A DNA stretch of 64,000 bases from Halorhabdus rudnickae (lineage in GTDB: Archaea > Halobacteriota > Halobacteria > Halobacteriales > Haloarculaceae): NCBI RefSeq assembly GCF_900880625.1, contig NZ_CAAHFB010000001.1, positions 1,054,001 through 1,118,000 of the forward strand, given 5' to 3'. A program made the position numbers and the translations under genes. Shown here piece by piece: positions 1 to 64,000 of this stretch (its first letter is position 1; every line of letters starts with the position of its first letter). The notes below the pieces were generated by a model. That model did no database searches. It saw nothing but the letters and a program-made list of their open reading frames with translations, and was not told the origin of the DNA.

Positions 1-741
1 CATATCACCGACGTCGGTGTCAGTCTCCATTTCGTCGTCATCCTCAACAAGATCTTCGTCGAAAAATCCCTCTGCGTCGGCGTTAGCGATGCCTTCTTCG
101 AGTTCCTCGTCGGCTTCGTCGCCGCCGCCGTCATCGAAGAGGCCGAAAGATTGCTCGCCCGGACCGCCCAACCCGCCGGCGTCGATGTCGTCAGCGAAGG
201 GATTGACGCCGCGGGTCACCATCTCGTAGATGTCGAGCAGTTTCCGGACGTTCTCCTCGACATCATCGACCGTCTCGGAGATCTGCTCGTTCTCGTTGCG
301 GACCGTGTTGACCGTCGAGGAAAGGCTACCGACCTCGGTTTCGAGTTCGTCAAGCCGGTGTTCGAGCTCGTCAGTGTCCGGGCCGCCGTCCATGTCGCCG
401 AACTCGTCGCCACCGAACTCGTCGTCGCCGAACTCGCCGAACTCGTCGCCACCCTCGTCGAGACCACCGAGGTCGCCAAACTCGTCGCCACCCTCCTCGG
501 GCATCAATCCGTCGTCATCCGCGTCTTCGCTGCTATCTCCCGCGTCCTCGTCGGAAAGGATCGAGTCAAAGACCGACTTGATACTCATGCCGACGAACCC
601 GACCGCCAACACCGCGACAACGACCGGCTCCGGCGAGACCGATCCCACCGGGCCGAGGAACCATCCGCCGGCGTCCAGAAGGGATTGTCCCGCCACCACC
701 TCCACGTTCGATCCAACCCAGAGGAGGGAGAGACTACTCAT
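1..741 (-). CDS. arlC: Archaellum accessory protein ArlC/FlaC (ArlCE), 3' end outside window
   Basis: The leftward reading frame starts at the ATG whose complement ends at base 741 and runs off the left edge, so only the N-terminal ~247 residues are visible. A hydrophobic stretch (about residues 28-48) is followed by an acidic low-complexity region with repeated GDEFG units, then a coiled-coil segment containing VRKLLDIYEMVTRGVNPF, typical of archaeal FlaC. FlaC/D/E proteins form the cytosolic collar of the archaellum motor and receive the switch signal through CheF/CheY. In haloarchaea FlaC is often fused to FlaE; that part would lie beyond the edge. It follows cheD on the same strand after a 220-base gap. 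The family call is good; the fusion is unseen. Confidence 0.85.
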   Translation of the reverse strand, partial: MSSLSLLWVGSNVEVVAGQSLLDAGGWFLGPVGSVSPEPVVVAVLAVGFVGMSIKSVFDSILSDEDAGDSSEDADDDGLMPEEGGDEFGDLGGLDEGGDEFGEFGDDEFGGDEFGDMDGGPDTDELEHRLDELETEVGSLSSTVNTVRNENEQISETVDDVEENVRKLLDIYEMVTRGVNPFADDIDAGGLGGPGEQSFGLFDDGGGDEADEELEEGIANADAEGFFDEDLVEDDDEMETDTDVGDM

Positions 742-961
742 TACTACATATATCCCATCATACGCCCTTGAATGTACCGTTTAGAGTATCATATGTGATA
801 ACTGATGATTCTATCCCAATCCATCAAATGGAAATTAGCGTCCGGCAGTCTGTTGTTTCCGGCACGTAATGGGTCGAGGAGCGTCAAAATATCGATTTCC
901 GAAACGAATGACGCTCGTCAGACAACCGCGATCGAAATACATCACGGGACGGGACAGTCAC

Positions 962-1477
962 TCACAGGCGCTTTTCCTCGCGGTTGGCGCTCCTGACGAT
1001 CAGGTCGCCCGTATCGCCTTCCAGTCTGAGTGAGCGGCCGTGATCGCCGCCGACATCCGCTTCGACAACGGGGATATCGAGTGTGGAGAGGGTCTTCCGG
1101 ACGACAGAGAGGTTGCGGGCACCGATGCCGGAGCCGTTCTTCGAGAAGTCCAACATGTCGCTGCCGCCGGCGATCTTTGCGATCATGTTCGAGCGGTGGG
1201 CCCCCTCTCTCTCGAGGGTGTCGACGAGCATTTCGACGCCCGTGTCGGCGAACTTCGCAGGGTTACCGCCGTCGACGTCCTCGGCGGTCGGCAACATCAC
1301 GTGGACGAGTCCCGACGCCTTGGTCTCCTCGTCGTGGAGGGCGACCCCGATACACGAACCTAGACCACTCGTCGTGAGGACGGCTCCATCGGTCGAGATG
1401 TCGTACTCGGCGATGCCGACCTTGATCCGTTCGGTCTGCTTTGTCTCTGCCGTCTGGGATCCGTCGTAGACCTTCAT
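962..1477 (-). CDS. cheD: Chemoreceptor glutamine deamidase CheD
   Basis: 171 residues. CheD deamidates receptor glutamines and is the partner of the CheY-P phosphatase CheC. The catalytic set expected from bacterial CheD is present with the right spacing: Thr36, Cys42 in GLGSCIG, and His59 in GLVHVMLP. Later family motifs (GGSDML, IGARN, GGDHGR) are also present. The start codon overlaps the last four bases of cheC, so the two are translationally coupled. It is part of the leftward cheY-cheC-cheD-arlC run. A ~15-residue N-terminal extension precedes the conserved fold. Confidence 0.95.
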   Translation of the reverse strand: MKVYDGSQTAETKQTERIKVGIAEYDISTDGAVLTTSGLGSCIGVALHDEETKASGLVHVMLPTAEDVDGGNPAKFADTGVEMLVDTLEREGAHRSNMIAKIAGGSDMLDFSKNGSGIGARNLSVVRKTLSTLDIPVVEADVGGDHGRSLRLEGDTGDLIVRSANREEKRL

Positions 1478-2688
1478 TGGAAGAGTGCGTCGGGGTTAGC
1501 GTCAGTCTCTTCGGCCCGTTCGACCATCAGTGCATCGAGTGCTTCCCGGAGTTCCTGCTCGTTGGGGAGTGCATGGATCTCTGCCTCGAACTCGAGGTCG
1601 TCGGTCCGCATCCGTGAGTCGATGATGAATGCGTGCTCCTGGTGTTGGCCGACCTGTGCCGCCAGCGGATCCAGAATCGCCTGGCCCATGTCGTGAACCA
1701 GTCGGGGCGGCGTGTGATCGACAGACGTCTGAAGGACGTTCGCCCAGCCGTCGACGAACCCGCTGGTCATGATGTTGCCAAGCTCCTCGATTGCGGCCGT
1801 GTGCTGGTCGGTGAGATCGTCGCCGTCCATCTCGATCGGCATCATCGCCTCGGCGACGTTCTTCGCCGACATCTCGTCGAACAAAACCAGCAAGAAGCCG
1901 CTCGGGACCCCCGAGAATTCGACGACGGTCCCAACGTAGCGGGAGTTTTCGATCTGTTTTGGGACGTCCTCGATACGGGCGAAGCTGATCTGGGACACTT
2001 CGGCCTCGGTATCGATACCCGTCATCATCGAGACGTTCTCGGCCGCTGTCTGAGTGCCCTGTTCGGTCATCTGGTTGAACACCTCGAGCTTATCGATGGG
2101 AATGGCATCGCTCTCGGTGTCCGCGTGGCTCGTCATCAGGCCGGTAAGAGAGTCGTAGTCCGGAAGCATGTAGATGTAGAACTCGACCGACTCCTCGATG
2201 TACTCGATCTGGCTCTTGAAGACGAACAGCTGGTCGGTTTCACCGTTGCCCGTCGAGGACGGAATGACGTCTCTGCCGACCCCCTCGATGTAGGTCGGCG
2301 GGGAGTGGTCGATGGTGGTCTCGAGGTAGTCGGCCCACCCGTCGATGAACCCACTCATCATGATATTTCCTATCTCCTTGACGCCGCTTTCGGCCATGTC
2401 GCCCGCCGCGCTGCCCGGAAGAAGCGCGTCGGTCAGCGTCTCACTGCAGGGACGATCCAACACCAGCGCCGTCTGGCCCCGGAGTTCACCTTCGAAGTCG
2501 AACTGGACCCCCACGTACTCTCGGTCGTCCAGCTCCTCGCCGATGTCGGCCCGGTCGACGAGCGTGATCTTGGTCACGTCGACGGCCGCGTCGATGCCGG
2601 TCATCTGAGACATCGACGCAGTCGCTTGCTGAGCGCCCTCGTGAGCGAGCTGGTTGAATGTCCCGAGGGACTGAATATCGACTTTCAT
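1474..2688 (-). CDS. cheC: CheC-type CheY-P phosphatase with two CheC domains
   Basis: 404 residues made of two tandem CheC domains (about 1-195 and 200-385). Each domain has a helix resembling the phosphatase signature [D/S]-x3-E-x2-N...P. In the first it reads SGVKEIGN with a downstream SPP, matching the consensus. In the second it reads AAIEELGN...TPP: Glu and Asn are kept, but the leading acidic/Ser position is Ala. The first domain may therefore be the more active one. CheC proteins dephosphorylate CheY-P and control CheD. One base separates it from cheY and it overlaps cheD. Haloarchaea carry several CheC paralogues; this one is a fused double-domain type. Confidence 0.92.
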   Translation of the reverse strand: MKVDIQSLGTFNQLAHEGAQQATASMSQMTGIDAAVDVTKITLVDRADIGEELDDREYVGVQFDFEGELRGQTALVLDRPCSETLTDALLPGSAAGDMAESGVKEIGNIMMSGFIDGWADYLETTIDHSPPTYIEGVGRDVIPSSTGNGETDQLFVFKSQIEYIEESVEFYIYMLPDYDSLTGLMTSHADTESDAIPIDKLEVFNQMTEQGTQTAAENVSMMTGIDTEAEVSQISFARIEDVPKQIENSRYVGTVVEFSGVPSGFLLVLFDEMSAKNVAEAMMPIEMDGDDLTDQHTAAIEELGNIMTSGFVDGWANVLQTSVDHTPPRLVHDMGQAILDPLAAQVGQHQEHAFIIDSRMRTDDLEFEAEIHALPNEQELREALDALMVERAEETDANPDALFQ

Positions 2689-2689
2689 A

Positions 2690-3049
2690 TCACGATGGGA
2701 CGACGTCCTCGATGGCCTCCATCACGCTTGGCTTCTGGAACGGCTTGGTGATGTACCCGTCAGCCCCGGCCTTGACGGCTTCTTTCATCTTTTCCTCCTG
2801 TCCGACGCTAGTGCACATGATGACGTTGGCGTCGGGGTTCGAGGACTTGATCTCGTCGGTGGCCTCGATACCGTCCCTGATGGGCATGACGATGTCCATC
2901 ATGACGAGGTCCGGTTCGTTGTCCTTGTAGGCCTCGACGGCTTCAACACCGTTCTCGACCTCGTCGACGATCTGGTGGTCCTCTTCTAAGATCTCACGAA
3001 GCAGGTTGCGCATGAATTCCGAGTCGTCCGCGATCAATACTTCTGGCAT
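2690..3049 (-). CDS. cheY: Chemotaxis response regulator CheY
   Basis: 119 residues, a stand-alone receiver domain. All key residues are present: acidic pair Asp8/Asp9, phospho-acceptor Asp52 in MMDIVMP, Thr80 and Lys102 in ITKPF. CheA phosphorylates it, and CheY-P acts on the archaellum motor through CheF in haloarchaea. It is followed by cheC after one base, so response regulator and phosphatase are co-expressed. A ~107-base gap separates it from the upstream gene and may hold its own promoter. Confidence 0.96.
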   Translation of the reverse strand: MPEVLIADDSEFMRNLLREILEEDHQIVDEVENGVEAVEAYKDNEPDLVMMDIVMPIRDGIEATDEIKSSNPDANVIMCTSVGQEEKMKEAVKAGADGYITKPFQKPSVMEAIEDVVPS

Positions 3050-3156
3050 GTCTTCTACCTGTGGGGTTGGCGAATTTACCCAATAAATGCTTCCGTGAGA
3101 TTATCGCGTTTGATAGCGTTCTCGGTGGATATTAAGACGACCCGTCAACGACCCAA

Positions 3157-3801
3157 TCAGAGTTCGAAGCCGTCGTCGTCGACGCGTTCCAGCAGGTCCG
3201 CGATCGAGTCCTCGGGGCCGAGACCGTGTGCCTTGACGAGACTCGAGAGTCGTTCAGTCGGGTAGCTGATCGGAACATTTGATTCGGTCAGCAGGATACC
3301 GAGAATCTCCTCGACAGGCGTTTCGCTGTCGATATGCTGGGCGTACCACAGGATCAGGCTCTCGAAAATAGTCACCACGTCGTTGGACATCATCCGGCGC
3401 TGGGAGACTCGGCCGTCGAACGTCGCCGTCACGTGAAACCCGTACCGGGAGTCGGCTTTCCGGAAAGACTCCCGGAGCCACGCCTCGACGTCTGCCTCTG
3501 TCAATTCCGCTGGACGCGTCGGTCCCGGATCGCTCGCCTGCTGTGGCGCGGTATCAGGATCGTCCGATGTCGATGGTTCCGGAGTGGACTCCGGTTCCGT
3601 CGACGGCTCGCTTTCTGTCTCGCTTGGCGACGGCGAGCTCGAGTCGACAGTGTCGATCCCATCCACGTCGCTGATCGGATCGTTCGGGGAGACGACGTAG
3701 CGGCCGTCCTCGATCTCGGCGACGTGCTCGTCGTCAGAGATGTCCAACTCCTCGGGAGCTAGGACACGTCCGTCGTCCTCTTCGTCGTCTCCCGTAACCA
3801 T
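3157..3801 (-). CDS. Unnamed acidic protein of the che/archaellum locus
   Basis: 214 residues in three parts. A short N-terminal segment holds LAPEELDISDDEHVAEIEDG. A Ser/Thr/Pro/Glu-rich linker spans about residues 45-105. A compact C-terminal domain (about 110-214) starts WLRESFRKADSRYGFHVT. I recognise it as the kind of haloarchaeal DUF protein found next to archaellum genes, possibly DUF7500, but cannot assign an activity. It has no membrane segment and no catalytic signature. It lies between archaellin and cheY on the same strand. It is too short and unlike in composition to be CheF. The linker suggests a flexible adaptor, which is inference only. Confidence 0.75.
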   Translation of the reverse strand: MVTGDDEEDDGRVLAPEELDISDDEHVAEIEDGRYVVSPNDPISDVDGIDTVDSSSPSPSETESEPSTEPESTPEPSTSDDPDTAPQQASDPGPTRPAELTEADVEAWLRESFRKADSRYGFHVTATFDGRVSQRRMMSNDVVTIFESLILWYAQHIDSETPVEEILGILLTESNVPISYPTERLSSLVKAHGLGPEDSIADLLERVDDDGFEL

Positions 3802-3893
3802 GAGAGAGAATCTATGGCGAGGGAGTATAATTCCGTCGGTAGGGCTATCGCTGTCGCCTAAAACTGACGGAGAAAGAAGAGAGGGAAGGCCGC

Positions 3894-4511
3894 TTACAGC
3901 TGGACCGTATTCTTGTTCGATAGCGAGTCTGGCACGACCAACGTCACCGTCGTCTGGCCACCGGATCGAGTGTTCACTTGGAGTTCGGCTGACGCGCCGC
4001 CTTCGAGTGAAGTCAGGTTACTACTGCCTGCAAGATCGATGCTAATCTCAGCACGATCCACAGGATCGTTTAGCGTCGAATCGTTCGAAATGGATCCGTC
4101 GTTGTCCTGCACTGGTGTCCAACTGAAGGTGTCAAGACCACCCGGATTGTCTGAACCCGTGGCCACCAGCTGGGCGCTTTCGTCCGGCGAGACCCATTGC
4201 ATCGTCGTATCTTCCAGGTTGACGTCTGCAGATCCTGGAGCAAGCTTCGTCGTCATCTCAATAGTGGCGATATTCGACGTGCCACTACTGTCATTGACAG
4301 TTCCGACTGTATTCACTTCCACTAGTCGATTGGTGACCTGCTCGGCTGCCTGTTCACCGCTCTGTTCGGCACTACTCTGGAGGAACCCGGCCGTGTTGAT
4401 CAGCACGCCCGCCGCGATCGCCGCGACCAGCACCATCGCGATGAACACGATGAGTGTCCCGATCCCGACCTGGGCTCGTTCGTTCGGTTTGTCGCTTTTG
4501 CGTTCGAACAT
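3894..4511 (-). CDS. Archaellin (major archaellum filament protein)
   Basis: 205 residues. The N-terminus has a class III signal peptide: a charged leader ending ...NERA, a cleavage site before [20 protein letters not shown], and the long hydrophobic helix that forms the filament core. The preflagellin peptidase (FlaK/PibD type) would cut there. The rest is the Thr/Ser/Asp-rich outer domain with several NxS/T sequons, typical of glycosylated haloarchaeal archaellins. A GGAG ribosome-binding site lies about 10 bases before the ATG. It is the only archaellin gene in the window and is embedded in the chemotaxis run. A pyrimidine-rich tract follows its stop. Confidence 0.93.
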
Positions 4512-4709
4512 GGTATTCTCCGCCTGGGTATCGGTTCCCAGACTCTACTTGAGAGGTTCTCGTACACCTACTTAAGAATGGCTCCAAAATTATCACGGTT
4601 GAAAACAGCAGGTTCAGTAGGCGAGAAATGGCTACCACATTCGAAAATACTGGATGGAGCTCCGGATCCGCGACGGGGTGCCCCGAGGGTGTGACCGGGA
4701 CGAGGCCCA

Positions 4710-4994
4710 TCAAGCCTGGTAGGTCACCAGACTGTACATCACAAAGAGGTACCCGAAGGTCGTCAACCCGCTGTTGACGAGCAACAGCCCGCGGGTCCCG
4801 TCGAAGCCGGTAATGAACGCGCTGATCATCGTCGCCGCGGCACCCGCTACCGCGAGGGCAAAGCCGACGGACAGGTGAAGCATCGCGCGGCGAGACGTCT
4901 GGACGTACGCCCGCATCGCCATGCCGACCATTGTCAACCCCGCGACGACGAAGACGAGGGTCAAAATCGCATAGAGGAGTTCGATCACTGGCAC
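4710..4994 (-). CDS. Small three-helix membrane protein (DUF7521-like)
   Basis: 94 residues, starting with GTG. Three hydrophobic segments lie at roughly residues 4-27, 38-62 and 68-90, separated by short polar loops. The pattern RAYVQTSRRAMLHLSVGFAL matches haloarchaeal small membrane proteins that often sit next to a winged-helix regulator, as here (gene ending at 5093). No enzymatic motif is seen. The pair may form a membrane-tethered regulatory unit, but this is inferred from repeated neighbourhood rather than sequence. It precedes the archaellin gene on the same strand by ~200 bases. Confidence 0.78.
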   Translation of the reverse strand: MPVIELLYAILTLVFVVAGLTMVGMAMRAYVQTSRRAMLHLSVGFALAVAGAAATMISAFITGFDGTRGLLLVNSGLTTFGYLFVMYSLVTYQA

Positions 4995-5092
4995 TGTCCA
5001 AAGATTCCCGAGGAGACATCTTAAATCATTCCTCGAAAATATCTCGGCTGATAATCGGGGGCGCAGATAGACGCTGTCTCGTGTGTGCGCGA

Positions 5093-5428
5093 TCAGGATT
5101 CTGAGAGAGTGCGCCAGGCTTCATCGAGTCGGTTCGTGACCTCCGACCGCTCCTGGACATCGATCAGCAGTGACTCGTCGAAGTCGACCTCGATGGCATC
5201 GACGTTGCGCCGGTAGACCTTGATACGCCGTCGGTCGTCCGAGAGGACGTTATCGTGAAGTTCGAGCAGATCGTGGTCGGTAAGTTCGTCGATCCGTCGA
5301 TAACACGTCGCGATCGGGATGTCGAGTTGGTCACTCAGTTCCTGTGCCGATTTCGGTTCGTCGGTCGCGTCCAGGATCTCGGCGCTGTACTTGTTCCCGA
5401 GTGTCCGGAGTAAATCGACCGATGCCAT
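5093..5428 (-). CDS. Winged-helix (ArsR-like) transcriptional regulator
   Basis: 111 residues. A helix-turn-helix occupies about residues 5-60 (LGNKYSAEILDATDEPKSAQ, then LDIPIATCYRRIDELTDHDL), followed by a wing with a basic SDDRRRIKVYRR segment and a short C-terminal tail. It lies upstream of the small membrane protein and archaellin genes on the same strand. Euryarchaeal archaellum loci often carry a winged-helix activator nearby (EarA type), so control of the archaellin gene is plausible but not shown. An AT-rich element sits about 30-38 bases before its start. Confidence 0.85.
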   Translation of the reverse strand: MASVDLLRTLGNKYSAEILDATDEPKSAQELSDQLDIPIATCYRRIDELTDHDLLELHDNVLSDDRRRIKVYRRNVDAIEVDFDESLLIDVQERSEVTNRLDEAWRTLSES

Positions 5429-5581
5429 TGTTATCAGATACTATAGCGCGTCGAAGTAAAAGTATCGACGATGAAAGCCACGCGAAATTGGTGAGAGGGG
5501 TTGGGCAGTAAGCCCCGAATACAGACGGTGAGCGTTCGATATATGCGATTTTCAACGGTAAGAATGGCCTTCGGATGGCTA

Positions 5582-6307
5582 TCAGATCGGAGATGTCGAG
5601 TCGTTCATCATCGAGAAGGCGCTGGCGCTGTCGTGAACCTCGATACCCCCCTGGGTAATCTCCATCGGATAGATATCCGTCTCGATGTTCTGCTTTCGCA
5701 TTTTCGCCACCCAGACGTACCGGTTGACTCCCGACTCGGTCGGCGTCTGTATCAAGTAAATGTTTCCATCCGTGAGGAAGTTCTCAAGGCCGATGTCCGT
5801 GTCGGGGAACACAGCCGCCTGTTCGTTTGTCAAGAGGCTGGTCAGCCCGTTCTGCTTGAGGATGTCAGTGAACTTTAACAGGTAGGTACGTTGCTCGCTC
5901 TCGTCTTCGAAGAACAGTTCGAACATCGCCAGCGAGTCCAAGACAAGGCGATCGTACTCCCCCTGGTCGATATCCTCGAGAAGCACGTCGAGCGTCTCAG
6001 AGAAATCGTTCTGCTGTAACAGCCGTTGTTTGTCGTAGACCTTGATGTCCTTCGCTTCTTCGAACTCTGCCCAGCGGTCGAAGCCGATCGACTCGGCGGC
6101 GGCACGGAGGTCCGCTGCATTCTCCTCGAAGGACAGGAAGATGCCTCGTTCGTCGAACTGTTCGACGCCGTTGTAGATAAATTGCAACCCCAGAATGCTC
6201 TTGCCGGCACCGGGTGTCCCGATGACGAGCGTTGTCGAGTTGCTGACGATCCCGCCGTTGAGAATCGAGTCGAGTCCTTCGATACCAGTTTTGGTGAGTT
6301 CGATCAT
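5582..6307 (-). CDS. Single-domain KaiC-like (RAD55-type) ATPase
   Basis: 241 residues, one RecA-fold KaiC domain. The motifs are Walker A GTPGAGKS at residues 30-37, a paired acidic motif after the P-loop (LSFEEN) and Walker B RLVLDSLAMF. It is close in size to ArlH, but the ArlH P-loop context (EGDYGAGKS) is absent, and arlH normally sits with arlI/J. It is therefore better read as a separate KaiC-type ATPase. It lies between cheW and the winged-helix gene on the same strand, suggesting a regulatory ATPase tied to motility. The Ser/Thr-rich C-terminal end (SASAFSMMNDSTS) resembles the phosphorylatable tails of KaiC relatives, but no autokinase site can be assigned. Confidence 0.88.
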   Translation of the reverse strand: MIELTKTGIEGLDSILNGGIVSNSTTLVIGTPGAGKSILGLQFIYNGVEQFDERGIFLSFEENAADLRAAAESIGFDRWAEFEEAKDIKVYDKQRLLQQNDFSETLDVLLEDIDQGEYDRLVLDSLAMFELFFEDESEQRTYLLKFTDILKQNGLTSLLTNEQAAVFPDTDIGLENFLTDGNIYLIQTPTESGVNRYVWVAKMRKQNIETDIYPMEITQGGIEVHDSASAFSMMNDSTSPI

Positions 6308-6417
6308 AATGGATGCCCTCGCCGCGGGTTACGGTAGGATGGGACGGCATCGGTGAAAAAGCCTTCCGCATCGATCCAATAGACCGACAGGAGATGTCGT
6401 CCTCCGGGCGTGGACCA

Positions 6418-6843
6418 TCACTCGGCGTGGACGGCCGCTGGATCGACCCAGATGACGAACCCCTCTTCACGTTTGACGATACCTTTGATGGAACTGGCGC
6501 CCATCCCTGCCGGAGAGGCATCGACGTTCTCCGGGTCGACCTGCCGAACCTGGCGAACCTCGTCGACCAGCCAGCCGGCGGCCTCCTGATCTTGGACGAT
6601 ATCGGGATCGAAGACGACGATCCGCCGTTCCTCGCCGGAGTCGTCGATGTCGAAGACGACCTTCGGGTCGACGATGGCAGTCGTCCGCCCGCGTAAGTCC
6701 ATGACGCCCTCGACGTGGCGGGGCGAGCTCGGGACGGCCGTCAGCTCCCCGACGTCGACGATCTCGGTCACATAGTCGATACTCACGCAGTACGTCTCCT
6801 CGCCGAGTTCGAACTCCAGGACTTGTCCGGTTGAATCTGACAT
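6418..6843 (-). CDS. cheW: Chemotaxis coupling protein CheW
   Basis: 141 residues from the ATG preceded by a strong GGGAGG ribosome-binding site. A longer in-frame start 63 bases upstream would add a non-conserved Arg/Gly-rich leader and is rejected. The CheW fold is clear: VLEFELGEETYCVSIDYVTE, then PRHVEGVMDLRGRTTAIVDP, and IKGIVKREEGFVIWVDP at the end. CheW bridges transducers and CheA. It is the first gene of the leftward che/archaellin run and divergent from cheB, with ~265 bases of shared upstream DNA. Confidence 0.96.
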   Translation of the reverse strand: MSDSTGQVLEFELGEETYCVSIDYVTEIVDVGELTAVPSSPRHVEGVMDLRGRTTAIVDPKVVFDIDDSGEERRIVVFDPDIVQDQEAAGWLVDEVRQVRQVDPENVDASPAGMGASSIKGIVKREEGFVIWVDPAAVHAE

Positions 6844-7108
6844 CTGTGACTCCCTCCCGGCGGCGACCCGTGTTGGACCCAGCGAACGGGTCGTGCCACC
6901 GGGCAACGGTATCTCTCACTTCCGTCAAAATCACCATAAGTGTGTCCATCGGGTTATCAAGGTTGATTACGACGGCGGAGTCTTTATCTGGCCCGTTGGG
7001 CAACGTTCGGAGAGAGTGCAAAGAACGTGATCAGGCGCGGTCAGTCGGTAGCCGGCGCGCGTGTGACCACATTTAACCCCCAGGACCGAAAGCAAAGCAA
7101 CAGATAAC

Positions 7109-8188
7109 ATGTCAGCACGGACATCGACACGAGCCGTCGTCGCCGACGACAGCCACTTCATGCGGAGTGTGATCTCCGACATTCTGGAGGACGGTGGGAT
7201 CGAGGTCGTCGCCACGGCGAAACACGGTCGGGAAGCGGTCGAGCTAGTCGACGAACACGACCCCGACGTCGTGACGATGGACGTCGAGATGCCGGAGATG
7301 AACGGCATCGAGGCCGTCGAGCAGATCATGGCGACGTCGCCGACGCCCATCCTGATGCTTTCGGCCCACACTGACGAGAACGCCGACGTCACCTTCGAGG
7401 CCCTGGAGAAAGGCGCCGTGGACTTCTTCACGAAACCCGGCGGCGAGGTGTCGATGGAGATGTCCCGGCTGAAAGACCAACTCGTCGAGATGGTACACTC
7501 GGTCGCCGAGGTCGATCCCACGGCGCGGTCGACTGAAACCACTGGTTCCTCGACCACCAAGGGGGGCGAGGCGCTCTCACGACCGGGCGCCGAACAATAC
7601 GTCGAGAACCCGACGCTGGTGATCGGGTCCTCGACTGGCGGCCCGACCGTCGTCGAGCGAGTCCTCTCGGAGTTGCCCGTCGATGCCGACCTGCGGATCC
7701 TCATCGTCCAGCACATGCCTGATGAGTTCACCGAACGATTCGCCGACCGTCTGGACGGCCGCAGCGAGTACAGCGTCAGGGAAGCGACGGATGGCGACCG
7801 GATCGGGGGCGGCGAGGCGCTGGTGGCGGCCGGCGGTCACCACATGGTCGTCGCAAATTACCGTAGCGGTCGACTGCGGGTCTCGCTGACCGAAGAGCCG
7901 CCAGTCAACAGCGTTCGGCCGGCGGTCGACGTGACCATGGAAAGTGCGGCCGAGGTGATCACGGATCCACTCGTCGGCGTCATCTTGACCGGGATGGGCG
8001 AGGACGGGGCCGAGGGAATCCGCGCGATCAAGCAAGCCGGGGGACGGACGCTCGTCCAGGACGAGTCGTCCTCGGCGGTCTTTGGCATGCCCAAGCGGGC
8101 GATCGAGACCGGCAAGGTGGATACGGTCCGTTCGCTGGACGAAATTGCGAGCGCGATCCTGGATGCGATCAAACCGGAGGGACACTAA
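7109..8188 (+). CDS. cheB: Receptor methylesterase/deamidase CheB
   Basis: 359 residues. An N-terminal receiver domain has the acidic pair at 13-14, phospho-acceptor Asp58 in VTMDVEMPEMNG and Lys in FTKPGG. A Ser/Thr-rich linker leads to the C-terminal methylesterase with GSSTGGP (catalytic Ser175), His in QHMPDEF and Asp in GMGEDGAEG. CheB removes methyl groups from transducers after phosphorylation by CheA. A TATA-like CATTTAACC lies about 34 bases before the ATG. It is followed by cheA after five bases and starts the rightward che operon. Confidence 0.97.
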   Translation: MSARTSTRAVVADDSHFMRSVISDILEDGGIEVVATAKHGREAVELVDEHDPDVVTMDVEMPEMNGIEAVEQIMATSPTPILMLSAHTDENADVTFEALEKGAVDFFTKPGGEVSMEMSRLKDQLVEMVHSVAEVDPTARSTETTGSSTTKGGEALSRPGAEQYVENPTLVIGSSTGGPTVVERVLSELPVDADLRILIVQHMPDEFTERFADRLDGRSEYSVREATDGDRIGGGEALVAAGGHHMVVANYRSGRLRVSLTEEPPVNSVRPAVDVTMESAAEVITDPLVGVILTGMGEDGAEGIRAIKQAGGRTLVQDESSSAVFGMPKRAIETGKVDTVRSLDEIASAILDAIKPEGH

Positions 8189-8193
8189 CCAAC

Positions 8194-10194
8194 ATGGAGG
8201 ACCAATATCTCGACGCGTTCATCCGTGAGAGCGAGGAGGCGATCACGGAGCTGAACAACTCGTTGCTCGAACTCGAATCGGACCCGGACGACCAGCAAGC
8301 GATGGACTCGATCTTCCGGACGGCTCACACGCTGAAGGGCAACTTCGGCGCGATGGGCTTCGAGGAAGCGAGTAACCTAGCCCACGCGATCGAAGACCTG
8401 CTGGACGAGATGCGCCAGGGGGAGATGGATGTCACCCCCGAGATCATGGACCTCGTCTTCGCCGGTGTGGACGATATCGAAGCCATCGTCGGCGAGATCG
8501 AAGCCGAGGGCGAATCGACGGTCGAGACCGCAGCGATGGTCGAAGACATCCGGACGGTCATCGAGGAAGGTGCCGACGCGGCCGGTTCCGACCACGAGGC
8601 TGGTCGTGACCGATCCGAAGACGGATCGGCGTCCGGTGAGGACAGTACCGCAGCCGCCGACGGCGACACGGTCGACGTCGAGTCCGTCCTCGAACGCGTG
8701 GACGTCCCGAAACCAGACGAAAGATCGGTCTACCACGTCAGCGTCGACGTCGGCGACGGGAACATGCAGGGTGTCGATGCGATGCTCGCCGTCGAATCGC
8801 TGATCGAAGAACTCGACGTGCTTGCGACCGATCCCGACCGGGAGGCCATCGAGGACGGTGACTTCGAGGAGACGTTCTCGGCGTTCGTCGCTGACGACGA
8901 CGGAGAGAGCGTCCAGTCGACACTCGACGGGATGGGTCCCATCGAGGCGGCGACGGTGACCGACGCGACCCAAGCAGTCGCGGCGTCGGACACTGGATCG
9001 ACCGACGACGGGGGCTCTACGCCATCGTCGTCGGCGAGCAGCACCGACTCCTCGGTCGACGAGATCAAGTCAGTCCGGGTCGATGTCGGACAACTCGATA
9101 CGCTCCACGGGCTGGTCGAGCAGCTAGTCACCAGTCGGATCAAGCTTCGACGAGCGGTCGAAGACGAGAGTCTGGACTCGGCCAACGAGACGTTGAACGA
9201 ACTCGATAAGATCACCGCCAGCCTCCAGAACACCGTCATGGACATGCGGTTGATCCCGCTGCGGAAAGTCGTCGGAAAGTTCCCCCGGCTGGTTCGGGAC
9301 CTCTCGCGGGATCTCGGTAAGGAGATCGAGTTCACTATCGAGGGTGAGGACATCGAACTCGACCGGACGATCCTCACCGAAATCTCCGATCCCCTGATGC
9401 ACATCCTCCGGAATGCCGTCGATCACGGGATCGAATCTCCCGAAGAGCGCGAACAGAAGGGCAAGCCACGCGAAGGGCATATCGAATTGCGGGCCTCCCG
9501 GGAACGCGATCACGTCGTCATCACTGTCGAGGACGACGGCGCGGGGTTAGATGTCGAAGGGATCCGCGAGCAAGCCCTCGAAAGCGGAGTCCGCTCGGCA
9601 GACGAACTCGAGCGGATGGACGACTCGGCGATCTATGACCTCGTGTTCCACCCGGGCTTCTCGACGGCCGAAGAAGTAACCGACACCAGCGGTCGTGGCG
9701 TCGGAATGGACGTCGTCCACGAGACGGTCACGCAACTGGACGGGTCAGTCAACGTCGAGTCGACCCAGGGCGAAGGGACGACTGTCTCTCTGCGCCTGCC
9801 GGTGACCATGGCCATCGTGAAGGTGCTTTTCGTCCAGGTCGGCAAGGAGCAATACGGAATCCCGATCAAGAACGTCGACGAAATCACCGCAGCCACGGAG
9901 GCCCGAACGATCAACGGTAACGAGGTCATCAAGCACAACGACGAGATCTACCCGATCATCGACCTTGCGGAAGGCTTCGACGTCCCCGGGGAGACCGCAA
10001 ACGGCGACGGCATGCTCGTCCGCGTCCGCGAGTCCGAACGGAAGGTCGCTCTCCACTGCGACGAGGTCAACAGCCAGGAAGAAGTCGTCGTCAAGCCCCT
10101 CGAAGGCATCCTCTCGGGAACGCCTGGACTCTCGGGGACAGCCGTCCTCGGCGACGGAAACATCGTCCACATCCTGGACGTCGTGACGCTGTAG
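8194..10194 (+). CDS. cheA: Chemotaxis histidine kinase CheA
   Basis: 666 residues with the full CheA order. The P1 Hpt domain has phospho-accepting His45 in FRTAHTLKGNFG. An acidic linker and P2-like CheY/CheB-docking region span about 150-250. The P3 dimerisation helices lie at about 290-350. The P4 kinase domain has N box HILRNAVDHGIE, G1 VEDDGAGLD and G2 GRGVGMDVV. The P5 CheW-like domain runs from about 540 to the end. It autophosphorylates and passes phosphate to CheY and CheB. GGAGG lies 14 bases upstream inside the end of cheB. No key residue is missing. Confidence 0.97.
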   Translation: MEDQYLDAFIRESEEAITELNNSLLELESDPDDQQAMDSIFRTAHTLKGNFGAMGFEEASNLAHAIEDLLDEMRQGEMDVTPEIMDLVFAGVDDIEAIVGEIEAEGESTVETAAMVEDIRTVIEEGADAAGSDHEAGRDRSEDGSASGEDSTAAADGDTVDVESVLERVDVPKPDERSVYHVSVDVGDGNMQGVDAMLAVESLIEELDVLATDPDREAIEDGDFEETFSAFVADDDGESVQSTLDGMGPIEAATVTDATQAVAASDTGSTDDGGSTPSSSASSTDSSVDEIKSVRVDVGQLDTLHGLVEQLVTSRIKLRRAVEDESLDSANETLNELDKITASLQNTVMDMRLIPLRKVVGKFPRLVRDLSRDLGKEIEFTIEGEDIELDRTILTEISDPLMHILRNAVDHGIESPEEREQKGKPREGHIELRASRERDHVVITVEDDGAGLDVEGIREQALESGVRSADELERMDDSAIYDLVFHPGFSTAEEVTDTSGRGVGMDVVHETVTQLDGSVNVESTQGEGTTVSLRLPVTMAIVKVLFVQVGKEQYGIPIKNVDEITAATEARTINGNEVIKHNDEIYPIIDLAEGFDVPGETANGDGMLVRVRESERKVALHCDEVNSQEEVVVKPLEGILSGTPGLSGTAVLGDGNIVHILDVVTL

Positions 10195-10309
10195 CGGGCC
10201 TGCACACACCGTCGGTTGTGACGGCTATCCCTTTTGTACGCGTGAGACCGTTGACAACCGTTGCAATCAATACTACCGAGCCCTCACTACTGGGTAACGT
10301 GACCTATCG

Positions 10310-11125
10310 ATGAGTCGCCGGTCAGGATCCCAGCGGGGATTTGAGTCCCTGCTCGAGTACCTCGAGTCGGAGCTATCGTTCGAATCCGACTTCTACAACG
10401 ACGCCTACATGGACCGGCGGATCACCGCCCGGATGCGTCGCACTGACAACGAGAACTACCGCACTTACAAGCGGCTGCTCGAAAGCGACCCCGATGAGCA
10501 GGAAGCGCTGCTGGATTCGCTTTCGATCAACGTCACCGGGTTCTTCCGTAACCCCGATGCCTGGGAGGGACTACGGCCGATCCTCAAGAGGTTGACCGCC
10601 GAAAACCGCGAGGTCCAGGCCTGGAGTGCGCCCTGTGCCGACGGTCGCGAACCGTACTCCCTGGCGATGCTCGCCCGGGACGACCCGGACATCCGGGCCG
10701 ACCGGCTGGACATCCTGGCGACGGACATCAACCCTGATATCCTGGAAACGGCACGCAACGGGGTCTACGAAGCCTCCCAGACAAGCGACATCGAGGCGGA
10801 GCTGGAACCGCTGGCAGACAGCGACCGATACATCGACCGCGAGGGCGACACCTTCACCGTCCGGGACGACATCCGCGAGATGGTCTCCTTCAAACAGCAC
10901 GATCTCATCGGCGGCGACCCAAAGAGCGGGTTCGATCTCCTGCTGTGTCGGAACTTCCTCATCTACATTGATGCCGCCTACAAGAACCCGATCTTCGAGA
11001 CTATCCGCGGCTCGCTTCGATCGGGCGGGTACCTCATGATCGGAATGACCGAAACCATTCCGGCTGGCGCGCGCTCGGCCTTCGAGGCGGCCGACAAACA
11101 ACACCGGATCTACGAGCGGACATGA
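10310..11125 (+). CDS. cheR: Receptor methyltransferase CheR
   Basis: 271 residues. An N-terminal helical CheR domain (FESLLEYLESELSFESDFYN; TARMRR) is followed by a SAM-binding methyltransferase domain with WSAPCADGREPYSLAM in place of the common CSTGEEPYSLAM, then LATDINPDIL and LLLCRNFLIYID. It methylates glutamates on transducers, opposing CheB. It lies 115 bases after cheA. Its stop is one base from the start of the HEAT-repeat gene, so the two are co-translated. Confidence 0.96.
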   Translation: MSRRSGSQRGFESLLEYLESELSFESDFYNDAYMDRRITARMRRTDNENYRTYKRLLESDPDEQEALLDSLSINVTGFFRNPDAWEGLRPILKRLTAENREVQAWSAPCADGREPYSLAMLARDDPDIRADRLDILATDINPDILETARNGVYEASQTSDIEAELEPLADSDRYIDREGDTFTVRDDIREMVSFKQHDLIGGDPKSGFDLLLCRNFLIYIDAAYKNPIFETIRGSLRSGGYLMIGMTETIPAGARSAFEAADKQHRIYERT

Positions 11126-11126
11126 T

Positions 11127-12353
11127 ATGTCACTCTTCCAATTAGAGCGAGAGGGCGACGTTCAGGAACTTATCAGATTACTCCGTGAGAGCGACAACGA
11201 CGACGTCCGACAGCGTGCAGCGTCGATCCTGGGAGAGTTCGACGACCACCAGGATCGCCGAGACATCGTCAGTGCGCTCGTCCGGGCTGCCCGAGAGGAC
11301 GACACCGGTGCGGTGACCGCGGCAGCCGTCGACTCGCTGGACGACCTCGGCGGGGACGCGATCGAGGCACTGATCGAGGATATGGCCGGGGCTGATTTCG
11401 ACGCTGAGAGTGCCGAGTGGGTGCGCGCAAAGGCGTTCATCAACGCTCTGGAGGCCGACGTGCCGGAACTCCGGATGGCCGCCGCCAACGGACTCGGCCA
11501 GTTCGGCGACAACGACGCGATCGAGCCGCTGGTGGCTCGCTTCGAGGACGACGATCCCCGCGTCCGGGCGCGGGCAGCACGGGCCTGTGGATCGATCGGG
11601 GATCCGCGCGCTGTGAGCGCACTAGAAGAGTTGCTCACTGATCCGACAGTCGTGGTGCGCCGGGAGGCCGCCGAAGCACTGGGGCAAATCGGCAATCGGC
11701 AAGCTCTGGGGGCGTTGCTGGACATGTACGACGACCCCTCCGAGCGCGTCCGGCGGATCGCCGTCGGCGCGTTCGGCAACTTCGAGAACGCCTCGCCGGT
11801 CGATGCGCTAGTGGCGGCCCTCTCGGACGAATCGGCGATCGTCCGTCGGACAGCGGTGTACTCGCTCATCGAATTGCTCGCGAACGTCCCGACCGAAAAG
11901 AGCCACGAAATCAGAGAGACGATCGTCGATCGGTTGAGCGAGACCGACGACGAGAGTGTCGTCGTGCCGCTGGTCGAGATCATCGAGGAAGGGACACAGG
12001 CCGCCCAGCGGCGCAATACGGCGTGGTTGCTGGGACGGGTCGTTACTGACGCCGACGAGCGGGTGGTCGATGCACTCGTCGAAACACTCGCCGACGACGA
12101 TCAGATGACCGCCCAGTTCGCGGCGACAAGCCTCGCCCAGCTTGAGGACGACCGCGTCGAGGAGCGACTGCTCGATGTCGTCACGGACACGGATCAGCCC
12201 ACGAATGCCCGGACGCAGGCGATCTTCACGCTGGGCAAAGTCGGCGGCGATCGCGCCCGAGAGACACTCGATACACTCTTAGACGAGACCGACGAGGAAG
12301 AGGTCCGTAAACGGGCCTTCTCGGCGATTTCGAAACTCGGGGGTCGACTATGA
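11127..12353 (+). CDS. HEAT-repeat protein co-transcribed with cheR
   Basis: 408 residues, almost entirely HEAT/PBS-lyase-like helical repeats of ~31-35 residues. Examples are ELRMAAANGLGQFGDNDAIE, RVRARAARACGSIGDPRAVS and VVRREAAEALGQIGNRQALG. No catalytic motif or membrane segment is present, so it should be a cytosolic protein-binding scaffold. The start is one base from the cheR stop. HEAT-repeat genes occur near che/archaellum genes in other haloarchaea, which supports a motility-related adaptor role, perhaps with CheF or the transducer array; this is inference. The N-terminus (LFQLEREGDVQELIRLLRES) already fits a repeat, so this start is right. Confidence 0.9.
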   Translation: MSLFQLEREGDVQELIRLLRESDNDDVRQRAASILGEFDDHQDRRDIVSALVRAAREDDTGAVTAAAVDSLDDLGGDAIEALIEDMAGADFDAESAEWVRAKAFINALEADVPELRMAAANGLGQFGDNDAIEPLVARFEDDDPRVRARAARACGSIGDPRAVSALEELLTDPTVVVRREAAEALGQIGNRQALGALLDMYDDPSERVRRIAVGAFGNFENASPVDALVAALSDESAIVRRTAVYSLIELLANVPTEKSHEIRETIVDRLSETDDESVVVPLVEIIEEGTQAAQRRNTAWLLGRVVTDADERVVDALVETLADDDQMTAQFAATSLAQLEDDRVEERLLDVVTDTDQPTNARTQAIFTLGKVGGDRARETLDTLLDETDEEEVRKRAFSAISKLGGRL

Positions 12354-12386
12354 ATAATCCTGAGTGTCCGATCACTCCGAGAGCGA

Positions 12387-14078
12387 TCAGGCCAGAAGGG
12401 GAACTTTCTTCGAGACGATAGTTTCCCAGGTAGCGTTGTTGATCGTGATGCGGCCGTCACGCTCGGGTGCGATCGGGGTTTCTGCTTCGATACGTCGGAT
12501 GAGCAGACTGGAAAGCAGCGGGCCGTTGACCGGCTTGAGAATCCGTGGCACGTCGGCCAACATTTCGTAGCCGTCGCCGCCTCCCGAAACGAAGTTGTTC
12601 GTAGCGAGAGAATAGGTCGCGTCGGGATCGATCGCTTCCCCGTTGACAGTCACCTCGGTGATGCGATCGCCGACCTCGTTGTTCATATCGTACGTGTACT
12701 CCATGCCAGCAACCTGCGGGAATCGACCGGAGAGACGTTCGACCTCGCTAACCCCGTTTTCGAGGGTCGCGAGCAGCGTTTCTCCAGTGACTTCCAAGAC
12801 AGTCAGCCGGTTGCCGAACGGGAAGATGTTGACGATGTCACGCTGGGTAAGCGTTCCGGGCTCGTATTGGGAGTCCGTCCGGATACCGCCGCCGTTCATG
12901 AGCGCAACATCGACATCGGCATCGAGGTGATTGCGCATCTTCTCGGCAACGTAGTTCCCGAGGTTGGACTCCTCGCGGCGGACGACTTTTTCACGCGCAT
13001 CAAGAGTCGTTTCGGTACGTCCGATCTCTGCTCCAACTTCCTCCTCGAGTCGGTCCCGGTAGGACCGCATAAGATCCGCCACTTCTGGATTGGGTTCGAG
13101 GCCGCGCTCGACCTCTTCAGCCAACGAGTGACGGGTAAACTCGTGGGAGACGACTTCGCCGTCCTCGACTTCGAGGTGAAGCTCGGCGAGATATTTGAAC
13201 TCGTCTCCGATGATCGAGACGAGACTGCCGTTGACGACTTTCGGCGTCTCGTAGGCAAGTGCCGCGTGATCGCCGACGTAGGCGTCAACACCGTCGACCT
13301 TCGGGGCGACCTCTTCCTCGACAACCGGACTGGCGACGTGTGAGAGAACGACAACGACATCGGCCCCTTCCTCGCGCATCTGCGGAACGACTTCCTGTAA
13401 CGCGGGGGCTGGTTCGAGCACCTCGGCGTTGCCGACAGTCGCAACGTTGGGCGTCTCTTCGGTGAGGATGCCGGTCAAGCCGACCGTGATGCCGTCGACC
13501 TCAGTGAGAACATATTTCTTTGCGCCTTCTTCCTTGGCGAATACCTCGCCCGTCTCACCGTCGATCGTGTTGGCGCTGAGCCACGGGAAGTCGCTGTTTG
13601 CGACTTGTTCTCGGAACGTGTCCGGACCCATGTCGAAGTCATGGTTTCCGAATCCATCGTAGTCGAGTGACCCGGCGTTGAGAGCGTCGACAATGTGTTT
13701 GCCATCGAAGACGGACGACAGGACAGACGACGCCAGATCGTCACCGACCCCCAGGCGTAGGGCATTAGGATACTCCTCGTTGAGTTGATCCATCAGCCCG
13801 ATGTAGTTGGCAATGTTCTCGGCATTGTCGAGTTCACCGTAGCGACCCTGCAAGTGGGTGTCGTGGATGATCGAGACCGTCCCAGTCGCCGATTCGGTTT
13901 CAGTCGGCGTCTCGGTCGGCGTGTCGGTCGGCGTGTCAGTCGGCATGTCAGTTTCGGGTGGTTCGGTCGTTTCCGCTTTGTTCGATGACGAACAACCAGC
14001 CAGACCGACGAAAACCCCTGCCGATCCCATCGTCTTCAGCAAGGTACGTCGCGAAACAGGATTAGTATCTTGAGACAC
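12387..14078 (-). CDS. 5'-nucleotidase / cyclic-nucleotide phosphodiesterase family lipoprotein (UshA-like)
   Basis: 563 residues, starting with GTG. A Tat signal (SRRTLLKTMGSAG) ends in a lipobox with lipidated Cys29 (LAGC), so the enzyme is anchored outside the cell. A TPTDTPTETPTETES linker follows. The metallophosphatase domain has the metal ligands in HDTHLQGRYGE, GNHDFD and LSHVASP. The C-terminal 5'-nucleotidase domain has GGGIR, FPFGNRL and SGGGDGYEML. Family members hydrolyse extracellular nucleotides to nucleosides and phosphate. It is convergent with the HEAT gene and stands alone. Substrate cannot be told from sequence. Confidence 0.92.
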   Translation of the reverse strand: MSQDTNPVSRRTLLKTMGSAGVFVGLAGCSSSNKAETTEPPETDMPTDTPTDTPTETPTETESATGTVSIIHDTHLQGRYGELDNAENIANYIGLMDQLNEEYPNALRLGVGDDLASSVLSSVFDGKHIVDALNAGSLDYDGFGNHDFDMGPDTFREQVANSDFPWLSANTIDGETGEVFAKEEGAKKYVLTEVDGITVGLTGILTEETPNVATVGNAEVLEPAPALQEVVPQMREEGADVVVVLSHVASPVVEEEVAPKVDGVDAYVGDHAALAYETPKVVNGSLVSIIGDEFKYLAELHLEVEDGEVVSHEFTRHSLAEEVERGLEPNPEVADLMRSYRDRLEEEVGAEIGRTETTLDAREKVVRREESNLGNYVAEKMRNHLDADVDVALMNGGGIRTDSQYEPGTLTQRDIVNIFPFGNRLTVLEVTGETLLATLENGVSEVERLSGRFPQVAGMEYTYDMNNEVGDRITEVTVNGEAIDPDATYSLATNNFVSGGGDGYEMLADVPRILKPVNGPLLSSLLIRRIEAETPIAPERDGRITINNATWETIVSKKVPLLA

Positions 14079-14670
14079 GACTAACCTTTATAGCTCCAAA
14101 CACACATGAAAATTCCTAAAAGTGTCCCCGGTTGCCGCTTTGACTCGTAGACTACAGTTCGAGGGGAACCGGCGTGAAAAGCACGAAGACATCTTTAAAG
14201 GCAAATATTCAGATGAGCGAGTGCGCAGGGCGACAATACTGAACGTAGCGACCGATGTGTTGTTTCAACTAGAGGACTAGTTTTAATCCACCTGAGTGTA
14301 TATACCAGAAGAGTATTCGTTGCTACGTCGCGCAGTCGCTCTCTCCCATTTGGACAACCAACAGGAGTAAAGAGGTTTGACGACTGCCACCTAACCCGAC
14401 GACCAGACCGGACCACACTGAAAAGTGACGGTGAACACACGCTCACGGACATCGAAGGCTGGGTTGTCCAGGTCGTCAAATACGGACGGAAATGTACCGA
14501 CAGCGAGTAGATCACAGGATGGTTGCTCCGCTCAAATGGTCGTCTCCCAGCGAGCACCGATGACAAACGGCCAATCACCGTCTTGGAGATCCAGAACACA
14601 GGGCTTGCCGGAACGCGCTCGAGGGGATCCGACGCGGGTATTTTTGTCCGTCGGCCTCCGACGGGAAGAC
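14079..14670. other. Gap between nucleotidase and DUF5788-like genes
   Basis: About 590 bases without a convincing gene. The left part is AT-rich with TATA-like elements (for example around 14108-14118 and 14298-14306). Bases 14349-14510 on the + strand hold an open 53-codon stretch ending in TAG (TLKSDGEHTLTDIEGWVVQV) that looks protein-like but has no start codon in a sensible place. It may be a gene remnant. Longer frames across this gap have no recognisable content. Confidence 0.4.
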
Positions 14671-15120
14671 GTGCACGAGTACGAACGCAAACAACTCCTC
14701 GAACGGATCGAGCGCGAGGGCGCGACGGTGGGGGCCGAGATCCCAGACGCTATCGAGATCGACGGGGAGTCACTCGATCTACGCACGATCGTCTTCGAGA
14801 CCAGGCGGCGAGAAACCGTTCCGGCCGAGGAGCGCGACCGCGTCGAGTCCGTCAAGACGAAGCTCAGACGAGAGCGAAATCGCCGAGTCGAACGGCTCGA
14901 ATCGGCGTCGTTGTCCTACGACGAGGGTGAGACGCTGGCCGAGTCGATCGTCGGGATCGACCGGGCGCTTCACGCCCTGGAGACTCTCGAACCCGCCGAT
15001 GTCGGGGCCGAACGGGACGCCGCGACGGCCGCAGACCGTCGACGCTGGATGCGGTTCCTCCGGAAGGCACTCGGCCAGGACGGGGATGCAGGTGATCGAC
15101 GCGCACGGGGTGGGCCATGA
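14671..15120 (+). CDS. DUF5788-like haloarchaeal protein
   Basis: 149 residues from a GTG start (HEYERKQLLERIEREGATVG...). The frame is open 246 bases further upstream, but that part is Arg/Ser-rich and unlike coding sequence here, so the internal GTG is preferred; a TTG nine codons earlier is also possible. The protein is helical and strongly charged, with IPDAIEIDGESLDLRTIVFE followed by an Arg/Glu-rich coiled-coil-like segment. I recognise the pattern as haloarchaeal DUF5788; no activity is known to me. Its last four bases overlap the polX start, so it is probably co-translated with polX. Confidence 0.75.
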   Translation: MHEYERKQLLERIEREGATVGAEIPDAIEIDGESLDLRTIVFETRRRETVPAEERDRVESVKTKLRRERNRRVERLESASLSYDEGETLAESIVGIDRALHALETLEPADVGAERDAATAADRRRWMRFLRKALGQDGDAGDRRARGGP

Positions 15121-16868
15121 CGAGCAACGCCGAGGTCGCCGAGCGTCTCGAGGAGTTCGCCGACCTACTGGAGGCCAAAGACGTCGAGTACAAGCCCCGG
15201 GCCTACCGGCGGGCCGCCGAGAACGTCGCCGAATATCCCGAGGACGTCGCCGACCTTGCCGATGAAGGGGTCCAAGCCGTCCAGGGAATCGATCGCGTGG
15301 GCGAGGCCATCGCGTCGAAGATCGTCGAGTACGTCGAAACCGGCGAGATAGCGGAACTCGAGGCGTTACGCGAGCAGTTGCCCGTCGAAATGGACGCGCT
15401 GACGAGCGTCGAGGGCGTCGGCCCGAAGACCGTCGGCACGCTGTATGAGGCACTCGAGATCGAGACGCTCGACGACCTGGAGGCAGCAGCGCAGGCGGGC
15501 GAGATTCAGGATGTCTCGGGGTTCGGTGCGACGACCGAGGAGAATATCCTCTCAGGGATCGACTTCGCCCGACAGGCACACGAGCGTCAGTTGCTGGGCG
15601 ACGCCCGTCCCCGTGGCGAGCAGGTTGTGACGTACCTGAACGTCTCCGACGCCGTCGAGCGATGTGCGCTTGCCGGGTCGCTCAGGCGCTGGAACGCGAC
15701 CATCGGCGACGTCGACGTGCTGGTCGGCAGCGACGACCCCGCGACTGTCGTCGAAACGTTCACCGACTGGGGAGGGGTCGATCGGATCATCGAGGCCGGC
15801 GAGCAGAAGGCCAGCATCCGATCCCGTGGCGTCCGGATCGATCTCCGGGTTGTCGATCCGGCGGAGTTCGGCGCAGCCCTGCAGTACTTCACCGGCAGCA
15901 AGAGCCACAACGTCACGCTGCGCAACCGGGCGATCGAGCGCGGACTGAAGATGAACGAGTACGGCGTCTTCGACGTGAACGGTGTCGAAGAGGACGACCA
16001 GCGAGCGGGCGAGCGTGTGGCTGGAGAGACTGAAGAGTCGATGTACGACGCACTCGGATTGCCGCCGATCCCGCCGGAGCTACGAGAGGACCGCGGTGAG
16101 GTCGCAGCAGCAGTCGCGGGCGAACTGCCGACTCTCGTGGAGACGACGGACGTCCGCGGCGACCTGCACGTCCACACTGAGTGGTCCGACGGGAACGAAA
16201 CGATCGAGGGAATGGTCGAAGCTGCGGCCGAACGGGGCTACGAGTACGTCGCCATCACCGACCACGCGACCGGCCCGGGGATGGTCGGCGGCGTCGGCCT
16301 CGACGACGACGAATTGGGCGCGCAACTGGAAGAAGTTCGCGCCGTCGACGAACGGGAGGACGACATCACCGTGCTGGCGGGCGTCGAAGCGAACATCGAC
16401 GTCGATGGATCGATCTCGGTCGGGGACGACCTCCTCGCTGCGCTTGACCTCGTGGTCGCCTCGCCACATGCAGGCCTCGATGGAGACGGGACCGACCGCC
16501 TGATCGCCGCCGCCGAACACCCACACGTGGACATTATCGGCCATCCGACAGGCCGGTACCTGAACCGGCGCCCCGGACTGGATCTCGACGTTCCGAAAGT
16601 GGCCGCGGCCGCCGCCGACCACGACACCGCCCTAGAGATCAACGCCAACCCCCAACGTCTCGATCTCGGGGGAAACGAAGTCAAACAGGCTGTCGACGCG
16701 GGCGCGACGATCGTCGTCGATACCGATGCTCACCACCCGTCGAGCTACGACTTCACCCGGTTTGGCGTCCACACCGCCAGGCGCGGCTGGGCCGAAGTTG
16801 AAGACACGCTCAACACCTGGCCCCTCGGAAAGATACGTGAGTTCCTGGCAGAGGAGTCCGCGACCTAA
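15117..16868 (+). CDS. polX: Family X DNA polymerase / 3'-5' exonuclease PolX
   Basis: 583 residues. The N-terminal helix-hairpin-helix 8 kDa-type region spans about 1-150 (IDRVGEAIASKIVEY; VEGVGPKTVGTLYEAL). The nucleotidyltransferase core has GS-x-RR...GDVDVLV with the paired catalytic Asp. A C-terminal PHP phosphoesterase domain from about residue 345 has DLHVHTEWSDG, ITDHA, and later His/Asp metal ligands (GHPTGRY, DTDAHH). PolX fills gaps in base-excision repair; the PHP domain supplies the 3'-5' exonuclease and AP-site activities. It overlaps the preceding gene by four bases. All expected catalytic residues are present. Confidence 0.95.
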   Translation: MTSNAEVAERLEEFADLLEAKDVEYKPRAYRRAAENVAEYPEDVADLADEGVQAVQGIDRVGEAIASKIVEYVETGEIAELEALREQLPVEMDALTSVEGVGPKTVGTLYEALEIETLDDLEAAAQAGEIQDVSGFGATTEENILSGIDFARQAHERQLLGDARPRGEQVVTYLNVSDAVERCALAGSLRRWNATIGDVDVLVGSDDPATVVETFTDWGGVDRIIEAGEQKASIRSRGVRIDLRVVDPAEFGAALQYFTGSKSHNVTLRNRAIERGLKMNEYGVFDVNGVEEDDQRAGERVAGETEESMYDALGLPPIPPELREDRGEVAAAVAGELPTLVETTDVRGDLHVHTEWSDGNETIEGMVEAAAERGYEYVAITDHATGPGMVGGVGLDDDELGAQLEEVRAVDEREDDITVLAGVEANIDVDGSISVGDDLLAALDLVVASPHAGLDGDGTDRLIAAAEHPHVDIIGHPTGRYLNRRPGLDLDVPKVAAAAADHDTALEINANPQRLDLGGNEVKQAVDAGATIVVDTDAHHPSSYDFTRFGVHTARRGWAEVEDTLNTWPLGKIREFLAEESAT

Positions 16869-17329
16869 GGCAATAGCACACAACACGATCTGTAAAAACA
16901 TACCGATATAAAGTATAGAACTATATTGATACGATAGCTACTTCGATAGTACTTCACCGCTCAGCACACCATAGACTGGTGACCCAGAAACCACCGACCA
17001 GTCGGTGTTCCCCAGCTGCCGTTACTGAGGATTGAGTTACGGGATTCAGGCGTCGATCGGTAGCGCTACGACCCAGGTCACGGCTTCGCAGACGAGTACA
17101 GTACAGATCACCTTGACGAACAGCATCCGGGGAAAATCGACGGCAAATGCCCTCAATCATCCAATACTCACGAACACGGAAACTGTTGTCAGGAACGCCC
17201 GATCGGTTGGTCGTCACCTCGCAAATATCGGAATGGCCGACAGACAAATGACAATAAAATTCACTTTCCCACCAATAGTAAATAAAATTACCAATCCGAG
17301 ACGCCCGTCACGTTTCGTGGGCTATTGGA
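16869..17329. other. AT-rich gap after polX
   Basis: About 460 bases between two convergent genes. It is richer in A/T than its surroundings, with no recognisable gene, palindrome or insertion-sequence end. The open frame on the + strand (17032-17355) has no family signature and runs into the antisense of the next gene. I see nothing functional here. Confidence 0.5.
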
Positions 17330-17752
17330 TCACCACTCAACATCCAACTTTCTGACTACATATTCCCTGACGAGGTCGGCTCCGCCATAGAAGGACAGCC
17401 ACAGTGCGACGGCGAAGGCGAGAGAGGCGGCGACAGTATCAAGCGTAGTCGTGAGCAAGCCCTGCCAGCCGACGAGAAGTGAGACAAACGTGTCCAAGAC
17501 GACGGCCCCGAAAAACAGCGGCGAGAAGTAAACGACGATCCTGACCAGCGGTTGCTCGCGTGACCAGCGGCTCCAGTTTCGGACGATGAGCGGATAGAGG
17601 ATCAACGAGGAGACGATGAGGGCGATGCCCGTCACCAGCGCCTCGTTCTCGGGCGTAGCGACGGTGATCGTCGATCCAAGCGTAAAGGACGTCAGAATCC
17701 CAAGACTAACCGTCCAGATGACAGCTTTGAGTCGGGTTGGCGCTTCGCTCAT
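17330..17752 (-). CDS. Hypothetical four-helix membrane protein
   Basis: 140 residues with four hydrophobic segments at about 10-30, 36-57, 72-96 and 104-124, a basic loop RNWSRWSREQP between the second and third, and a charged tail. No family is recognised. It lies downstream of the sugar ABC permease on the same strand but beyond the poly-T terminator, so it is probably expressed separately. The start is the only in-frame ATG before the first membrane segment. Confidence 0.65.
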   Translation of the reverse strand: MSEAPTRLKAVIWTVSLGILTSFTLGSTITVATPENEALVTGIALIVSSLILYPLIVRNWSRWSREQPLVRIVVYFSPLFFGAVVLDTFVSLLVGWQGLLTTTLDTVAASLAFAVALWLSFYGGADLVREYVVRKLDVEW

Positions 17753-17859
17753 AGCGGAGGAATTGGAACAGGCGTCTCAAAACACTGGTGTTCGGCCGAC
17801 GGCGTCCGAGAGAGTAGCGCCTTCACGAATCGGACTCCGATCGTCCCGAAAACGTGCGT

Positions 17860-17878
17860 CAAAAAAGAAGAAAAGCCG
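17860..17878 (-). terminator. Poly-T terminator after the sugar ABC operon
   Basis: Immediately after the TAA of the last permease gene, the leftward strand reads GGCTTTTCTTCTTTTTTGAC. T-rich runs without a hairpin are the usual intrinsic terminators of archaea. Confidence 0.55.
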
Positions 17879-18796
17879 TTATGTCGCCTGCCCTTCCGCG
17901 AATTCCTCGGCGAAGAGGACATAGATGAACAGCGTCGGCAGCGCGGCGAGGAAGGCGCCAGCCATCCGCAGCGGGAAGTTGACCCCGCTCAGGTCGGCAC
18001 CGAGGCCCGACAGGATGAGCGTGATCGTCGCAGCCTCGTCCGAGGAACTGCCAATCAGAGTCAGCGAGAACAGGAACTCGTTCCAGATCTGGGTGAACTG
18101 GTAGATCAGCACGACGCCAATCATCGGCTTCGAGAGCGGCAGGACGATGCGAGTGTAGATCTTCGTGATGCTCGCCCCGTCGACTTTCGCCGCTTCGACG
18201 AGTTCCTTCGAGATCCCCTTGTAGTACGACCGGAACAACAGGAAACAGATCGGGATCCCGTAGGCAACGTGGGTGAGCGTCAGTTCTGCCAGAGTCCCCC
18301 ACCGATCGCTCGGCGGGAGGATCGTGATGCCCTCGATGATCACGCCGTTCGTGAGCGGCAGGATGTTGGTCCAGAAGTCACTCAGCGGGACCAAAATTGC
18401 CTGATACGGGAGGAAGATCCCGAAGACGAACAGCAACACGACGGGCATCTGGCGGCGCCAGTCGACCAGCGTCAGGCCGTAGGCAGCCATGCTTCCCAGC
18501 AGGACGTCGAGTATCGTCGAGGGGATCGCCATCGCGAAACTGTTGATGAACCCGCGGCTGAGCAGGTCGAACGCCCGCCCCCAGTTCTCAAGGGTAAAGT
18601 TCGCCGGCGTGGGTGGCAGGAACGGCGTCGTCGCCGCGCCGCTGGATTTCAGCGACGTGACCAGCCCTGTCCAGATTGGCGAGAGGAAGAAGGCCGTAAA
18701 GAACAGGACCAGGAAGTAAATCCCGAGTCGGCTGTAGCTCATGTCCGGCAGTATGCGCGCGACACCGTTTCGTTTCGAGTCGGTTGCTTGACTCAT
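17879..18796 (-). CDS. Sugar ABC transporter permease (MalG-type, CUT1)
   Basis: 305 residues, about six membrane helices. The BPD permease EAA loop reads EAAKVDGASITKIYTRIVLPLS, where the ATPase docks. The N-terminus before the first helix is short, as in MalG-type subunits. It starts two bases after the stop of the partner permease, so the two are co-translated. Together with the other permease, the binding protein and the ATPase it makes a complete CUT1 importer for a mono- or oligosaccharide; the sugar cannot be read from sequence. Confidence 0.93.
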   Translation of the reverse strand: MSQATDSKRNGVARILPDMSYSRLGIYFLVLFFTAFFLSPIWTGLVTSLKSSGAATTPFLPPTPANFTLENWGRAFDLLSRGFINSFAMAIPSTILDVLLGSMAAYGLTLVDWRRQMPVVLLFVFGIFLPYQAILVPLSDFWTNILPLTNGVIIEGITILPPSDRWGTLAELTLTHVAYGIPICFLLFRSYYKGISKELVEAAKVDGASITKIYTRIVLPLSKPMIGVVLIYQFTQIWNEFLFSLTLIGSSSDEAATITLILSGLGADLSGVNFPLRMAGAFLAALPTLFIYVLFAEEFAEGQAT

Positions 18797-18798
18797 CG

Positions 18799-19755
18799 TT
18801 AGAGTGCCCTCGCTTTGTACTGGTAGTAGAGGTACGGCGCAACCACGACCAGTGCCATCGCGAGGAGGATGGTCGCGATCGCGGCAGAGTACGCCCAGTT
18901 CTGGAGATTGAACGCCTCTCGCACCATCAGCGTGGCGAGAACGTCAGTCCCCTTGGGCGGGCGATACGTCCCGAACATCGCATAGAGGAAGGTGAATATC
19001 TTCAGCGCGAAGATCATCAACACGACCGCCGCGCTCACCGACGCAGATTTCAGCTGCGGAATGATAACCCGCCAATACGTTTTGATGGTACTCGCGCCGT
19101 CGACCTTGGCTGCCTCGAACTGGTCGTTGGGAATCGACTGCAGGCCGGCGATGAACACGACCATACAGTACCCGCTGAATTGCCAGATCAACGCGAAGAG
19201 CACCGACCCGAGGACCAGCTGTGGATTGCCGATCCAGTTGTACGGCCCGAGGCCAAACAGCCCGACGATCGTGTTGATAAGTCCGTTCTCGTAGTTGTAC
19301 ATCCACAGCCAGAACTGGGCTGTCACGACGAACGACAGCGCCATCGGCAGCAGGTAGATCGTCTGGACCTTCCCCTTCTGACGGATATCCCGGTCGAGGA
19401 GAATAGCCAAGAACAGTCCCAGTACCAGTGATATCGTCGTGAAGGCCACCAAGAGGACGAACGTGTTCTTGCCGGTCGAGAACACAGCCGGATCTCCCAG
19501 GGCCTGGACGTACATACTGAAGTCGAGCTGGCTGTAATCCGGTGGCTGCAGGAACCCCTCGTACTCCGTGAGCGAGATCAAGAAGTTCCAGATGATCCCA
19601 CCGTAGACGGCGAGCCCCATAAGTAATAGCGGGAGCGCCCAAAACGGCGAGGATCGTAGGAAGTCACTCTTCCAGAACTGGCGTAACCGCTGTTGCCATC
19701 CGTAGCCTGCGGCTGTGGAACCAGTGTCCGCTACCGCATCCTGTGTGCGTGACAT
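18799..19755 (-). CDS. Sugar ABC transporter permease (MalF-type, CUT1)
   Basis: 318 residues with six predicted helices after a ~35-residue cytosolic N-terminus. The EAA loop is EAAKVDGASTIKTYWRVIIP. It pairs with the MalG-type permease just downstream and follows the binding-protein gene by 33 bases on the same strand. It forms half of the transmembrane channel of the importer. Confidence 0.93.
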   Translation of the reverse strand: MSRTQDAVADTGSTAAGYGWQQRLRQFWKSDFLRSSPFWALPLLLMGLAVYGGIIWNFLISLTEYEGFLQPPDYSQLDFSMYVQALGDPAVFSTGKNTFVLLVAFTTISLVLGLFLAILLDRDIRQKGKVQTIYLLPMALSFVVTAQFWLWMYNYENGLINTIVGLFGLGPYNWIGNPQLVLGSVLFALIWQFSGYCMVVFIAGLQSIPNDQFEAAKVDGASTIKTYWRVIIPQLKSASVSAAVVLMIFALKIFTFLYAMFGTYRPPKGTDVLATLMVREAFNLQNWAYSAAIATILLAMALVVVAPYLYYQYKARAL

Positions 19756-19788
19756 GATTGAAATGTTCGGAAATACGGCGCGACAGCG

Positions 19789-21168
19789 TTACTGTGAAAC
19801 CGCGTCAGTGAGCGCGGACGCGGTCGCTTCGACATCGAATGGGCCCATGAAGTTGTTCCCGATTGCAGTCATCGCCGCGTCCATCCGTTCGGGCGGCAGC
19901 GCGAGCCCGTGGGCGATCGCCGGCGGGAACTTCTCTTTGTTGGCCAAGTGTTCGGAGTTCAACGCGAGGAAGTCCGTCAGCCGACTCGTGTCGATGTCAG
20001 TCCGGAGCGGGATGCAGCCTTTCAGATTACCGAACGCGACTTGGGCGTCTTTCGTACCGACGAACTTCGCCCAGGTCTGCTGTTTGACGGGCGTCTCAGT
20101 GTCACGCGCGAACGTGAACGCGTCGATGTGGAGCTGGTACATGTCCTCCGTGCCGGGGTAGGCCATCCAGTCCCAGTCGGTCTGGTACTCGACACCGCTG
20201 TCCTCGGCGCGGTACATGCCGTAGGCCCAGTTGCCCTGCTGAATACAGCCCGCGTTACCCTCCATCATCTGCTGGTTGCCCTCGGTGAAGCTGATCGTCG
20301 AGGCGTCCGCATTGATATGGTTCTTCAGCATCTCCGCCGTGAGCTCGAGGGCCTGCGTGAGATGTTCCTGATCGACGTCGCCCTCGATGAAGTTCATATA
20401 GGCGTCGTAGCCGCCCTCCATGCCGAGGAAGTTCTGGAAGACGAGTTGCAGGGTCGGCCACGTACTCGACATCGCATGAGTCATCGGGTCCGCGTCGGTT
20501 TCCTCACCGATCGTCTGTAATGCATCGAGCAGCGCGGTCGGGCTGTCGACCGAAGACGGATCGACGCCGGCCTCCTCGAAGACGTGAACGTTGAAGAACA
20601 GGTTGTTCATCCGGTGAGAGCCGATCGGCATCGACCGAAATTCACCGTTGAGCTTACACTGCTCGGCGGCCATGGAGTTCATCGAATCGACGTAGCCGTT
20701 CTCTTCCCAGACGTCGGTGATGTTCGCCAGCAAGCCACCGTACTGAGTGATGTTCTGTCCGGGCCAGGCTTGCCAGGCGGCCGGCGGGTTTCGGTTGGCA
20801 AGCCGCCGTGCGACGACAGAGTCGAGGTTGACGTTCCCCGTCCCGCCGATGGGGCGGAAGTTCGTCGCCATATCCGGATACTCCTCCTTGAACATCGACG
20901 TCAACTCTTCGATGGCCGCCGCGCCGTCCCCGCCGGTCCATGCGTGCAACACTTCAAGTGCAGTGTCGTTTGGTGTCGGCCCCATCTCGGTCATCCCACC
21001 AGAACCATCGCCACCACCGGTGTCCCCATCACCAGGCGTGTCGGCCGGCGCCTCAGTCGTGTCGCCGCTCCCACAGCCTGCGAGACCGACCGTCGCGAGC
21101 CCCGCTGCCGTGCCGATCACTGTTCGACGCGAAACCGAACCATCGCCAGTACCGTTATCCGATGTCAT
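19789..21168 (-). CDS. Sugar ABC transporter substrate-binding lipoprotein
   Basis: 459 residues. A Tat signal (SRRTVIGTAAG) ends at lipobox Cys32 (GLAGC), then a Gly/Asp/Thr-rich linker. The mature part is a type-1 extracellular solute-binding protein (LEVLHAWTGGDGAAAIEELT, QGNWAYGMY), related to glucose/xylose-type binding proteins of CUT1 transporters. It is the first of three binding-protein/permease genes with tight spacing. The promoter has a TATA box centred about 29 bases before the ATG and a short palindrome directly before the start codon. The exact sugar is unknown. Confidence 0.92.
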   Translation of the reverse strand: MTSDNGTGDGSVSRRTVIGTAAGLATVGLAGCGSGDTTEAPADTPGDGDTGGGDGSGGMTEMGPTPNDTALEVLHAWTGGDGAAAIEELTSMFKEEYPDMATNFRPIGGTGNVNLDSVVARRLANRNPPAAWQAWPGQNITQYGGLLANITDVWEENGYVDSMNSMAAEQCKLNGEFRSMPIGSHRMNNLFFNVHVFEEAGVDPSSVDSPTALLDALQTIGEETDADPMTHAMSSTWPTLQLVFQNFLGMEGGYDAYMNFIEGDVDQEHLTQALELTAEMLKNHINADASTISFTEGNQQMMEGNAGCIQQGNWAYGMYRAEDSGVEYQTDWDWMAYPGTEDMYQLHIDAFTFARDTETPVKQQTWAKFVGTKDAQVAFGNLKGCIPLRTDIDTSRLTDFLALNSEHLANKEKFPPAIAHGLALPPERMDAAMTAIGNNFMGPFDVEATASALTDAVSQ

Positions 21169-21180
21169 ACACCTTGGTGT
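21169..21180 (-). promoter_or_regulatory. Short palindrome abutting the binding-protein start codon
   Basis: The twelve bases ACACCTTGGTGT form a perfect 5-base inverted repeat around TT. They lie between the TATA box and the ATG of the leaderless binding-protein gene, where a bound repressor would block transcription start. It differs from the 19-base palindromes at 24.8-28.1 kb. Confidence 0.45.
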
Positions 21181-21190
21181 TCAACATACT

Positions 21191-21204
21191 CATATATAAT
21201 TATT
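21191..21204 (-). promoter_or_regulatory. TATA box of the binding-protein gene
   Basis: The AT-only stretch TCATATATAATTAT, read leftward, is centred about 29 bases before the ATG, the distance expected for a leaderless haloarchaeal transcript. Confidence 0.6.
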
Positions 21205-21284
21205 GTGTTCGATTTTTATTGGGGACTCTGCCGCACAAAGAGCTATGGGACCACGGGCATCGACGCGAAGGTGCAGTCCCGGAC

Positions 21285-22445
21285 TCAGGCCGGTTCGGCG
21301 CCGCGGAGCGGGCGGTCGCCTTCGACGTCACCGAGGTCGCGGTTGTGTAGGGACTCGCCGGTCTCGCCGTCGAAGATGTGGATCGCGTTCTCCGGGAGCC
21401 CGACCCCGATGGACGCCGCCTCCGGGACGTTGCGCATTCCACTTATCGTCGCGGTCAGCTCGGCGTCAGCCCGGTCCTGTCCCTCGAAGGCAACGTGGAC
21501 AGTGTTCTCGTTCCCCATTGGCTCGACCACGTCGACGACGCCCGGGAACTCGTGTTCGCCACTCGGGGCGTCTACGATCTCGATGTCTTCCGGTCGGATA
21601 CCCAGAACGAAGTCCGTCTGCCCTTCCAGATTCGCGAGCGTTTCCTCTCCGAGGGGATACTCGAAGTGCTCGCTGACGAGGTGGCCGTCTTCGAGCGTCA
21701 CGGGGAGGAAGTTCATCGACGGTTCGCCGATGAATCCAGCCACGAACTGGTTGTTCGGACGGTGATAACACTCCAGGGGCGTCCCGATCTGCTGGAGTTG
21801 ACCGTCGTTGAGAACGGCGATCCGGTCGGACATCGTCATGGCTTCGGTCTGGTCGTGTGTGACGTAGATCGTCGTCGTGTCGAGGTTCTCCTGGAGGTGC
21901 TGGAGTTCGGTCCGCATCTCCGAGCGGAGTTTCGCGTCGAGGTTCGCCAGTGGTTCGTCCAGCAGGAACGCGTCCGGTTCGCGGACGATCGCCCGACCGA
22001 GCGCGACGCGCTGTTGTTGGCCGCCGGAGAGTTCGTCCGGCTTACGATCGAGAAGGTTGTCGATGCCGAGCATCGTCGCCGCGTCCTCGACGCGCGTATG
22101 GATCTCCTCGTCGGAGAGTTCGGTTGCCTCCTCGAGCCCGAAGGACATGTTCTCCCGGGTAGTCATGTGCGGGTACAGCGCATACGACTGGAAGACCATC
22201 GCCACGTTTCGTTCCTGGGGCGAGCGATGCGTGATCGGCTCGCCGTCGACGCTGATCGTACCTGTGGTCGGGGTCTCGAGGCCCGCAACCATCCGGAGCG
22301 TCGTCGACTTGCCACACCCTGACGGACCGACCAGTACCAAGAACTCGCCGTCCCTGATGTCGATGTTCACGTCGTCGACCGCGACGATTTCCCCGCTCTC
22401 ATCTTCGAAAATCTTGGTCACTTCGTCGAGGGTCACATTCGCCAT
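21285..22445 (-). CDS. Sugar ABC transporter ATP-binding protein (MalK/UgpC-type)
   Basis: 386 residues starting at MANVTLDEVTKIF. The frame extends 107 codons further upstream, but that part is not conserved, and the TATA box sits just before this ATG. The motifs are Walker A GPSGCGKST, Q-loop VFQSYALYPHMT, signature LSGGQQQR, Walker B AFLLDEPLANLD and switch VTHDQTEA. A C-terminal TOBE/regulatory domain from about residue 240 includes LGIRPEDIEIV. It powers the adjacent sugar importer. It is encoded upstream of the binding-protein gene on the same strand with its own promoter between. Confidence 0.94.
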   Translation of the reverse strand: MANVTLDEVTKIFEDESGEIVAVDDVNIDIRDGEFLVLVGPSGCGKSTTLRMVAGLETPTTGTISVDGEPITHRSPQERNVAMVFQSYALYPHMTTRENMSFGLEEATELSDEEIHTRVEDAATMLGIDNLLDRKPDELSGGQQQRVALGRAIVREPDAFLLDEPLANLDAKLRSEMRTELQHLQENLDTTTIYVTHDQTEAMTMSDRIAVLNDGQLQQIGTPLECYHRPNNQFVAGFIGEPSMNFLPVTLEDGHLVSEHFEYPLGEETLANLEGQTDFVLGIRPEDIEIVDAPSGEHEFPGVVDVVEPMGNENTVHVAFEGQDRADAELTATISGMRNVPEAASIGVGLPENAIHIFDGETGESLHNRDLGDVEGDRPLRGAEPA

Positions 22446-22465
22446 AAACGTTTGTGCGGCATTAC

Positions 22466-22478
22466 GATATAAATAATT
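22466..22478 (-). promoter_or_regulatory. TATA box of the sugar ABC ATPase gene
   Basis: GATATAAATAATT (leftward AATTATTTATATC) is centred about 26 bases before the ATG at 22445, indicating a leaderless transcript and supporting the shorter start. Confidence 0.65.
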
Positions 22479-22777
22479 TTCTGTGGCGATCCGAACGCGT
22501 CCCACAAAGACAGACCCGAAAGGGGAGATCGGCCGACCGCCACCGAGACAGAGTGGTGCGTGCCAGATACTGGAAGTTGGTAAGTGGTCTGTCGTTGGCG
22601 AGCGGTCACTGCCACAATTTATCAGAAATGTATTTGTACCTTGTGACTGCCCAGTAGAGAGCCGCTGACCGACCGGCCGGAGGTCGCCACGAGAAGTCGG
22701 CGGCCGGATGACTATCTCGCTTACTTCGGGTCGGCAAGAACGGCCGGGGAGGCAAAACCGGGCCAAAATGGTGGGGT

Positions 22778-24652
22778 TCAGTCGGAAACGGGTTCTGAGT
22801 CGAGATAGAGTTCAGCGTCGCTATCGGTGTCGAACTCGTCGAGGGCGTCATGTAGCGGTCGCGCGTAACGGGTGAGGTCGCAGGCTCGTTCGGATACTTC
22901 ATTGAGTTCCGCAGCCTGTTCCTCGGCTGCACCGGCGACGATGCCGGACTCAGCGAGGGTCTCCTCGCTGAGTTCGGCGACTTCGCCGACGCGGGTAGCG
23001 ATCTCTCCGAGACGATCGATCGATTCCTGCACCTCCTGGTCGGCGTACTCCTCGGCCCACTGCTCGAAGGTGTCCGCGAGGTCGTCGATCTCCCGGGAGA
23101 CATCCTGAAGTTGTTCCTTCTGCTCGTCGGCGTCATCGGCGATGCGTTGGACGGAGTCGGCGACGTGGCCGCTGGCGACACGGACGCTGTCGGAGCTGGC
23201 CTGTAGTACTTCACCTGTGTCCTCTACTCGGACAGCGAAGCGTTTCAGCTGGTCGGTCGTCCGCTCCAGTTCCGCGACCATCTCGTTGAAGTCAGTCGCG
23301 ATCCGATCCATAGCGTCGTTCTCGCCGTCGGGATCCAACCGCTGGGTGAGGTCTCCCTCGGCACACTGGCGCATGATCCGAGAGTACTCCTCGGCTTTCT
23401 CCTCGAGGTAGCGGTTCATCTCCATGGCTTCCGCCCGCGACACTTCGGCCTCCTTGCGCGCCCGTTCAGCTTCCGTGATCTGCTGGCGTAACGACGACCG
23501 CATATTCTCGAAGCCGGCGTACAACTCGCCAATGGCGTCGATACGGGTGGTAGTGACAGTCGTCTCTAGATCGCCCTCACGCATCTGACGGGCCCACTCG
23601 CGGAGTCGGTTGATGTCGCGAGTGGTGTTATACCCGATGACCGCGCCGAGTGCGACCACAAGCAGGACGCCCGCGAGGGTGGCGAGTCTCCCCCAGCGTG
23701 AGATGGCCCACACGAACCCGAAGACGTTCGAACGCGGCTCGTGGATGAGGACCGTCCAGTTCAGCGGGACGTTCGAGACGCGGATCGGGGCGTACCCGAC
23801 GGCGTACGGCTCCGAGAGGACGGCGTCCTGTGGTGCCATCTCGGGAATTACGCCCGCACGCTGATCGGACTCGAGTAGCCCAGGTGCGAGACGGACCGGC
23901 CGCATCGCGTCGTCATCACCGTACTGACCGAGTATCTCTTCGTCGTCCCGGGCGACCTGGACGATCCCCTCGTCGTTGACGACCTGGGTGAAGCGGGCTT
24001 CGCTGTCGGTGTCCAGGGACGCCGCGAGATTCTCGACGGAGTACTCCATGACGAGGTACCGGTTTGGATGACCGGTGACCGGACTGACGAACGCCACGAC
24101 CGGGGTGCCACTCACCCGGTGGACATCCGTGATGTGGACATCCATCACGTTCAGCGAGTCAATCGGACTGGACTGAATCCAGGCACGGGACGTTTCGGAG
24201 AGGTTCCTGGCGAAGGTGAGCTGTGGACTCGCGACGACCCGATGGTCGGTGCCGCTCCCATTCACCAGATAAATCGCGTGAGCACCGTAGACGTTGCCAG
24301 CAGTAGTAGCCAGTTCCTGGCGGATCCCGAAGCGAGAGCCTGGTTCGTTCGCACTGAAGGCCCGGTTTTTCGAGGCGAGTTTGACCGAGATCGAGTTCCG
24401 CTCGATCCACGTCTCGATCGAATTGGCCTGCTGGGACGCCAGGTTCTGGTACTGCTGTTCGACGTTCCCTTCCACCTGATCGACGACGGCTCCCGTCGCC
24501 GTCGCCCCGATGACAGCGACGGTCAGACCCATGACCCCCAGAATGAGCGCGAACTTCAACGTGAAGCGCCGCCGAACGAAGTTCGGCACGGCGCGGCTGA
24601 GCAACCGAGTTCGGTCCGGCCCCGACGTGTCCGGGTCATGCGGGTCTGCCAT
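22778..24652 (-). CDS. Transducer-like protein (Htr) lacking the signalling tip
   Basis: 624 residues from MADPHDPDTSG; the 82-codon upstream extension is not conserved. It has a membrane helix at about 28-52, an extracellular sensor domain of ~260 residues (Cache-like by layout), a second helix at about 317-340 and two HAMP-like regions (about 340-390 and 430-480). A shortened antiparallel coiled coil follows. Its first arm (SVQRIADDADEQKEQLQDVS) and last arm (VAGAAEEQAAELNEVSER) match the ends of the normal transducer at 58571-60979. The ~160 residues between them, including the hairpin that binds CheA/CheW ([18 protein letters not shown] in that protein), are absent. The frame is intact, so this looks like a designed form, not decay. 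It lies upstream of the sugar ABC genes on the same strand. Confidence 0.85.
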   Translation of the reverse strand: MADPHDPDTSGPDRTRLLSRAVPNFVRRRFTLKFALILGVMGLTVAVIGATATGAVVDQVEGNVEQQYQNLASQQANSIETWIERNSISVKLASKNRAFSANEPGSRFGIRQELATTAGNVYGAHAIYLVNGSGTDHRVVASPQLTFARNLSETSRAWIQSSPIDSLNVMDVHITDVHRVSGTPVVAFVSPVTGHPNRYLVMEYSVENLAASLDTDSEARFTQVVNDEGIVQVARDDEEILGQYGDDDAMRPVRLAPGLLESDQRAGVIPEMAPQDAVLSEPYAVGYAPIRVSNVPLNWTVLIHEPRSNVFGFVWAISRWGRLATLAGVLLVVALGAVIGYNTTRDINRLREWARQMREGDLETTVTTTRIDAIGELYAGFENMRSSLRQQITEAERARKEAEVSRAEAMEMNRYLEEKAEEYSRIMRQCAEGDLTQRLDPDGENDAMDRIATDFNEMVAELERTTDQLKRFAVRVEDTGEVLQASSDSVRVASGHVADSVQRIADDADEQKEQLQDVSREIDDLADTFEQWAEEYADQEVQESIDRLGEIATRVGEVAELSEETLAESGIVAGAAEEQAAELNEVSERACDLTRYARPLHDALDEFDTDSDAELYLDSEPVSD

Positions 24653-24824
24653 GGTTTCCCTTATAGCTATGAAGTTGCACGGGCCTCCATATAATTTCCC
24701 CGACGAAAACGTCTCCACAGCCATATGATAGGAGACGAGCCACAGATGCGACAATAAGATCTCCAGAGTGGAGGCCGGGCCGATCCATCCTATCCGATGC
24801 CGATATTCCCCACTATTGTTCAAA

Positions 24825-24843
24825 CGTTCCCTATCAGTGAACG
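24825..24843. promoter_or_regulatory. 19-base palindrome, copy 1
   Basis: CGTTCCCTATCAGTGAACG: arms CGTTC/GAACG with the same 19-base length as three other copies. This is the least symmetric copy internally. It lies ~175 bases upstream of the transducer-like start. Confidence 0.5.
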
Positions 24844-24941
24844 GGTCATGCCCACCGAGAGAGACGCCTGGCCAGAAAAACGGGGGACTACGGAGCAATA
24901 ACGTCAGATGAGTGGTGAGCTACAGCGTGGTCGCAATAATT

Positions 24942-24960
24942 CGTTCACCCATAGTGAACG
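24942..24960. promoter_or_regulatory. 19-base palindrome, copy 2
   Basis: CGTTCACCCATAGTGAACG: arms CGTTCAC/GTGAACG around a 5-base centre. Same length and arms as copies 1, 3 and 4. Confidence 0.6.
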
Positions 24961-25187
24961 CGTTCAGTCCACGATGACTCCGACATATCGGAGAAATCAC
25001 CCACATGGGCGTTCAACACGCCAAAACGCCCTGTCTGAGACCGACACGATCAGTTGCCGCTCATCACAACCAGACCCCGCGGACGAACTATCGTACTGAC
25101 CGATTCCCCAGCGGTTCCGACACAGGTGGCGGTCGACTGCATTCAACCGTGGATAACCGCAACCGGAAGACAACGTCGAGAGTGTAG

Positions 25188-25206
25188 CGTTCACCTCTGG
25201 TGAACG
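25188..25206. promoter_or_regulatory. 19-base palindrome, copy 3
   Basis: CGTTCACCTCTGGTGAACG: a perfect inverted repeat with 8-base arms and a 3-base centre, the best copy of the family. Confidence 0.65.
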
Positions 25207-25311
25207 CCCGGGCGTGCAGGAGATCGCGGCGATCGTTCGGTGGTTCACAGCCGACGAACACAGCACCCTCTTTACAACCGTATGTTTGTAATCTCGCCGG
25301 CTCGAGCGAGA

Positions 25312-27240
25312 TCAGTGGAGAACATCGGCGTCGATCCGTTGGTGACGGTCGTCCACTGCCTGGGCATCTTCAGGGAGTAACGCAACGAACAGGACTTCGA
25401 CGTGCTCGGCAAAGTGATCGATGAGGCTGGCGATCCGTTCGGCGTCGATCGCTTCCAGAGAGTCAAGCAACAAGAACGGTACCTCCTCGTAGACTTCGTG
25501 ACTCAAGTATCCCGCCAGAGCGAACACGAGACCGATCAATTCGCGTTCGCTCTCGCTGAGGTTGTCGACAGTCTCTTCGTAACTGGTCCCGTCCTCGCCC
25601 TCACGGACGACGTGGAGTGCGAACGTGGTGTCGGCGTCGGGGCTCGTATCTGCGGTCCGCCGCTCGATCCAAATGCGCGCGAGGTTCTCGTAGGCGAGAA
25701 CGTCGAGTAGGTCATCCATCTGGCGGTTGAACGTCTCGACGGCACGGCGTTCCAACTGGTCGATCCGTGCACGCTCTTGGGCGATCTGCTCGCGTAGACC
25801 CTCGCGTTCGGCGGTGAGGTCCTCAACGCCAGGCAGTGACTCGATCTCGTCGATCTCCTCGCGGACGTCCCCCAGTCGTTGCTCGAGTTGTCCCCGTTCG
25901 TACTGGTGATCGCTGACCTGCTCGTACATCTCGAGTAGATCGTCGTCGCGCAACTGCTGGGTCTCGGCCACTTCGGACTCCAGATCGACGATGCGCTCTG
26001 CGAGCTCGGACTCCCGGGCTCGTAATGTCGAGAGACGGTCGCGTTTCTCCGAGAGGTGTTGGTCGACGGTTCGGCGTTCCCGATCGACGCGTTCGCGTTC
26101 CGCTAGTTCCTCCTCAATTTCCGCACGACGATCCTCTAGGTCTGCCACGTGACTCTCGATCTCGGCACGTTCGGTGCGTTTCTCGTCGATGACTTCTCCG
26201 AGAGCGTCCAGTCGCTCGTCGACGTCGCCGCGGGATACCTGGCTCCCACAGGTCCAGCAAATGAGGTCCTGCTGTTCGTCTGGGGCGATCTCTGTCACCG
26301 GCCCGGCATCGGCCGGCTCGATACCGGGCAGTTCCAGAGAGCCCGCCAGAAGGTCCCGGTTGAACTCCACAATAGTAATCAAGGAGTTTATAGTTTCTTC
26401 GAGTTGTCGACGACGTTCGCGGGCAGCGGCCAGGTCATCTTTGACCGATTCGAGGTCCTCGTCCGTGTACTCAGTGTCACGCCCGTCCTCGAGGTCGGCG
26501 AGTTCGTCCTCCAGAGAGTCTATTTCGGCCTCGACCACCTCGATCTCGTTCTCCACGCGGTTGTGCTCCCCACGGGTTTGCTCGAGTTCCTCGACGAGGG
26601 CATCGGCCTCGGCCGCCGTCGATTGGTCGGCCTCGTAAGCGGCGATCTCCTCACGGAGGGACTCGATCGTCTCGTCAAGGGATGCGATCTCCTCCTCCAG
26701 GGAACGACTGCGATCTTTGAGTACTGGTAGCCGATCTTTGCGCTCTCGGACTCGTTCGATTTGGTCCTCAAGCTGTTCGGTCTCGGCCCGGAGGGATTCG
26801 ATTCGCCGCTCGATCTCGTCGGTGTCGACCGGCCGCATAATGATTTCCCTGAGATCGTCACCCCGCTCGACGGCCTGTCGGGCCGGATTGTCTTCGAGCA
26901 GAGAAACGAAGGTGTCGATCAGCGACGTCTCGTCGACGTACGGCTCGCCACCGACGCGAACAGAGTTGCTTGTTCTTTGAAATTCCCGCGTGTGACGCTG
27001 CTCACCAACCTGCAACTCGACCGACCCTTCCTCGGCATCGCTCTTGAGAGAACCACTCGATCCCCCGAGCGAGCTGGCGACCGCCGAGAGGAACGACGTC
27101 CGGTTCGTTGCATTCCGGCCGCGAAACACGGTTACGCCAGGGGAGACCGAGACGTCGGCATGATCGATCCCGCCGACATTGTCGACCGTGATCGTGACCG
27201 ACTGGTTGTCGATTGACCGATCACTCGCATTTGTAGCCAT
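25312..27240 (-). CDS. Archaea-specific SMC-related ATPase (Rad50/SMC-like, zinc hook)
   Basis: 642 residues from MATNASDRSIDNQ; a leaderless TATA box supports this start over an ATG 246 bases upstream. The ATPase head has the unusual P-loop GRNATNRT at 41-48, with Arg where Lys is expected. Two long coiled-coil arms flank a CWTCG zinc-hook-like motif near residue 326. The C-terminal half-head has signature-like NLSESERELIG and Walker B PFLLLDSLEAID. The altered P-loop is, as I recall, characteristic of the archaea-specific SMC-related family and not damage. It is divergent from rdfA with 104 bases between. It probably acts on chromosome organisation or cell shape together with RdfA; the mechanism is unknown. 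Confidence 0.9.
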   Translation of the reverse strand: MATNASDRSIDNQSVTITVDNVGGIDHADVSVSPGVTVFRGRNATNRTSFLSAVASSLGGSSGSLKSDAEEGSVELQVGEQRHTREFQRTSNSVRVGGEPYVDETSLIDTFVSLLEDNPARQAVERGDDLREIIMRPVDTDEIERRIESLRAETEQLEDQIERVRERKDRLPVLKDRSRSLEEEIASLDETIESLREEIAAYEADQSTAAEADALVEELEQTRGEHNRVENEIEVVEAEIDSLEDELADLEDGRDTEYTDEDLESVKDDLAAARERRRQLEETINSLITIVEFNRDLLAGSLELPGIEPADAGPVTEIAPDEQQDLICWTCGSQVSRGDVDERLDALGEVIDEKRTERAEIESHVADLEDRRAEIEEELAERERVDRERRTVDQHLSEKRDRLSTLRARESELAERIVDLESEVAETQQLRDDDLLEMYEQVSDHQYERGQLEQRLGDVREEIDEIESLPGVEDLTAEREGLREQIAQERARIDQLERRAVETFNRQMDDLLDVLAYENLARIWIERRTADTSPDADTTFALHVVREGEDGTSYEETVDNLSESERELIGLVFALAGYLSHEVYEEVPFLLLDSLEAIDAERIASLIDHFAEHVEVLFVALLPEDAQAVDDRHQRIDADVLH

Positions 27241-27263
27241 CCGTGGAGAATTCACACGGTCAG

Positions 27264-27273
27264 TTATAAAAAA
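27264..27273 (-). promoter_or_regulatory. TATA box of the SMC-related gene
   Basis: TTATAAAAAA (leftward TTTTTTATAA) is centred about 28 bases before the ATG at 27240, in the short intergenic space shared with rdfA. Confidence 0.6.
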
Positions 27274-27344
27274 GTACGCATCCGATAGTCGACGAAATGG
27301 GCCGGTAGCGTCATGTGCCAGGGCATCTAACCCAGTACTGACAG

Positions 27345-28019
27345 ATGGTCGATAGCGAACAGAACGGGAGCGACACACGGCCGTCCGAGAGTGACGGATG
27401 CTCGTGCAAAGTTGGACGGGTCGCCGACCGATACACTTTGGGAGGATTAGACGAGGAGCTTCGTCGCCGATACACGGCCGAGGCAAGCTTACGGGACTTA
27501 GAGACGTTTGTCAACGAGCGAATCCTCCGGACGGCTATCGAACAGGCAGGCGAGGCGGTCCCTGCGCTCGTTAGCAGCGACAGAGGGATCGGCGCGCTAT
27601 ACGAAGTGTTACGCGACGAGGAAGGGACTGCGGCCGCCGAACAGGCTCGGCTAGTGACGCGGCTCGAACAGGCAGGCGTCGACGTGGACGCAGTCACGGA
27701 TGACTGGATCTCTCACGCCACGATCAGGACCCACCTCAACGACTGTCTCTCAGTGGACACCGCCCGCGAAGCCTCGATCACTCCCGAGGGAGCGATCAAT
27801 ACCGTCGAGTGGGCCCGCTCACGCTCGGAGAGCGTCGTCAGCGAGACGGTCCAGCGCCTCAAAAACGCCGATGTCGTCGAAGTAACCGAACCCGACGTGA
27901 GCGTCTCAGTTCGGATCACCTGCGAGGCCTGTGGCCGTTCCTACGCCGTGCAAGATCTCCTCGATGCCGGTGGCTGTGACTGTAATCGGGGAGATTCACT
28001 GGACGAGGAACGTGAGTGA
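27345..28019 (+). CDS. rdfA: Rod-determining factor RdfA-like protein
   Basis: 224 residues. The N-terminus has the family pattern CKVGRVADRYTLGGLDEELR followed by a helical domain. A winged-helix-like region (GAINTVEWARSRSESVVSET) lies at about 140-175. The C-terminus has a four-Cys zinc ribbon, C-x2-C...C-x-C (ITCEACGRSYAVQDLLDAGG then CDC). RdfA was described in Haloferax as needed for rod-shaped cells; other haloarchaea carry several paralogues, usually next to an SMC-related gene, as here. The divergent arrangement and shared promoter region support a functional pair. Confidence 0.85.
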   Translation: MVDSEQNGSDTRPSESDGCSCKVGRVADRYTLGGLDEELRRRYTAEASLRDLETFVNERILRTAIEQAGEAVPALVSSDRGIGALYEVLRDEEGTAAAEQARLVTRLEQAGVDVDAVTDDWISHATIRTHLNDCLSVDTAREASITPEGAINTVEWARSRSESVVSETVQRLKNADVVEVTEPDVSVSVRITCEACGRSYAVQDLLDAGGCDCNRGDSLDEERE

Positions 28020-28132
28020 ACCGATTGACAGTTGGGTGCGCTCGTCGGATCTCGAAAAAGCACGCCACCCCTCTTTTGAGTCTCGACGGGAACCCGCCGG
28101 TACCCAGACCGGAGTTCGATGACGATGACCAC

Positions 28133-28151
28133 CGTTCGCTTCTGGCGAACG
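28133..28151. promoter_or_regulatory. 19-base palindrome, copy 4, at the IclR-gene promoter
   Basis: CGTTCGCTTCTGGCGAACG: arms CGTTCGC/GCGAACG. It ends at the base before the TATA box TTATTTA (28152-28158) of the IclR-type gene, so it covers the BRE position. A protein bound here would control that promoter. Confidence 0.65.
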
Positions 28152-28158
28152 TTATTTA
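28152..28158 (+). promoter_or_regulatory. TATA box of the IclR-type regulator gene
   Basis: TTATTTA is centred 28 bases before the ATG at 28183, consistent with a leaderless transcript. Confidence 0.65.
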
Positions 28159-28182
28159 CCGGTAGGTCGCCATATCCCGGGC

Positions 28183-28935
28183 ATGCACCGATCAGATGGC
28201 CCGAGCGTCGAGGCGGTTCATACGAGCCTCGATGTCCTCGAAGTGGTCGTAGACCTCGGAGGAGCCGGAGTCAGTGAAATCGCCCGCCGACTCGACCGGT
28301 CGAAAGGGGGCATCTACAAGCACGTGCGGACGTTGACAGATCGAGGGTATCTCGTCGAGGACGGGACCACCTATCGGCCCGGGTTACGGTACTGGACGAT
28401 CGGGACTGACGTCCAAGACCGGTTGTGCCCCGAAGGGGCCAGATCAGTCGTCGATGACCTGGCGGCATCGATCGGGCATACCGTCGTCCTGGTCATCTAC
28501 GAACGGCCGACCGCGGCCGTCATGTACAGTCAGGCTCCGACCGGGAACGCCGTCCAGCCTGTCGCGGAGGGTGACTCGCTGCCGATGTACGCCACCGCCG
28601 CCGGAAAAGCCATCCTGGCGTACCTCCCTGAAGACGAACGCGAGGCGATCCTCGACGGCGACCTGCCCGCTCACACGGACGCGACGCTCACCGATCCGAA
28701 GACGATCACCAGGGCTCTCGAAGACGTTCGCGAACAACGGCTGGCCCGGGATCACGGAGAATTTCTCCCAGATGTCGAGGCGATCGCCGCGCCCATCGTC
28801 GACTCCGCCGGGTACCCCCGTGGTGCGATCGCGGTCACCAGCGGCCCGGAGAAACTACTAGAAGGAGATCTCGAGGCGGATGCGAGTCTGGTCGTCAGCG
28901 CGTCGAAGTCTCTGGAGAACACGTTGACCAGCTAA
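28183..28935 (+). CDS. IclR-family transcriptional regulator
   Basis: 250 residues. The N-terminal winged helix-turn-helix spans about 8-70 (TSLDVLEVVVDLGGAGVSEI, ARRLDRSKGGIYKHVRTLTD). The C-terminal IclR effector-binding domain spans about 85-250 with PMYATAAGKAILAYLPEDE and an IAAPIVDSAGYPRGAIAVTS-type end. IclR proteins usually sense a small carbon metabolite and bind palindromes at promoters. A 19-base palindrome directly abuts its own TATA box, and three like it lie upstream of the transducer-like gene, so autoregulation and control of the nearby sugar unit are likely. The ligand is unknown. Confidence 0.93.
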   Translation: MHRSDGPSVEAVHTSLDVLEVVVDLGGAGVSEIARRLDRSKGGIYKHVRTLTDRGYLVEDGTTYRPGLRYWTIGTDVQDRLCPEGARSVVDDLAASIGHTVVLVIYERPTAAVMYSQAPTGNAVQPVAEGDSLPMYATAAGKAILAYLPEDEREAILDGDLPAHTDATLTDPKTITRALEDVREQRLARDHGEFLPDVEAIAAPIVDSAGYPRGAIAVTSGPEKLLEGDLEADASLVVSASKSLENTLTS

Positions 28936-29220
28936 ACGCAGAGACGAGAAATTGCCACTGGGCGTTTCGGCGTTGGGTGGCCCCTCGGCGAGTCGACTGC
29001 GACGGCACACACTCAGACCCGGCCATTCGGGCCAATATGCGAACCGTGGCCACTCACCTCGACCAGCTGTCCGATTCGGACGCACCGTCGCAGACCGATC
29101 GAACAGTAAAAATAACTAAACTAAAACTACATGATAAATAGATCCCGTCTAAATATTTAGAACAGACAGTAGAATCAGTATAAAACCCGATATACAAAAT
29201 ACATACGAGGTATTTTTACC
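28936..29220. other. AT-rich gap before the IS6-type remnant
   Basis: About 285 bases. The second half (from about 29100) is strongly A/T-rich with TATA-like runs, unlike the chromosome around it, up to the insertion-sequence end. No gene is visible. Confidence 0.5.
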
Positions 29221-29896
29221 GGCAGTGTTCAGAGAAGCTGGTTCTATGCGAATGCGAACGATCTGAGCCAATTGTCGGCTGTTTCGGCAGTTTCCGGTTC
29301 GGCGTGACCGAAACAGTTTGAGAACGAAGAGGTTCTGCGTTTTACTTCACAAAAGACATGTTCGACGCTGTTCCGATTTCCAGCGCGTTCGTCTCTGAAA
29401 TCGAGGCCGTGTCGGTGGCAAACATCTTTCAACGAGTGCGATCCGTCGATGAGAAACATAGCATCGTCAACGTCGTGTTTCTCGCGGATCTCGTGAAAAA
29501 TGCGTGAGCAAGAGCCGAATTTGTGGTCGTTTCAAACTTTGTATGTAGCAATTCGTTTGTTTTGGGATCAACAGTGGTGTACAGCCAATACTGCTCACCG
29601 TCAAGTCGGATCACGGTTTCGTCAACCGCAATCTGATCCGGGCTCTGTCCAGTTTCGTGCTGTAGATCTGCTTTATGAACCCCGTTGTGGACGGTTGAAC
29701 GAGCGCGTTCGACACCGAATACCCCAAGAATCGTAACAGTTTTCGAAAGCGATAGTCGAGCAAGCTGCAGCTGAATACTGAGTTTCATCAGCAATCGCGG
29801 TGTCGCCTCTCGCTCCACAAACACGACGTCGATCTGGTCGATACTACCGCTGAGGCGTGTTTTTTCGGGCGTATCTCACTTTGAAGACAACATTCC
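29221..29896 (-). mobile_element. Decayed IS6-family insertion sequence
   Basis: Leftward remains of an IS6-type DDE transposase. Frame one (about 29865 to 29500) has RLSGSIDQIDVVFVEREATP, VHNGVHKADLQHETGQSPDQ and AVDETVIRLDGEQYWLY. A frameshift near 29500 moves the protein to a second frame with FLIDGSHSLKDVCHRHGLDF and VKRRTSSFSNCF. Three lesions are visible: an ACG codon where ATG is expected, the frameshift, and a TAG in place of the Trp codon of the AFAWNQL end. The right terminus starts GGCAGTGTTCAGAG; the opposite terminus (near 29896) is only partly complementary. No target duplication is seen. The element is inactive. Confidence 0.85.
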
Positions 29897-30684
29897 TCAC
29901 TCTTCAATCCGTATCTGAACACCGCCGACCAAGCAGAGGTACAACCGATGGATGTCGTCTTGCTGATGAACGTCTCAGGTTCGATGAAAGCCCAGGATCC
30001 GGATCGATCACCTCACCGTCAAACTGCAGCTCCCCGACGAGGAGAAAAGCGGTTTCAGACACGGATCGGGGCGGAGTTGGTCGTGTCGATCAGCGTACGT
30101 CTCCTCAAGGGCGACCGCAGTGAGTCATCACAGGCCCTGCTCGAAGCGGTGGTCGATCCCGCAGGGACCGACCCGGCGCTACAGAGAATACCCGACGAGT
30201 GTCTAGATTCAGATATCTTCGACGACGACCGGTTCGGGACCCTCGAGTTGGATCGGGGGGCCGACGTGTACGAGACCGACGCCGGCTGGATGGGCGAATC
30301 AGTCGCATTGATGCTGGAAGCGTCGATGCCCGAAGACTGTGACTCAGCCCTCGACGTGGCGACAGGCAGACGAAGACAAGGTGTCCGGGGCAGATTTTAC
30401 CGACAGAATGGACTTTCACACGGTCAGTGTCGAGCTTGCCGGTGAATTCGCGTTCTGACACGACGACGAATTGTGCTGGGGATACAGGATACTGATCTGT
30501 GGCTCCCGCTCCGAGGGACTGACTCGTGCGGACATTCCGGGGTGACCGCGCACACGGGCGTCGAAGGCGAACATGCCGTTGTAACCGATAGCGACGCGTA
30601 TACTCACAGAGATCGTAGTCGAACGGTCCCTCTCGGCTGGTTCTGCCGTCGAAACGGCGGTTTCCTTCGACAGTGGGGTTCGGT
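29897..30684. other. Degenerate DNA between IS6 remnant and repeat-protein gene
   Basis: Apart from the VWA-like fragment, this stretch has only short, mutually contradictory open frames on both strands and no recognisable family. It looks like eroded coding DNA at the edge of the island-like segment. Confidence 0.45.
29948..30445 (+). pseudogene. Possible remnant of a von Willebrand A-domain protein
   Basis: The frame opens with MDVVLLMNVSGSMKAQDP, close to the start of a VWA domain, but the metal-site motif DxSGS reads NVSGS. The rest does not follow the family. After about 30360 the better frame is +1, giving KVSGADFTDRMDFHTVSVEL and then a stop. This points to a frameshifted fragment of a larger gene truncated next to the insertion sequence. 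It could also be a short unrelated ORF; no function is claimed. Confidence 0.35.
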
Positions 30685-33531
30685 TTAGATGGACGAGGGA
30701 CCGTCGAATCGGTCGTGATCGGCGAAGGGGGCGAACTGGAGTGCACTGGTTAGTTGTGACTGTACCTCCTCGTCGTCGGGGTACTCGTGGGCGAGCAGTT
30801 CGAGCCGTTCGAGAGTCGACTGGCGGTCGGCAAGTGTCCCCACCTGATTTTCGATAGCATGATCCAGTGCCCAGGCGAGTCGCCGCTGGATTGTCTGGCT
30901 ATCGGGACGGTCCCGTGCGAGGGTCTGGAGGCTGTCGAGGTGTGTCTGAAAGTCCTCGATTCGACCGGCAGCCGCCTCGCGTTCCATGAGTTTACAGATC
31001 GCAGCACCGAATTCTGACTGTAGCTCCTCGGTCTCTGGATGGTCTTCGACATGGGCTTTGAGTCGGTCGAGGTAGTCCGCCGCGTCTTCGAACTGCCAGG
31101 CACCACTCGACGCGAAAACCGCGTTGAACAGGACCTGCGCGAAATCGGACTGGATCGAATCGGCGGCAGGATTGTCGGCAGCCAGTGTTTCGAGACGGTC
31201 GACCGACCGCTCGAACGCATCGAACCGACTGTCCTCGGCCTGGTATCGCGCGACAGTGAAGACTGCGTTCGAGAGGCGCTCCTGTACCGTCTCGATATCC
31301 GGATACGCCGTCGCCAGCGTTTCGAGACGGTCGAGATGTGTGTCCACAGCATCGGTCCGTCCGGCGTCGGCCGCGTGGAACGTGGCGTTCCAGAGCGCCG
31401 TTGCAAAGGCGGCCTGAACGTCGGCGACGTCGGGATATGCCGCTGCGTGTGATTCGAGTCGGTCGAGCGAACCACCGTTCGCGAGCACGTCCGCGAGGAC
31501 GACCTGTATCTCCTCGTCGGTCGGATGGTCGCGTGCGAGTGTTTCGAGACGGTCGAAATACTCCCGTTCGTGCTCGAATCGACCTGCCTCCCGCTGGGTA
31601 AGGATTGCAGTCTGCAGCCCCGACGCGAACGTACGCTGGATCCGCTCGCTCTCGGGATGGGCCGCTGCAATGGTTTCAAGCTGGTCGAGCCGAGTTGGAA
31701 GTACGTCGACTCGACCGGCGTCACCCTCGTGGGAGAGAGCCGTCTGCAGCGCGCTTGCGTAATAGCACTGGATTTCAGTATCGTCACAATGGCTACTGGC
31801 GAGACGGTGGAGACGGTCGAGATAGTCCTGTCCGTCCTCGAATCGGCCTGCCGACATCATATGATAGACTACCGCACGGAGGGTGTCAGCGAACTGGCGT
31901 TGCACCGCCACGAACTCGGTCGAGGCCTCGGTAACGGATTCGAGACGCGACAGGACTGTCGTGAGGTCGTCTATCCGGTCGGCCTCACCCATGAACGTGA
32001 CGACGTTGTACAGCGAGGTGGCGAACGCGTTTCGGATGTCCGCGTTGTCAGGGAAGTCGGCGACGAGTGCTTCGAGGCGGTCGAGATGGACGTGGAGACC
32101 GACGAGCAGCCCAGCATCACCTTGCTCCTTCGTCGCGTTCAGGCTCGCCTTCGCGAGTCTAACGTGGACCTCCTCGATGCCGGGGTGGTTCCCAGCGAGA
32201 GTTTCCAACCGGTCGAGAAGCTCTCGCTGGTGCTCGAACCGACCCGCTTGCCCCGCGTCGGTCACGGCGTTGAACAGTGCGAGACTGAATCGCGACTGTA
32301 TCTCCTCGTCGTTGAGGTTGTCGTCAGCCAGCGTGTCCAACTGGTCGAGAAAGCGGTCGAGTACCTCGAACTGTTCATGACTTCCTGCGTGTGTGGCACA
32401 ACTGGCCAGGGCCTTAGCGAGATTGCGCTGGAGTGTATCGGTGTCCGGATTCTCGACGGCGAGTTCCGCAAGCTGGTCGAGATCCGCTCGCTGTTCGTCG
32501 AGCCGACCGGCTTCGCCCCGGAAGTAGCAGGTGTGATAGAGGGCTTTGCCGAGGCGGGTTTGGATCGCTTCGTTGTCAGGATACGTAGAGTGGACCGAAT
32601 CGAGATCGTCGAGACGGGATTGCGCCGCTTCGAACCGCCCAGCGGTCGCAGTGTACGTCGCTGCGTTGTAGAGTCCCTTCGCATAGCGGACGTGAATCGC
32701 TTCAGTTGGGGTGGCGTCACACAGCTGTTCAAGTCGGTCGATGCGGGCGTCGAGTCGTTCGAATACTTCGGCTTTGCCCTCCGCCCCTGCAGCGTTGTAC
32801 AGTCCGTTGGCGAGTTGTAGTTGTATCTCCTCGGCGGTCGAGTACTTCGTCGCGAGGGTATCGAGGCGGTCGAGGTGTGTCTGCGTCATGTCGAGCCGGT
32901 CGGCGTCTGCCGCGTGATACACGGCATTGAACAGGCCTGTTGCGAACTGAGACTGAACGCCCATGTGGCCCGGATACGCACGAGCGTGGGCTTCCAGCCG
33001 GTCGAGTGACCGCTGCACGTCGTCGAATCGCCCGTTCTCACCCCAGGAATAGACGGCACTGGCAAGTGCACTGGCGAGTTGGTGTTGTATCTCCTCGTCG
33101 TCGGGGTACTTGGCGGCGAGCGTATCGAGGCGGTCGAGATGGGTCGTCATGGACACGACCCGTCCCGATTCCCCGTCGTCCTCGATTACCCGAACCAGTG
33201 TCCGGGCCAGCAGCTGTCGAAGTGTGTCAGCGCTTGGATTGTGCGCAACGATGGACTCGAAACGGTCGAGGGGAACCGAACGCTGTTCGAACTGTCCGGT
33301 TTCGACCCCATCGACGATGGCTGCAAAGAGAGTTTCGGCGATCTGTGACTGACTCTCGTCGTCAGCGGCGTCCGCCAGTCGCGGGAGAAGGTTGTCGACG
33401 TGTGACTGTCGGTCCTCGTGCCGGGATGGGGCGGCATCGGAATCGAGTGCGGCGAGAAGCGCCTCGACGATATCAGTGTGGGCCAGAGGCGGGCCAGTGG
33501 CGGCTTCAGTGGGTGGCTCGTTGCCGTTCAT
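30685..33531 (-). CDS. Giant TPR-like protein of twenty ~44-residue helical repeats
   Basis: 948 residues from MNGNEPPTEAATG; 50 extra upstream codons are not repeat-like and are dropped. Nearly the whole protein is a tandem array of helix-turn-helix units of about 44 residues. The consensus is roughly QFA-x-AL-x-NAVYHAGEAGRFDD followed by THLDRLETLA-x-YPDDEEIQ. I count twenty LDRLE-type units. One unit, before SLDRLESHAAAYPDVADVQ, is shortened. There is no enzyme motif, signal peptide or membrane helix, so it should be a large cytosolic solenoid. It is divergent from the P-loop giant, with 292 bases of shared promoter DNA. Function is unknown; a partner or sensor role is inferred from context. 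Confidence 0.85.
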   Translation of the reverse strand: MNGNEPPTEAATGPPLAHTDIVEALLAALDSDAAPSRHEDRQSHVDNLLPRLADAADDESQSQIAETLFAAIVDGVETGQFEQRSVPLDRFESIVAHNPSADTLRQLLARTLVRVIEDDGESGRVVSMTTHLDRLDTLAAKYPDDEEIQHQLASALASAVYSWGENGRFDDVQRSLDRLEAHARAYPGHMGVQSQFATGLFNAVYHAADADRLDMTQTHLDRLDTLATKYSTAEEIQLQLANGLYNAAGAEGKAEVFERLDARIDRLEQLCDATPTEAIHVRYAKGLYNAATYTATAGRFEAAQSRLDDLDSVHSTYPDNEAIQTRLGKALYHTCYFRGEAGRLDEQRADLDQLAELAVENPDTDTLQRNLAKALASCATHAGSHEQFEVLDRFLDQLDTLADDNLNDEEIQSRFSLALFNAVTDAGQAGRFEHQRELLDRLETLAGNHPGIEEVHVRLAKASLNATKEQGDAGLLVGLHVHLDRLEALVADFPDNADIRNAFATSLYNVVTFMGEADRIDDLTTVLSRLESVTEASTEFVAVQRQFADTLRAVVYHMMSAGRFEDGQDYLDRLHRLASSHCDDTEIQCYYASALQTALSHEGDAGRVDVLPTRLDQLETIAAAHPESERIQRTFASGLQTAILTQREAGRFEHEREYFDRLETLARDHPTDEEIQVVLADVLANGGSLDRLESHAAAYPDVADVQAAFATALWNATFHAADAGRTDAVDTHLDRLETLATAYPDIETVQERLSNAVFTVARYQAEDSRFDAFERSVDRLETLAADNPAADSIQSDFAQVLFNAVFASSGAWQFEDAADYLDRLKAHVEDHPETEELQSEFGAAICKLMEREAAAGRIEDFQTHLDSLQTLARDRPDSQTIQRRLAWALDHAIENQVGTLADRQSTLERLELLAHEYPDDEEVQSQLTSALQFAPFADHDRFDGPSSI

Positions 33532-33823
33532 TACCCGATGTCTGACCCGGCTGACAATAAGCAATTTGATGGACCTGTTTCGAATGAAATAAAACCCAAC
33601 TCCATCGGTTGGAGTAACGGAGCACCGCAAACACAGGCCTGGGTCCACCAGACGTGCGAATCGACGCGGCCGCCGGATCAAGAGCTGGAGTCAGATCGGC
33701 GATCAGTGGGTAACTACTGCCAGATAGCAACTGTTATATTAACTTCATGACGAAAGGGGCATATCCACCTACTGTTGTCGTTCTCTCAGACGAGTCGTCA
33801 ACAGAGTCGGTTGCAGTACACTC

Positions 33824-36800
33824 ATGGATACCACGATCCAAGAAGTCAGACCTGACGAACTGGCAGCCACCATCGAGCTGGGCGAGGTGACCCTCGTTCT
33901 CGGTGCACCCGGTATCGGAATGTCACAGCAGTTACGGCCACTGGGGCAGTCCGTCGAGCGACTGCCCGAGACGGACGTTGCTGACGACGGGGAACTCCTA
34001 ATCGTCGAGGACTTCGTCTCAGCAGCGTTCGCCCTCGACGACGAGCCCCTCTCGACCTACAGTTACGAGTACGGGCAGAAATCGCTGTTTTCCAGATCGG
34101 GTGGCGCAGTACTCGTCACCCACCCCCGGAGTTTCGACTGGCTCTGCCGGAGTGATCCGGGAGTGTCAGGGGGGTTCATCGAGACTGTCGATAGGGTGGT
34201 GGTGGTTCGAACGCCGCCGACTGCTGCCGGGACAGCAATCGACGAGGTTCGACAGCGTCTCTCAGGTGGAACGCACGGGTTGGATGACGACGAGCGAGCC
34301 GCCGTCCTGGAACGAGCCAGGTATCCACCCTACTACTTCACCACCCCGGAGCTGCAAGAGCACTTGGGATGGTACGACGGGACAGTCACGCCGGAAGCGT
34401 TTCTCCCCCTCTCGAAACACGACACGTCGGCAGTACTCTTGCCTGGGGACGTCAGACGAGTGTTCGAGGGGTGTGAGATCACGAGCGGTCCCTTCGATAG
34501 CGAGTTCGCGGATGCCATCACACGACTCCTTCCGAGAGGGGGTCTCCCCAGCCGAATCCCGAACAAGCGGTCACCAGCGGCTCTGGCTGCGGTCGCGCTC
34601 GTCGCGGTTGGAATCGCCGAGGACGGGGACTGGCTCGATTCCATCGCTCGAAATCGGACACTTGCACCGACTGCTGAGGCACTGGAACGTGCCCTGGATC
34701 TCCCGCCTGGAACAGTCGACCATCTCCAGGTCTTCGCCGGGGAGTCGATGCGAGCACGGATTCGCGAGCGTCTCGCGGCCGACGACGAGGAACCGATCCT
34801 CGACGTGTCTCGTGAGGCACTCGACGACGCAGTGGATGCGCTCCAGTCGGAGAGGCGGTCGCTCGAAACCGTCTCCACGGACCCTGAAGCGTATGGGTCC
34901 TCGCCACTCGTCGATGCCTGGCACTGGGACGGGCCGGAGACACTGCATGAGGCTGCTGCCGAGCGTGAGCTCCCGGGCACGATTCAGGAAGCAGACGAGA
35001 CCGACGAAGAGGGGCTAGACTGGCGGTCGTTCGTCGACGGAGAGGACGGCTGCGATGGCGACGACCTCCTCGATGCGCTCGATGGCGGACTGGTCGTCCT
35101 CGGTGGCCCGAAATCGAGCGGAAAACGACAGGTCGCTGCTACACTCGCTTCGGAACTCGAAGACTGGGGAACGACCGTCAAGCTCCCCGATCTGAGAAAC
35201 CCCGACCAGATTCGGACGGGGATCGAAGCGACACCGAACACGGTCGTCGTCGCGACGTACGGAGCCCAACCAGCGAAGATACTCGGCGACGAGGGCGTCC
35301 GAGCACTCCCCGAGTGGGTCGGGGACGGAAGTTGTGCCGGCGCACTGCTCATCTGTGACGACACCAACCGCGAGCGCCTCGACGAGGTCGCTGAACGGGT
35401 TGGCTGTGATGAGCTTCCAGCCTGGACCGACCGCGTCGAGTTCTCGGTCGCGGATCCGAGCGTCGATACTGAGCGTGACCCGGCAGCCGTTGCGCAGGAG
35501 CTACTGGATGCGATCGGCTGGAACACGGTACAGTTCCCATCTCGTCGGAACCTCGACGTCGAGTCGGTCGCCGACCAGAGCACCCTAGCAGCCATTGCGG
35601 GTGTTCCGGATCACGCACTCGGTGGGGCGTTCGTGGGGCGTGTTCTCGCCGAGGTCGTCGACATCGTCTCGAGGACACACGGGCCGGACGCAGCACAGCA
35701 GTGGCTCTCGTTCGTCGACGATCTCGTGGCGGACGTGGGTCGGAATCGGCGCTCCGATACGGAGGGGGCACTCCAGTACCGGGGCGAAGTCTACGAGACC
35801 GCAATCACAGCCGTTGCGTTGGCTAATCCGAGAACGGACGAGTGGGTCCACGCGGTCGCACTCGGTGTGTTAGAGGTCACGAACGAGGTATCGAACCCCC
35901 ACGAGGAGAGCATCGGCGGGAATTTAGAGCCGTTTGCCACCGCGTTCTCGGGTGCGCTGGCGAGGCTCGCACAGCCGCCGGACGGATCGGTGGTAAACCA
36001 CGGCGCAATCGGGTGTGTCGACGAAACGCTTCACGCGATGGTCGCGGACGACGGGTGGCGGTTTCCGCTCCACTTCGTCTACGGGAAGGCCGTCGGCCGG
36101 ATCGTCCGACGGGCGGAGAATCCAGCGGCAGCGAACGGCGGTCTCTCGACGATCGTCTCACTCGTTCGCCAGTACGCCTCGAGCCCCAGCGATCATTTTA
36201 CGACGGTCGTACTCGCCAAGAGCTTTGGGTCCATGCTTGGGGCCGTCGCGGCCGTCGACTGTTCGCCCGAGGCGATGGCTGCCTGGGTGGCCGATATCCA
36301 GTCTCGTGCCAGCGACGCGGTCACTATCATTACCGAACAGGACGCCGGACCAGCGATGCTCGAAGCGTTCTACGTCACCGCTGTCGGCCAGTGGGTGTTC
36401 GAACACGAGTGTTCGGACGACCGGATCGGTCCCTGGCTCGATGCCGTCGGGCTCAGCATGGCAAACACAGCGGCAGTGTCGAGACGCGACGTGGCTCCCG
36501 AGGCGTTCGTGACGGACGCCTACGGGGGTGCGGTTCGAACCGTCGTCCAGACGGGCGACCTCGACCGCGCCGAGCAGTTGTTTGCGAGGTGTCACCGCCT
36601 CGTCGACGCCATCGCAGACGCCGGCCACTTCGAGGCTGAACAGGAACTCCGGGCAGTGCTGCACGCCACGGCCCTCGCGGCCGTTGGTAACGTCGAACAG
36701 CAATACCCGGACCAGGTCAGTCAGTACCCATATGGCGTAGAATCGATCCCGTTCGACGACTCCCTGGGCTTCGAGGACTGGATGGCCCTCTACGACGAGT

Positions 36801-38218
36801 CAGTGACACGGGGTGGTGCCGCCACGGAGTCCACCCAGGAACGGACCCAGCATCTGACAGCCGTGTATCGCCGCGCCCTTTCGACAGCCGTTCAGGGATT
36901 CGAACCCGACTCGGCCGGTTCGGACGACAGCGTCGAGATGAACGGGATGGATGGGGCGGGCGAGTGGGGCCACTGGGACGAGTGGAACATGTTTGGCGAT
37001 TTGGCCGAAGCTGACCCCAGTGTGACGCCACGCGAAGAGCACACGTGGTACACTGGCATCACGGACTGCATCGAAGCACGGGCGAGTTCGGCCGAATCGA
37101 TCGAGGACCCGGTTCAGTTCCTCGCAGACGTCTACGGCGGCGCAGCTGCTCGCTGGGCGGCTGATGGCGCATCGAGTCGTACCCAGGAGTGGGTTACGGT
37201 GCTCGTCCAGTCGCTACGGACCAGTCGCGAGTCCATCGACGAGCCCGACAAGACAGCCTGGTTCGACGCGTTCGCGGCAGTCGACGCAGAGATTCTGACT
37301 GCAGTGCTGACTCGGTCTGACGTCGGCGAACGCACGCACGAGCGACTTGTCGAGGCGGTGCTGTCCCAGATCGAAACGGCTGCGACCGCGCCGGACAATC
37401 CACCACATCCAGTCGTGTACGTGGCCTCGGTGTTCGGTGGCGCACTCGGACACGCCGCCGGTGTCGAGTCCGAGGAGGTCCGCTTCTGTGTGATCGAGGT
37501 GCTGTCGGTTCTCGACGATGGGTTCTCCCTCGACTGGATCGATCTCGACCGAGCCGACATCTTCGAGCGGATCTTCGCCGAGGCGCTCGCGACGGTCGGT
37601 CGAACCCACACCGACACCCGGGTGACCGACGAGTGGTTCGAGATCGTGAGCGACAAAATCGAATCGACCGCCACGCGGGAAGCGCCGGACCGTCCGGAGG
37701 AATTCGTCGCCGACGTGTACGTTCGAGCCCTGTTCGAAGCAGTGCAGGACGATGCCGACGAGTGGCACCGACGACTCGATTCGGAGCTCCGTGAGTTCAC
37801 GAGGGGGCCGTACGTGAACGACCCGGAAGCGTTCCTGGAAGGCCTCTACGCCGATGTGATCGTCGAGGGTGCAGAGAACCACGGCCCCTTGACACGGATC
37901 GAAGCGTGTATCGACGCCGTGAACGAGTCCGTTCAGGAGGCTATCGATGCTGATCTGCTCCGCGCCGATGGGGCCCACGAGCGAACGTTCTCGAAGGCAC
38001 GGGACACGCTGTTGTCGGCCAACGTTCGGGAACGCGCGGACTACATTACGCGCCTCGATCAGGGACTCCAGGCCACAGACAACGGCGACATCTCCAGCGC
38101 CATTTTCGATGCAGAGGGTGTCGACGAGCCTGACGACCCCGCCGACAGGCCGGATTCGACAACTGACCGTGATACCGGTGGCTCCGGTGAGAACCCACCG
38201 AGACAGGAGGATCGGTGA
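33824..38218 (+). CDS. Giant STAND-like protein with two non-standard P-loops and C-terminal helical repeats
   Basis: 1464 residues. Module 1 (about 15-170) has VTLVLGAPGIGMSQQL at 21-36, with Met where the P-loop Lys should be, then acidic Walker-B-like ELLIVEDFV and GAVLVTHPRSFDWL. A winged-helix-like segment follows (ERARYPPYYFTTPELQEHLG). Module 2 (about 420-560) has GLVVLGGPKSSGKRQVAATL, a P-loop with Gly-Lys but Arg instead of Ser/Thr, then NTVVVATYG and ALLICDDTNRERL. From about residue 640 the protein is helical, with a motif like FVTDAYGGAVRTV recurring every ~48 residues. The C-terminal tail is Asp/Pro/Gly-rich. The layout resembles STAND-type signalling NTPases, which sense with repeats, but no named family is recognised. 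A HEAT gene follows 87 bases downstream. Confidence 0.8.
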   Translation: MDTTIQEVRPDELAATIELGEVTLVLGAPGIGMSQQLRPLGQSVERLPETDVADDGELLIVEDFVSAAFALDDEPLSTYSYEYGQKSLFSRSGGAVLVTHPRSFDWLCRSDPGVSGGFIETVDRVVVVRTPPTAAGTAIDEVRQRLSGGTHGLDDDERAAVLERARYPPYYFTTPELQEHLGWYDGTVTPEAFLPLSKHDTSAVLLPGDVRRVFEGCEITSGPFDSEFADAITRLLPRGGLPSRIPNKRSPAALAAVALVAVGIAEDGDWLDSIARNRTLAPTAEALERALDLPPGTVDHLQVFAGESMRARIRERLAADDEEPILDVSREALDDAVDALQSERRSLETVSTDPEAYGSSPLVDAWHWDGPETLHEAAAERELPGTIQEADETDEEGLDWRSFVDGEDGCDGDDLLDALDGGLVVLGGPKSSGKRQVAATLASELEDWGTTVKLPDLRNPDQIRTGIEATPNTVVVATYGAQPAKILGDEGVRALPEWVGDGSCAGALLICDDTNRERLDEVAERVGCDELPAWTDRVEFSVADPSVDTERDPAAVAQELLDAIGWNTVQFPSRRNLDVESVADQSTLAAIAGVPDHALGGAFVGRVLAEVVDIVSRTHGPDAAQQWLSFVDDLVADVGRNRRSDTEGALQYRGEVYETAITAVALANPRTDEWVHAVALGVLEVTNEVSNPHEESIGGNLEPFATAFSGALARLAQPPDGSVVNHGAIGCVDETLHAMVADDGWRFPLHFVYGKAVGRIVRRAENPAAANGGLSTIVSLVRQYASSPSDHFTTVVLAKSFGSMLGAVAAVDCSPEAMAAWVADIQSRASDAVTIITEQDAGPAMLEAFYVTAVGQWVFEHECSDDRIGPWLDAVGLSMANTAAVSRRDVAPEAFVTDAYGGAVRTVVQTGDLDRAEQLFARCHRLVDAIADAGHFEAEQELRAVLHATALAAVGNVEQQYPDQVSQYPYGVESIPFDDSLGFEDWMALYDESVTRGGAATESTQERTQHLTAVYRRALSTAVQGFEPDSAGSDDSVEMNGMDGAGEWGHWDEWNMFGDLAEADPSVTPREEHTWYTGITDCIEARASSAESIEDPVQFLADVYGGAAARWAADGASSRTQEWVTVLVQSLRTSRESIDEPDKTAWFDAFAAVDAEILTAVLTRSDVGERTHERLVEAVLSQIETAATAPDNPPHPVVYVASVFGGALGHAAGVESEEVRFCVIEVLSVLDDGFSLDWIDLDRADIFERIFAEALATVGRTHTDTRVTDEWFEIVSDKIESTATREAPDRPEEFVADVYVRALFEAVQDDADEWHRRLDSELREFTRGPYVNDPEAFLEGLYADVIVEGAENHGPLTRIEACIDAVNESVQEAIDADLLRADGAHERTFSKARDTLLSANVRERADYITRLDQGLQATDNGDISSAIFDAEGVDEPDDPADRPDSTTDRDTGGSGENPPRQEDR

Positions 38219-38305
38219 GTTCGATGCTGTAACGAAAGGACTCCCCGACCGACAGCAGACGACAGCCCCGGTACGTAGATACCCAACCCGATTTCGGAAT
38301 ACAAC

Positions 38306-40276
38306 ATGACGAACGATACCTCAGACGACCCCGACGACGAAGCGCAACGAGCCAAGGAGCTCCGAGAAACAGTCGATCCCGCCACGGCGACGGACGACGA
38401 GATCGAGGCCCTGTGTGCGCTCATCGACGGCCACCACGGACGTTCGGACGCCCAGGAAGCCCTCTGGAAGATCGGGGCCCACCCCAACTGCACTCGACGC
38501 GTCGCAGAGGCCCTCCAACCGTACGTCGTCCACGAGACCAGACGGACACGGGAGGAGGCCCGCGACATGCTCATGTGGGTCGCACAGAATGACCTGGACG
38601 CGCTCGATACAACTGTCGAGTGGCTCGTGGAAAACCTCGACACCGAAGACGAGCACGTGCGAGAACCCTCTGTGACAGCGCTCGAGACACTCGCCGAGAC
38701 CAAGTCCGTGCTGTTGCGCCCGCACATCGACGAGATCATCGACTGCCTCGAGGACGAGTCGCTGTGTGGCTATGCAATCACTCTGTTGGCGACGATCTCA
38801 TACGACTACCCGATGGCGATCGCGCCTGCCAGACACGACCTGCTCGCACTGACCGAAGACGAGACGGTCGAGGAAAGTCCGTTGTCAGCGCCACTCGTCC
38901 AGATCGCGCTCGTCTGTCCCGATATCGTCGATCCCGTCGTCGAGGGCCTGCGAGACCGGCTTACCGAGCAGGCGGGACCACAGCAGATCGGCACTGCGGT
39001 CGCACTCGCAAACGTCGCTATCGCCTATCCTGACCAACTCTCGGTCGTCGTCGAAGAGCTGCTGAGACGTGTTGAAACGGAGACGGGAGATCGGTTTCGC
39101 AACCTGCCCCGTGGGGAGATACTCAACACTGTCGGGCGGATCGGTGCCGCACATCCCGATGCGGTCGTTCCCGAACTGGACCGTATCACCCCACACCTCG
39201 AAAGCGACGATCACCGTCTCCGAGCAGGTGCCGTGAAAGCCCTTGGCGACATCGCGACCGTCCGGCCTGCTGCTGTCCGACCAAGCGTCGACGACCTGGT
39301 GACGCTGGTAGACGACAATAACGAGTCCGTGCGCAACGCCGCCGTGACGGAACTCGGGAAGATTGCAGCAGCGGACCCTGCGGTCGCACCGCGCGTCGTT
39401 ACGGCGTTGGACGACCGCTTCGACAGTACCGCGGACACCACAGACCCAATCCTCGCGGCGGTGGATGAGAGATATTCCGACGACGAGGTCGATATGTCTG
39501 GGATCATCGATGCGTACAAGCGAATCGGTGCCGCCCATCCCGAGGCACTCGACCCTGCCATTGAAGACCTCCGGACCTGCCTCAACGACGAGGCACTCTC
39601 GTGTGACGCCGCCGAAGCACTCGGCGAGATCGGTGCCAGCCGTTCAGCCACAGTTCGGCCAGCCGTTGAGGACCTTCGGGAGTTTCTCGACGACGGCTCG
39701 CTCCACAATCGGAGCGCCGCCGCAATCGCACTTGGGAAGATCGGGGCCGACGACTCCGAGGTTGCCGCGCTCATCCGAGACGATCTTCAGACGCTTGTCG
39801 AGGACAGACAACGGTACGTGCGCGAGGCGGCAGCCGAAGCACTCGGAACGATTGCAGCAGCCGACACGGAACTACCGACGACGGTCAGTGATAGCCTGTG
39901 GCCACTCGTGGACGACGAGGATCGCGGCGTTCGAGTGGCAGCCCTCGAATCCCTCGGGAAGATCGGCGCGTCGGATCCCAACATAGACCCACACTGGTTC
40001 GAGGAGTTGCAGGCCGACCTCGGTGATGTCGACGCTGAACTGCGGGAAGAGACTGCTGAAGCCCTCGGGCGGGTCGGCGCTTCCCACGCCGAACTTGCCG
40101 CCCCAGCCGCCGATGTCCTCCAGTCCCGCCTCGACTGTGACGACGAATATATTGACGTGAAGGCATCGATTGCCGAAGCGGTGCGGACGATCAAGCGATC
40201 CCACTCCGATGTCGTCACACGCTCCGAGACGGAACTCCAGCGGTACATCGATGCGGTGCCTCCCCTTCACGAGTAG
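38306..40276 (+). CDS. HEAT/PBS-lyase-repeat protein downstream of the STAND-like giant
   Basis: 656 residues. After an acidic N-terminus it is made of HEAT-like units throughout, for example RLRAGAVKALGDIATVRPAA, SVRNAAVTELGKIAAADPAV, YVREAAAEALGTIAAADTEL and GVRVAALESLGKIGASDPNI. A region around 240-440 is less regular. No catalytic motif or membrane segment is present. It is probably co-transcribed with the giant upstream gene. It is not a copy of the HEAT protein in the che operon: unit lengths and sequences differ. Likely a protein-binding scaffold; partner unknown. Confidence 0.87.
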   Translation: MTNDTSDDPDDEAQRAKELRETVDPATATDDEIEALCALIDGHHGRSDAQEALWKIGAHPNCTRRVAEALQPYVVHETRRTREEARDMLMWVAQNDLDALDTTVEWLVENLDTEDEHVREPSVTALETLAETKSVLLRPHIDEIIDCLEDESLCGYAITLLATISYDYPMAIAPARHDLLALTEDETVEESPLSAPLVQIALVCPDIVDPVVEGLRDRLTEQAGPQQIGTAVALANVAIAYPDQLSVVVEELLRRVETETGDRFRNLPRGEILNTVGRIGAAHPDAVVPELDRITPHLESDDHRLRAGAVKALGDIATVRPAAVRPSVDDLVTLVDDNNESVRNAAVTELGKIAAADPAVAPRVVTALDDRFDSTADTTDPILAAVDERYSDDEVDMSGIIDAYKRIGAAHPEALDPAIEDLRTCLNDEALSCDAAEALGEIGASRSATVRPAVEDLREFLDDGSLHNRSAAAIALGKIGADDSEVAALIRDDLQTLVEDRQRYVREAAAEALGTIAAADTELPTTVSDSLWPLVDDEDRGVRVAALESLGKIGASDPNIDPHWFEELQADLGDVDAELREETAEALGRVGASHAELAAPAADVLQSRLDCDDEYIDVKASIAEAVRTIKRSHSDVVTRSETELQRYIDAVPPLHE

Positions 40277-41496
40277 CCCCTGGGATACGACGACGGATGG
40301 CGACTCGAACCCACCGCTTCGGTCGTTGGTCCGCCGGTCACTGTGGACGACTCTCGACCGTGGTCGAGATCAGCGGTCGTCCTCGTGGACGAGTACACTG
40401 TCGTCTTCGAGGGAGACGTACTCGCCTGCGTCGGGGCCAACGAGAACGACTCCGAAGAACGACCAGCGTCGACTGTACGCCCGGTGAGATCGAGGGCGAC
40501 AACAGATGATCCTCCTTGCTTGGTCAGGAATCTGTGTGGCTGTTGGGCCACTTGCCGTCGTCAGGACCGATCAAAACTGGTCCGTATCAGTACTTCACGA
40601 GATACATGGAATTGTCGCCAACCTCTCGACCTAGCGGTGGCTGATCTGTCCGATTTCACGACTGTGTTACGCCCAAGCAAGATCTCGAAATGCGGATCTG
40701 GCGCGTCTTGCTACGGCTGTCGGCGGAGTTGCACGATCTTGGCGATGTGCAAGCTATCGACGCAACCGGCATGGCTCAGCCACCAGTCAACACTACGCCA
40801 AACGCACGAATCACACGTTCGAGGCGGTGAAAACGACGCTTCTCAATGGTTGCAAAACTGGCAAACTCTAGATATACATTGCTCGATGAAACAACTGCAC
40901 GATTCGAAGATCGGCTGGCAAACGGTCAAACGCAATCTCGACAGGCTGAACATTCTCACCGCCGACAAAGGCCACGACTGGTGGCCACTTCGCCAAAGAC
41001 CACGGTCTGAAGGCGTCAAACCGGCGGTCAAGCCCCGCGAATTCGGCTGGCACGGCATCGCCAATGATCTTCTGCAAGATGATTCGATCTACCATCAACG
41101 CTCGAACGCCGAGTCCACGTTTTCGCCCTTCGCCGCAAATACGGCAAGATCGTTCGAGCTCAAACGTGGTTCGGACAGTTCCGCGAACTCGTCCTGAAAT
41201 GCGCTGTCAGAAACATCGAACTCAGCCTCAGCCACGCAACACCATGAAAACTACGCGTCTAAACAAGGCCAAATGAGTCGTTTCAACCGGGTCAAACTGA
41301 TGGCAACTCGGCAAGAACCATCTTGAAGATCCCTTGACGATATAATAGCAAGTATAAGTATATTTGACACTAATGGTAAAATTAATTACTTTTTATCAGC
41401 CGCCATCAAAGCAGTACCGGCGACGAGCACGGACATCAGGTGTGACAGATGGAAGAGTCGCTTTTGATGACGGATCACGTAGCGATGTGACGAGCC
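40277..41496. other. Gap holding the IS5 remnant
   Basis: About 1.2 kb with no intact gene. The first ~240 bases after the HEAT gene show nothing recognisable, the middle is the IS5 remnant, and bases 41320-41400 are strongly A/T-rich. The long open frame at 40343-41197 is a chance read-through across transposase pieces and not a protein. Confidence 0.6.
40520..41245 (+). mobile_element. Decayed IS5-family transposase gene
   Basis: Recognisable pieces of one IS5-type transposase occur in order but in changing frames: LSDFTTV near 40650, MRIWRVLLRLSAELHDLGDV near 40690-40750, HYAKRTNHTFEAVKTTLLNG near 40790-40850, ADKGHDWWPLRQR and VKPREFGWHGIANDLLQDDS near 40960-41085, and ALRRKYGKIVRAQTWFGQFR then NIELSLSHATP near 41130-41245. 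Several frameshifts and stops separate them, so the gene is dead. Terminal repeats could not be identified. It marks the right side of the island-like segment. Confidence 0.8.
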
Positions 41497-41949
41497 ATGA
41501 GATCCGAGCGATTCCTTCTCGACGCCATGCTTGGTAAGCTTGCGACGTACCTGCGGATGTGTGGCTACGACGCGGCCTACGCGCTGGACCGTGGCATCGA
41601 AGCGGACGATCGACTTATCGCGATCGCGCAGGCGGAGAGTCGGACGGTGGTCACACGCGACCGATCGCTCGCCGCGAGCGCGCCAGACAGCGCCCTCCTC
41701 GAGTCGCGTGACGTTCACGAGCAGTTACGAGAACTCGTCGACGCGGGAGTGGATCTGACGCCGGCCGGGACGCCGACCCGCTGTGGCCGTTGCAACGGCC
41801 ACTTGGAAGCGACCCCAGTTGCCGGATCGACGCCAGCGTATGCCCCCGATCCGGACGAAGCAGACATCTGGCAGTGCGAGGACTGCGGGCAGTACTTCTG
41901 GAAAGGGAGCCACTGGGACGACGTGGCCCAGACCCTCTCGGAACTGTAA
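41497..41949 (+). CDS. Mut7-C-type RNase-domain protein with zinc ribbon
   Basis: 150 residues. The N-terminal PIN-like Mut7-C domain has FLLDAMLGKLATYLRMCGYD, then DDRLIAIAQAESRTVVTRDR. A C-terminal zinc ribbon carries C-x2-C pairs in RCGRCNGH and CEDCGQYFWKGSHWD. The conserved Asp near position 9 and the later Asp in TRDRSL fit metal-dependent RNase sites, but activity in archaea is inferred from the family name only. It stands alone, 55 bases before the next gene on the same strand. Confidence 0.9.
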   Translation: MRSERFLLDAMLGKLATYLRMCGYDAAYALDRGIEADDRLIAIAQAESRTVVTRDRSLAASAPDSALLESRDVHEQLRELVDAGVDLTPAGTPTRCGRCNGHLEATPVAGSTPAYAPDPDEADIWQCEDCGQYFWKGSHWDDVAQTLSEL

Positions 41950-42004
41950 GGTGCCGTCGACCGAAGACAGAAGGCTGTAATACCGCCCTGCCGAATCACC
42001 GTCG

Positions 42005-42496
42005 ATGACGCTCTCCGAGGACGCCCTCGAGCGGCTGGCGGACGTCGTCGCCCTGCAGCCGACGAAGAACGCCGAGTTACAGGACCGATGGGGGATGGAA
42101 AACGGCAGCGAGGTCCACACGTATCTGGAGTCCGAACTCGGGGAATACTACTACCGCAACGAGGACAGCCTGATCTGTGCGACGCCGGAAGCCGCCCAGC
42201 TGGTCGAAGACGAGGGGTTGATCGAGGGGGCTGCCGGCGACGGAGTCGTCCACGTCCCTGAACTCCAGGCGGCCGTCCTAGAAGTCATCGCCGGACCCGA
42301 AGGAAATCCTCAGAGCGTGGTTAGCGTCCTGCAGGACCTCCGGCAGGACGGACACGATCCTGACGTCGATGCGGTCCGAAGCGCGCTCGGAAACTTGACC
42401 GACAAAGGGTTGCTCGAACGCGTTCGGACGACAGTCCCGACGTTCAGGCTGGCAGTCGAACGCGACGAACTCGACGTGTCTGTCCTCGAAGAGTGA
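42005..42496 (+). CDS. DUF5797-like haloarchaeal protein
   Basis: 163 residues. Winged-helix-like segments occur near the start (LADVVALQPTKNAELQDRWG) and near the end (VRSALGNLTDKGLLERV). An aromatic YYYRN element sits near residue 50. The pattern matches haloarchaeal DUF5797, which I know only as a conserved family without assigned function; a DNA-binding role is possible. It is convergent with the following DUF5787-like gene, with about 20 bases between the stops. Confidence 0.75.
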   Translation: MTLSEDALERLADVVALQPTKNAELQDRWGMENGSEVHTYLESELGEYYYRNEDSLICATPEAAQLVEDEGLIEGAAGDGVVHVPELQAAVLEVIAGPEGNPQSVVSVLQDLRQDGHDPDVDAVRSALGNLTDKGLLERVRTTVPTFRLAVERDELDVSVLEE

Positions 42497-42517
42497 GGTC
42501 CCGGGCCGCCGCGAGAG

Positions 42518-43558
42518 TCACTCCAGTCCGGGCCGGTGACGCCGTCGGCGCCGGTCGAGAACGCGTTCGATATCTTTTCCAGGGCCGCCTGAGAGCGGCC
42601 ACCCTTTCGACCGCCAGGCCGGCGGTTCGGGCTCGAACTGCGAACAGGAGCCACGGCACTCCGAGCTCGTCTGCTGGCACTCTTTCGCCCGACAGTACGG
42701 CACCGGGCCGGTTGTCGTCCACCGGGTGTCGAAGTACCGGCAGTCCGAACGCATCGTGTCGACGTACTTTCGCCAGCCCCGTGCGTATGCCCGCTCGGCG
42801 ATCTCCAGGCGCTTGTGGCCTTTCCATTCGGGATCGGCGTACTCGAAGCGAGCCGCCGAAGCGTCGTGATCGCCCCCGACCGGCCGTTCGAGAATACGCG
42901 TACCGGGCGTCGTTGGATCCAATGTCCGGGGATGCCAGGCCACCTCAGCATCACCGGCCCGGGGATCGACAACGAGAATGCCGGCCTCGACAGGCAGGTT
43001 TTCGAGCAACGCAGGTTCGACCCGCTCGCCGGTCGCGGCCGTCGCCACCCACACCTCGTCGGCCAGCCCCATCGCGACGTCCCGTTCGATCTGGGGAGCG
43101 AGGCGCCTGGCAGCACTGGCATCGAGATCGGGCTTGTTCTCGATAGCGACGATCCGCTCGACCCAGTCCGGATAGGCGTATTTTCGGCGGATCTCGATCC
43201 GACCCTCGTACTTGCGCGTCTCCAGAATACCCCGGTCTGTGGCCCGATGGATCGCCTCACGGACGTACCGCCAGGGATAGCCGGGATCGGGGAGTACGTC
43301 GCGATAGAACGCCCATTCGGCGGGTGCGTGTGGGAGTACGTCCAGCAGATCGGAATCGATCGCTTGCTCGCCGAACTCGGCCCGCTGTCGGAGGCCGTCA
43401 GGGTCGCATTCGATGACGATCGTGTCCCACCGACGGCGTTTGGTGCCGAACTGGCGGGCGACGATCACCGGCCGCTGGCGGTCGCGGCCGGGCGGCCAGA
43501 CGCGCTCGGCCCACTGACAGATCCGCAACTCGAAGTCGAATTCCGCGTCGATCGCCAC
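42518..43558 (-). CDS. DUF5787-like haloarchaeal protein, possible nuclease-like fold
   Basis: 346 residues, GTG start (AIDAEFDFELRICQWAERVW). The middle part has a basic-acidic pattern RIVAIENKPDLDASAARRLA, with an E-x-K in a strand context as in restriction-nuclease-like folds. The C-terminus has a four-Cys cluster (CRAKECQQTSSECRGSC) that could bind a metal or Fe-S cluster. I recognise the overall sequence as haloarchaeal DUF5787; the nuclease link is inferred from the E-x-K and Cys cluster and is not established. It is a single gene with no operon partner. Confidence 0.75.
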   Translation of the reverse strand: MAIDAEFDFELRICQWAERVWPPGRDRQRPVIVARQFGTKRRRWDTIVIECDPDGLRQRAEFGEQAIDSDLLDVLPHAPAEWAFYRDVLPDPGYPWRYVREAIHRATDRGILETRKYEGRIEIRRKYAYPDWVERIVAIENKPDLDASAARRLAPQIERDVAMGLADEVWVATAATGERVEPALLENLPVEAGILVVDPRAGDAEVAWHPRTLDPTTPGTRILERPVGGDHDASAARFEYADPEWKGHKRLEIAERAYARGWRKYVDTMRSDCRYFDTRWTTTGPVPYCRAKECQQTSSECRGSCSQFEPEPPAWRSKGWPLSGGPGKDIERVLDRRRRRHRPGLE

Positions 43559-43629
43559 ACGCGTGCAATGGACCGAGTAGACAAAACCGTACCGTCGCTG
43601 TTTTGTAGTGTGCCAGTCACACCCCCCAC

Positions 43630-43887
43630 ATGTCCCCGACAGATCGAATTCCCCTCCACAGAGAGCTACGCTCGATCAAGCGGTGGCTCGTCGTCGTTGC
43701 GATCTTGGTGGCTGGCGTTCTCGTGAGTACGCAATCGAACCTGAGCTCAGGGCGGGGAGTGCTGTTCACCCCGCTTGTGATAGTCACGTACGGGACGGTT
43801 ATCGGCGGCCCGCTATACCTCGTCGTGTCACTGTTCCGGGATTCAAGTGCTACTGAAAGGGACCAGCCCTCAGTCGAGGACCAATAA
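43630..43887 (+). CDS. Small two-helix membrane protein
   Basis: 85 residues. A basic N-terminus (HRELRSIKRW) precedes one hydrophobic helix at about 20-36 and a second at about 48-70, then a charged Ser/Asp/Glu tail. No family is recognised. Codon pattern and the positive-inside layout support a real gene. It is divergent from the DUF5787-like gene. Confidence 0.6.
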   Translation: MSPTDRIPLHRELRSIKRWLVVVAILVAGVLVSTQSNLSSGRGVLFTPLVIVTYGTVIGGPLYLVVSLFRDSSATERDQPSVEDQ

Positions 43888-44127
43888 TCGTCGAGCCCCA
43901 GGCGCCGATTCGGTGGCCAGCTCGCCGTCCCACTCGAGACGGGCATACTGACAGTCTGGACCCTGCTCGATTGCAGTGGTAGGGGCCCACTCAACGAGAG
44001 CAAAGCGTGGCAGTGGTTTTGACGGCGCCGTCTTCTTCGGTGCCATCGTCTCGGCGGTCAAACCTGTTCGAAAGCCGTTGCTATCGTCTCGTGACACCGA
44101 TCAGTGACGCTCCCGCCGCGGCACAGT

Positions 44128-44550
44128 TCAGACGTCTTTCTCGTCGATGAAGTCGTGGGCCTCCTCGAAGATTTCGCGGGGTCCGTCCTGGGTGATGGTG
44201 TTTTTCGCCTGTTCGTAGTCACGCCACTGGTGGTCGTGGTGTTCCTTCGAGAGTTCGGCACTGGCCTCGAAGGACTTCGCGATGAACAGGTGGACGGTCT
44301 TGTGGATGGTCTCACCGTTCGCCTCGAACACGTAGTCGTACTCCTCACGGAAGCCGTCGATGAGCCGGAAATCGCTGATTCCGGCCTCCTCTTTCACTTC
44401 GCGGATGGCAGTTTGCTGGAGTTCCTCCTCGCCCTCGACGCCCCCCTTGGGGAACTCCCAGTCCCCCGGTCGGCTCTTGAGCAGCAGGTACTCTCGCTGG
44501 CCACGCGTATCGCGAAAGAGGATGGCTCCCGCGCTCGTGGCCTCAATCAT
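44128..44550 (-). CDS. Nudix hydrolase (bis(5'-nucleosyl)-tetraphosphatase type)
   Basis: 140 residues. The Nudix box is complete: GGVEGEEELQQTAIREVKEE followed by AGI, matching G-x5-E-x7-R-E-x2-E-E-x-G. The opening SAGAILFRDTRGQREYLLLK and the WEFPKGG before the box are typical of diadenosine-tetraphosphate hydrolases, which clear Ap4A-like alarmones. It is a monocistronic gene; the ATG fits the family start exactly. Confidence 0.92.
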   Translation of the reverse strand: MIEATSAGAILFRDTRGQREYLLLKSRPGDWEFPKGGVEGEEELQQTAIREVKEEAGISDFRLIDGFREEYDYVFEANGETIHKTVHLFIAKSFEASAELSKEHHDHQWRDYEQAKNTITQDGPREIFEEAHDFIDEKDV

Positions 44551-44708
44551 TACTGACGGCTAGACCGGGAGACCTTAAGAGCATATCGGAGCGCGGAACC
44601 GAGCGACGCGAAGCGACCACTCCGCGATCGGCACCGTTGTCGGTCGGCAAGGACTAAGACGATCGAAAGGGTGGCTTTTTGGGCGTCGACCGTCCATCAC
44701 CTGACGGT

Positions 44709-45035
44709 ATGCCGTTCGTGACGACGTTGACGGTCGAGAGTGGGGATCGCCACCTGCTGGAGGACGTGGTGACCGAGATCAAGGAAACGGCCGCCCGCAA
44801 GGGTGTCGAACTAAAGGGCCCCCATCCCCAGTCCCCCGAGGACATCACCATCCCCCAGTCTCGGGGGTTGAGCGCAGATGGGAACCAGTTCGATCCCTGG
44901 CGACACACTGTCTTCACCCGCACGATCGAGATCGTCGGCCACGACGAGTTCGCCCGTGACGTGACCGAGTGGGAGTTCCCCGACCGCGTCCACCTCGAGG
45001 CGTCCGTCGAACAGCGTCGTGGCGCTGGTCGCTGA
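44709..45035 (+). CDS. uS10-like (uS10/mL48 family) protein
   Basis: 108 residues from MPFVTTLTVESGDR; an ATG 30 bases upstream would add only a non-conserved decapeptide. The fold pattern matches ribosomal protein S10: an initial strand, LLEDVVTEIKETAARKGVEL, then GPHPQSPEDITIPQS and a terminal FTRTIEIVGHDEFARDVTEW strand. The true S10 gene of haloarchaea sits with the elongation-factor genes, so this is a second family member with an unknown role, perhaps ribosome-associated. Confidence 0.85.
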   Translation: MPFVTTLTVESGDRHLLEDVVTEIKETAARKGVELKGPHPQSPEDITIPQSRGLSADGNQFDPWRHTVFTRTIEIVGHDEFARDVTEWEFPDRVHLEASVEQRRGAGR

Positions 45036-45107
45036 CGGAGCCGTCGGCCCTGGTTTTGCAATCCCACCACGAGCGGTTTTACATAGCCCCGACTGTTCCG
45101 GGGAGAC

Positions 45108-46385
45108 ATGACCGAAACGCCGGAGCACCTCATCTCGTTGCGACGAGACCTGCACCGCCATCCGGAGCCGGCCTGGCGGGAGTTCTATACGACCGCCCGG
45201 ATCCTCGAGGAACTCGACCGAATCGGCGTCGACGACGTCTTCGTCGGCCCAGACGCCCTCGCGAGCGATGCCCGGGCCGGCGTCCCCGACGCGGACGAAC
45301 TCGGCCGGTGGCGAGAGCGCGCCAGCGAGGCCGGTGTCGACGAGCAGACTCTCGACCGGCTCGAAGGGGGTCAGACAGGCGCAATTGCGGTCCTGCGGCG
45401 CGGAGAGGGACCAACCGTCGCCCTCCGGGTGGACATCGACGCCCTCCCACGGACCGAGTCTACCGACCCGGACCATCACCCAGTCGCCGAGGAGTTCCGT
45501 GCTGAGTACGACGACGCGATGCACGCCTGTGGCCACGACGGTCACGCGACCATCGGTGTCGGCGTCCTCGAAGCGATCGCTGACAGCGACTTCGAGGGGA
45601 CACTGAAAGTAATCTTTCAACCTGCCGAGGAGGTGATCGGCGGCGGGCGGGCGATCGCCGAAAGCGGGCACCTCGATGACGTCGACACCCTGATGGCGAT
45701 CCACCTCGGACTCGGGCATCCCACCGGGGAAGTCGTCGCCGGAGTCGAAGGAATCCTGGCTGTCTCGAACCTTCGGGCGGAATTCGAGGGCGAGTCCGCC
45801 CACGCTGGTGGGCACCCCGATCGCGGTCGAAACGCCGTCCAAGCGATGGCGACGGCCGTCCAGAACCTCTACGCAATCCCGCGCCACGGCGAGGGAATGA
45901 CGCGAGTCAACGCCGGGAATGTCGGTGGTGGTTCGGCCTCGAACGTCATCCCGGAATCAGCGTATATCGACGGTGAAGTCCGCGGGGAGACGACACGCCT
46001 GATGGAGTATATGCGTGACCGAGCCGAGACGGTCATCGAATCAGCCGCGGAGATGCACGACTGCGAGGTAGCCATCGAGAGGACGGGCCAAGCCCCCAGC
46101 GCAGACCCGGATCCATCACTCCGGGAACTGATCTACGAGGTCACCAGCGGGATCTCGGGCGTCGACTCCCGACTCCGGAGGGCAGAACTCGGGGGAAGCG
46201 AGGACGCGACGTATCTCATGCGTCGCGTCCAGCAGCGGGGCGGCGAGGCGACGTTCGTCGGCATCGGGACGGACCACCCGGGCGGCCATCACACCGCGAC
46301 GTTCGACATTGACGAGGCGTCGATCGGGATCGGCGTCGCGGCGCTGCGCGAGGCGATTCTGACGATCGCCGATCGGGACGAGTGA
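45108..46385 (+). CDS. M20-family amidohydrolase/peptidase
   Basis: 425 residues. The two-metal site residues are visible: VDIDALPRTES, MHACGHDGHATIG, and QPAEEVIGGG with the catalytic Glu pair. Later His ligands are in HAGGHPDRGRNAVQA and DHPGGHHTATFD. A dimerisation lid domain lies at about 215-330. Relatives hydrolyse N-acyl amino acids or indole-acetyl-amino-acid conjugates. An extra ~50-residue segment between the first helix and the first metal motif (GPDALASDARAGVPDADELG onward) is longer than in common members. Substrate unknown; single gene. Confidence 0.9.
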   Translation: MTETPEHLISLRRDLHRHPEPAWREFYTTARILEELDRIGVDDVFVGPDALASDARAGVPDADELGRWRERASEAGVDEQTLDRLEGGQTGAIAVLRRGEGPTVALRVDIDALPRTESTDPDHHPVAEEFRAEYDDAMHACGHDGHATIGVGVLEAIADSDFEGTLKVIFQPAEEVIGGGRAIAESGHLDDVDTLMAIHLGLGHPTGEVVAGVEGILAVSNLRAEFEGESAHAGGHPDRGRNAVQAMATAVQNLYAIPRHGEGMTRVNAGNVGGGSASNVIPESAYIDGEVRGETTRLMEYMRDRAETVIESAAEMHDCEVAIERTGQAPSADPDPSLRELIYEVTSGISGVDSRLRRAELGGSEDATYLMRRVQQRGGEATFVGIGTDHPGGHHTATFDIDEASIGIGVAALREAILTIADRDE

Positions 46386-46404
46386 CTCCCCAGACGACTC
46401 GAAG

Positions 46405-46875
46405 TCAGGCGTCCGGCCCGTCCCACTCGTAGAGCGTAACGGTCCGTCCCTGAGAGTTCTCCGTGACGATCGTTATCGATGCTCCGGTGAAGTCCACTGA
46501 TGTCCCGAAATCACTATTGTTTATTCTTATCGTCGTCGCTGCCGTCATCGTGTCGTCGGGCGAGAGGGAGGGGTCGAGGGCCGCGAGTTGATACTCGCCG
46601 TCGACACTCGACGGTGAGGCCCCCTCGATAACGACGAGCGTCTTTTCGACCGGGACTGCGTTGCCACCGTTGTGGCGGAGTTGCGTCTCGTTGCCACCAT
46701 CTTCGAGTGTGATCTGTAGATCGACCGCCGTAACGAGATCGCGATCGGGCATCTCCATCTCCATGACGAACGCGCCGACGGTCGCTGCCAGCAACACAGT
46801 GATCGCGATCATCAAGATCACACCGATGAGTGGTGCGACCGCCGAATTGTTCCGCTGAAACTGCTCTCTGTCCAT
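46405..46875 (-). CDS. Type IV pilin-like protein (archaeal Pilin_N domain)
   Basis: 156 residues from MDREQFQRNNSAVAPLIGV; the 20-codon upstream extension is Gly/Arg-rich and lacks family features. The N-terminus is the archaeal pilin signal: a short charged leader, then AVAPLIGVILMIAITVLLAA as the long hydrophobic core. The remainder is an Asn/Thr/Asp-rich extracellular domain including TQLRHNGGNAVPVEKTLVVI, common in these pilins. It may form adhesion pili or be a minor component. It is a single gene on the opposite strand to the amidohydrolase. Confidence 0.88.
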   Translation of the reverse strand: MDREQFQRNNSAVAPLIGVILMIAITVLLAATVGAFVMEMEMPDRDLVTAVDLQITLEDGGNETQLRHNGGNAVPVEKTLVVIEGASPSSVDGEYQLAALDPSLSPDDTMTAATTIRINNSDFGTSVDFTGASITIVTENSQGRTVTLYEWDGPDA

Positions 46876-47024
46876 TGTCTTTCCCCTGTGTATCGAGCCG
46901 CCGCGACGGGCACCACCGCGAGTGCCGAGCCCCACTCTACACTGTCTATGTGTAACTATACCGTGAGACGAGTTAACTATTGGGGCCGTGAGTGATGCAC
47001 ACAGGATGAGTCCCGATCGGGGCG

Positions 47025-48389
47025 TCAGTACTTCGGCTCGGCACCAGTCGTCTCGTAGACACGCTGTAAGATCTCGTCACGGCGGGCCTGCCAGTCTGCG
47101 AAGGCCCCCGGCGAGTCGGGATAGGCCTCGTAGTGATCCATGAGGTCGTCGGCGTGGTTTTTCGTCCGATAGAGATCCAGTATCGTTCCCCAGTGGCCGA
47201 CGCTTTTCAGTGCCATCTTTACCTTCAGGGGCCAGGAGAGGTCGGCCGAGCCCGAGTAAAGTGCCTCCGAGAGCTTGCTCACCGGGAGGCGCGCAAGCAA
47301 CCCCATCAGGTCGTCGATGTCGTAGGCCGTACTGAAGATGTTGTAGACGTCGAGGGCGGCGTACCGCGACCCGAAGTGGTCCATCACTCGTTCGTTGTAC
47401 CGCCAGAGTGCGTCCTCGGAGAGATCACCGTCCGCGATTGCCTCGACCGCCTGTTCGCCAGCGTACTTGCCTGCGTAGGCGGCCCCGGCGATTCCCCCGC
47501 CAGTAGTGGGATTGACGTGACCGGCGGCGTCGCCGACGGCCATCAATCCGGGGGCAACCGCCGAGTCGTACGGGCGGCGAGTCGGGAGTGCGGCACCGAG
47601 TTTGTCCTCGACGGTCGCACCCTGGAACTCCTCGCGATCCCGAATATCTCGTTTCAGGGCGTCGACTAACTCCATCGGTTCCTCGTTCATCTGAAAGCCC
47701 AGACCGACGTTTATCTCCGTCTCGGTGCGAGGGAAGTACCAGAGGTATCCCGCCGAGCGCTCGGTCGGTTTGAACACGAGTGCATCGTTCCACTCGACAG
47801 GTTCCTCAACCTCGACGATCTCCCGGTAAGCCGAACAGAACTGCGAGTAGGTGACGTTCGTGTCGAATGTCGCCGCCTCGAGGTCGGCCTCGTCCTGAAG
47901 GATCGATAGCGCGCCGGCGGCGTCGATGACGATCGATGCCTCGTAGGCCACCGGTTCCCCGTTCCGGATCGCTTCGAGGCCTTCGACCGTCCCGTTCTGG
48001 AGAACGTCCTGGACGACCGTATCGAAGTGGAACTCGACGCCTGCATCTGCTGCCCCGTCGATGAGTCGACGGCCGTACTCCCAGCGGTCGATGACCGCGA
48101 GTTCGCCGGGGATCGGGATGTTGACAACGGTGTCCTCCGCGGGAATCTCGAAGCGCCCGTGATCGACATCCGTGTTCGTGAAGGCGGGTTCAATCTGTGA
48201 TCGGGGGATCGCCTCCGGGAAGTGACCCGCTCCCTTCAGGGCGTCGCCACAGGCGATGTGTCCCGCTTCCTCCTCGGACTTGCGCTCGAGGATCGCCACG
48301 TCCAGACCCTCGTTGGCGATCGTCGCCGCTGCGTAACAACCGGCAGTTCCGGCTCCCGCGACGACGACGTCGTACGCTTCAGTGGTCAT
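47025..48389 (-). CDS. Geranylgeranyl-reductase-family flavoprotein
   Basis: 454 residues. The FAD-binding Rossmann motif is at the start: VVVAGAGTAGCYAAATIANE. The conserved family segment GHIACGDALKG and the second FAD motif GLMAVGDAAGHVNPTTGGGI are present. This family saturates geranylgeranyl chains of archaeal lipids or related isoprenoids; haloarchaea have several paralogues, so the substrate here is uncertain. It is a single gene, divergent from the lipoprotein gene to its right. Confidence 0.9.
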   Translation of the reverse strand: MTTEAYDVVVAGAGTAGCYAAATIANEGLDVAILERKSEEEAGHIACGDALKGAGHFPEAIPRSQIEPAFTNTDVDHGRFEIPAEDTVVNIPIPGELAVIDRWEYGRRLIDGAADAGVEFHFDTVVQDVLQNGTVEGLEAIRNGEPVAYEASIVIDAAGALSILQDEADLEAATFDTNVTYSQFCSAYREIVEVEEPVEWNDALVFKPTERSAGYLWYFPRTETEINVGLGFQMNEEPMELVDALKRDIRDREEFQGATVEDKLGAALPTRRPYDSAVAPGLMAVGDAAGHVNPTTGGGIAGAAYAGKYAGEQAVEAIADGDLSEDALWRYNERVMDHFGSRYAALDVYNIFSTAYDIDDLMGLLARLPVSKLSEALYSGSADLSWPLKVKMALKSVGHWGTILDLYRTKNHADDLMDHYEAYPDSPGAFADWQARRDEILQRVYETTGAEPKY

Positions 48390-48626
48390 GCAACCGGGTC
48401 AACGCCGAGGCAGGTTAATTCTTTGCGCTCCGGCGTCGAGCAGGGCCACCGATCGATTAGTCGGCTATCAATTTGTTCCGTCGGTGAACAGCGACAGGTG
48501 CCGCTGTGAGAAACGAAATCACTCGAACACGTAAACAGAGACGCACCACTGCCGTTCCCAGCCAGACGTATGGAAGCGGAACAACCATGGATTTTATTTA
48601 CTCCTATATCATCTTTTGATCGTAAC

Positions 48627-49970
48627 ATGAAGCGGTCACGAAGAGCCGTCATCCGTTCGGTGTCTGTGTTGCCACTCGCAGGGCTTGCCGGGTGTGGGGT
48701 CCTCAACAGCGAACAGACAGAGACAGACCAGCCCAGCCAGGAACAAACGCAAGCGTCAGCCGAAACCGAACCGGAGACCCAACAAGAAACAACGGAAGGC
48801 GAACCACAACTCCAGTACCCCGGGCTCGCGGACCGGACGGGGAACATCCTCAAAGAGATCGAGTGGTTCGGGACTACCTATTTCAACGCCATCTCCCAGT
48901 ACAAGAACCTCTCACAGCGCCTCTACGATACGACGGAGTATCTTCGACGTCGACCGGAACTGTCCGAGTCGGATCTGAAACGGTTGGAGTCGACCGCCGG
49001 GGAGTTCGTGACCCTACTCGAAGACAGGTTGGCGCCACACTTCGAGAACTCGGAGGACTTCACGGCGACAGCAGACATCGTCTTCAAGGTCAAAGACACC
49101 GTTTCGACGATCCGTCAATTCTCCGAACGGGGAGACACGGACCGCGTCAAGAGCGAACTCACGAGCTTGCGGGTCTATATCGACAACGTCAAACGCACCG
49201 AGGCGATCAACAAACGGTTCTCCGAACGGCCGATCCACGAGCCGTTGCTTGCGTACGCGACATCTTCGAAATACAGCAAATCTGATCCGTATACGTTCAT
49301 CATCGCCCATCCAGAGACCGAGTACGTTGCCCCAGTCCGATCACGCAAACGACACGATGCGACACTGGCCTATTTGCAGTTCAATACGCGCCTCGATCGC
49401 CGGAAGTACATCAGTGACTTGGAGAACATTTTCGGCGGCGTGTCCGTCGAAAAAGACCGGACAGGGCGGGGATTCCTCGCTGCCCACCCACGGAAGGCCG
49501 ATCAACCGACGCGGCTGATCGACATCCAGCGGTTCGCGAGCGCGGAGGCCGCCGAGCAAGCCAGAGGAACAATCCTCGACGGCCCGGTGTCGAGTGAGGG
49601 GATGGACGAACTCGGTGCCTACGAGTGGGAGCAAATCCACTACTTCCAAGAGCTCGAAGTCCTCGATCCCCACAGCGGCTACGTCGTGTTCCGTGAGGGC
49701 GATGGGATGACGTTCAACCACAATGGTGACGTCATCCGCGAAGACAGCGGCGAACTCGGTAAGCCTGTCGAGGAGTACAGCCGCGACCTCATCGGGGATA
49801 TCATCTACGCCTACACCAAGCGCGTCGGGCCATACCTGGTCACGATCGCTCCGTCGATGACCGCCTGGGAAGAGCGGGACCGACTCGACCGGAAGCCCCT
49901 GGAACCGTTAAAGAAGATCTGGTTCTGGGAATCGCTGTCCGAATCGGAATCGAAAACGGAATCAGGGTAG
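48627..49970 (+). CDS. Lipoprotein of unknown function
   Basis: 447 residues from MKRSRRAVIRSVSVLPLAG, with lipobox Cys23 (AGLAGC). Gln/Glu/Thr-rich linker residues follow to about 65. An upstream in-frame ATG would put 19 extra residues before the signal and is not used. The mature part has a helical region (about 75-200) and then a mixed region with paired segments (ATLAYLQFNTRLDRRKYISD; YVVFREGDGMTFNHNGD). No family is recognised. It should be anchored on the outer face of the membrane. Neighbours give no hint. Confidence 0.8.
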   Translation: MKRSRRAVIRSVSVLPLAGLAGCGVLNSEQTETDQPSQEQTQASAETEPETQQETTEGEPQLQYPGLADRTGNILKEIEWFGTTYFNAISQYKNLSQRLYDTTEYLRRRPELSESDLKRLESTAGEFVTLLEDRLAPHFENSEDFTATADIVFKVKDTVSTIRQFSERGDTDRVKSELTSLRVYIDNVKRTEAINKRFSERPIHEPLLAYATSSKYSKSDPYTFIIAHPETEYVAPVRSRKRHDATLAYLQFNTRLDRRKYISDLENIFGGVSVEKDRTGRGFLAAHPRKADQPTRLIDIQRFASAEAAEQARGTILDGPVSSEGMDELGAYEWEQIHYFQELEVLDPHSGYVVFREGDGMTFNHNGDVIREDSGELGKPVEEYSRDLIGDIIYAYTKRVGPYLVTIAPSMTAWEERDRLDRKPLEPLKKIWFWESLSESESKTESG

Positions 49971-50131
49971 CCAGAAGGAAGGCCTCTGCCCCACAGCTGT
50001 TCCTGCGGGATCGTTTGGAGGCGGCGTATCCGCGCTCACACCGAACAAGGGGAAGGGGGCGTAGCGAGTCTCCCTGATGAGAGCCTGACGACTGATAAAG
50101 AGTTTTGGTGGGGTCATCCATATCCCATCCC

Positions 50132-50470
50132 ATGAGCACGTACACCGTGGAGTTTGTGGGTACGGGCGAAACCGTGCAAGTCGAGGACACCGAGACCATT
50201 CTGAGCCGGTGTCTCGACGAAGGCATCGCCCAAGAGTACTCCTGTCGAGTCGGGATGTGTCTCGCCTGTAGCGCGGAGATCATCGAAGGCGAGGTGACTC
50301 AGCCGGCTGCGCGAGGCCTGACCGAGCAGGAAATGGAGAATTACGCGTTGACCTGTATGGCTCGCCCGCAGTCAGATCTCAAACTCGACCGCGGGAAGTA
50401 CCCGCCGAGCATCGAGAGCGAGATCGAAGCCGACGCGAGTACCGGCGACGGAGCCGCGGCCGACGACTGA
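50132..50470 (+). CDS. 2Fe-2S ferredoxin
   Basis: 112 residues from MSTYTVEFVG. It has the plant-type cluster ligands SCRVGMCLACS (C-x4-C-x2-C) and a distant Cys in YALTCMARPQ, then an acidic tail typical of haloarchaeal proteins. It lacks the long N-terminal extension of the main haloarchaeal ferredoxin, so it is a minor paralogue. Electron-carrier partner unknown; the convergent disulfide oxidoreductase is a neighbour but not in an operon. Confidence 0.93.
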   Translation: MSTYTVEFVGTGETVQVEDTETILSRCLDEGIAQEYSCRVGMCLACSAEIIEGEVTQPAARGLTEQEMENYALTCMARPQSDLKLDRGKYPPSIESEIEADASTGDGAAADD

Positions 50471-50505
50471 CGAGTCGTTCGTCGCTGCCAGCAAAAGCTG
50501 AGCCC

Positions 50506-51903
50506 TCACTCGAGTTCTGCTGCCGCGTCGCTGAGGAGGCCGTCGATGATCTCGGGTGTCGTCGGGTGGTATGCCCGGTCGGGAATCTCCCGGACGTCCA
50601 GTTCCATTTCGACAGCCAGTTGCATCGTCTTAGCCATCACGTCGGCGTGATAGTGCAACCCCTGATAGCCGAGCACGGTACCGTCCGTCCCGACAACGAG
50701 TCGCGCGAGGCCATCGCCGACGTTCTTGGTCTTGAAGACACCGTCGCTCGAGGCCGCCCGCGTGGCGGTGACGAACTCCAGGTCGGCGGCCTCGGCCGAC
50801 TCCACGGAGTGTCCGACGCGGGCAAAGGGCAGGACGCCGAGTCCTGAGAAGATGACGTGATGGTGGACGTTATCGTACTCCTCGAGGGGGTCGCCCCCGC
50901 GGTGACGACGGACGTTCTCGGCGGCGGTGAATCCCTCTTCTTTGGCAACGTGAAGGATCGGTTCCCTGCCGTTGACGTCGCCCACGACGAACACTCGGTC
51001 ATCACCGGCGGCCTGCATCGTGTCAGACACCCAGCCCTCGCCCGGCGACAGCGACGTGTTTCCGATCCCGAGTCGATCGAGCGCCGGTTCGCGGCCGGTG
51101 AACGCGAACAGTTCCTCGGCCTCGAGCGTGCGCGTCTCGCCACCGACATCGACTGTCATCCGGACGCCGTCGGCTGACTGCTCGACGTGCTTTCCTTCGG
51201 CGTCGATCAGGACATCGACATCGAAGTGTTCGCGGTAATAGGAGAGCAATTCCTCGCCGAACGGGGCGTCTGCTTCGTCGAGTACGTCGGGCAGTGCCTC
51301 GACGACGGTAAGATCCATATCGGCGGCTTCCGCCAGGTACGGGACGAGTTCCAGCCCGATGTACCCCAGCCCCAGCGCAATACCGGAGTCGCCGAAGTCG
51401 GTGCGATCGAGGACGTCCGCACTCGTCTGGACGGGGACGTCTTCGATTCCGGGGATCGGCGGGATCGCCACGTTTGACCCCGTCGCGATCACGACGTAGT
51501 CGGGTTCGAGCCGTCGGCCGTCGACTTCGAGCACTCGGTCGTCGACGAACCGTGCGGTGTCGTGGATGAATTCCACGTTTTCGCGGTCGGCCAGTTCGGC
51601 GATCGAATCACGTCGGTGTGCTGCCCAGTCCGAGGTGTGTCCGTTCTTGCGCTCGACGACGGCTTCGAGATCGACATCGTGTGCGTCCCCACGGAGTCGC
51701 GGGTCGTGTCTCGCGGCGAAGCGATGCTCGGCCGCCGAGAGAACCTCCTTCGATGGCATACAACCCCGAAGGATACAGAGGCCGCCGCCCGGATCGCCGT
51801 CGTCGATCAGCGTCAATTCGACGTCCGGATCGTCAGCCAGTTCGCCCGCCACAGCCGAGCCGGCGCTGCCATACGCGCCGACGATAGCTACGTGTGTGCT
51901 CAT
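50506..51903 (-). CDS. Dihydrolipoamide-dehydrogenase-like NAD(P)/FAD oxidoreductase
   Basis: 465 residues from MSTHVAIVGAYGSAG. The FAD motif is atypical at the start (GAYGSAGSA). The redox-active pair C-x4-C lies in GGGLCILRGCMPSK, and the NAD-binding motif in IALGLGYIGLELVP. FAD motif 2 is VFVVGDVNG. The C-terminal dimer domain has the catalytic His/Glu in AYHPTTPEI. It belongs to the Lpd/mercuric-reductase group; lack of neighbouring 2-oxoacid dehydrogenase genes leaves the substrate open. The longer upstream frame to 52110 is not conserved and is rejected. Confidence 0.9.
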   Translation of the reverse strand: MSTHVAIVGAYGSAGSAVAGELADDPDVELTLIDDGDPGGGLCILRGCMPSKEVLSAAEHRFAARHDPRLRGDAHDVDLEAVVERKNGHTSDWAAHRRDSIAELADRENVEFIHDTARFVDDRVLEVDGRRLEPDYVVIATGSNVAIPPIPGIEDVPVQTSADVLDRTDFGDSGIALGLGYIGLELVPYLAEAADMDLTVVEALPDVLDEADAPFGEELLSYYREHFDVDVLIDAEGKHVEQSADGVRMTVDVGGETRTLEAEELFAFTGREPALDRLGIGNTSLSPGEGWVSDTMQAAGDDRVFVVGDVNGREPILHVAKEEGFTAAENVRRHRGGDPLEEYDNVHHHVIFSGLGVLPFARVGHSVESAEAADLEFVTATRAASSDGVFKTKNVGDGLARLVVGTDGTVLGYQGLHYHADVMAKTMQLAVEMELDVREIPDRAYHPTTPEIIDGLLSDAAAELE

Positions 51904-52108
51904 ACGTGAGGACAGATCGGCGCGAAGAAAACCGTTTGGACCGGCAGTTCGGGCGAGACCCAAGCCAGGACGGTCGACGACGGCCGCATTGAACAAATAT
52001 CGAACGGAGCCGAAAGGGCAGGCCCTATATGCCCTGGGCACGTACGTTTCAGTGATCACTGGTGTCACTCGATCGTCGCGCGAGATGGCCCCGCCCCCTG
52101 TTCCAACC

Positions 52109-52687
52109 ATGACGAGCCGCGTATACAGACTCCACTCGACACTCGAACTGCCACTCGAAGACGTCCACGATCACTTTGAAGACCCCAATTTGCCCCCGGA
52201 GATCGAGGACGTCGAGATCACGCGACGGAACAACACGCTGATCCTGAGTGCCGTCGCCACGGACGGCTCGATTAGTAAGTACACGCCGACGGCCCAGCTA
52301 AAGGCCAGCGTGACCGAAAACCGCGTCTACGAAGAAGAGCCCGAACCGCCACACGCCGGAGGTGGCGGCCAGTGGGGCGCGCTGACAGAAGAGGAAGAAG
52401 AAGAAATCGAGTCCGAACTGGTCGAGTACGCCTGCTTCAAGGGCGACCGCGAAACGGTTCTTCAGAACACGACCCTGCAGTTCCCGATGTTCGAGGTCCT
52501 CTGTGACGTCGCCGAGATCGCCGAGAAGGGGACACTCACCGCGATCGTCTCGATCGATGAGGAACTGCAGGCCGTTCGGATCGTCGACGGCGAGCACACG
52601 CCGGCCTCGATCAACGTCACCGAGGACCCGGCCGAGGACCGCGGCGAGGACACTGTCGACTGGCGGGACAACGAGTTCATCCGCTGA
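52109..52687 (+). CDS. Conserved haloarchaeal protein, function unknown
   Basis: 192 residues starting MTSRVYRLHSTLELPLEDVH. A small alpha/beta region (EIEDVEITRRNNTLILSAVA) is followed by an acidic patch ALTEEEEEEIESELVEYACF and a terminal domain ending in DWRDNEFIR. The frame is open far upstream, but only from this ATG does it show haloarchaeal coding bias. It is probably the DUF7110 family, with low certainty. It precedes the PAPS-reductase-family gene by 71 bases on the same strand, so the two may share a role. Confidence 0.75.
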   Translation: MTSRVYRLHSTLELPLEDVHDHFEDPNLPPEIEDVEITRRNNTLILSAVATDGSISKYTPTAQLKASVTENRVYEEEPEPPHAGGGGQWGALTEEEEEEIESELVEYACFKGDRETVLQNTTLQFPMFEVLCDVAEIAEKGTLTAIVSIDEELQAVRIVDGEHTPASINVTEDPAEDRGEDTVDWRDNEFIR

Positions 52688-52758
52688 GTCGATCCCGACG
52701 TTTCTGTCCGGAGAGTCCGAAAGACTCAATTGCCTTCTAATTATATCTCATTACACTC

Positions 52759-53736
52759 ATGACGAGTGCAACGGAGTTCCCCGAGTACCTCGGCGTCGAG
52801 TATACCGACGGCGAGGGCGAGGAGCCGGAGGATTACCCGAGCATCGAACACAAGATCGAAAAGGCAATCGAGGTCACGAAAGCGGGCCTCGAACAGTACG
52901 ATAATCCCGTGGTCATGTGGACCGGCGGAAAGGACTCGACGCTCACCCTCTACTTCGTCAAAGAGGTCGCAGACCGCTTTGACCTGGAAGTCCCGCCGGT
53001 CGTGTTCATCGACCACTACCAGCACTTCGACGAACTGATTGACTTCGTCAAGCATTGGGCCGAGGAATGGGACCTCGAAGTTATCTGGGCCCGGAACACC
53101 GACGTCGGCGACTACGTCGACGAGAACGGGTTGGAACCCGGCGACGACATCCCAGTCGAGGCGCTCAGCGATCACAACCAGCACCACATCCGGAACATCC
53201 TCGAGTACGAGGAGGACACGTTCCCGTTCCTGCTGGACACCTACGTCGGCAATCACCTGCTGAAGACCGTCGCCCTGAACGACGCCATCGAGGAGTACAA
53301 CGTCGACGGCATTCTGTCGGGTGTGCGCTGGGACGAGCAGGAGGCCCGTGCCGCCGAGACGTTCTTCAGCCCGCGTCACGATCCCGACATCTACCCACCG
53401 CACGACCGGATCCAGCCGATCCTTCAGTTCGCCGAACCGGACGTCTGGGAGACCTTCTGGCACTTCGTGGTCCCGGACACGGTCGCGGAGTTCCCCGAGG
53501 AGGGCTACGTTCCGCAGGGCCAAGACGACCTGCCCGACGGCATCGAGAAGGAAGATGTCCCGGTCTCCCCGAAGTACTTCGCTGGCTTCCGGTCGCTCGG
53601 AAGTCAGATCAGCACCGACAAGTCCGCCGAAGAACCCGCCTGGCTACAGGACATGGCCAATACGACCGAACGCGCCGGCCGGGCCCAGGACAAAGAAGAC
53701 CTGATGGAACGGCTGCGCGATCTGGGCTACATGTAA
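52759..53736 (+). CDS. PAPS-reductase/ATP-pyrophosphatase family protein
   Basis: 325 residues. The N-type ATP PP-loop is in VVMWTGGKDSTLTLYFVKEV at about residues 50-70, followed by FIDHYQHFDELIDFV and GVRWDEQEARAAET, the PAPS-reductase/CysD arrangement. The C-terminus lacks the ECGLH cysteine motif of assimilatory PAPS reductase, so sulfonucleotide reduction by that mechanism is unlikely. An ATP-dependent adenylation or sulfur-transfer role is more plausible. The preceding unknown gene lies close on the same strand. Confidence 0.88.
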   Translation: MTSATEFPEYLGVEYTDGEGEEPEDYPSIEHKIEKAIEVTKAGLEQYDNPVVMWTGGKDSTLTLYFVKEVADRFDLEVPPVVFIDHYQHFDELIDFVKHWAEEWDLEVIWARNTDVGDYVDENGLEPGDDIPVEALSDHNQHHIRNILEYEEDTFPFLLDTYVGNHLLKTVALNDAIEEYNVDGILSGVRWDEQEARAAETFFSPRHDPDIYPPHDRIQPILQFAEPDVWETFWHFVVPDTVAEFPEEGYVPQGQDDLPDGIEKEDVPVSPKYFAGFRSLGSQISTDKSAEEPAWLQDMANTTERAGRAQDKEDLMERLRDLGYM

Positions 53737-53889
53737 GACGAATTGAGTGAACGTGGTGGTTGTGGACCCACCAGCCGCCGTGGATCGTTATCCTCGACCG
53801 TCACTTTCGTTTTTGTCGTGCCTGCGACTGTCGGCTGTCACCGACGCCCGCCGTGTACGGAACGGTATCGAACAGCCCTCGGCCACGGC

Positions 53890-54620
53890 GGTCGGTGCCG
53901 GACATGTGCCGCCGATCCCGGACACGAACACGCTGTAGGTCGCCACGGAATCCTCGGCGCGACCGTGATGTCCCACTCCGTGTATCTTGACCCGTATCAT
54001 GCAGGATCGGCGCGTCCGTCTCATCGCGGAATCGAGCGACACCGAGGCGGCCTACCGGAAACATTACCACTACGAAACGACCGATACCGTGCTCGCGTTG
54101 TTCGGCGTAATGTTCGTCAACGCCGCGATTCTCGCTGTCGTGGCCGGGGCACTCACCGGCACAGGCATCGAGACCCGCAACGAAGCGTACGCACCCTCGA
54201 CGGCGTCTTTGGCGGACACGCCAGTTTCGCCTTCGGCATCGCGATGATCGCCGCCGGGCTCTCGTCGTCGATCGTGGCGACGATGGCAGACCAGCCCGTC
54301 ATGGACGGCTTTCTAGACGTGAATATCAACGTCTGGATCCAGCGGTCGGTCACGCTCGTCCCAAGCCTCGCCGTGGTCTTCGCCGGATTCGAGCAAGGTT
54401 CCCTCGTCGTCAGCCAGGTCGCTCTCTCGTTCGAATTTCCCGTTGTCCTGATCCCCCGCGTCTACTTCACGCGCGAAGAAGGCCTCATGGGCGCGTGTGT
54501 CAACCACTCATGGGCGCGTGTGTCAACCGACGCTCCACGGCAAGCGTGATGAGCGTCATCGTCGGAACGATTTCCGTACTGAACGTCTAGCTCCTCTACA
54601 GTACGATATTCGACTAATCC
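53890..54620 (+). pseudogene. Decayed Nramp-type metal transporter gene
   Basis: Pieces of one Nramp/MntH-like membrane protein lie in order but in different frames: VPPIPDTNTL, then HGILGATVMSHSVYLDPYHA near 53945-54000, then TDTVLALFGVMFVNAAILAV near 54080-54150, then FGGHASFAFGIAMIAAGLSS through VATMADQPVMDGFL and SQVALSFEFPVVLIPRVYF near 54205-54470, and SVIVGTISVLNV near 54550. The first third of the protein is missing. A 23-base direct duplication (unit starting ATGGGCGCGTGTGTCAAC) lies at 54486-54531. The gene cannot give a full transporter. Confidence 0.8.
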
Positions 54621-54674
54621 GGGTGTGGGACTCGACTTGCTCCGGTCCTTGCGAGGGGGCAGTGAGGACGACGG

Positions 54675-54962
54675 TCACTCCTCGAGGCTTTCTATCAGCG
54701 CCTCAAGCGTCCCGACGTGCTCCTCGAACTTTTCACGGCCGTGATCGGTCAGCTCGTAGGTCGTCTGTGGTTTGTTCTCGACGAACTGTTTCTCGACATC
54801 GACGCAGTCGGCATCCTCGAGTCTGTTCATGTGACTGGCGAGGTTTCCCTCGGTCACGTCCAGTTCCTCAGTGATGTCCGAGAAGCTCGACTCGCCGTGT
54901 CGGTAGAGATAGGCAAACAGTTGGAGCCGCGTCGGCTGATGGACGAGTTTGTCGAAGTCCAT
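54675..54962 (-). CDS. Winged-helix regulator of the ABC-2 operon
   Basis: 95 residues from MDFDKLVHQPTRLQLFAYLY (a GTG two codons upstream is an alternative). The helix-turn-helix is SFSDITEELDVTEGNLASHM, with a wing containing ENKPQTTYELTDHGREKFEE; this is the MarR/PadR-like form seen in regulators of small ABC exporters. It starts two bases after the stop of the membrane-protein gene, so it is the last gene of the ATPase-permease-membrane protein-regulator operon and probably controls it. Confidence 0.88.
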   Translation of the reverse strand: MDFDKLVHQPTRLQLFAYLYRHGESSFSDITEELDVTEGNLASHMNRLEDADCVDVEKQFVENKPQTTYELTDHGREKFEEHVGTLEALIESLEE

Positions 54963-54964
54963 GG

Positions 54965-55594
54965 TCACCGTGTCAGGTAGACGTAGGCCAGGACGGCATA
55001 CAGGGCGAACAGGGCGCCGAAGATGCCAAGGCCGAGGTATCGCAGGACGTCGACGTACGGGAGCATCGACGCGAAGACGAGCGTCCAGGCCCCGCCGACG
55101 TAGAAGACCAGCCGGTCGCGTCGGCGGACGCGATAAGCCGACAGGACGACACCCGAAAGCAACAACGCGAGCCCGAGGACAGCGAGTACAATCCCGAAGT
55201 ATAGCAGCGCCCGGTCGAGCCCGCCGACCTGCCCGGCGACCTCACCTGGGACACTGGAGACGGCGACGAGGAACACACCCAGCGACCCGAAGAGGGCGCG
55301 CCAGCTTGGCGCGGTCTCTGGGGCGTCCGTCTTGGGGAGTCTCGCGGCCATCAGCCACAACGTCAGGACGGCCACGATGACGAATCCACCCCAGATGACG
55401 ACGTATGCCGTCGCGGAAATGCTCTCGTGAAAGAAAAACGTCACCTGGACGGCGATCGCGACAGTGCCGACGAGGATGCCCGCGAGCAACCACAGCCGCG
55501 CTCGCCCCGGATATCGCTCGGTGAGTCCCATCGCGCCCCTGATATCGTCGAGTTGTCGCTGAAGATCCGCCGGATTCACGTCGGTATCACTCAT
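54965..55594 (-). CDS. Six-helix membrane protein of the ABC-2 operon
   Basis: 209 residues from MSDTDVNPADLQRQLDDIRG; the longer frame upstream runs through the permease gene in another phase and is rejected. A cytosolic helix (about 1-25) precedes six hydrophobic segments at roughly 35-55, 64-86, 98-118, 126-150, 158-178 and 185-207. No family name is certain. Similar genes often sit between an ABC-2 permease and a winged-helix regulator in haloarchaea, so it probably assists or senses for the exporter. Confidence 0.78.
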   Translation of the reverse strand: MSDTDVNPADLQRQLDDIRGAMGLTERYPGRARLWLLAGILVGTVAIAVQVTFFFHESISATAYVVIWGGFVIVAVLTLWLMAARLPKTDAPETAPSWRALFGSLGVFLVAVSSVPGEVAGQVGGLDRALLYFGIVLAVLGLALLLSGVVLSAYRVRRRDRLVFYVGGAWTLVFASMLPYVDVLRYLGLGIFGALFALYAVLAYVYLTR

Positions 55595-55601
55595 GGAGCG
55601 G

Positions 55602-56438
55602 TCACCCCAGTTCTGCACCCCGGAAGCGCCAGTATCCGACCGCCAGGGGGCCGACAGTCCACGCCAGCAAGAGCACGACGCTGAACCAGGGCTCGAGATA
55701 GAACGGCTGCGATGGCGCCTGCGCGGGGAGTTGAGGGTAGGCGGCCGGGTCAAAGATGAGATACATCGTGTTCAGATATGATCCCGCAGGAGTGAGGTTG
55801 AACACGAAAGAGTAGAACTCATCGGCCAGTCCGATCCCCAGGGTTTCCTCGAAGAGGAACCGCAACGCGGCGACCAGCGAGAAGTCCCCAAAGACGATGA
55901 GCACGTCCGTGAGAACGTAGAAGCTAGCTGCACCGGCGATCGCCCGCGACCGAGTACGGGTCGCCGCCGAGATGGCGATCGACGGGCCGACGTATGCGCC
56001 GACGAACACGATAGAGAGGACGACGAAGGCGCCAGAGACGCCCAATTCAAGACTGGGGTACATGACGGCAACGATACCGCCTCCAACGAGAAACGCGACG
56101 AGTAGCGATCCCAGGATAAGGAGTCCACGCGAGAGAAACTTCCCGGCCACGACAGCCGCCCGCGACGTCGGCTGACTCAGCAAGAACGCGACCGTATTGG
56201 ATTCGCGCTCGCCCGCCACTGCCAGGTAACTGGCCGCGATCGCCACCGGCGGAAGCAACAGCGTCGTCATGAAAAACTGGTTGAACACCGCCTGGCGGAC
56301 GTCTGGTGCGGCGGCTGTCCCCTCTGCGTAGAGGACCAGTGCAGTGAACGCCACGTACATGCCCATGACGCCCCACAGGAGTTTCGACCGACGGATGTCC
56401 CGGAAGTCGTTCCGTGCGATGGTCAGTGTCTGGTTCAT
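55602..56438 (-). CDS. ABC-2-type transporter permease
   Basis: 278 residues with about six helices and the N-terminal MNQTLTIARNDFRDIRRSKL typical of NosY/ABC-2 permeases. Further family features are VAGERESNTVAFLLSQPTSR and the C-terminal LLLAWTVGPLAVGYWRFRGAEL. It overlaps the ATPase gene by four bases and forms the membrane part of an exporter. Substrate unknown. Confidence 0.92.
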   Translation of the reverse strand: MNQTLTIARNDFRDIRRSKLLWGVMGMYVAFTALVLYAEGTAAAPDVRQAVFNQFFMTTLLLPPVAIAASYLAVAGERESNTVAFLLSQPTSRAAVVAGKFLSRGLLILGSLLVAFLVGGGIVAVMYPSLELGVSGAFVVLSIVFVGAYVGPSIAISAATRTRSRAIAGAASFYVLTDVLIVFGDFSLVAALRFLFEETLGIGLADEFYSFVFNLTPAGSYLNTMYLIFDPAAYPQLPAQAPSQPFYLEPWFSVVLLLAWTVGPLAVGYWRFRGAELG

Positions 56439-57400
56439 GCTGGTACCTCCGGTGATGGCTCTGGAGGTTCGTCCGTCTCGTCGCCCCGGGGCGTGCCCGT
56501 TTGCCCGTTTGCGTACCGGTCGAATAATGCCTCTAGCGACGCCGGTTCGGAGATGACGTCTTCGATCTCCGCGACGCGATCCACCCGGCGGATGACGTCG
56601 ATCTTCGCACTCGCATCGGTGACGAGTACCGAGAGCGTGCTGTCTTCGACGCTTGAGGACGCGACCCCGGCCATCTCGCTGAGGTCAAGCCCGGGAGGCA
56701 TCTCCTCGACACGGATCGAAAGCGGGGAGTGAGTCTCAGTACCGTCGCGGAGTTCGTCTATCGTCCCCTCGGCGACCAGACCCCCATCGACGAGGATCCC
56801 GATTCGATCACAGACAGCCTCGACCTCCGAAAGGATGTGACTGGAGAAAAATACCGTCGTCCCGTCGGCGGCTTCCTCCCGGGTTAACTTCCGTAACTCC
56901 CCCATTCCCTGGGGATCGAGTCCGGACGACGGCTCGTCGAGGATCAACAGATCGGGATCGCCGACCAGTGCGCAAGCAAGCGCGAGACGTTGCTCCATGC
57001 CTGTCGAGAACTCGCCGGCTGTACGATCCCAGGCAGCCTCCTCGAGGCCCACTCTGTCCAGAAGGGCGTCCGGGTCGACAGTTACGTCCTTGAGATCCGC
57101 TGCGTAGCTGACGTGCTCGCGGGCGGTAAGTCGCTCGTACGGCGAGAACGCCTCCGGAAGGACGCCGATCCGGCGACGAATCGCCCGAGACTCGCTGACG
57201 ATGTCGTGACCGAGCACCGACGCCGACCCAGCCGACGGATCGAGGAACCCCAACAGGAGGTTGATCGTCGTCGACTTGCCAGCACCGTTCGGGCCGAGGA
57301 ACCCGTAGACCGCTCCGGACTCGACAGTCAGATCGAGTCCGTCGAGCGCCCGCACGTCGCCGAAGTCCTTTGTCAGATCGTCGATCTGGATGGCAGTCAT
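56435..57400 (-). CDS. ABC-2 transporter ATP-binding protein
   Basis: 321 residues from MTAIQIDDLTKDFGDVRALD; 21 upstream in-frame codons are not conserved. The motifs are Walker A GPNGAGKST, Q-loop LPEAFSPYERLTA, signature variant FSTGMEQR, Walker B LLILDEPSSGLDPQG and H-loop SSHILSEVEAV. A C-terminal regulatory extension runs from about residue 225. It is first in the four-gene operon and pairs with the ABC-2 permease. Confidence 0.94.
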   Translation of the reverse strand: MTAIQIDDLTKDFGDVRALDGLDLTVESGAVYGFLGPNGAGKSTTINLLLGFLDPSAGSASVLGHDIVSESRAIRRRIGVLPEAFSPYERLTAREHVSYAADLKDVTVDPDALLDRVGLEEAAWDRTAGEFSTGMEQRLALACALVGDPDLLILDEPSSGLDPQGMGELRKLTREEAADGTTVFFSSHILSEVEAVCDRIGILVDGGLVAEGTIDELRDGTETHSPLSIRVEEMPPGLDLSEMAGVASSSVEDSTLSVLVTDASAKIDVIRRVDRVAEIEDVISEPASLEALFDRYANGQTGTPRGDETDEPPEPSPEVPA

Positions 57401-57774
57401 CCGCGGATACCCCCGATCGGATGACAGTTCGCGTCTCGGAACGATACGACTCGGCTCTCGCAACGGGCTGTACTACGGAGACTCGTGGAGGGGGCCGCCA
57501 CGGCAGCAGAGTACATTCGTACGATTTCACTGTCCGTCCGCTGTCAAATAAGGTTTGCGCCACAAAGCAACTTTCCGACGCAAAGTCGCATGGCTTGGGA
57601 AGGACAAACTCCACTCGACCGGCGTCTTCCAGCGGAAACACAGTAGCCGAAAATAGAAGGCTGAATTCGACCAGCAGTGTCCAGAAACGCGGACACGTAC
57701 TACACTGGGGCGTTCAAAGTGTCTGTAACTACATTGCGTGTGCGCCCAGCCAGCCCCACAACGAGAACCAACGG
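57401..57774. other. Gap between spt5 and the ABC-2 operon
   Basis: About 370 bases holding the upstream region of the ABC-2 ATPase gene on one side and the 3' end of spt5 on the other. Open frames on the + strand lack any family pattern. No palindrome or insertion-sequence end was noticed. Confidence 0.5.
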
Positions 57775-58212
57775 TTACCGCTCTTCTGAATCGAGAACTC
57801 GAATCTGGTCCCCACGGACAGTAACTGGAATCGGAACCGTCGCCTCGTACAGTTCGACAGTCACCTGGTCTTTGCCTTCGTCGATGCGCTGAACTTGGGC
57901 CTTCTCACCCTTGAACGGTCCGGCGACGAGTTCGACGATGTCGCCTTCGGCGATGCCCTCGACATCGGGTTTCGGTGAGAGGAAGTGCTCGACCTCCGTG
58001 ATCGAGGACTCACCCTGGACGACGCCGTTAGCGTGGGGGATCTCGTCGAGGATCCGTTCGAACACCGAGGCGTCGTCAGCCTCGACCATCACGTACGAGG
58101 TCAGACTGTCCGGGGCAAGGGCCGCGTGGACTGACTCCTCCTCGCGGTTGATGATCATATCCGCGACAGTGCGTTCCTGGCTAGCTGTGGTCTTGACGGC
58201 GTAGATTCCCAT
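57775..58212 (-). CDS. spt5: Transcription elongation factor Spt5 (NusG)
   Basis: 145 residues from MGIYAVKTTASQERTVADMI. The NGN domain (about 1-85) is followed by a KOW domain with EGDIVELVAGPFKGEKAQVQ. It binds the RNA polymerase clamp and supports processive transcription, normally with Spt4. It overlaps secE by one base, the usual archaeal secE-spt5 pair. The longer frame upstream is the antisense-phase read of secE and is rejected. Confidence 0.96.
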   Translation of the reverse strand: MGIYAVKTTASQERTVADMIINREEESVHAALAPDSLTSYVMVEADDASVFERILDEIPHANGVVQGESSITEVEHFLSPKPDVEGIAEGDIVELVAGPFKGEKAQVQRIDEGKDQVTVELYEATVPIPVTVRGDQIRVLDSEER

Positions 58213-58385
58213 CAGATACCACCCGGAACGAACGTCATCACAACGAAGATGAGGAACCCGAGCAGTCCGACCAGCAGGATGCCCGCGCCCGCGATCTTCG
58301 CGACCTGGCTGAACTCCTGCCAGGACGGGGTGCTCGCGAGCTTCAGCACCCGCACGTACGACGTGAGATCGTAGGGTACGTCCAT
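58212..58385 (-). CDS. secE: Protein translocase subunit SecE (Sec61 gamma)
   Basis: 57 residues, short enough to be missed by ORF callers. It reads MDVPYDLTSYVRVLKLASTP, a conserved amphipathic helix, then WQEFSQVAKIAGAGILLVGL and one membrane helix ending ...VMTFVPGGI. This is the normal size and layout of archaeal SecE, which clamps SecY in the translocon. Its stop codon shares a base with the spt5 start, giving tight coupling. Confidence 0.93.
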   Translation of the reverse strand: MDVPYDLTSYVRVLKLASTPSWQEFSQVAKIAGAGILLVGLLGFLIFVVMTFVPGGI

Positions 58386-58570
58386 AGGAGGTGCTATCCG
58401 CTGATGGCTTTTCTATATTGTGATGCACGCCGAATGTTCGTCCGTGCATTGGCTAGGAGGTAATTGCTGACACGAATCAAAACTCGTCCAGCAATTGCAA
58501 CAGCGAGGCAGGGACCGAATCGATTCGTCGAACGGTGAGGACTCATCCGGCGAGACAGTTCCAATCGCTA

Positions 58571-60979
58571 CTATCGTTCGTCTTCGTTCGTCTCGCTAGT
58601 TTCGAATTGCTCGATGAGATCTCTGAGATCGGTCGCTTGGCTGGAGAGTGTCTCGATACGTTCCGAGACTTCCGTGATAGAAGCCGTCTGCTCTTCGGAA
58701 GCTCCAGCGACGTTTTCGGCTTCGGCGGCCGTCTCCTCGCTGATCGACCCGACTTCGTCGGCCATCGCGACCACTTCTTCGGTCGAGGCCGCCTGTTCGT
58801 CAGTCGCATCGCTGATCGCTTGCACACCGTCGTTCGCTTCTTCGATCTGGCGAACGATGTCAGTCAGCGTCTCCGCCGCGTTATCGACTGTCTCCTTCCC
58901 TGTCTCGACGCTTTCGTCCATCTCCCGAATATCTGCCACCGTGTCGTTTGTCCGGGACTGGACTGTTTCGATCAGCGACTCGATGTCGTTGGTGGCTTCC
59001 TGCGTCTCTTCGGCGAGCGTCTTGATCTCGTTGGCCACGACCTCGAAGCCTTGGCCTGCCTCACCCGCGCGACTCGCCTCGATCGAGGCGTTCAACGCGA
59101 GCATATTCGTTTGATCGGCGATATCGTCGATCAGCGTCGTGACTTCACCGATCCGATCCATCTCGGCCGCGAGAGCCTCGACTTGCTCGATAGCCTCGGT
59201 GGATTTCCGTTCGATCGTCTCGATCTCCGCGGCTGCCCGCTGAGCGGACGTGCGGCCGGATTCACCAGCTTCGACGGCCGACTTTGACTTCGCTGCGACT
59301 TCATCTGTCGATGAGGTGATCTCTTCGACCGTTGCCGAGAGATCGGTCATCTCCTGAGAGACCTGCTGGATGTTCTCGTTCTGTCGATCGGCCCCTTCGG
59401 CGATCTGCTGGACCGATTGACTCACCTGTTCGCTAGCGGACTTTATTTCCTGGGTGCTCGCGGTGATCGTGTCCGTCGACGTATCGACAGTCCCGGCGAA
59501 CTCTTCGAGACGCTCGATCGTCGCTTCCAGTTCGGCGACCATGTCGTTGAAGTTTTCGGCGATCTCAACCATCGCTTCGTACTCGCTGTCGGTATCCATC
59601 CGCTGAGTGAGATCGCCCGCAGCTGCCCGATCCATCACGGCACTGAACTCGGTGGCCTTCGCTTCGAGCGCCGAGGCCATCGATTCCGCGTCCTCCTTTG
59701 CCGCCTCGGCATCGTCTCGTGCTTGCTCGACATCAGTGATCAGTGTCTGGATGTCTTGCCCCATCTCGTCGAGGGCCTTTCCGAACTCACCGGGGACCTC
59801 CTCCTCGAGGACCGGATCGTCGAACCGCTGCTCTGCAAGCGCGTCAGCCTGCTCGGCGGCAGTCGTCAAGTATGCCTGCATCGACGCGAACGAGTCGTAT
59901 AGCTGGCCCATTTCGTCGACACGAGTCGTCTCGGGGAGCGTACTGTTGATATCACCGTTCGCGATGTCTTCGGCCGTTTCGGCGACAGTTGCGAGCGATT
60001 GTGCAGTCCCACGACCGATCGTCACCCCGACGAGTATCAACGTGCCGACAGCCAGCGCGACGAGTAACCCGATGTTCTGGGACACGGCAGATTGCAGTGC
60101 GAACGCGCGATCCGACGGGACGTGATAGAGAAGGGCCCATTCGGTCCCGGTGATCGGTGTATATGCCATTACGTACTCGCCTTCGCCCATCCCCGTACCC
60201 GCGGAGACGCGTTCGTATCCCGTCTCACCGTTGAGCGCGGCATCGACACTCTCCGATCCAGTGTTGCCAGTCGCTTCGAACTGTTCGAGTATCGATGCCT
60301 TTCGGTTGTCCAGGATGATCGTTCGGTCGGAGCTGACGACTTTCACGTCTCCAGTCGCGAACGGGGACGTGAACTCGTGAGACCGCGCTTGAAGAGACAC
60401 TGTCAGCACGACAGACTCCGTCTCACTGACGGGCTGGACGAATGCCAGGACATCCTGACCTTCGCTTTCGTATGGCGGGGACGTTCCCGTCGGACCGGAC
60501 GTGACGATCGCACCGCTACTGTCGGTCCATGCCGCCTCGACACTGGCAAGCGACGCCCCGGTCAGATCGTCATCAGTACTGGCGATGACCTCACCTTCCG
60601 CGGTCGTCACGTAGTGCAACGCCCGGACATCGGCCGGTAATCCGATGAGTTTCCCTTCGAGCCATCGCTGGTGGGCTGACGGCGAGAGCGATTCCGAACG
60701 GTCGCTGATCGTGTCTGCAAGGAACAATGTCGTCGACTGTTTGGTTGCAGCCCACTTCGAGATCGAATTGGCTTGCGAGTCCGCAACGCCACGGATCTGT
60801 TCTTCAGTCTGGGACTCGACGAGTCCGCCAGTCTGGAAGTGAATCACCACACCGCCAACGACGAGGACGGCCACCACAACCAGCAACAGCACACCGAACT
60901 TCGCGGCGTAGCGACGTCTGATAACGTCCGGAAGCGCGCTTTCGATCGCCACCACGAATCGCTTGCGAAGAGAGCTCAT
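58571..60979 (-). CDS. Halobacterial transducer (BasT-like methyl-accepting protein)
   Basis: 802 residues. A first membrane helix lies at about 26-48 and an extracellular sensor to about 295. The second helix is [20 protein letters not shown], followed by a HAMP with [18 protein letters not shown], a second HAMP near 450-500, and a full signalling coiled coil from about 498 to the end. The tip ([35 protein letters not shown]) is intact near 620-650, with Glu/Gln-rich methylation heptads on both arms. It overlaps the binding-protein gene by four bases, as in Halobacterium BasB-BasT, so it should sense that protein's ligand and signal to CheA/CheW. Confidence 0.94.
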
Positions 60980-62211
60980 TGGTCACCACCCGATTGGAAG
61001 AACTGGGGTTGTAGCAGTTCCAAAGACTCGACTGACCCGTCAGTGACGCGCTGAACCAGGTACGAACTCAACGGCTCCAAATTCGCTGTCAAATCGACGC
61101 TGCCGGACGCCCCCTGATAGTTGATTTCCCTCCCGGCTTCGATAAGTGACCGAACACGGTCGAAGTCACCGACTGAAACGGTATGGCCCGTGCCACTGGA
61201 GACCGACCGGAGCGTCTCGGCGATGGCCGGGCCGCTGGCATCGCCAGCCTTCTCGGCTGCAGCAGCCATCAAAAACAGCGCGTCGTAGGCGTTTGCAGCG
61301 TAGGTTTCGAGCTCGTCGATGTCCGACAGTCGCCGAACCAGGTCGAAGTATCCGTCCGTCCTGTTCGAGGAAAGCGACGCGCTGTAGAACCCCTCGTAAT
61401 ACGATGGGATATCTCCCCCGAACATTCCTGCCGAGAACACCCAGGGAACGTCGTAGTCGGATTGGGCATACGCATCGAGAACTCCACGCTCCTGCCCGGA
61501 AACACTGGTAAAGGCTACGGCGTCCGGGTCGTTTTCGAAGACGGTTTCGATCGTGTCGCTGAACGTTTCAGCACCTGGATCGTAGCGAACGTCGGCGACG
61601 ACCGACGCATCGAGGGACTGACGGAGTGCCGCAGCGAGTCCGGAACCGAACGAGTTGTCGATACTCAGCACTGTGACCGAATCCGCGTCGAGGTAGATCG
61701 AGCTATCGATGACTTTCGCCATCACCGCTGCTTGAATCCCGTCGTTTGGCACAGTCCGCCCGAAGTACTTTCGCCCGTCGGCCTGACCAGCAGTCGACAG
61801 TTGTGGGGCGGTGCTAGCGTAGCTAACCATCATGACGCTATCGGTAGTCGCCTCGGGTGCCAACGCGATCGACACGTCGCTGACGAGTCCACCGACAAGC
61901 CCGACGATCCCGCGATCGACGAGCGACTGATACTGTTCGGTTGCGACATCCACGTCCGCTTCTGTATCGAGGACAGTCAGCTCGACCTCTTTGCCATTGA
62001 TTCCACCGGCGTCGTTGATATCTTTCGTGGCTTGCTCGACCGTGCGTTTCGCATCTCTCCCCAATGTTTCGAGATCACCGCTGAGCGGTGCCAAGGCCCC
62101 AAATTCGATCGTACCTCCCGATCCTGAAGGCAGGTTCTGGCACCCAGAAAGGACTGTGGCCGCTCCCAAGCCAGAAAGCCGTCCGAGGTATTTTCGCCTA
62201 GTCGTTCCCAT
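60976..62211 (-). CDS. Type I periplasmic-binding lipoprotein for chemotaxis (BasB-like)
   Basis: 411 residues. A Tat-type signal ([17 protein letters not shown]) leads to lipobox Cys24 (LSGC). The mature part is a Leu/Ile/Val-binding-protein fold: [54 protein letters not shown]. There is no permease or ATPase nearby, but the transducer gene overlaps its stop by four bases. This matches the BasB/BasT pair for branched-chain amino acid taxis in Halobacterium, though the ligand here is not proven. A TATA-like GTATTTG lies about 30 bases before the ATG. Confidence 0.92.
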
Positions 62212-62371
62212 GTATCGAAAATCGCGTGGTATGTCAACAAATACCTTCCGTCGCAGATATCATTGGTGATAACGAATGCACGAAAGTATGTATAGCTCGA
62301 CCGGTGGAGACATCGAAAAAACGCCATCAAACAGATAAACGAGCCGAGAAGTGTCGACCGAGATCGAAAGA

Positions 62372-63532
62372 TCACTCGACGTAATCGATATCGTCGCCCA
62401 TGCGCTGGGCGGCCTTCTCGCGTTCGGCCTCGCTCTTGCCGTAGATCTGCGGGGACTCGACGCCCGTGACGACGATCATGGTCTCCATTTCGCCCTCGTA
62501 CTCGTGGTTGACGCTGGCGCCCCAGATGATCCGGGCGTCGGGATCGATCCGGTCGTAGATTTCCTCGACGACGCCCTCGGCTTCATCGATAGACATGTCG
62601 GGACCACCGACGACGTTGACCAGCGCGGAGTTCGCGCCGTCGAACTCGACATCCAAAAGCGGCGAGCGCAGCGCCGAGCGGATCGAATCCTGGGCCTTGT
62701 TGTCGCCGTCGGATTCCCCGAGACCGATCATCGCGACGCCGCCGTTCTCCATGATCGTGCGAACGTCGGCGAAGTCGACGTTGACCAGCCCGGGCTTGGT
62801 GATGAGTTCGGTCATTCCCTTGACCGAACGCATCAACACCCGATCACAGATCTTGAAGGCGTCCTGCAGCGGCATCGACGGAGCATAATCGAGCAGGCGA
62901 TCGTTCGGCACGACGATCACCGTATCGGCGACCGAGCGCAGGCGTTCGAGACCGGCGTCGGCGTTCGCCCGTCGGCGCTCTCCCTCTGCCGTAAACGGGA
63001 TGGTGACGATCGAGATGGTCAGCGCACCGGCCTCTTGGGCGGCCTGAGCGATGACTGGGGCCGCGCCGGTCCCCGTCCCCCCGCCCAGTCCCGCGGTAAC
63101 GAACACCATGTCCGAGCCGTCGATGGACTGCTGGATGTCCTCGATGTTCTCCTGGGCAGCCTCCTCACCGATTTTGGGCACCGAGCCCGCGCCGCGACCG
63201 CCGGTACGCTTCTTGCCGATGAGAATCTTCGTGTCGGCCTTGACCTCGTCGGCGAGGTGCTGGGCGTCGGTGTTTGCCGCGACCAACTTCGCGCCGTGGA
63301 TCCCCTCTTCCATCATCCGCGTGACGGTGTTGCCGCCGGCACCACCAGCGCCGACGACCGTGATCTTCGTCTCTAAGTCCTCGACGACGTCGGCCAGCTC
63401 CTCGTCAGTCATCTGTCCCGACGTCGAAACATCCTCGGTTGTCGTCTCTGTCGTCTCCGGCGCTTGCTCGACCGGTGGTTCCGCCACGTCTTTTTCGCCC
63501 TCGTCCATGGCGTCGTCGATGATGGAGTCCAT
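62372..63532 (-). CDS. ftsZ1: Cell division protein FtsZ1
   Basis: 386 residues. An acidic N-terminal tail starting [15 protein letters not shown] is typical of haloarchaeal FtsZ1. The GTPase has the T1 loop GAGGAGGN at 61-68, the tubulin signature [12 protein letters not shown] near 145-156, and the catalytic T7-loop region [11 protein letters not shown]. FtsZ1 assembles at mid-cell and guides FtsZ2 in haloarchaeal division. It is on the same strand as secE-spt5, which usually follow it directly, but here the binding-protein/transducer pair lies between. A TAATTAT element is centred about 32 bases before the ATG. Confidence 0.97.
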
Positions 63533-63779
63533 ATTTAAATGACTCGTAACGGTTCAACACTAATTATCTTTCCCTTCCTGTCCGACACATGTCAGACCAC
63601 CTTCGTCGTCGTTCCGACCGTTCTCGCTCGATAGAACGACTCTACTACGACCGGGTGCCGACAACAGAGGGCAGGGCGACCACTTACAGCCGTTCGGAGT
63701 CGATCAGCGACGCCGATACGCCCCGAACACTGCAGGTTGCAGAAGGCTTTTTCTCGGTGGCGGGATAGTTCGAACCCAC

Positions 63780-64000
63780 ATGGAAAACGATCTCAATTGG
63801 GCGATCGGCGGAGAGGCCGGCGACGGGATCGATTCGACGGGCAAGATCTTCGCCCGGGCACTCTCACGGGCCGGTCGCCACGTTTTCACCTCCAAGGACT
63901 TCGCCTCGCGCATCCGGGGCGGGTACACGGCCTACAAGGTCCGAACCTCGGTCGACCGGGTCGAAAGTGTCGTCGATCGGCTCGACGTGCTGATCGCACT
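63780..64000 (+). CDS. 2-oxoacid:ferredoxin oxidoreductase alpha subunit, 3' end outside window
   Basis: Only the first 73 residues are visible. NLNWAIGGEAGDGIDSTGKI-like residues (here DLNWAIGGEAGDGIDSTGKI), SRAGRHVFTSKDFASRIRGG and TAYKVRTS are the gamma-type domain that begins the KorA/PorA alpha subunit of haloarchaea. The enzyme oxidises pyruvate or 2-oxoglutarate with ferredoxin as acceptor. It is divergent from ftsZ1 with ~247 bases between. Which oxoacid cannot be told from the fragment. Confidence 0.9.
   Translation, partial: MENDLNWAIGGEAGDGIDSTGKIFARALSRAGRHVFTSKDFASRIRGGYTAYKVRTSVDRVESVVDRLDVLIA

Follow-up and report, generated by a model that had tools for sequence, protein, structure and literature searches.

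Haloarchaeal transducer-like receptors lacking the CheA/CheW-binding tip form a family in the Haloarculaceae

The tip of known chemoreceptors binds CheA and CheW, and the receptors themselves are homodimers. For AF1503 of Archaeoglobus fulgidus, also a HAMP receptor, no output domain is known. Haloarchaeal Htr/MCP transducers of the double-HAMP kind, such as HtrII, are built from a sensor, transmembrane helices, HAMP1, HAMP2 and a coiled coil. Two transducers of Halobacterium salinarum, BasT and CosT, are coupled to the binding proteins BasB and CosB, and the partners copurified (PMC3579733). Truncated chemoreceptors with new roles are already known: Tls of E. coli B2 strains has gone from chemotactic signalling to another function (PMC12623472).

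Here we describe a receptor gene, P0001, from a window of 64,000 nucleotides of Halorhabdus rudnickae DNA, and the family to which it belongs. The architecture of P0001 is that of the Htr/MCP transducers, and solved HtrII HAMP chains are its best sequence matches in the PDB; it differs in that the CheA/CheW-binding tip and ∼163 surrounding residues, present in those transducers, are absent. Like BasT and CosT, several of the tipless receptors are encoded beside a binding protein. AF1503 is also an archaeal membrane receptor whose cytoplasmic end consists of HAMP and coiled coil without an enzymatic output, and its HAMP matches P0001, but the tipless family is transducer-derived, with two HAMPs, both arms of the MCP bundle, conserved residues and a tail. 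Tls shares with the family the state of a truncated chemoreceptor, its role lying outside chemotactic signalling (PMC12623472), yet it is the reverse case, a mirror image: of Tls a portion of the cytoplasmic signalling domain remains and the sensor and membrane part are gone, whereas the tipless proteins keep sensor, HAMPs and arms. In the openly accessible literature that we searched, tipless transducers are not described.

The window receptor and its missing hairpin

The reading frame of P0001 runs uninterrupted through 624 codons on the minus strand (22778-24652). Its features, and the normal transducer of the same window with which it was compared, are as follows.

22778..24652, minus strand: tipless transducer-like receptor P0001, 624 aa, from the ATG at 24652 to the stop codon ending at 22778 (open reading frame and translation)
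24689..24697, minus strand: putative TATA-box-like AAATTATAT, ∼37-45 nt upstream of the ATG (proposed from reading the sequence)
23720..24571, minus strand, residues ∼28-311: TM1, extracellular predicted dCACHE-like sensor and start of TM2 (AlphaFold, Foldseek)
23483..23638, minus strand, residues 339-390: HAMP1 (best PF00672 stretch)
23228..23386, minus strand, residues ∼423-475: HAMP2 with preceding linker helix (second HAMP stretch; alignment with the tipped transducer)
23048..23227, minus strand, residues ∼476-535: retained N arm of the coiled coil (hydrophobic periodicity; modelled helix 441-535)
23030..23047, minus strand, residues 536-541: predicted new turn in place of ∼163 tip residues (two AlphaFold models)
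22838..23029, minus strand, residues ∼542-605: retained C arm (alignment; modelled helix 542-605)
22781..22834, minus strand, residues 607-624: C-terminal tail (tail survey)
58571..60979, minus strand: normal tipped transducer for comparison (MCPsignal PF00015, E 4.7e-42)

Pfam matched HAMP as two stretches in P0001, the first of which is also matched by profile to solved HtrII and AF1503 HAMP structures, and Foldseek matched the modelled sensor to dCACHE domains of amino-acid chemoreceptors (such as PctA/PctC/CtaA, E ∼1e-8). No match to MCPsignal (PF00015) was obtained. Neither the dimerisation and ATPase domains of sensor histidine kinases after HAMP nor any other output domain was found by Pfam, and NCBIfam gave no output domain above cut-off, its kinase matches being partial and far below it. 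A WXG100 hint (E 0.003) fell short of the cut-off and was disregarded as probably caused by the coiled coil. Pfam, alignment and modelling give P0001 the membrane sensor, HAMP and antiparallel coiled-coil arms of an MCP, and it probably signals through HAMP and coiled coil as an MCP does. The MCP-defining MCPsignal region with its CheA/CheW-binding hairpin tip is absent by both Pfam and alignment; because this defining feature was checked and is missing, we withhold the name MCP. In Halorhabdus amylolytica, the nearest named relative found, the orthologue is 87% identical over the whole of P0001.

The original prediction placed both coiled-coil arms in register with the normal transducer, with ∼160 residues between them absent and no frameshift, and alignment agrees: sensor, HAMP1, HAMP2, N arm and C arm are in register and the hairpin between the arms is missing. 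A hydrophobic period of 3.5 extends over residues 460-533. From the FNxM of HAMP2 to the EEQ pair there are 118 residues in P0001 and 117-118 in 40 of the 46 tipless proteins measured (range 111-118), against 281-286 in tipped receptors, and therefore ∼163 residues are gone. Where tipped proteins have 184-193 residues, all 48 tipless homologues have 14-23.

Structure prediction of the short coiled coil, which had been proposed as a check, gave a bundle closed by a turn at the same place in both models. For the whole of P0001 AlphaFold (mean pLDDT 72) placed helices at 370-431 and 441-535, a turn at 536-541 and a helix at 542-605; the cytoplasmic part alone, modelled at low confidence (mean pLDDT 62), also turned at 536-541. 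Both models are of monomers. The tipped transducer has its tip centre at residue 640, and its AGASEEQ begins at 758; arithmetic on these alignment positions predicts a turn centre at ∼536.5 in P0001 if the tipped pairing register is kept. This prediction implies a similar loss from each arm, ∼82 residues, and a shortened bundle able to pair in register. As modelled, the hairpin bundle of P0001 would thus be closed by a new turn at 536-541.

A single tipless family under purifying selection

The view of a single aberrant gene proved too narrow. P0001 is one of three tipless genes in its genome, since two further full-length tipless proteins are encoded there, one of them 49% identical to P0001 over its length, and it is one member of a family. 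Counting full-length contiguous matches across 146 genomes of the GTDB family, intact tipless homologues were found in 69, at 1-4 copies each. In a class-wide sample of 292 genomes, where scoring outside the family was limited to the top 8 candidates of each genome and divergent cases could escape, tipless proteins occurred only in this GTDB family; the other families had long tipped receptors matching mainly the HAMP and N-arm part. An assembly gap at P0001, named at the outset as something that would undo the prediction, is ruled out, as is a frameshift, since the same stretch is missing from the two paralogues and from homologues in 69 genomes. Homologues carrying the tip at this position had been named likewise, and all 48 of the nearest relatives examined are tipless.

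One branch separates 46 tipless from 36 tipped sequences (SH-aLRT 99, from a quick search without bootstrap, the columns of the deleted stretch being excluded). Repeated independent deletions of the tip were set aside, as the tree requires just one. Over seven close orthologue pairs dN/dS was 0.10-0.15 for the whole protein, 0.05-0.16 for the cytoplasmic part and 0.12-0.17 for the sensor half, and in six pairs the cytoplasmic part was the more constrained of the two. In one genome the members of a tandem tipless pair share 93% identity over their cytoplasmic parts and 52% over their sensor halves, as would be expected if receptors change ligand while keeping one output. The tipless receptors therefore form a family of single origin that has lost the tip, keeps intact frames and is under purifying selection.

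These values also bear on the idea that P0001 is a non-functional remnant or an assembly artefact, which has in its favour that the deletion removes the defining output part. A remnant would need dN/dS near 1; the observed values lie far below it and exclude a pseudogene, the artefact is refuted above, and the independent genomes form a single clade with intact frames. We regard this explanation as having almost no chance of being correct.

At eighteen positions, D507, E582 and Y596 among them, at least 80% of tipless proteins share a residue that is rare in their nearest tipped relatives. They matter for a further explanation, in which tipless proteins act as dominant-negative or buffering subunits that form mixed dimers with tipped transducers through the shared HAMPs and arms and so silence them. 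The aligned register of arms and HAMPs would allow this, and in one genome (L083) a tipless gene lies directly upstream of a tipped one. The tipless-specific residues, however, run across the HAMP linker and arms and argue for a separate interface; ∼80 residues of each partner arm would stay unpaired; the known chemoreceptors form homodimers; and one genome, G091, described below, keeps a tipless gene without a tipped partner. We therefore consider mixed dimers very unlikely. The earlier suggestion that the receptor may inhibit found no specific backing, whether as mixed dimers or as binding of Che proteins.

Gene neighbourhoods

Downstream of P0001 lies a sugar-type ABC operon, and two further genes lie on its other side.

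21285..22451, minus strand: MalK-type ABC ATPase, the next gene downstream of P0001 (PF00005 and MalK OB/TOBE; same order at related loci)
19789..21168, minus strand: solute-binding protein of an ABC system, SBP_bac_1 (Pfam; conserved cluster c4)
18799..19755, minus strand: putative ABC permease 1 (position and hydrophobicity; conserved cluster c5)
17879..18796, minus strand: putative ABC permease 2 (position and hydrophobicity; conserved cluster c6)
25312..27486, minus strand: SMC-like coiled-coil ATPase-fold gene, lying between P0001 and the IclR-type regulator (AAA_23; cluster c10)
28183..28935, plus strand: IclR-type regulator (PF01614/PF09339; cluster c2)

Homologues with the same deletion had been expected especially beside sugar ABC genes, and they were found there: of 48 tipless genes surveyed, nine, P0001 among them, head such an operon in one order, across at least four genera (at one of the nine loci the MalK gene was missed by the simple gene finder). 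Genes of cluster c2, one checked member of which is IclR, lie near several homologous tipless genes, and a cluster c10 gene occupies the equivalent place in three related loci. Elsewhere a Peripla_BP_6, SBP_bac_1 or SBP_bac_8 gene lies directly upstream of the tipless gene, or genes for pyruvate kinase, PfkB, ROK or KDPG aldolase adjoin it. We compared these surroundings with those of tipped genes, using one detection method for both sets. Tipless loci had ABC/SBP or sugar-catabolism genes nearby in 26/41 cases and tipped loci in 4/40 (p 6e-7); for ABC/SBP genes alone the counts were 19 and 4 (p 4e-4). These p values are optimistic because most of the queries had been taken from tipless loci, to the advantage of that set, and orthologous loci are not independent. 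The remaining 15 of the 41 tipless loci had no such neighbour, and no partner gene was universal across 46 tipless neighbourhoods, in which gene clusters vary by subclade.

The recurrent operon raises the possibility that the receptor regulates the adjacent ABC transporter directly, its HAMP state being passed by contact to the MalK subunit or the permeases. Conservation of the receptor with the operon at nine loci in at least four genera speaks for it. Most members, however, have the same cytoplasmic part outside such operons, and some sit beside unrelated genes (aspartokinase-type or HerA-like, for example), so that as an account of the family direct regulation seems improbable. The proposal that P0001 senses for the transporter is a reasonable, if tentative, lead from the conserved operon.

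Several other features of these loci were recorded. In the window, a Peripla_BP_6 binding-protein gene (60976-62211) lies directly upstream of the normal transducer (58571-60979), in the manner of BasB/BasT-type pairs, and a chemotaxis cluster (CheC-type, CheB, CheA, CheR; 962-12353) with an adjoining HEAT-repeat gene lies ∼10 kb from P0001. A dCTP deaminase gene with an intein adjoins a tipless receptor gene (L069, 6187-8211). A 941-aa frame (L019; genome G000, contig C1, ∼1299593-1300612) has an MCP signalling domain and, after it, SBP_bac_1 (E 2e-16), a fusion of receptor and binding protein, and in the tail survey the frame L148 (G005, C14, ∼556000-560500) has a C-terminal end similar to that of this fusion.

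Adaptation region, chemotaxis genes and the route of output

Several methylation-type motifs of the normal transducer are in the strict form, which is reportedly that of H. salinarum transducers. The N-arm motifs are lost from the tipless proteins. The C arm carries a near-invariant AGAAEEQAAE, whose EEQ is residues 577-579 of P0001, and the AGAAEEQ of P0001 aligns with the strict C-arm site of the normal transducer (AGASEEQ region). In nearly all tipless proteins the last small residue of the strict motif, after EEQAA, is E, so that one EE pair, a putative methylation site, survives in relaxed form and the strict motif fails. The claim that most methylation heptads are absent was accordingly overstated: it stands for the N-arm sites, while the region nearest HAMP2 is kept, the C-arm AGAAEEQ pair included.

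An F-x-F motif lies within the last 30 residues of 38/48 tipless proteins (in L023 it falls just outside that stretch), of 22/22 nearest tipped relatives, all from other haloarchaeal families, and of 0/42 tipped proteins sampled from the window's own family. The family tail motif is ExEHEF[VY]F. It is degenerate in P0001 (DAELYLD), and F-x-F is mostly lost in the window's own sugar-operon subclade. The CheR/CheB pentapeptide is a C-terminal xZxxZ, with Z being F, W or Y, and classical pentapeptides are reported absent from Halobacteriales (PMC7390727). P0001, whose tail ends DAELYLDSEPVSD, has no C-terminal xZxxZ, and the family F-x-F differs from it and sits short of the terminus. The tipped relatives L157-L176 and L027 (families f3 and f7, Natrialba) have C-terminal extensions, mostly long and acidic; in all 22 nearest tipped relatives these end in F-x-F or F-x-Y, possibly a docking tail.

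These features suggest the main rival explanation, an accessory receptor of the adaptation branch that would be unable to drive CheA. Its methylation-region bundle and its tail would instead bind CheR, CheB or CheD, or compete for them, and ligand would in this way shift the adaptation state of tipped receptors. The nearly invariant EE pair and the distribution of F-x-F are in line with it, as is the presence of CheW in 67/69 tipless genomes against 40/77 other genomes of the family (p 8e-11), an association that could reflect either a role tied to chemotaxis or merely shared ancestry. On the other hand, nearly every member has the strict motif broken, the window's subclade has lost F-x-F, the reported lack of classical pentapeptides extends to the whole order, and the tipless genes surveyed had no identified che gene as immediate neighbour.

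The two tipless genomes without CheW bear on this explanation. G091 (89% complete, 60 contigs) gave no MCPsignal, CheW, CheR or archaellin match, whereas its complete congeners have 7-16 strong MCPsignal and 2-6 archaellin-type matches; the chance of missing seven dispersed loci is ∼2e-7 if losses from assembly are independent. Its tipless gene is intact and lies at a PfkB/pyruvate kinase locus conserved in relatives, with a cytoplasmic dN/dS against congeners of 0.07, a value that spans both lineages and the time before any che loss. G070 (380 contigs) lacks MCPs, CheW and archaellins but has CheR and is ambiguous, so that the che-less case is carried mainly by G091, a single assembly. Retention of the gene there without CheR, CheW or MCPs speaks against an adaptation role as the general function. 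Such a role may hold in motile species; for the family we judge it unlikely, though the most serious of the alternatives.

We favour the explanation that the tipless proteins are chemoreceptor-derived solute sensors whose output does not pass through CheA and tunes how the sensed solute is taken up or used, and give it a probability of about 0.42. One ancient internal deletion in a Haloarculaceae chemoreceptor would have excised the tip together with stretches of similar length from the two arms. A solute, frequently a sugar, would be sensed by the predicted dCACHE domain, often with the help of a solute-binding protein from a neighbouring gene, and the signal would pass from TM2 through HAMP1 and HAMP2 to the shortened four-helix bundle. 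With no CheA/CheW-binding tip, output would not go via CheA; a putative partner recognising the shortened bundle, the tail or both would adjust uptake or use of that solute. The single clade, nearly constant gap length, constrained cytoplasmic part, shared turn of the two models and 18 tipless-specific positions all fit such a sensor, as do the commoner ABC/SBP or sugar-catabolism neighbours and the intact gene of G091. Against it stand the lack of a universal neighbour, the loci without sugar or ABC genes, the CheW association, which fits a chemotaxis role although ancestry confounds it, and the methylation-type residues and F-x-F tail common to tipped relatives, which hint at kept Che contacts.

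The original prediction that P0001 cannot join arrays in the usual way gains support from tip loss as a stable evolved state; judged from sequence, ordinary array membership is not expected. The signal of tipless receptors probably leaves by a route other than the chemotaxis kinase. Slightly more tentatively than the sensor reading itself, we suggest that they constitute a distinct class of archaeal solute sensors, in which one near-symmetric excision of the hairpin left HAMP and the adaptation-region bundle as output module, duplication diversified the sensors, and sugar uptake or use came to be controlled without CheA, even where chemotaxis and archaella have been lost. The tip is usually seen as the most conserved and indispensable part of a chemoreceptor, and this family has stably lost it, yet has spread across a haloarchaeal family with all that lies upstream of the tip kept under selection. 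It is thus a natural experiment on what HAMP and the adaptation bundle can do by themselves, and makes it possible to test directly whether a chemoreceptor can pass on its signal other than via CheA.
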